In this document: positions 1 to 21,270 of the stretch, in pieces
Layout of the letters: the number at the start of each line of letters is the position of its first letter
How positions within the stretch are numbered: the stretch's first letter is position 1
From: a virus
Length of the DNA stretch: 21,270 bases
Strand: one strand, 5' to 3'
Virus record (IMG/VR): IMGVR_UViG_3300007539_000274
Location: 1-21,270 of that record
Notes under the pieces: generated by a model
What the model was told of the DNA's origin: nothing
Seen by the model: the letters and a program-made list of their open reading frames with translations, nothing else
The model's database searches: none
Position numbers and translations under genes: made by a program

Positions 1-132
1 TACTTCGAAACCAGCGGCGGTAGTCGAGCAGAGTACCTAGAATTAGTAGGATATACAGACTACACCGCCAGCAGCACCGTCACGGTTGCCAGCACCGACT
101 ACGATATAGTTGAAATTCAAGTAGAAGACTAA
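1..132 (+). CDS. C-terminal fragment of an upstream, probably structural, protein
   Basis: An open frame runs from the first base of the window to a TAA at 130-132, giving the last 43 residues of a protein whose start is outside the window. The fragment contains YFETSGGSRAEYLELVGY and ends in EIQVED; its second half alternates Thr/Ser/Val with acidic residues, as in a beta-strand-rich C-terminus. It is too short to assign to a family. The stop shares its last A with the ATG of the next gene (TAATG), the same junction used throughout the adhesin cassette, so it probably belongs to the same transcription unit and may also be a virion protein. That role is inferred from position only. Confidence 0.75.
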   Translation, partial: YFETSGGSRAEYLELVGYTDYTASSTVTVASTDYDIVEIQVED

Positions 133-3100
133 TGAGAGGTACAGTTAGAGTATATCAGGCATATGACGAGAAGCCCATCTTTGAGGAATCAAACCTCATT
201 GTAGATGGGTTCAAAGAGCATATTGTAGACATCATGACGCGCGTGCCCGCGCCCTCGGCTGTATCCGCTGATGTGTCGGCATCGTACAATACCTCTAACT
301 TCACCGTACAGGCGATGTCCTTCTCGCCAAACGAATCAAACTTCGATCGGATTCACTCGCTCGCGTGCCTTTCCGCTCATGTAAATGCGACGGGCGGCCT
401 TACAGCGGTCGATCCAGGGGACGGAAAGGCGTGGTCTTATCGAGAGGATATTCCTAACCCAGAGTTCTCTGCGGTTAACTGGCGAGGTACTCCCGCGTCT
501 AACAGTATCCTAACTAACGGCACATTCTCATCAACCACCGATTTCTTCAGGAATACTACTTTTAAGGATTATACGGTAGACTACACCCTTTCAGGGTTCT
601 ACGTTAATCAACTTCTATCTTTGTACGAGCTTCCTAACTGGCGGATTCAAAGTGAGCTTCGCTATAACCCATCTTCAAATGAGTTTGAAGATACCTACGA
701 GTACGGCTCCTGCGCTCGGTATGATATGAGTGCCAATCTGCCTGATGTGTCTACCATTTATGCGGCGCTCTCGGGTACGGAGGCGTCATCCACATACGCG
801 GAACCAGACGACGGTATTCTGTACATTCGATCGTTTGCCCCGTCATCTACAGGTGGCGACAGTTCGGGCGCTGTGGTTCTTCGTCAAACTGCGTCTGTTT
901 ACAGCACGGACATGGAGCCCTGGGTTTCCATTGAGGACGAGACGGCGCTAGATGTTGTAGCAGAGATTAAGTTTCAGTTTAGCTCCATCTCGGGCGTGGC
1001 TGGCGCGGAGATTCATGTAACCGCAAAAGATACAATTACAGGAGAGTCTTACAACTTCGGAACGACCCCAGAGTATAGCCGACACTCCTGGGGTGGCGGT
1101 GGATCCGCCTTGGTTGTGAATGCTTCGGCAGATGTTTCAGGTACGGTCTCCAAATTTATTAACGTGCCGAAGAGCAAGGTGAAGCACCCCCTTGAGATCT
1201 CTTACTCTTTCTACTCGAACTCAGAGTCCGATCAGTTAAACTGCTATTTCTGGAACCCGTCGCTTCGAATCATTGATGATTGGTATGTGGGTAATATTTG
1301 GTCTGGCGGTGATTTAGCTACCATTAGCGGTAACGACTTTCAGTCGTCGGGGATGTTTATTGACCTAAGCAATGTCAATAGTAACTTCTCGGCTACGGAT
1401 CTCAGCAATATTACGTACATCTCACAGCTTGCGAGCATGGCACCTTCAAAGGTGTACTCGTACCTTTTTACTCTAGACCCTAACTCTAATGCTTCTAATG
1501 AGGATTTCTTTCGGGGTGCCGTTCTTAAACGGTACGTTTCGAATGTGAGAAACCAAGGGCGTTATAATTTGTTAGCAACGCCCGCTGCCTCTGCGTTAAA
1601 CGAGACGAGATTGGACGGTCCTGCATATGCAATATCCCCAGAGTTAAACCGCAATGCTGTCTTTACAGACTATGACGCGCAAGGCACTTTAGTAAAACCT
1701 TCCGACTTGTGCTTACAAGTTTCATCTTCAGTCTCAGGAACCTTCTCCTGCTCGTCCAACAGAACCTTTATATTCAACGGAGAGGTGTGTAAAGAGTTTA
1801 ACAATGGATTATCCGCCGCGCCCGTAGGGTTTATTCTAGAGACTTCCGGTCTTGATTCCAACGGAGATCGTTTAAAATTTAACTTCGAGACGGGGAACTG
1901 GGTGCCGTCTGGAGATGGTACGGTATTGGACTCCTCTTCGATTTTTAACGCGGGCCGATTCTCCCCGTTTGAATCTACGACCATCAACCCAGTACCCCTG
2001 ATTAGGGAAGGAGTGCCCCTAAACTCCGAGGGGGCTTTTGATTTTATTCTGACCGTAAGCGCCCTAGGCAATCACCCCGGATTCGTTAGATCTCTTCGAA
2101 TGGATTCTCTTGCGCCCCCCGCTACGCAACAACCAAAAGAGCTATTCAACTTTAAATCCTCTGTTGCAAATTGCTGGGCTCGTCCTAACGAAGAGACCAA
2201 TGTATTTTCAGGACTAGTTGCGGACGATGTGGCTGTGCCCATGAGAGCCAATCCTCTTGATGACGGCTCGGTTACTGGATATTTGGATTTCCTAAACGAG
2301 CCCCCGATAAACTTATTTGCGATTGAAGGAATGAATATTGCACCAAGTAGTATTCATTCCAACGAGTCTGTTTATCAATTTATGATCTGTAGGGATACTT
2401 CGTCCCATGGAACAGGCGCTGGGGAACTTTCGAAAGTTACGGGTGCATACTGCACAGACGCTGCACTTACTTTCATTGAGGACGAGGTAGAAGAGGACAC
2501 TCTTACCTCTGAGGTTTATTTTAGAAACCATCGTCGTGATATTATAGGTAAGCCCTACATCATGATGAATACGTTCTCATCCCTATACGGAACTGACGTT
2601 GTTCGATCTTCATCTTTCGGTGTTTTGGAAGCCCCCGCACAATTTTATATCTGGCCTGACAGATCTACGGGGATAATATTGTCCGGTAATCCAGGCACTA
2701 CGGGAGCCGTACCAGAGGCTCCTAACATGTCTTTGTGCCAGTCCTTCAACCTGAGCGATTTAACTCTTCCTGTAGATTCAGAGGGGATGGCCTTTTCAAT
2801 AGCTTACCAGGCTTTCAGCACGGAAGCTCTTGTCGCTCTAAAATGGTCGGCTAATGCCAACACTTCTACGGGTAAGGTTGTGCATTGGGACGCCACTACC
2901 TCTTCTTGGGGGGAGTGTAAGAGAGGCGAAGAAACTAGAAACGACTTTACGTTTGCAGTTTCAGGACAATTCAGTAACCTTCAGGAAAAATTTACAAGAA
3001 CTCCCGTGGTGGATATTACTAATCAAGATTTTGATGATAATACCGTCATTACTTTTAGTATAGTCACAACCGATTTTAGCACTGCAAAGCAAACCATTCT

Positions 3101-3758
3101 TAACGATTGGCGGTTTTATAATGTCACGGCTTCTGCGATGTTTGATCTCGGAGCGTTTCCTGCGCCCGAAGAAACTACGGTACAACCTGCCAAGCTTCCT
3201 GCTGGACGCCTAGGACAGTTCACTAATAACATTGAGATCCCCGTATCTGGTATATCCGAGGCTCGTGCGTTAGGTTCAGCTAACTGGGGACCCGACCCCG
3301 CAACCTCGGCACTGTCAGGGTCTACGGGTGTAATTGCGAGCACACATAATATTGCAGGTTGTGTAAACTCTGATGGGTTTGTGTACAGCGGGCAAGGTGA
3401 TGCCAACTTCAACCTGTCGGGATTCACCGTAAGCACTACGACAAGCTCCATCGTCCATACGATTGATCTGTCCGCGACGGATGTAAACTTCTTCGATCTA
3501 CAAGGCGGTATTGGAGCGATGGGTCTGTGGGCGTTTGATATTGATAAAACCTACGCCAAGCTCCTGGATAACGGGTACAGCCTAAGTTCTGTCTACGATA
3601 AGCCCGGATCGTCTGGAGAGCTATATAACGTAACAGATACTGATCGCAATCCTGTATTTAAATTATTAGCCAAAAAAGTTTTTAGGCAACCTATTACAAT
3701 TGCAAGTGGACTTACAAATCCATCTCTTCGAATTGTCTGGGAGATTAACTTCTTATAA
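132..3758 (+). CDS. Giant multidomain virion adhesin/fibre-like protein (1208 aa)
   Basis: No family is recognised with certainty. The first ~40 residues (RGTVRVYQAYDEKPIFEESN, then LIVDGF) resemble the N-terminus of the next gene's 192-aa product (RGHLEILKLYPDGREE, then HFSEQNVITSG), and the two C-termini also match (...LRIVWEINFL versus ...VLFRWTIEF). The protein thus looks like the small one with about 1000 residues inserted. The insert is rich in Ser/Thr/Asn and aromatics. About three segments (residues roughly 245-390, 520-660 and 870-1000) show the rhythm of a galactose-binding-like or CBM-like beta-sandwich: a long strand, then a Trp-containing hairpin such as LKFNFETGNWVP or VVHWDATTSSWGE, then a closing strand such as ISYSFYSN or ITFSIVTTDF before a Trp or Arg. 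No membrane segment or signal peptide is seen. A role in receptor or glycan binding on the virion is inferred from fold-like patterns and from the neighbouring spikes. The ATG overlaps the upstream stop; only a weak AGAAG lies before it. Confidence 0.8.
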   Translation: MRGTVRVYQAYDEKPIFEESNLIVDGFKEHIVDIMTRVPAPSAVSADVSASYNTSNFTVQAMSFSPNESNFDRIHSLACLSAHVNATGGLTAVDPGDGKAWSYREDIPNPEFSAVNWRGTPASNSILTNGTFSSTTDFFRNTTFKDYTVDYTLSGFYVNQLLSLYELPNWRIQSELRYNPSSNEFEDTYEYGSCARYDMSANLPDVSTIYAALSGTEASSTYAEPDDGILYIRSFAPSSTGGDSSGAVVLRQTASVYSTDMEPWVSIEDETALDVVAEIKFQFSSISGVAGAEIHVTAKDTITGESYNFGTTPEYSRHSWGGGGSALVVNASADVSGTVSKFINVPKSKVKHPLEISYSFYSNSESDQLNCYFWNPSLRIIDDWYVGNIWSGGDLATISGNDFQSSGMFIDLSNVNSNFSATDLSNITYISQLASMAPSKVYSYLFTLDPNSNASNEDFFRGAVLKRYVSNVRNQGRYNLLATPAASALNETRLDGPAYAISPELNRNAVFTDYDAQGTLVKPSDLCLQVSSSVSGTFSCSSNRTFIFNGEVCKEFNNGLSAAPVGFILETSGLDSNGDRLKFNFETGNWVPSGDGTVLDSSSIFNAGRFSPFESTTINPVPLIREGVPLNSEGAFDFILTVSALGNHPGFVRSLRMDSLAPPATQQPKELFNFKSSVANCWARPNEETNVFSGLVADDVAVPMRANPLDDGSVTGYLDFLNEPPINLFAIEGMNIAPSSIHSNESVYQFMICRDTSSHGTGAGELSKVTGAYCTDAALTFIEDEVEEDTLTSEVYFRNHRRDIIGKPYIMMNTFSSLYGTDVVRSSSFGVLEAPAQFYIWPDRSTGIILSGNPGTTGAVPEAPNMSLCQSFNLSDLTLPVDSEGMAFSIAYQAFSTEALVALKWSANANTSTGKVVHWDATTSSWGECKRGEETRNDFTFAVSGQFSNLQEKFTRTPVVDITNQDFDDNTVITFSIVTTDFSTAKQTILNDWRFYNVTASAMFDLGAFPAPEETTVQPAKLPAGRLGQFTNNIEIPVSGISEARALGSANWGPDPATSALSGSTGVIASTHNIAGCVNSDGFVYSGQGDANFNLSGFTVSTTTSSIVHTIDLSATDVNFFDLQGGIGAMGLWAFDIDKTYAKLLDNGYSLSSVYDKPGSSGELYNVTDTDRNPVFKLLAKKVFRQPITIASGLTNPSLRIVWEINFL

Positions 3759-4336
3759 TGGAAACAATACTGAACTACGAAAACTCGGCACCTCGCGGGC
3801 ATCTGGAGATCCTCAAACTTTACCCAGACGGTCGCGAGGAAGTTCATTTTTCTGAGCAGAATGTTATCACCTCAGGCATGGGCCATACGCTTCTCAAGGC
3901 TTTCTCCAGTCCTGCGGTGGATAATATTTCAGGATTTCAGATCGTATACTTTCAGCTAGGCGTGTCTGGGGCGTCGAGCCTTCAGGTCTCGGGCACAGGA
4001 CAACTTTCCTCTGCCCTAGCGTCAGGGGATTACGGCACCGCCAACTTCCAACTAAGCATTCATGATCTAAGCTCAGGCACGCCAGCCGCAGACCAAGCGT
4101 TCGGAGTAATCCCGTTCCCTTATATCAAGAAGATCAGCCCAACTCGTGTGATGTATCAAATCTTTGTGGGGGATCAAGCTTGCGAAGGAGAAACACTCAA
4201 TGAGATCGGTCTGTTCAGCCGAAACCCTGACGGCTCTGCGACCGATGGTAGCTACTTATGCGCCTATAGGTATTTTACACCGTTAGAGAAGAAGGACAGC
4301 TTCTCTGTGCTATTCCGATGGACAATTGAATTCTGA
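3758..4336 (+). CDS. Small virion/fibre-associated protein (192 aa), compact relative of the upstream giant
   Basis: The N-terminal strand-turn-strand contains GREEVHFSEQNVITSGMGHT. The C-terminal segment reads ETLNEIGLFSRNP, then LCAYRYFTPLEKKDSF and a final FRWTIEF. In my recollection this pattern (an 'E-x-N-x-I-x-x-G' start and an 'EIGLF...YRxFTPLxK...FxWxI' end) recurs in uncharacterised tail- or fibre-associated proteins of phages, but I cannot name a family. It starts at ATG 3758, within TAATG at the end of the 1208-aa gene, and ends in TGATG with the first spike gene. A GGAG about 15 nt upstream is too far for a good ribosome site, so coupled reinitiation is likely. It probably forms a compact adaptor or head of a fibre. 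The shared ends with the 1208-aa protein suggest the same attachment site or a mixed oligomer (inference). Confidence 0.75.
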   Translation: METILNYENSAPRGHLEILKLYPDGREEVHFSEQNVITSGMGHTLLKAFSSPAVDNISGFQIVYFQLGVSGASSLQVSGTGQLSSALASGDYGTANFQLSIHDLSSGTPAADQAFGVIPFPYIKKISPTRVMYQIFVGDQACEGETLNEIGLFSRNPDGSATDGSYLCAYRYFTPLEKKDSFSVLFRWTIEF

Positions 4337-7300
4337 TGAGCCCGCTATACGAATACTTTGATGTGACAGGAGGAGGTCAGACCCTTTCAGGGTATGCCTT
4401 CCCCGAAGTGCATAAGTTTGATGCAAGTTCTTTTTATAACTGGGAGCAGGATAACCTTCCTGTCCTAGACTTGGAGACGCGCTCCAACGTGCTCCGTCAA
4501 TATCTGGGACTGACGGATGTTACTGGCGTAACTCTCACCGTAAGTGCGGACGCTCCTAAGTCTGCCTCCGCTCTAGGCGTATACCAAAATGTTCAGGATG
4601 CATTAGAGGTTGTGCCTCGTAGGCTGCGGTTCCCTCTTTTGATCGAGATCTGTGATTACGGTAATCTCGGTGACCTTAATCTTGCGGATATTCACTGCGA
4701 AGGTGACGGCGCTCTTCAGATTGAATGCCTCCAACTTGCGAGGAGTCATACATACGGAGATGTATCCACTGTCCAAGCTACTACGGAGGCGGGTCCTTCG
4801 GGCGTAGTTCAGACTATGATTACGTCGATCCACGACCAAACCGTCGTCCCCCCTGGCACTTTTTCCCCTTACGCGGACTCAAGTATTAGTGCTAATATCG
4901 TAACCACCTCTTCAACAAACCTAGGGGTTACGTGCTTTTCCTTGGAAGGGTGGAGCCGGAACGGACGCATTTTTACTTCCGTCTTACCTGATTCACAAAA
5001 CGAAGCTCAAACGATCACGTTCTCCCCTCAATACAATCGAGATGCTTCTTCTCTGTTTCCTGGAGGTTCGTTAGCGACAGCGAACCATGAGTATTCTTTA
5101 GGTTACTACACTACAGACGAGGAATCGACGATTGCTCTGGACCCTAGCCCCAAGACTAGAAACGGCGCGGGTGAGTCTTTGATTGAGGCGCGGGATGTTC
5201 CCGTTGCGGTCGATCCAATCCAAAGTGTTTGGTGGGGGGCGTATTTCAATAAGGTCGAGATCAAAAATTGCTCCAAGGTTAAGCTAAAGAACGTTTGCAT
5301 TGATTCGGCGTCAGGACTAGATTCCCAGTACCCTAACCAAATGTCCTACCTGTGCGACACGGGTTTGTACATTACGAACTCAAACGTCTTACTTGAGAAC
5401 ACTGCGATTTGCCGCGTTAGAAAAACGGGCGTCAATGTGCAGGACTCCACGGTGAGTATCAGGGGCGACTTCCTCATTCACCGCGTGTATGAAAGGAATC
5501 TTGACGGCACTCGCCCCTCCGAAGGCGTTGGTCTCTTTGCAACCGATTCAAACATCGTGTTTAGCCCCGAGGATTCAAGCAACCTGTATGCCTACGTTAC
5601 GGGCTATGGCGCTATGAGAAACATCTCAAAGTGCGGGGTAGGCATCTCTCTTAATAACTCCTTACTTACAGGCGGCGCTATCAACTCAAATACAGTCGCA
5701 GCCACGGGTCAAAATGCGGGTGTACTAGATGCGCGAACCACTCGTCTGTACATTCACAACAACCAAACGGGTATTAAGCTGGTAAACTCGGTTTACGATC
5801 TGGATGGCCGCACTGAAGTATTTTGCAACATCAATGGAATTGAAGCATTCCAATCAAACCTCACATTCCAACAGTTCAGCGTAGACACGAATCAAGAGAA
5901 GGGCTTTTACTTAAATCACTCTAATCTTTTCTACGGGAAAGACTCAGACGATCTTAGTGGGTATTCAGCTTTTAGTGGAACCACCAAACCAGGCTTCACT
6001 TGCGACTACAACGGCATCAACGTACATGTCGATAAAAATTCTTCCATCGCCCCGCATGACGGCGTAGAGTTTGTTCCTTTGATGGCGCGATGGGGCGGTA
6101 AAACAGATCGAGTTAAAACGGGAGCGGATATGTGGATCATGAGCAATCATGGAACATACGGGTTAGGGGCTTACAAGGCTCCGAACATCATCCTGAATAA
6201 TAACTCTGATGCTGAGTTCGTCAATCTATCCGTCGCTTTCAATGGAGCGGCAGCGGGCGTTGCAGGAGCGTGTGTCCAGGTCAGCGAAAACTCTCAGGGA
6301 GTCTTCCGAGGAACCGAGCGAGGCGCAACCTGCTTTGGGTCCTACGGCACTGTTACTCTCAAGAACAACTGGACCACTGCGGCTGTAGCGGCTCTAGACA
6401 ACTCCGAAGTCGTCTTTACAGGTCCGACCAAGATCGCTCGTGCAGGTGTTGGCGTTCTCGCTCAGAATAACTCTCGCGCCGCGTTTGGACCTCCTACAGA
6501 AGATCACACCGTATGGACTCCTGCATACGAACGTTTCGGTCTATCTTCGACCGATAACCACACCAAGGTTGATATTCACGCCAACCGTGCATGCCTAGTC
6601 GCGAATGAAAAATCTCTGATCGAAATCAAGTCCCTGGGCGGTAGCTCGCTTGATGCGGACAACTCCACGGACATTAACCAAACCTTTGACGCTTCCAGCA
6701 CTTTCGTATCAGCTACCTCAGGAAGCTACATGCGCTTTTCTCCTAACGGATTTACAGAGCAGTTAAGTTCCACATTCTATGGGGCAGATAATTTTAGTCT
6801 GTTTTCACGAACCGATGCCGCGTTCAGCGACAACGATCACAGCGGAGTGACCACTGGAGGCATGTGTGTACGTGCTGTAGGTGCGAGTAAAGTCGATGTG
6901 AACATGGTTAATTTCCGCATAGGAAATGATGGCTTACCTTCTGATGTCTCTGGAGTTTGTTATAACTACAACGGCACGGGCTGTGAATATGACGGGTCGG
7001 CTGCTAGTGGAGTTGCTGCCTCCCCTGCGTTCAATATTTGCGATCTGGTTACCTCTTGCTGCGATCAGACTACCACTGTTCCGACAACTACCACCACAGC
7101 ACCCACAACCCCTGCTACTACAACTACGACTACGACAGTTACAGGGACAGTCATACCTCCTACAATCCCATCCCCTACGGAAACCTGGAAGGCTAATATC
7201 TATGAACCTGTTGTGACTATGAGCCAAGAAGGGGCTGATGTGGAAAACTCGACGTTCTCGGGAGTGAATTATGAGTTCTCCTGCATCGGCTCCCGAATCC

Positions 7301-8121
7301 ATATGTGGAACATCGCTGATACCTCACGTATGCATGCAGCTAACTTGCTTCTAAACGGCCAAAATCCCCAAACAAACTGCATCAATAATAATTACCACGG
7401 CCCTACTGGGCGATGGCAAAATGGTGCTGCCTGTGATTACTATGGTAAGTTCGGATTCGCTGCCAGCGCCCTTACTGAAAAAGGGCTAGGGTCTGAAGTT
7501 AACGGGTTCTACAACTTAGGAGTTTTCCGAGTGGTCGGGTCTCATCGCGGGTATCTTAAGACATATTCTGAGGTTGATTATCAAGGTCTTGCCCTCAATA
7601 CTCAAATGACGCAGGGGGGTTCTCCCATGGATCAAGTAAATAGCCAAGGCTATCAGACAATGTTTGATCTGGCTGTTAACACTCCTGGTGCAGAGGACAC
7701 CCTCTCCTACCATGTTGGGCTAGAGCCAGGATCTGTGTCTGGTGCGGAGCCGGTCTTCGGTCGCGGTCTAGCTGGGCAGGCTGATGAGCCCGGAAAAATT
7801 AATGGCGTCATGACTCATGCCCGCATGGTTGAAGGTCAAGGAATGAAATGGGACGAGGGTCAGCTACATCCAATCTTCCCATTCCCACCTCTACACTTGG
7901 GATGGCAGGGCTACATTCGAAACTGGTTGGATGAGTCGGCGGCTAATGTATTTGCCAACGCTAGGCACGGGGCTAGTAAGAAAGTAAACCTTCTTTCGAT
8001 CTATCGAGCCAGCACCTCACCGAGCATTGGTGGTGAAGGTAGGGATACAAACTCGGGCAACCCCACTTTCGGCCTGGGTGTAAGATCTCTAAACATGTTT
8101 GATCTAAATCGTCTTGTCTAA
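4336..8121 (+). CDS. Parallel beta-helix spike protein 1 (1261 aa)
   Basis: Residues 28-58 carry the motif shared with the next two proteins (FYNWEQDNLPVLDLETR). Residues ~63-150 look like the entry to a pectin-lyase-type fold (GVTLTVSADAP, GVYQNVQDALEVVP, then LLIEICDYGNLGDL). Residues ~300-870 are a run of coils with the rhythm 'G-hydrophobic-x-x-x-N-S-x-hydrophobic' (GLYITNSNVLLEN, GVNVQDSTVSI, GISLNNSLLTGG, GIKLVNSVYDLDG), typical of right-handed beta-helices in phage tailspikes. A Cys cluster (C902, C908, C909) precedes a Thr-rich linker (~912-945). The C-terminal ~290 residues form a domain strongly conserved in the next protein (GSRIHMWNI, HGPTGRWQNGAACDYYGK, THARM, WLDESAANVFANA). I see no enzyme active site that can be assigned, so depolymerase activity is possible but unproven. 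Translation is probably coupled to the upstream gene through TGATG; no Shine-Dalgarno is visible. Confidence 0.85.
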   Translation: MSPLYEYFDVTGGGQTLSGYAFPEVHKFDASSFYNWEQDNLPVLDLETRSNVLRQYLGLTDVTGVTLTVSADAPKSASALGVYQNVQDALEVVPRRLRFPLLIEICDYGNLGDLNLADIHCEGDGALQIECLQLARSHTYGDVSTVQATTEAGPSGVVQTMITSIHDQTVVPPGTFSPYADSSISANIVTTSSTNLGVTCFSLEGWSRNGRIFTSVLPDSQNEAQTITFSPQYNRDASSLFPGGSLATANHEYSLGYYTTDEESTIALDPSPKTRNGAGESLIEARDVPVAVDPIQSVWWGAYFNKVEIKNCSKVKLKNVCIDSASGLDSQYPNQMSYLCDTGLYITNSNVLLENTAICRVRKTGVNVQDSTVSIRGDFLIHRVYERNLDGTRPSEGVGLFATDSNIVFSPEDSSNLYAYVTGYGAMRNISKCGVGISLNNSLLTGGAINSNTVAATGQNAGVLDARTTRLYIHNNQTGIKLVNSVYDLDGRTEVFCNINGIEAFQSNLTFQQFSVDTNQEKGFYLNHSNLFYGKDSDDLSGYSAFSGTTKPGFTCDYNGINVHVDKNSSIAPHDGVEFVPLMARWGGKTDRVKTGADMWIMSNHGTYGLGAYKAPNIILNNNSDAEFVNLSVAFNGAAAGVAGACVQVSENSQGVFRGTERGATCFGSYGTVTLKNNWTTAAVAALDNSEVVFTGPTKIARAGVGVLAQNNSRAAFGPPTEDHTVWTPAYERFGLSSTDNHTKVDIHANRACLVANEKSLIEIKSLGGSSLDADNSTDINQTFDASSTFVSATSGSYMRFSPNGFTEQLSSTFYGADNFSLFSRTDAAFSDNDHSGVTTGGMCVRAVGASKVDVNMVNFRIGNDGLPSDVSGVCYNYNGTGCEYDGSAASGVAASPAFNICDLVTSCCDQTTTVPTTTTTAPTTPATTTTTTTVTGTVIPPTIPSPTETWKANIYEPVVTMSQEGADVENSTFSGVNYEFSCIGSRIHMWNIADTSRMHAANLLLNGQNPQTNCINNNYHGPTGRWQNGAACDYYGKFGFAASALTEKGLGSEVNGFYNLGVFRVVGSHRGYLKTYSEVDYQGLALNTQMTQGGSPMDQVNSQGYQTMFDLAVNTPGAEDTLSYHVGLEPGSVSGAEPVFGRGLAGQADEPGKINGVMTHARMVEGQGMKWDEGQLHPIFPFPPLHLGWQGYIRNWLDESAANVFANARHGASKKVNLLSIYRASTSPSIGGEGRDTNSGNPTFGLGVRSLNMFDLNRLV
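7039..7176 (+). other. Cys cluster and threonine-rich linker of spike 1
   Basis: Within the 1261-aa spike, residues C902, C908 and C909 (C-x5-CC) are followed at once by a Thr/Pro/Ala-rich stretch to about residue 949. The longest pure Thr run here is 7. The stretch separates the beta-helix from the conserved C-terminal domain. The same layout occurs in spike 2, where the linker is several times longer. Confidence 0.8.
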
Positions 8122-11100
8122 TGAACAGGTTATATGAATACTATGAGGCTTCTGGAGGTTCGCAAGTCATTGACACGAACTATGTTGATGTATTTCATTA
8201 TGACCCAAGCACGTTTTATAACTACGAGCAAGACAACTCGTCAATCACAACCCTAGAGTCTCGCTACGACTATCTCAAACAGTTCGCGGGATTTCCTGGC
8301 AGTCAGGAATACTCTGGCGTTACCCTTGTTGTTTCCTCTTCTGCGGCTACAGACCCTAGCGCAGGCGTCTATCAAACAGCGCAGGAAGCTGTTGATGCGC
8401 TGCCGAGGATTCTAAACTATCCTGTTCTTATCGAGATCGCAAGTTACTACGAGCTTGGCGCACTCTCTCTCGTTGGCATTACCTGTGAAGGACGAGGCGC
8501 TATTGAAATTCGGGGACTGAACTACGCCTCAGATACTGAAGCGCAGGTTAGCGGAACCTTTACTCGTGACGGCGTAGTTTCAATTCTGTCCGTGGAATCC
8601 ACTGCCTTGCAGCAAAGTATCTTAAATGCCAGCAGCACTAGAACAGGAGATTCTACCTTTGACGCTTCGCTCTGGGCGTCTGGAAGCCGCGCATTTTCTC
8701 AGCTATCGCCTGATTCGCAGAAAGAATGCCAGCAGTGTGAGTTTATGGCGTCATCTTATTCCACGCCCGGTGGAAGCAAGTTCGCTTTTGGCTTTAGTAG
8801 CGGACCTTCAACTTTCTCAACTGGAGGGTATACAGTCATCGCGGGCGCGGATCCAGTCGTGAGTGCTTCAATTACTCCCTCTTCAAACGACACAAGTGCT
8901 AATCTGATAGAGTTGCGTAATACGGTACAGGCGGGGGATACTGCAACTGCTCTTCTTTATGGATCTTTCTTTAGTTCGATTTCTATCCGTGATTGTAATC
9001 GAGTAAAACTAAAAGGTATTTTAATTGACGGTTTCGATAATGTAGGAACATCGGCAACTTACAGCGCAGACGTAGGACTTAAACTAAACAACTCCGATGT
9101 TTTGTTAGAGGATTTTGCCGTAGCGCGCTGCCGAACGAACGGCATCCTTGCGACTAATAGTAAAATTAGTTCGGCTGGGTCTCTGGTTGTTCAGAGAATT
9201 GCTAAGGTTGATGATAGTGTTCTGGACTCTGAGGGTCGTGGGGCTGGAATTAACCTTTACAATTCAAAACTTGTTTTTGATACATCTTCTGTTTCGCGCG
9301 CAGGGCGTCATATGCGTATTGTAAGTGACGGTATGGAGATAGGTATTAATGCAACTAATTCTCTTATCTGTGGCGGAACTCGCGATCAAGAGAGCACTAA
9401 TACGTACTCTAAGAATGCGGGAGGCAGCGACACAATCACTGCTCACCTTCAAACCACCCGACATAAACTAGGACTCAAGCTTAAAAACTCCGTTCTGGAT
9501 TTCGATGGGCGCTTAGGCGCTTTCCTTAACCTCTCAGGCGTTAAGGCAGATCACTCAAAGATCTGCCTCCCCCAGTTCAGCGTAGACGATAACCGAGACT
9601 ACGGCTTCAAGCTAAACTCATCTGATCTTCTGTACGGTAAGCATGCAGATTTCATTGGACAGTTTGGAGGCACTTCTGATAACGTGTCTGGCTTTCAGTT
9701 CTTCCATTGTGATTACAATGGCATCAACGTTATCGCGGAAAATAACTCTAATATCGCTGTACACCCTGATGTAGAACTCTTTTCTAATGTCGGGTCCTGG
9801 GGAGGTAACACTCCGCTAGATTCTTCTGATACTGATGTGTCGGCTTATTCGTTTATGAGAAACGGAGGTCTACCAGGAAATCAGCCAGCGCCCGCGATCA
9901 CATTAGACAGCAACTCACGAGGGCATATCATTGGCCTTGCATACACGGGAAACTCTTTAAGCTCCGTGCGCCAGGGTGCAGCGGCTCTCGTAACTAGAAG
10001 CTCTAACCTTGTTCTTCAAGGCTTCTCGGACAGGTGGACAGCCATTACCTCGAATGATGTTGTAGATAGCGCGAAGGAACTTAGGTATCTTTATGTATCC
10101 ACTCCTCTATACGCGAAAGGATCGTCCAAGATTAGTTTCATCGGGCCAACCAAAATTTCGCGTTGGGGCGTTGATGCTCTATGCGAGGATAACTCCGAGA
10201 TCTATTTTGGACCGCCTACCGAACTTATCAATGGCTTGGATACAGCTAAGTTTGGCCTTGAGTCTTCGGCCAACCACACCCAAGTAGAGCTTCACTCTAG
10301 TCGCGCTTGTTTAGTTGCATCAAAAGACTCTAAAATTAGAATGTTTGGTCTTGGTGCGTCCGCTGATACCTCATCCTCATACGGCCCAATCGTTGAGAGT
10401 AACAGGTTTATCGGGGCAACGTCGGGCGGTTACATGGCGTTCTTCCCTAATGCTTTCTCAGTGGCTACTAACTTAAGAGCAACAGACAGAGCGGTCGTCC
10501 TTGGGGATGATCTTCGACGTTTCCAAAGAGACTCAGGGCTCGTGGCAGACATCTCTGAGCAGCCTAGTGGAAGCACGGGCGGAATGTGTGTTCGTGCCGT
10601 TGACGGTAGCGACGTAGATGTTGAGCTAGTTAATTTCAAGTTTGGAATGCCCGCCTCCTCCGTGTCAGGAGTGATGTATAACTGGCACGGATCGGGCACC
10701 GAGTTCATTGACGATATGAACAACTTTGGCCCCGCTTCCTTCACCACGGACACTTGTTGGATCGCGGATCAGTGTTGTATCTGCCCGGGTGACACTACGA
10801 CTTCGCAAACTACTACTACTACTACCGCTGGTGGAGGACCCACGACTTCAAGTCCTACAACTACGCCTCCCACCACCACAACCACTACATCACTTCCACC
10901 TCCCACCACGACAACTACTACTACAACTACAACTACAACCACTACTACACCTTCAACCCCCTCCACAACAACCACTACTACAACCCCCTCCACAACCACA
11001 ACTACTACAACCACTACTACAACCACAACTACTACAACCACTACTACACCCCCAACTACTACAACTTCAACCCCCTCCACAACAACCACTACTACAAGCC

Positions 11101-12218
11101 CAACAACCACTACTACAACCACTACTACACCCCCAACTACTACAACTTCAACCCCCTCCACAACAACCACTACTACAACCACGACAACTACTACAACCAC
11201 TACTACAACTACAACCACTACTACAACCACTACTACAACTACTAGCGTTATTGAACCTACCCCGACCACGCCGGGCGAGGCTGGCTCCCCAAACCCGTTT
11301 GAAGGGGGAGGCAGCCAGTTCGCTTACGCTGAAGATGGGGATTATCTTACAGCAGACGACTTCGTACTCTCAGGCTTTGGTTCTAGGATTCATATCTGGA
11401 ATATTTCTAATGATTCTCGTCTTCGAGTTTTTAGAACATTCTTAAATGGTAATGATACAAAAACTGAAAGCGTAAACAATAACTGGCACGGTCCAACTGG
11501 TCGGTGGTGGAACGGGGCAGCGTGCGACTACTATGGAAAATATGGATTTGCCACAGAGAATAAGTATACTTCATCACAGTTTGATAACCATGGCCCATTC
11601 CGTCTAATGGTTGGAGGCGACGGTGATCTAAAAACTCTCGAAGAGACCTCTTATGCTTTAAGCGGTTCAGGAACTTATATCTTAACTGAAACCTCTTCTC
11701 TAGATGGTGGTTCGCCTTATGACCAAGTAAACGCGCAAGGTTATCAGATGCCTGCGGATTATGCTTACAGCTTAAGCGATATTACTTTCGCTCAAGCAGT
11801 AGGAGATTATGATTTTACTGATCTCCCGACGTATAGCTACACCTCGGCACTACCCGCTTTTGGCAGAGGGCTCGTAGGATATTACCAGGCTCCGGGTAAG
11901 AATAACGGGCTAGTAACCCACGCAAGAATGACTGAAGGTACGCCTCTAAAGTGGTACGATGGACAGCTTCACCCAGGGTTTGCTATCCCTCCTCTTCGCC
12001 TTGACTGGGAAGGGTATTTCAATAACAGGCTTGATGAGTCTGCTGCATCTCTGTTTGCAAACGCCAAGCATGCAGCCAGTAAGAAAGTAAACTTACTATC
12101 CATTCACAAGAGCACAGATACTGAAGGCGGTATCGCTAGAGATACGGATACTTTCCTAACTTCCTTTGGAGTTGGTGTGAGATCACTAAATATATTTGAA
12201 CTGAATCAGTTAGTATAA
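8121..12218 (+). CDS. Parallel beta-helix spike protein 2 with giant poly-Thr linker (1365 aa)
   Basis: This is a paralogue of the preceding spike along its whole length. The N-terminus matches (RLYEYYEASGGSQV versus PLYEYFDVTGGGQT), followed by the shared motif at residues 27-57 (FYNYEQDN). The helix entry aligns (GVTLVVSSSAATDPSAGVYQ) and the coil repeats resemble each other (VKLKGILIDG, GLKLNNSDVLLEDF, GLKLKNSVLDFDG, FSVDDNRDYGFKLNSSDLLYG). A Cys cluster (C879, C885, C886, C888) lies before the linker. The linker, residues ~892-1042, is almost wholly Thr with Pro/Ser breaks. The C-terminal domain keeps the spike 1 signature: over the 26 residues around HGPTGRWWNGAACDYYGK I count 3 differences. 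The gene begins in TAATG with no visible ribosome site. The pair is best read as a tandem duplication in which the docking and C-terminal ends were kept while the helix and linker diverged. It is likely a homotrimeric spike or adhesin, by analogy with tailspikes. Confidence 0.85.
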   Translation: MNRLYEYYEASGGSQVIDTNYVDVFHYDPSTFYNYEQDNSSITTLESRYDYLKQFAGFPGSQEYSGVTLVVSSSAATDPSAGVYQTAQEAVDALPRILNYPVLIEIASYYELGALSLVGITCEGRGAIEIRGLNYASDTEAQVSGTFTRDGVVSILSVESTALQQSILNASSTRTGDSTFDASLWASGSRAFSQLSPDSQKECQQCEFMASSYSTPGGSKFAFGFSSGPSTFSTGGYTVIAGADPVVSASITPSSNDTSANLIELRNTVQAGDTATALLYGSFFSSISIRDCNRVKLKGILIDGFDNVGTSATYSADVGLKLNNSDVLLEDFAVARCRTNGILATNSKISSAGSLVVQRIAKVDDSVLDSEGRGAGINLYNSKLVFDTSSVSRAGRHMRIVSDGMEIGINATNSLICGGTRDQESTNTYSKNAGGSDTITAHLQTTRHKLGLKLKNSVLDFDGRLGAFLNLSGVKADHSKICLPQFSVDDNRDYGFKLNSSDLLYGKHADFIGQFGGTSDNVSGFQFFHCDYNGINVIAENNSNIAVHPDVELFSNVGSWGGNTPLDSSDTDVSAYSFMRNGGLPGNQPAPAITLDSNSRGHIIGLAYTGNSLSSVRQGAAALVTRSSNLVLQGFSDRWTAITSNDVVDSAKELRYLYVSTPLYAKGSSKISFIGPTKISRWGVDALCEDNSEIYFGPPTELINGLDTAKFGLESSANHTQVELHSSRACLVASKDSKIRMFGLGASADTSSSYGPIVESNRFIGATSGGYMAFFPNAFSVATNLRATDRAVVLGDDLRRFQRDSGLVADISEQPSGSTGGMCVRAVDGSDVDVELVNFKFGMPASSVSGVMYNWHGSGTEFIDDMNNFGPASFTTDTCWIADQCCICPGDTTTSQTTTTTTAGGGPTTSSPTTTPPTTTTTTSLPPPTTTTTTTTTTTTTTTPSTPSTTTTTTTPSTTTTTTTTTTTTTTTTTTTPPTTTTSTPSTTTTTTSPTTTTTTTTTPPTTTTSTPSTTTTTTTTTTTTTTTTTTTTTTTTTTTTSVIEPTPTTPGEAGSPNPFEGGGSQFAYAEDGDYLTADDFVLSGFGSRIHIWNISNDSRLRVFRTFLNGNDTKTESVNNNWHGPTGRWWNGAACDYYGKYGFATENKYTSSQFDNHGPFRLMVGGDGDLKTLEETSYALSGSGTYILTETSSLDGGSPYDQVNAQGYQMPADYAYSLSDITFAQAVGDYDFTDLPTYSYTSALPAFGRGLVGYYQAPGKNNGLVTHARMTEGTPLKWYDGQLHPGFAIPPLRLDWEGYFNNRLDESAASLFANAKHAASKKVNLLSIHKSTDTEGGIARDTDTFLTSFGVGVRSLNIFELNQLV
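10795..11248 (+). repeat. Low-complexity ACN tract encoding a ~150-residue poly-threonine linker
   Basis: The tract is built from ACA/ACT/ACC triplets with rare ACG, interrupted by CCC/CCT (Pro), TCA/TCC (Ser) and one GGTGGAGGA (Gly) patch. The final pure run is 28 Thr codons. Mixed synonymous codons show that it is not a simple triplet microsatellite. The opposite strand and the +1 frame read through it as long Val-rich and Leu/Gln/Pro-rich frames, which are artefacts. The peptide would be extended and flexible or rod-like, separating the beta-helix from the C-terminal domain. Confidence 0.95.
11028..11178 (+). repeat. Perfect 70-bp tandem direct repeat (period 81 bp) inside the poly-Thr tract
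   Basis: Bases 11028-11097 and 11109-11178 are identical by direct comparison; the offset is 81 bp, exactly 27 codons. Each copy encodes Thr runs with the same PPTTTTSTPSTTTTTT core. Unequal recombination or slippage between the copies would change linker length in frame. Confidence 0.9.
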
Positions 12219-13945
12219 TGGCAAACATTAACAGAGCAATCAGGCTTTATCAGCCGAACGATCCTTATTATTGGCAAGTCGATAACTTGCCTCTTACTGA
12301 TTTATTAGATAACGACATTGTTCTTGAAGAGCGTCTCGGCGCTCTAGAAGCGACCGTAAGAGGTTTTGGAGATAGCAACAAAGGAGCTTTCCCTTTCACA
12401 GCATTGGCCGATCTAAAGGCATGGGTTGAGCCTACAACGGGAGCAACCGAAGATTTTGGAAAGGTTTACGTTCGTCCTGGAAAATTTAACGCCCGCATGC
12501 AGCTTCCCGCGAGTCGAGAAAGTGGTTGGCGAATGATGCGAGATAGCGATGCTAACTTCAACAACACCTCTTTCGATGGAACCCAGGGACTAAATTCCAC
12601 GACACTTGCGGACGATTTTGTTCGCTTTACCCGAGGCGTTGGCCGTACCTCCGTAGTGGAACTCTATCAGAACAGCGACGGCTCTGATAAATCCGTCGTG
12701 ATTGAGTCTTTTGATCCTTCGGAGTTCAACGCCAATAGTGCGCCTGCGGAACGTCTGGATCTAGTTTACATTAAAGCCACAGGCGCGCTGGATACCGATC
12801 ATACAAATATCGGCATTCCACTAGCGTCGGTTGGCATTATCAAAGGCGCGTATTTCAGGACAGACGAAGCTGCGGGAGTTCAAGCTAACGGAAGCAGGTT
12901 TGAGACTGAGACTGGGCGTTTGGCGGGTCGTATGACTGGCATGGCATCCTCGGAGATTACTACTGGTACGAACTTCGGCAGCGTACCTTCGCCCGACGAC
13001 CTTACGAACTTTGCATGGCACCCTCAAGGCGGTGGCCGAACATCTCAGGGCGTCATTCTAGGTCAGCAGGTAGAAACACAAGCTGCATTCACGCTTCCCG
13101 TCGCTTACGTCCGAGTTCCTCAAGGGTATGTTACGGGACAGCCAATCCCTATTGAGAACGTACTTGATATTCGTCCGTTCCTTCGTAGCACTGAGCTTAC
13201 CTACAACGAGCGCGCTGCAATCCTCACTTCTAATAACCCGGCTGGTTCGAACCCGTTTGTAACTGATTCGCGTCTGATGTTTGAGGTCGATCGAATCGAC
13301 CAGAAAGTTAGTGAGCTTGAGGGTAAGGTTAATCAAAACACCGCGAATGTAGACGCCCTCAATAATACGGTAACTGAGGTCGTGGAGGATGTAACTCAGC
13401 TTAAGGTAGATGTTCAGGGCACTGCACCTGGACCTACTCCGAATGGTCTAAACCATGAAGGGCGTATTGCGGCTCTGGAGAACTCAGTGGGCGGCGGTAT
13501 TTCGATTCCCGTAGAAAGGCATAAGTTCCTACCCACGCAAGAGGTTGTATTTCAATTTGGAAGGGTTAGTAACTTGGGTACTGCCGCCAATCCTAGGGAG
13601 TGGGATATTACTACTAAGATCCCTCCTTTTGATCGTCAAGGAATTGTGGCCGTGCAGTTTAGAATTCTTAGTGACGGAGGAGGTAATGATACCGACGACG
13701 TTAACCGAGTATACATGCAGGGAGGGTCTCTCCCGTTCCGACTAATTTCGATGTGGGGAGTCGCACAGTCGGGCGGAGATCTTCGAAGGAATTATGGAGG
13801 TGTCAATACTTTCTACGCCCCTGTAAATAAATCACTTGCTAACGGCACCGTAGTTCTACGTATTCAGACCTATGCAACCGGAAGCGATGATGTTAACCAC
13901 ACCTTAATTATTGATGGCTACATTACTACGGAATATAACTCTTAG
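12218..13945 (+). CDS. Fibre/adaptor protein with coiled coil and predicted beta-rich C-terminal tip (575 aa)
   Basis: Residues 11-41 (YQPNDPYYWQVDNLPLTDLL, then LEERLG) carry the motif shared with both spikes. Residues ~55-350 form a mixed beta domain with no recognised family. Residues ~354-400 are a clear coiled coil (VDRIDQKVSELEGKVNQ, VDALNNTVTEVVEDVTQLKV), followed by a Gly/Pro hinge and a C-terminal ~150-residue beta-rich domain (VVFQFGRVSNLG ... VVLRIQTYATG ... LIIDGYITTEYNS). A docking peptide, shaft and distal beta-domain are typical of trimeric phage fibres. The gene starts within TAATG after spike 2 with no clear ribosome site, and its end is overlapped by the next gene. I infer that it shares an attachment site with the two spikes and may connect them to the virion. 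Confidence 0.8.
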   Translation: MANINRAIRLYQPNDPYYWQVDNLPLTDLLDNDIVLEERLGALEATVRGFGDSNKGAFPFTALADLKAWVEPTTGATEDFGKVYVRPGKFNARMQLPASRESGWRMMRDSDANFNNTSFDGTQGLNSTTLADDFVRFTRGVGRTSVVELYQNSDGSDKSVVIESFDPSEFNANSAPAERLDLVYIKATGALDTDHTNIGIPLASVGIIKGAYFRTDEAAGVQANGSRFETETGRLAGRMTGMASSEITTGTNFGSVPSPDDLTNFAWHPQGGGRTSQGVILGQQVETQAAFTLPVAYVRVPQGYVTGQPIPIENVLDIRPFLRSTELTYNERAAILTSNNPAGSNPFVTDSRLMFEVDRIDQKVSELEGKVNQNTANVDALNNTVTEVVEDVTQLKVDVQGTAPGPTPNGLNHEGRIAALENSVGGGISIPVERHKFLPTQEVVFQFGRVSNLGTAANPREWDITTKIPPFDRQGIVAVQFRILSDGGGNDTDDVNRVYMQGGSLPFRLISMWGVAQSGGDLRRNYGGVNTFYAPVNKSLANGTVVLRIQTYATGSDDVNHTLIIDGYITTEYNS

Positions 13946-14390
13946 TGTTTGTTTAATGCTAACTCCTGCATGCCAGTCCCTTGAAACCATGCTTTATGGT
14001 GCAGGAGGCGCTGCTGCTGGATCCGTCGTTGGTCCTGGGGGCGCTGCTGCTGGCGCGGCAGTAGGTATCGGGGCTTCGCAACTACAGCAGGCCGAACGTG
14101 CTAATGTTGATCTTAAAAAGCAGGCGCAACAGAATATTGCGGCTCAGATTCCTCAAAGCCCGTGGCAAGCTTTCGTATCCAGCCTGAGTGCATTACTCCA
14201 TACTTTGGGTTGGTGGTACGTGATTATCTTTATTCTCGTACCCCTTGTAACGAAGCGAGGAAGAGCCTGGGCAAAGAATTTTATCAGTCTATCGGATACA
14301 GCAAGTAAAAAAGAAGTAGACGAATATACGAACCGACTAAATAAACTAGAGGGAATGATTTCCACTCTCGATAAGGAACAGGAACAATGA
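13914..14390 (+). CDS. Small membrane protein with lipoprotein-like N-terminus and glycine zipper (158 aa)
   Basis: I take ATG 13914 rather than the TTG at 13911; ATG 13956 is another option but removes the signal-like segment. None has a good Shine-Dalgarno. The first 32 nt overlap the end of the 575-aa gene. Residues 4-19 are hydrophobic after Arg6 and end in LTPAC20, a lipobox-like site, although Pro at -2 is atypical. Residues 29-55 are a glycine zipper (AGGAAAGSVVGPGGAAAGAA). Residues ~56-78 are a Gln/Ala-rich helix, residues ~98-112 a second membrane segment (WWYVIIFILVPLV) followed by KRGR, and the C-terminus (~130-158) is a charged helix. Periplasmic loop and cytoplasmic tail is the simplest topology. 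Holin or spanin-like, superinfection-exclusion or membrane-assembly roles are all possible; none is supported specifically. Confidence 0.7.
   Translation: MATLLRNITLSVCLMLTPACQSLETMLYGAGGAAAGSVVGPGGAAAGAAVGIGASQLQQAERANVDLKKQAQQNIAAQIPQSPWQAFVSSLSALLHTLGWWYVIIFILVPLVTKRGRAWAKNFISLSDTASKKEVDEYTNRLNKLEGMISTLDKEQEQ
14007..14053 (+). repeat. 14-bp direct repeat GGCGCTGCTGCTGG (14007-14020, 14040-14053)
   Basis: The two copies are identical and 33 bp apart (11 codons). They encode the two GGAAAG units of the glycine zipper in the membrane protein and suggest that the zipper grew by internal duplication. Confidence 0.8.
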
Positions 14391-14950
14391 AATACCTAAA
14401 CAACGAATCGCAATTCACTCGCGTTTCCGATGCACACGCTAAAAGCCTCATGGAGAGCGCGGGCTATGAAGTGCCCTCCGAGGAGGAAGTTCACGTTGAC
14501 GTATATGCTTTCGAAGATGCTCGCTTCGCCCTGACCGAAGAGGTCGTTGAGGCTGAAGACGGTCTTCACTACATTCGTCTTCAGGAGCTTGATGAAACCT
14601 TCACCGTCTCACTTGATGAGAGTGGCGAAGAAGTCCTCGTTGAGTTCGTTGAGTTCGATGAAGTTGATTACATCCTCGAAGGTGTTTTCGAAGACGGCGA
14701 CGGCAATCTTTATGCTTGCATGCTTTCCGAGTCCGACTTCGCTGATGATGAAGAAGTTGACGAGGCATACGACGGCGATATGAAGAAGGAAAAAATGATG
14801 CCCGGCAAGCCCAAGCCAGGCATGGACAAGCCAGGTATGAAGGACAAGAAGAAGGACAAGATGAAGGCTATGATGGCCGACAAGATGAAGGCTAAGATGG
14901 GCGACAAGCCCAAGCCAGGCATGTCCGACGACGACGGCGACGAGGACTGA
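14387..14950 (+). CDS. Acidic prohead-core-like protein with Lys/Met/Pro tail (187 aa)
   Basis: Residues ~25-130 are extremely acidic (VPSEEEVHVDVYAFEDARFA, EEVLVEFVEFDEVDYILEG, FADDEEVDEAYDGD). Residues ~132-180 switch to Lys/Met/Pro/Gly repeats (KPKPGM, DKPGMKDKKKDKMKAMM), and the end is acidic again (DDDGDED). Position and composition recall T4 gp67 (PIP), a small acidic core protein encoded just before the protease region, but I do not see sequence identity good enough to name it. L-x-E-type sites that the prohead protease could cut are present (for example LEG- and LTE-containing segments). The start overlaps the previous stop as ATGA at 14387-14390, with AGGAACA just upstream as ribosome site. 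The likely role is internal scaffold or core degraded or packaged during maturation (inference). Confidence 0.75.
   Translation: MKYLNNESQFTRVSDAHAKSLMESAGYEVPSEEEVHVDVYAFEDARFALTEEVVEAEDGLHYIRLQELDETFTVSLDESGEEVLVEFVEFDEVDYILEGVFEDGDGNLYACMLSESDFADDEEVDEAYDGDMKKEKMMPGKPKPGMDKPGMKDKKKDKMKAMMADKMKAKMGDKPKPGMSDDDGDED
14806..14923 (+). repeat. 19-bp direct repeat in the acidic core gene (14806-14824, 14905-14923)
   Basis: Both copies read CAAGCCCAAGCCAGGCATG and encode KPKPGM. They are 99 bp apart, so recombination between them would remove or add exactly 33 codons in frame. The segment between them holds further near-repeats (DKPGMKDKK, KMKAMMADKMKAKM). Confidence 0.9.
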
Positions 14951-14954
14951 AGAC

Positions 14955-15497
14955 ATGGATAAGAGTATCATGGCAATGGCTGATGATATTCTTGGGGGTG
15001 CCCTTAGCAGCCCGTCCAAGGCTCAGTCACAACTTTCTAACCCTTACAACGAACCGGAGCTTCCTGAGCTTTCGGACAAGCTACGCGAGAGTATGATGAA
15101 CGAATCCACAAAGCATCTCAATGAGGAGCAATCTTATGACGAGGCCGCTCCTAAGAAAAAGATGAAAGCGGTCGCCAAGAAGAAGACGGCCAAGAAGAAG
15201 TCGTGCGGCTCTTCCCGTCTGGGGGAGGCGCAGGTTCAGATCCTTCTACAGGCTCGCGATATTCTTCGTGAAGTTACGGGCGTTGGCGGTATCGGAGTCG
15301 GTCCTCAGATGACCGCTTCTCGCGCCTACAGCACTCACGGAGCTGATATGGGCAAGGACACTGTAAAGATCGAGCCCGTGGACAAGGCTCTTAGCAAGGT
15401 TGAGAAGGGCAAGGCTAAGAAGAAAAAGAAGGTCAAGAAGGAGTCTTTTGAACTCTTCATCGACGCTATTCTTAACGAAACCCAGGAGATTAAGTGA
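14955..15497 (+). CDS. Lysine-rich prohead-core-like protein (180 aa)
   Basis: This protein has two strongly basic patches, residues ~66-82 (APKKKMKAVAKKKTAKKK) and ~148-162 (KVEKGKAKKKKKVKK). They flank a more ordinary central part (LGEAQVQILLQARDILREV, then GVGGIGVGPQM). The N-terminal third is acidic/polar (NEPELPELSDKLRESMMNE) and the C-terminus is an amphipathic helix (SFELFIDAILNETQEIK). It lies 4 nt after the acidic protein and directly before the protease, where T4 has the small core protein gp68; the match is by position and charge, not by clear sequence identity. A GAGG lies upstream of the ATG. The basic patches could bind the acidic partner encoded next door, or DNA, inside the prohead (inference). 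The stop TGA overlaps the protease ATG (TGATG). Confidence 0.7.
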   Translation: MDKSIMAMADDILGGALSSPSKAQSQLSNPYNEPELPELSDKLRESMMNESTKHLNEEQSYDEAAPKKKMKAVAKKKTAKKKSCGSSRLGEAQVQILLQARDILREVTGVGGIGVGPQMTASRAYSTHGADMGKDTVKIEPVDKALSKVEKGKAKKKKKVKKESFELFIDAILNETQEIK

Positions 15498-16105
15498 TGC
15501 TTATTAGAGATATCTTTTCGTTCGGAGAAATCTCCCTTCTTTCCGAAGGGAAGTCTGGGGGACCCATGAAGTTCAAAGGTATCTTCTCTGAGGCCGAACG
15601 TCCGAACGGCAACAAGCGCATCTATAATCGCCCCCTTCTTGAGCGTGAAGTAAAGAAGCTTCAGCCGAAGATCGAATCTCGCCAACTTCTTGGTGAGCTT
15701 GACCACCCCTCCGATGAGATTGTTCACCTTGGAAACGTCTCTCACGTTATCACCAAGCTTTCAATGCAAGGTAACCACGTAATGGGAGAGGGTGAGGTTC
15801 TGAACACACCCGCCGGAAAAGTTCTTACAGAGCTTCTGAGGGCGGGTGTTAAGTTAGGTATCTCATCGCGAGGTACGGGTTCGATGGACTTAGACGAGTC
15901 TGGTTCGAATTACGTCGTAGGTGAGAACTACAACATGATTACTTTCGACATGGTGTCGGAGCCGTCTAGCCAGGACGCTTTCCCTTCCCTTTCCGAGAGT
16001 AAACAACTAAACGAACTCCGTGAACCTATCGTGGAAGAGCTTGAGCATTTTCACAATGATCGGATTTACATCACTGCACTCAAGCGGCGGCTGGGCAAAC
16101 TTTAA
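15497..16105 (+). CDS. gp21: Prohead core protease, T4 gp21-like serine peptidase
   Basis: This protease cleaves scaffold, core and capsid proteins at (L/I)-x-E sites during prohead maturation. Family features visible in the sequence are the N-terminal strand KFKGIFSEAERPNGNKRIYN, the GELDHP motif with the likely catalytic His (H70 counted from the ATG at 15497), and the SRGTGS segment preceded by GIS with the candidate Ser (S123/S124). An Asp in ITFDMVSEPS follows (D151); I list it as the candidate third residue with less certainty. The length, ~202 aa, is close to T4 gp21. An upstream GTG at 15494 is in frame, but the ATG is preferred because it forms the TGATG junction used elsewhere and has GGAG 7-8 nt before it. 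The gene sits after two core-like genes and before scaffold and capsid, the same order as T4 67-68-21-22-23. Confidence 0.93.
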   Translation: MLIRDIFSFGEISLLSEGKSGGPMKFKGIFSEAERPNGNKRIYNRPLLEREVKKLQPKIESRQLLGELDHPSDEIVHLGNVSHVITKLSMQGNHVMGEGEVLNTPAGKVLTELLRAGVKLGISSRGTGSMDLDESGSNYVVGENYNMITFDMVSEPSSQDAFPSLSESKQLNELREPIVEELEHFHNDRIYITALKRRLGKL

Positions 16106-16110
16106 AAATA
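16103..16110 (+). promoter_or_regulatory. T4-late-promoter-like element TAAAAATA before the scaffold gene
   Basis: This octamer matches the T4 late consensus TATAAATA at 7 of 8 positions. It overlaps the gp21 stop codon, begins the only non-coding gap upstream of the scaffold and capsid genes (16106-16163), and lies about 54 nt before the scaffold ATG. In T4, genes 22 and 23 also have late promoters. Whether this phage uses a gp55-type sigma factor is unknown, and matches of this quality occur by chance in AT-rich sequence. Confidence 0.35.
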
Positions 16111-16163
16111 AAATACACTCGCATCAGCCGTATAGTACATACTCGTAGCAACCCAAGATTATC

Positions 16164-16763
16164 ATGAGCACAAATCTCGATAAATTAGTTGAAGCACTCC
16201 CCGAAGGTCTCACCGAGGCTGGAATCGAGGAGGTAGCTTCTTTACTCGATGAGGTCGTTGAGGAGCGTGTTGCGGAAGAGGTTGTCATGATTGAGACGAA
16301 GGTCAAAGCTTTCCTTCGTACCAAGATTGAGGATCTCAAAGAATCTGCGCGGCAGGAACTTGAGTCGGAAGACAAGATGGTTCGTGCCTACAAGGTGTTC
16401 GAAGCCATCAAGACCATCGTCGCTGGTGAGATTGACGGCGAAGACTTCGGTAACGCCGTCGCAGTTCATGAAGCAGCAAACGCGAAGTTGCAGGATGAGC
16501 TTGAAGCCGTCCAAACGCAACTCAACGAATCACTTAAAACAGTCAGCCTCCTGGAGTCCAAGTTGGACCATCAAGAGACTGAACTTAGCCAACTCTCAGA
16601 GGCACTTGTTGTTGAACAGGAAAAAGCCGAAGTTCCTTTCAAGTCCTCAGAGTCGGCGGTCATGATTACCAACGAGAATCATGAATCCCAAGGTCTTCCC
16701 GATTCGGCTCGGGAGAATTTCTTCCTGAATGAGGACGTAATTCGACTGTCCAAACTTCAATAA
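16164..16763 (+). CDS. gp22: Prohead scaffolding core protein, T4 gp22-like
   Basis: The 199-aa protein is acidic and mostly helical, with long heptad-like stretches (EEVASLLDEVVEERVAEEVV, KLQDELEAVQTQLNESLKTV, then LLESKLDHQETELSQLSEAL). This is typical of the T4 scaffold, which forms the internal core around which the shell assembles and is then digested by the protease. T4 gp22 is longer (about 269 aa), so this is a compact version. Several L-x-E triplets are available as cleavage sites. It lies between protease and capsid genes, the canonical position. The C-terminus (DSARENFFLNEDVIRLSKLQ) is the likely shell-contact end, by analogy. The stop TAA forms part of the TAAGGAG ribosome site of the capsid gene, which links their translation. 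No strong Shine-Dalgarno is seen before its own ATG. Confidence 0.9.
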   Translation: MSTNLDKLVEALPEGLTEAGIEEVASLLDEVVEERVAEEVVMIETKVKAFLRTKIEDLKESARQELESEDKMVRAYKVFEAIKTIVAGEIDGEDFGNAVAVHEAANAKLQDELEAVQTQLNESLKTVSLLESKLDHQETELSQLSEALVVEQEKAEVPFKSSESAVMITNENHESQGLPDSARENFFLNEDVIRLSKLQ

Positions 16764-16769
16764 GGAGCT
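16763..16769 (+). promoter_or_regulatory. Strong Shine-Dalgarno AAGGAGC of the major capsid gene
   Basis: This is the clearest ribosome site in the window. It begins at the last base of the scaffold stop and is 8-9 nt from ATG 16778. It fits the high expression required for the shell protein and contrasts with the adhesin genes, most of which have none. Confidence 0.8.
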
Positions 16770-16777
16770 TTTAAATT

Positions 16778-18376
16778 ATGTTAAACAAAGAAACATCGCA
16801 AACTCTAGTTGATAAGTGGAGTCCGATTCTCGAAGGTGTCAGCGACTCGTACACTCGTGAGACTACCGCCGTCCTACTTGAGAACCAAGCTCGTCATATT
16901 CTGAACGAGTCTCAAAAGGATGGAATGCTCTCCGAGGCGACCCCAGGCGCAGGGCCAACTACCGTTGGCTCCATTGGCACGTTCCAGAAATTTGCCTTCC
17001 CACTTGTTCGTCGGGTCTTCCCCGAACTCATTGCTAACAAAGTTGTTGGCGTTCAGCCCATGCAGGGTCCTGTTTCCCAGATCTTCTATCTTGGATACGA
17101 CCGCCTGACTGATGAGCGTCGTCAGACTATCTACGGCAAGTACGACCTTACCTACGCTCAGCGGACCATCCTTGACGCAAGCTCTCAGTACGCTACTGGG
17201 TCCTCGCTCGATGACCTTGTTGATACTGGCGAGCTTTCGGCGCTGAACACCACGAGCGGCCTGCTCTCTGGTGACGTTTCGCGTCCTTCTGCTACCGTTG
17301 GTGGTCAAATTGCTTCGTTCCCCCTTTCCTCGACGACTGTCGGCTTCGACGTTTCGAGCGGTGAGGTTCTTGGTAAAACAATTAACTTCCCCACGGGACT
17401 TAGCACACTTGCAGATATCTCTGCATTTGACGCTACTCCAAACGGAGTAATCCCTGAGATTAACTTCCATATCGAGCAGCAGCCCGTTACTGCCCGTACT
17501 CGTAAGTTCCGCGCTCTGTGGACTCTTGAGGCGGCTCAGGACCTTCGTGCTTACCACAACCTCGATCTTGAGCGTGAACTTACTGACCTTCTCGGTAAGG
17601 AAGTTGCCCTTGAGATTGACCGTGAGCTTATCGAGGATATGCGCGGTATTGCTTACGACATCACTGGTGGTGGATTCGAGCGCAGCCTGATGGACATGCC
17701 TAACAGCAACCTGATTACGGGTGCTGGTCGAAATGGTCAGGCTTTCGATCCTAGCTCGTTCACCTATGACATCACTGGTGCTGGACAGGCTCCAGGCGGC
17801 GGTCTTTACCAGACCCGCAAGAACGTCTTCTTCGTAGACTTTGCTTCGACGGCGCTCAACCTTGCTCCCCGTCACGTTGGTCAGGCTTACGCGAACCTTC
17901 TCGCTACCCTGAACTTCGCTTCGCAGGACATCTACAAGACGACCTACCGTGGTGCTGGTAACTACATCATCACCTCTCCGTTCGTCGCTGCTATCCTTAA
18001 CTCTGCCTCCAAGCTTGAGGGCGGTGTCAGGGCTGGTAACTGGGAAGGTCAGCTTGGCGCAAACATCAACTACGCTGGTAAACTCCAGGGCATGTTCGAT
18101 GTCTACGTCGATCCTCTCTACCCCGATGACGAAATTCTCATGGGTTACAAGGGTAGCTCCCCAATGGACGCGGGCTTCGTGTACTCTCCGTACATCCCAC
18201 TCCAGATGCTTCCCACGATCACTGATCCTGAGACCTTCCAGCCCCGCAAGGGTCTGCTCACTCGCTACGGCAAGGCTGCTGTGACTCCCGAGTCTCGCTT
18301 CTTCCGTATCATCCGAATCATCGGTGCGGGTAGCAACTTCCTCTTCCGTCCGGGTGCTGTTGGTGGTAACTCCTGA
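16778..18376 (+). CDS. gp23: Major capsid protein, T4 gp23-like
   Basis: The 532-aa protein is close in length to T4 gp23 (521 aa). It begins with a helical delta-like region (residues ~1-53: NKETSQTLVDKWSPILEG, VLLENQARHILNE), followed by LSE/ATPGAG. This L-x-E site corresponds to the gp21 cut that frees mature gp23, so the mature chain probably starts at A54. The family core follows with FAFPLVRRVFPELIANKVVG and VQPMQGPVSQIFYLGY, then PEINFHIEQQPVTARTRKFR, LWTLEAAQDLRAYHNLDLER, and late in the chain YVDPLYPDDEILMGYKGSSP and YSPYIPLQMLPTITDPETFQ. It forms the hexamers of the HK97-fold shell. Strongly C-ended codon choice (CTT/CTC, GTT, CGT, AAC) differs from the adhesin genes and fits high expression. 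A strong intrinsic terminator follows. Confidence 0.97.
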   Translation: MLNKETSQTLVDKWSPILEGVSDSYTRETTAVLLENQARHILNESQKDGMLSEATPGAGPTTVGSIGTFQKFAFPLVRRVFPELIANKVVGVQPMQGPVSQIFYLGYDRLTDERRQTIYGKYDLTYAQRTILDASSQYATGSSLDDLVDTGELSALNTTSGLLSGDVSRPSATVGGQIASFPLSSTTVGFDVSSGEVLGKTINFPTGLSTLADISAFDATPNGVIPEINFHIEQQPVTARTRKFRALWTLEAAQDLRAYHNLDLERELTDLLGKEVALEIDRELIEDMRGIAYDITGGGFERSLMDMPNSNLITGAGRNGQAFDPSSFTYDITGAGQAPGGGLYQTRKNVFFVDFASTALNLAPRHVGQAYANLLATLNFASQDIYKTTYRGAGNYIITSPFVAAILNSASKLEGGVRAGNWEGQLGANINYAGKLQGMFDVYVDPLYPDDEILMGYKGSSPMDAGFVYSPYIPLQMLPTITDPETFQPRKGLLTRYGKAAVTPESRFFRIIRIIGAGSNFLFRPGAVGGNS

Positions 18377-18400
18377 GTAATCCCCACTAACTAACTAATA

Positions 18401-18438
18401 AGAGAGCCGTGCTTTTTCAAGTGCGGCTCTCTTTATTT
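18401..18438 (+). terminator. Intrinsic terminator after the capsid gene
   Basis: AGAGAGCCG (18401-18409) pairs with CGGCTCTCT (18424-18432). The stem extends inward through two G-U pairs and CTT/AAG to a UUUC tetraloop (18415-18418), giving 14 continuous pairs counting the wobbles. TTTATTT follows. It lies 25 nt after the capsid stop and separates capsid expression from the neck genes. Confidence 0.9.
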
Positions 18439-18463
18439 CTCTATATACATTGGAGGATATGTT

Positions 18464-18700
18464 ATGAAATATATTAACACCCAACAAACGCCCGTTCGGT
18501 TATGGACATCCAAAGGCGTAATTACACTGGACGGTCTTTGCACCCTTGAACTGGATGAGCTTGTTTCAACTCCTAGCTTCGTTAAAGTTGAAGGCGCTAA
18601 AGCCAAAGCCCCTGTTGTAACCGAAACTACCACTGAAGAAACCACCGTAGAAAAAACGACAAAAGCTCGCCGCCGCAAGACCACTACTGAGAAGGAGTGA
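18464..18700 (+). CDS. Small beta-rich protein with Thr/Glu/Lys tail (78 aa)
   Basis: No family is recognised with certainty. Residues 1-45 look like a short beta-barrel or sandwich (MKYINTQQTPVRLWTSKGVI, TLDGLCTLELDEL). The second half is low complexity: VTETTTEETTVEKTT followed by a basic KARRRK and TTTEKE. It follows the capsid terminator, has a good TTGGAGG ribosome site 8-9 nt from the ATG, and precedes neck gene 13. Position suggests a capsid accessory or decoration protein, or a neck-associated factor (inference). Its N-terminal pattern recalls the 62-aa protein at 20927. The flexible charged tail could bind DNA or a partner. Confidence 0.75.
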   Translation: MKYINTQQTPVRLWTSKGVITLDGLCTLELDELVSTPSFVKVEGAKAKAPVVTETTTEETTVEKTTKARRRKTTTEKE

Positions 18701-18704
18701 GTAG

Positions 18705-19577
18705 ATGAGTTATAGGCCCTTCAAACCTCAAACTAGGTATGGCAATACTTTCGGTCAAGTGAGCGGAAGTTATTCGATCCTAGAGCAATGGGACTATCCT
18801 GGCGATGTCGATTACGATAATATGAATCGTCGTCGATTTAAGAATGAGGCCCATTTCTCAGATTTCTATGAGTCGATTAAAGATTTTGTTTTAGCGCGCT
18901 TAGGCTTTCCTGTTGTTCGAGTAGAGCTTACGGATTTTCAGATCCAGACGGCAATTGACGAGGCTATCTCAAAGCTAGACTACCATGCACCTGACTGGTG
19001 TACTCAATTCTGCACCTTTGCAACTAGGAGCGGTGTTTCTTTGTACGAACTACCTTCGGTAGTAACAAATAACTTTAGAAACGCAGTATACCGAAAGAAT
19101 CTTTTAAGTCTCAGCCAAGGTAATGGAACTCTAGAGTTTGATTTCTTTATCAAGTACTTTCAAGATAACTTCTTATTCAGGGATTTCTCTGTAGGAGATT
19201 ACTATGTCACCATCTCACACCTGGAGATGATGAGAAAGATTCTCGGTAACGACGGTACGTTTAATATTGTAAACAATAAATATCTAAACATCGCACCTCC
19301 TCCCACCATTGCTGAAGAAGTTCTTGTGGAGTTCAAGGCGATTGATAGTACTTCTCTGCACCCATACTTTGTTAACTGGATTCAGCGATTCAGCCTTGCT
19401 ATCTGCAAGGTGATCCTGGGACAGATTCGCGGTAAGTATCAGCAGTTGCCTTCTCCTGCTGGAGGCGCGACGTTGAACGGCGATGCTTTGATAGAACAAG
19501 GCAATAAAGAGCAAGAGCAACTTGTCGAGCAGCTAATGACCGAGATTGAAGAGCCTCCCGCATTTAGTACCTTCTAA
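18705..19577 (+). CDS. gp13: Neck protein, T4 gp13-like (head completion)
   Basis: The 290-aa product is near T4 gp13 in size (309 aa). In T4, gp13 and gp14 form the neck that closes the DNA-filled head and prepares it for the tail. Supporting segments are the helical N-terminal part FSDFYESIKDFVLARLGFPV and VELTDFQIQTAIDEAISKLD, and the C-terminal block GQIRGKYQQLPSPAGGATLN followed by GDALIEQGNKEQEQLVEQL, a pattern I associate with gp13 homologues. The start ATG has GGAG about 9 nt upstream. The stop shares its last A with the next ATG (TAATG), which couples it to gene 14 and fits their joint assembly. Confidence 0.85.
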   Translation: MSYRPFKPQTRYGNTFGQVSGSYSILEQWDYPGDVDYDNMNRRRFKNEAHFSDFYESIKDFVLARLGFPVVRVELTDFQIQTAIDEAISKLDYHAPDWCTQFCTFATRSGVSLYELPSVVTNNFRNAVYRKNLLSLSQGNGTLEFDFFIKYFQDNFLFRDFSVGDYYVTISHLEMMRKILGNDGTFNIVNNKYLNIAPPPTIAEEVLVEFKAIDSTSLHPYFVNWIQRFSLAICKVILGQIRGKYQQLPSPAGGATLNGDALIEQGNKEQEQLVEQLMTEIEEPPAFSTF

Positions 19578-20131
19578 TGTCGAAAAGAAAACAGTTCAGA
19601 ACGAATCATGAAATCGTAGGGGACACCGCGTCGGAGTTCAACGATATGTTGAATCTATACGACCTGGAGAACCCCGACATTGAACTGTTTAATATGGTGG
19701 ACGACGAGCTTATTCGTCTTGGCGGCTCCAAGATTCTGCTGTATAAGTTTTTCCGGCGAGAGAGTATGGCTGACGATCTGTATGGAGAGGCTTCCCAGAA
19801 GACGATCTCTAATACCCCCGTCGTACTTCAAGGCCATTACGAGCCTCAGGCGTTAGAAGAAAACCTTACTGAGTTTGGCATCGAAGTTACTAGCGAGCAG
19901 ATCTTTACGTTTAACAAAAGTTATATCGAGAAACTTGTTGGACGCCCTCTCATCCCAGGAGATATTCTACAGCCTCAGTTCCAAAACCTCAAGTACGAAG
20001 TCTTCGAGGTTCAAGAAGATCAGTTCGATGTTTATGGCGTTTATCATCTAAGCTGTGCTGCAAGGGTCCTTCGCGACGATGAAGATATTCTTCGCACAGA
20101 TGAAGCTTTCCCGCAGGATGAGGTGTACTAA
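19577..20131 (+). CDS. gp14: Neck protein, T4 gp14-like (head closure)
   Basis: The 184-aa protein is shorter than T4 gp14 (256 aa) but shows the same features: DDLYGEASQKTISNTPVVLQ, then GHYEPQ, FGIEVTSEQIFTFN, GRPLIPGDILQPQFQNLKYE and VFEVQEDQFDVYG. This is the beta-barrel of head-closure or connector proteins with an 'R-P-x-x-GD' turn. It should form the ring below the portal together with gp13. Both ends use TAATG junctions, so translation of 13, 14 and 15 is coupled and probably stoichiometric. The assignment rests on motifs and on position between 13 and 15; the shorter length suggests loss of a peripheral region compared with T4. Confidence 0.8.
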   Translation: MSKRKQFRTNHEIVGDTASEFNDMLNLYDLENPDIELFNMVDDELIRLGGSKILLYKFFRRESMADDLYGEASQKTISNTPVVLQGHYEPQALEENLTEFGIEVTSEQIFTFNKSYIEKLVGRPLIPGDILQPQFQNLKYEVFEVQEDQFDVYGVYHLSCAARVLRDDEDILRTDEAFPQDEVY

Positions 20132-20871
20132 TGGCTGGCGCATACTGGACAATTGATGCGATCCGTGATGAGATGCAGGCATTGCGAGACACTGCAACGT
20201 TTCAAAAGCCTGATTTCTATCGCGCATTTACACGACGAATCAAAGAGCTTTTTGGCGACCTTCAAGTTTTGAAAGGCGATGAGACGCTGCGTACTGTAGA
20301 CATCATTTACGCCAACCCTGAGCGAGCCATCGCTAAGATCATGGAGGGTAAGTCTACTCAGCTACCTCTTCTGTCTTTGCAACTAGATGGCATTGAACTT
20401 GCCAATGATCGTAGAAAGCCCATGGAGGCTTTGGTCGAAAAAAAGTATTGGCTTTCTGATAAGCAGAGAGCCGTGCGTTACATGGCGCTTGCGCCTGTGG
20501 CAGCAAACTTATCCTTCGCTGTCAATATCTGGGGTAAGTACGTCGAAGAGGTGAACCAACTTACGGAGCAGGTACTTCTCAAGTTCCGTCCTAACCTTCC
20601 GATTGATATTCGACCTGATGAAGTCTACCAGTCCTTCATCAAGGATGTGTCTGATTCTTTTCAGGTAGACATTGGTGATAAAAAAGATCGCGTTCTCAAA
20701 AGGATCGTTCGTTTCAATGTGGAATCTTACATACCAAGCAAGGTTTTTAAGTTTACCAATACAGGAGAAATCGTTACGATGAACTACGAGGTCTACCTCG
20801 AAGAGACAAACGGTCTTGAGACATTGGAAAGTTTTCTAGGTAAAGGAGCCCCCTTGCCTAAATCAAGTTAA
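20131..20871 (+). CDS. gp15: Tail terminator / sheath stabiliser, T4 gp15-like
   Basis: T4 gp15 (272 aa) forms a hexameric ring on top of the tail tube and sheath and joins the neck. This 246-aa protein shows the family layout: an N-terminal helix (FYRAFTRRIKELFGDLQVL), a strand with VDIIYANPERA, a segment LPLLSLQLDGIELANDRRKP, then MALAPVAANLSFAVNIWGKY followed by VEEVNQLTEQVLLKFRP, where a membrane-like motif is really a core strand followed by the conserved helix. The C-terminal half (FKFTNTGEIVTMNYEVYLEE) is the predicted beta-domain. It begins in TAATG after gene 14 and is followed by a 55-nt gap with a late-promoter-like element. Confidence 0.85.
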   Translation: MAGAYWTIDAIRDEMQALRDTATFQKPDFYRAFTRRIKELFGDLQVLKGDETLRTVDIIYANPERAIAKIMEGKSTQLPLLSLQLDGIELANDRRKPMEALVEKKYWLSDKQRAVRYMALAPVAANLSFAVNIWGKYVEEVNQLTEQVLLKFRPNLPIDIRPDEVYQSFIKDVSDSFQVDIGDKKDRVLKRIVRFNVESYIPSKVFKFTNTGEIVTMNYEVYLEETNGLETLESFLGKGAPLPKSS

Positions 20872-20901
20872 AAAAATCTACGTTACCTGGACACTATCCT
20901 G

Positions 20902-20909
20902 TCTAAATA
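20902..20909 (+). promoter_or_regulatory. T4-late-promoter-like element TCTAAATA before the 62-aa gene and sheath
   Basis: This octamer matches TATAAATA at 7 of 8 positions. It lies in the 55-nt gap after gene 15, 18 nt before the next start codon, so the 5' leader would be short. It could drive the 62-aa gene and the sheath gene 18 as a separate late unit. A chance match cannot be excluded. Confidence 0.35.
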
Positions 20910-20926
20910 CAATAGAGGTAAATCTA

Positions 20927-21115
20927 ATGACCAATCACGTAAAAATCAAAAACCTAACTCACCAAGGTCTTGAGATTGTTGCACGCCAACCCTCTGGACA
21001 GTACGACCACATTTGGTTGGAGTCCAAGAAATCTGTCGTCATTCCCGCTAACGCCGTTACTCAACTCATTCGGAATATCGAGCAACGCCAAATGGTGAAG
21101 ATTACAAACGTCTAA
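20927..21115 (+). CDS. Small beta-rich protein upstream of the tail sheath (62 aa)
   Basis: The protein has no signal peptide or membrane segment. The order of segments is VKIKNLTHQGLEIVA, HIWLESKKSVVIPANAVTQL, and QRQMVKITNV: three or four beta strands around a short loop rich in charged residues. The pattern 'V-K-I-K-N-x-T-x-x-x-L-x-I ... S-V-V-I-P' recalls small uncharacterised proteins found beside T4-like structural genes and is similar in outline to the N-terminal half of the 78-aa protein at 18464. AGAGGT precedes the ATG. Its position between tail terminator and sheath suggests a tail or decoration accessory role, but no function can be assigned. Confidence 0.75.
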   Translation: MTNHVKIKNLTHQGLEIVARQPSGQYDHIWLESKKSVVIPANAVTQLIRNIEQRQMVKITNV

Positions 21116-21130
21116 TAGGAGAACACTAAA

Positions 21131-21270
21131 ATGCCCGCATATGTAAGCCCCGGAGTCTATGTAATTGAGAAGGACTGGTCAGACTACAGCCCCTCTCTAA
21201 ACTCAACAAACGTTGGTGTAATGGGTTTCGCCTCTCAAGGTCCTACCGGAAAGGCAACCCTCATCACCAA
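21131..21270 (+). CDS. gp18: Tail sheath protein, T4 gp18-like (N-terminal fragment)
   Basis: The first 46 codons are present and the gene continues beyond the window. The start reads MPAYVSPGVYVIEKDWSDYS, followed by LNSTNVGVMGFASQGPTGKA. 'SPGVYVxExDxS' and 'GxxGxAxxGPxGKAxLIT' are signatures of contractile sheath proteins, which form the contracting layer of the tail. A TAGGAGAACA ribosome site is 7-8 nt upstream. Its presence fixes the phage as a myovirus with a contractile tail and places the tail genes directly downstream of the neck genes. Confidence 0.93.
   Translation, partial: MPAYVSPGVYVIEKDWSDYSPSLNSTNVGVMGFASQGPTGKATLIT

Follow-up and report, generated by a model that had tools for sequence, protein, structure and literature searches.

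Neck genes follow the capsid gene, and terminase and portal genes lie far from the prohead genes, in an uncultured deep-branching lineage of the T4 superfamily

The stretch of DNA analyzed here (the window) is the entire IMG/VR record IMGVR_UViG_3300007539_000274, 21,270 nt in length. Toward its 3' end it carries T4-type head and neck genes in the order 21-22-23-(78 aa)-13-14-15-(62 aa)-18, as read from ORFs, profiles, fold, and position. Gene 21 is preceded by three small ORFs and these, in turn, by a fiber/adhesin cassette whose five ORFs, ranging in length from 192 to 1365 aa, gave no match to Pfam. The features are as follows.

132..3758, + strand: opening gene of the cassette, encoding a 1208-aa virion-type protein (ORF; relatives carry homologues in this position)
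3758..4336, + strand: 192-aa conserved cassette protein (ORF; homologues in relatives)
4336..8121, + strand: 1261-aa fiber/adhesin-type protein (ORF)
8121..12218, + strand: 1365-aa fiber/adhesin-type protein with a long Thr-rich linker (ORF, translation)
12218..13945, + strand: 575-aa fiber-type protein with a long helix and a beta-rich C terminus (ORF; alignment of 16)
13911..14390, + strand: 159-aa Gly/Ala-rich small protein (ORF; no PHROG or Pfam match)
14387..14950, + strand: 187-aa protein, acidic and then Lys/Met/Pro-rich, candidate prohead core protein from its position before 21 (no PHROG match)
14955..15497, + strand: 180-aa protein rich in Lys, from its position before 21 also a candidate for a prohead core protein (no PHROG or Pfam match)
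15497..16105, + strand: gp21 head maturation protease (PHROG 207, E 4.3e-49; Pfam S77 PF03420, 1.1e-21)
16164..16763, + strand: gp22-type scaffold (position; kept between 21 and 23 in relatives)
16778..18376, + strand: gp23 major capsid protein (PHROG 138, 7e-83; Pfam Gp23 PF07068, 2.1e-76)
18464..18700, + strand: 78-aa ORF between 23 and 13 (no PHROG or Pfam match)
18705..19577, + strand: gp13 head-tail adaptor, Ad2 (PHROG 211 'head-tail adaptor Ad2', 5.9e-21; hhalign to T4-type gp13, 98.5%)
19577..20131, + strand: gp14 head closure protein, Hc2 (hhalign to Far-T4 gp14, 90.8%; predicted fold)
20131..20871, + strand: gp15 tail terminator/sheath stabilizer (Pfam T4-gp15_tss PF16724, 5.5e-14; hhalign, 96.4%)
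20927..21115, + strand: 62-aa small ORF between 15 and 18 (kept in relatives; no family match)
21131..21270, + strand: 5' end of gp18 tail sheath (ATG at 21131; the record end cuts the gene)

Names were given by profiles for 21, 23, 13, 15, and 18, by predicted fold for 14, and by position for 22. The gp22-type protein matched no PHROG or Pfam family, nor T4 gp22 by HMM or hhalign, and its name therefore rests on position only. The assignment of gp14 draws on two kinds of evidence. PHROG and Pfam profile searches returned no family match for it, and a sequence search of the PDB found no neck protein; profile comparison by hhalign matched the gp14 of the Far-T4 isolates, while the match to T4 gp14 was not significant (2.4%). 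When its predicted fold (mean pLDDT, 60.6) was compared with the PDB, the T4 portal-neck-tail complex came first (E 1.8e-5), and T4 gp13/gp14 complexes ranked fourth and fifth. For gp18, the complete homologue in the related contig G002 is a tail sheath protein (PHROG 23, 2.8e-67). The gp21 ORF opens with a GTG at 15494, the ATG at 15497 being the likely start. The window itself bears marks of the T4 superfamily, namely, a gp23-type capsid protein and an S77 prohead protease, together with a Type 2 neck, for which profiles identify gp13 and gp15, while gp14 is supported by the Far-T4 profile and by its fold. The gp20-type portal, gp17 terminase, gp18 sheath, and gp19 tube are all present in relatives, the window holding only the start of 18.

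Within the cassette, the G002 homologue of the 192-aa protein matched PHROG 5417, a family of unknown function (E 1.4e-4). The N-terminal motif of the 575-aa protein resembles that of the two preceding genes in the alignment of 16; a PDB fold search with its model (pLDDT, 59.3) yielded nothing informative.

No terminase or portal gene was found in the 21,270-nt window and, since the window is the whole record, genes 16, 17, 19, and 20 were sought in relatives. In all 75 related IMG/VR loci found with the window's gp23, the markers present keep the order 21-22-23-13-14-15-x62-18-19 on one strand, many of these loci being near-copies, so that they do not represent 75 independent cases. Gene 13 follows 23 in 72/75, 15 and 18 are both present in 54/75, and 19 is reached in 31/75; genes 17 and 20 occur in none of these gp23-found loci (0/75). 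Longer contigs place them elsewhere. In the six contigs that hold 20 and 21 in one run, genes 17-20 sit together 36-45 kb upstream of 21, the distance from the end of 20 to the start of 21 being 41.5, 40.3, 42.4, 35.8, 43.5, and 44.9 kb (6/6); the portals of these contigs share ~50% to 86% identity with the G002 portal. In a seventh contig, G005, the 17-20 part and the 21 part lie at opposite contig ends. The long run in relatives reads 17-20-x539-uvsW(-)-gp26-like hub-tape measure-53-25-6-fiber/adhesin genes-21-22-23-13-14-15-x62-18-19, with 18 directly followed by 19, and then come replication genes; 17, 20, 18, 19, hub, 53, 25, and 6 were all identified in G002. The baseplate/fiber block found between 20 and 21 in these relatives is a lineage-specific trait.

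The original prediction had described the locus accurately: the order 21-22-23-13-14-15-18 was confirmed by profiles and the gp14 fold (22 by position only), just one 62-aa ORF separates 15 from 18 with no terminase between them, no portal lies just upstream of the core genes, and a large fiber-type cassette takes its place, as had been claimed. The T4 order, 13-14-15-16-17-18-19-20-21-22-23, characteristic of Tevenvirinae, Kyanoviridae, and Ackermannviridae, is absent from the window and its relatives. As for the genes that the original prediction proposed to locate, 17, 19, and 20 were found in relatives; 16 was found in neither the window nor relatives.

The window lineage forms one well-supported clade on trees of gp23 (T4 gp24 omitted), gp20, and concatenated gp20+21+23, outside T4, the cyanophages, Ackermannviridae, the sampled jumbo phages, and the three isolates that represent Far-T4. 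On gp20 and on the concatenation, the clade groups with jumbo and T4 phages (99/99 and 99/98, respectively), and the concatenated tree branches successively into LIS04, Far-T4, window clade, jumbo, and T4 crown; the gp17 tree did not resolve its place. The window thus comes from an uncultured lineage that forms a deep branch of its own in the T4 superfamily, in line with the divergence that the original prediction had read from the gene order. No host was found from the nearest phages by polymerase, and a host search among genome contigs turned up no relative. Kinship with RM378, which has a split family A DNA polymerase, was considered and dropped, the polymerase and exonuclease genes of G002 showing no blastp similarity to the two RM378 genes compared.

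Possibly, though we doubt it, the window comes from an ordinary Far-T4 phage whose portal shift is a local variant. A joint clade of the window lineage and the Far-T4 isolates was not rejected by AU tests (p 0.225 for gp23, 0.096 for gp20, and 0.098 for the concatenation), the neck/tail order is common to both, and Roux 2015 (PMC4360716) includes a seawater-only clade (clade 2), known from amplicons alone, to which such a phage might belong. The grouping with jumbo and T4 phages noted above argues against this, as does that study, which describes the Far-T4 portal and terminase as lying close to the capsid gene, whereas 36-45 kb separate 20 from 21 here. The original prediction was to be refuted by a gp23 tree that placed the window within a well-known group having this order as standard, and this refutation holds by half: the order is indeed standard in Far-T4, but the window's gp23 lies outside its isolates, although a single clade with them is not rejected (p 0.096-0.225).

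The neck-after-capsid order also occurs elsewhere. Using profiles built solely from the window's clade, we found 17-20-21-23-13-14-15-18-19-hub in the Far-T4 isolate Mel-JY01 and 17-20-21-23-13-14-15 in immuto. In a census of the best 80 of at least 600 Far-T4 matches, 44 of which stop short of gp13, 13 follows 23 in all 36 loci reaching it, and the 20-21 gap is 1.5-3.1 kb in 34/34. With wider profiles, SP-15 and LIS04 read 20-21-23-13-18-19-hub and XacN1 reads 20-21-23-13-14; in the stretch of XacN1 that was read, 15, 18, and 19 were not found after 14, and 17 lies further downstream, so that the jumbo branch supports the order in part only. The genes of RM378, a Far-T4 isolate, are scattered. 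Within the T4 crown, phiM9 has 18-19-20-21-22-23, yet its 13-14-15 lie ~15 kb after 23; the neck block has therefore moved more than once.

On the gp23 and gp20 trees, a single change of neck position is required, and it falls on the branch to T4, the cyanophages, and Ackermannviridae (phiM9, RM378, SCTP-2, SNUABM_19, Phosso, F371, and CC_R7 being unscored in this count). Neck after capsid maps as the outgroup-side state, with the root at LIS04/SP-15, whose long branches are of unsure place. Since the single change falls on the T4 side, the textbook T4 order is probably the derived one. The 21-to-19 run of the window lineage matches the Far-T4 order and largely the SP-15-type order, and it fits the commonest tailed-phage order, to which T4 is named as an exception in PMC2147016. 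The protease-scaffold-capsid-neck-tail succession of that order is present in the window's lineage. Its other features, terminase-portal directly before the protease and baseplate/fibers after the tail, are not, the baseplate/fiber genes lying between 20 and 21. Thus, where the original prediction had called the gene order rearranged, its divergent lineage and the distance of portal and terminase from the core genes stand, but a rearrangement of the neck order in this lineage is not supported: 23-13-14-15-18 recurs in Mel-JY01 and environmental Far-T4 loci and its first part in immuto, a similar order is seen in SP-15/LIS04, and the change maps to the T4 side. An open-licence literature search found no statement of a neck-after-capsid order for Far-T4 or of a derived T4 order.

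It is unlikely that the T4 order is original and that the window lineage moved its neck behind the capsid and lost terminase and portal from their place. The 13-to-23 order is common to T4, S-RSM4, LIMEstone, and AG-345-L05 and so is old and stable, and the near-root place of the window clade is uncertain. However, neck after capsid occurs on four separate branches (SP-15/LIS04, Far-T4, the window clade, and XacN1), agrees with the commonest tailed-phage order (PMC2147016), and leaves a single change to be explained on the T4 side. Still less probable is convergence, in which head-neck-tail blocks would have arrived at this order time and again, linkage being favored by the interaction of neighbor products. 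Blocks do move, as gp14 in two contigs and the scattered genes of phiM9 and RM378 illustrate, and PMC2993671 describes six topologies of the core genes among relatives of T4; against this, the run is kept in 75/75 loci of its own clade and throughout the Far-T4 census, and one change suffices on the tree. That 17-20 and 21 stand apart through misassembly is scarcely credible: every contig is metagenomic and the window itself a fragment, yet six contigs with portals as divergent as these agree in layout and in similar distances.

The mobility of gene 14 adds a further element. In two contigs, G013 and G017, it lies beside terminase gene 17, and in G013 a NUMOD3 homing-endonuclease-type ORF occupies its old place (the gp14-position tree omits loci with gp23 below 380 aa). 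Gene 14 shows that mobility continues within the lineage.

We favor, with reasonable confidence, the explanation that the head-neck-tail order was inherited, that the T4 branch later underwent a block change, and that the window lineage experienced a single block exchange of its own. The order 21-22-23-13-14-15-18-19 (protease, scaffold, capsid, adaptor, closure, terminator, sheath, tube) would be the inherited one, and that of T4, the cyanophages, and Ackermannviridae would have arisen by a later block change on their branch. In the window lineage, the end states suggest one exchange of neighboring blocks, 21-to-19 and hub-to-fiber, which would have left the terminase-portal pair at a distance from the head genes. 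In T4, virion parts assemble in trans and heads are built without need of gene order; such swaps would therefore be tolerable. We incline slightly toward a fuller version, in which the T4 order arose once, while Far-T4, the new family-level lineage of the window, and Thornevirus keep the older order; in the window's lineage a single swap then set 17-20 apart from the head genes, and in some members gene 14 later joined them on the terminase side, perhaps with the aid of homing endonucleases.

This explanation gives polarity to the best-known phage virion gene map, in which the T4 order would be the altered one. Furthermore, a conserved uncultured lineage with portal and terminase unlinked from the prohead genes bears on whether clustering matters for head assembly, and the relocation of gp14, whose former site holds a homing-endonuclease-type ORF, is a case in which the movement of virion genes can be traced.

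Among known systems, Far-T4 (Microcystis phage Mel-JY01, Flavobacterium phage immuto, and the uncultured members of Roux et al. 2015) shares homologues of gp23, gp20, gp17, gp21, gp13, gp14, and gp15 with the lineage. It likewise has 23 followed by 13-14-15, with 18-19 next in Mel-JY01, but in the Far-T4 loci read its 17-20 lie only 1.5-3.1 kb before 21, and in Mel-JY01 and immuto 23 and 13 are separated by PhoH, where the window has only the 78-aa ORF. Thornevirus (Bacillus phage SP-15 and Listeria phage LIS04) has a similar order, terminase-20-21-23-13-18-19-hub, but its sequences are very distant, ribonucleotide reductase genes lie between its 20 and 21, gp14 was not detected in SP-15/LIS04, and gp15 was detected in SP-15 only. 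In the XacN1-type jumbo phages, XacN1 carries 20-21-23-13-14 on one strand, like the window's clade, but with many genes separating 21 from 23. T4, the cyanophages (S-RSM4), and Ackermannviridae (LIMEstone) have head, neck, and tail proteins homologous to those of the window; in contrast, their terminase genes lie between neck and tail and their portal gene immediately before the core genes and 21.

The gene order 21-22-23-13-14-15-18, which the original prediction had given for the right end of the window, holds as a description and is a real and conserved arrangement in a deep T4-superfamily lineage. The 21,270 bases of the window are the complete virus record, and its right end carries the following genes.

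15497-16105, plus strand, gp21 protease
16164-16763, plus strand, gene at the gp22 position
16778-18376, plus strand, gp23 capsid
between gp23 and gp13, plus strand, 78-aa ORF
18705-19577, plus strand, gp13 adaptor (profile-profile against T4-type family, 98.5%)
19577-20131, plus strand, gp14 head closure (profile-profile against Far-T4 gp14, 90.8%; predicted fold)
20131-20871, plus strand, gp15 terminator (profile-profile against T4-type family, 96.4%)
20927-21115, plus strand, 62-aa ORF between gp15 and gp18
21131 to record end, plus strand, 5' part of gp18 sheath

Scanning viral contigs with the window gp23 yielded 75 loci (53-100% identity), all of which keep the markers they contain in the order 21-22-23-13-14-15-x62-18-19 (x62 being the 62-aa ORF) on a single strand. 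Gene 13 follows 23 in 72 of them, the other 3 ending before 13, while 15 and 18 are both present in 54 and 19 is reached in 31; these counts are not independent, because several loci are near-copies. Neither 17 nor 20 occurs in any of the 75, and fibre/adhesin families are present in 28 of the 29 loci that extend more than 3 kb upstream of 21.

The gene at the gp22 position had no match to gp22 in profile-profile comparison with T4-type families, and the window gp14 reached only 2.4% against the T4-type gp14 alignment. For the gp14 model (mean pLDDT, 60.6), the top-ranking PDB structure was the T4 portal-neck-tail complex (E 1.8e-5), with other phage necks next in rank. Three small ORFs stand upstream of 21; the two that are Lys-rich are candidate prohead core proteins. 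The same side of 21 holds a cassette of five proteins, with lengths from 192 to 1365 aa, none of which had a Pfam match. Three consecutive fibre-type proteins (4336-13945), the second with a long Thr-rich linker, have a common N-terminal motif (FYNWEQDNLP-like), which suggests paralogues docking on one site. Residues 51-53 of gp23 (16928-16936) carry an LSE|A motif near the position of gp21 cleavage in T4 gp23, suggesting capsid maturation of T4 type. Most clade loci, including the window, have a small ORF (62-110 aa) before the sheath gene, and ORFs of similarly small size occupy this place in Mel-JY01, SP-15, and LIS04.

Gene 14 appears mobile. In 17 clade loci that hold both 13 and 15 (L019-L024, L026, L046-L048, L050, L054, L055, L058, L066, L067, and L076), it was not found between the two, which abut in several of these loci. 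Two long related contigs, G013 and G017, carry gene 14 near the terminase gene.

G013 101272-101802 (L107:1272-1802), minus strand, gp14, 44% identical to that of the window, 2.1 kb upstream of 17
G017 54123-54656, minus strand, gp14, about 4 kb upstream of 17
G013 55943-56554 (L104:15943-16554), minus strand, 203-aa ORF with NUMOD3 motif, between 13 and 15

NUMOD3 is a motif of homing endonucleases, and in G013 this ORF occupies the former place of gene 14. On a gp23 tree, the position of gp14 takes two changes, with one change also possible. PMC2993671 describes core-gene topologies as varied among T4 relatives, and some of their genomes as rich in homing-endonuclease genes. The gp14 ORFs of L034, L070, L025, and similar loci are far longer (about 350 to 814 aa) and seem to add extra domains to the head-closure protein.

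The genes that the original prediction had left to be located were sought in eight long relatives, read segment by segment; 17, 19, and 20 were found, and 16 was not identified in these eight. In G002 (101.7 kb; gp23 82% identical to that of the window), 17 and 20 occupy 12.0-15.1 kb with a 16-base overlap, 21 starts at 55.4 kb, and 18 (PHROG 23) is followed by 19 (PHROG 4542) at 63.4-64.0 kb. The interval from 20 to 21 holds x539 (a 539-aa ORF), uvsW in the opposite orientation, a gp26-like hub gene (PHROG 150), genes for an exonuclease and gp2, a tape-measure/lysin gene, 53, 25, 6, and fibre genes. The distance from 20 to 21 is 35.8-44.9 kb in all six contigs with both genes in one run, and "rearranged" is apt for the portal. 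In G005 the 21-to-19 genes sit close to the start of the contig and 17-20-uvsW close to its end, the pattern that a circular map would give. The family A DNA polymerase of G002 (67959-70925; L087:7959-8933 and L087:9384-10925) is split over two genes, one for a 324-aa protein that combines uracil-DNA-glycosylase and 3'-5' exonuclease domains, the other for a polymerase of 513 aa.

When LIS04 (and SP-15) root the gp23 and gp20 trees, the window clade forms a single branch (100/100 and 100/99, respectively), apart from the Far-T4 isolates with RM378, from the jumbo phages, and from a further branch uniting T4, cyanophages, Ackermannviridae, and Campylobacter phages, in agreement with the divergent lineage that had been proposed. 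A concatenated gp20+21+23 tree groups it with jumbo and T4 phages (99/98), and its union with Far-T4 is not rejected by AU tests (p 0.098 concatenated, 0.225 gp23, 0.096 gp20). Judged from these trees, the lineage is therefore a distinct, deep T4-superfamily branch. Over the scored rows, one change of neck position suffices on the gp23 and gp20 trees.

The simplest history would be an ancestral head-neck-tail order altered one time on the T4 side. In Mel-JY01 the hub gene comes directly after 19, and compared with that order the blocks 21-to-19 and hub-to-fibres would have traded places in the window lineage; we infer this swap and its direction from the observed end states of gene order. Because of this history and these end states, reading the neck order as a rearrangement probably has the polarity wrong. 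The arrangement is of value for what it says about the polarity of gene order in T4, and for the unlinking of the portal-terminase pair from the head genes.

Profiles built solely on sequences of the window clade gave 17-20-21-23-13-14-15-18-19-hub in Microcystis phage Mel-JY01, with the neck/tail run of the window clade (E values: 13, 6e-22; 14, 8e-6; 15, 6e-5; 18, 4e-63; 19, 2e-4), and 17-20-21-23-13-14-15 in Flavobacterium phage immuto. Wider profiles, which include sequences of these two phages, gave 20-21-23-13-18-19-hub in Bacillus phage SP-15 and Listeria phage LIS04, with an annotated terminase ahead of 20, and 20-21-23-13-14 in XacN1. In a Far-T4 census with Mel-JY01 gp23, 13 follows 23 in all 36 loci reaching gp13 among the best 80 of at least 600 matches; within the same 80, 17 and 20 are present in 31, and the 20-21 gap is 1.5-3.1 kb in all 34 loci with both. 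Roux 2015 (PMC4360716) likens Far-T4 organization to that of near- and cyano-T4 phages, and the name gp13 occurs 0 times in its text. Unlike the window clade, T4, S-RSM4, LIMEstone, and marine virus AG-345-L05 have 13-14-15-16-17-18-19-20-21-(22)-23; phiM9 has 18-19-20-21-22-23, then 13-14-15 about 15 kb further, and the genes of RM378 are scattered. The 21-to-19 run of the window lineage fits the commonest tailed-phage plan as described in PMC2147016, in which head genes keep a conserved order and the tail, baseplate, and fibre modules come after them; T4 is named there as an exception.
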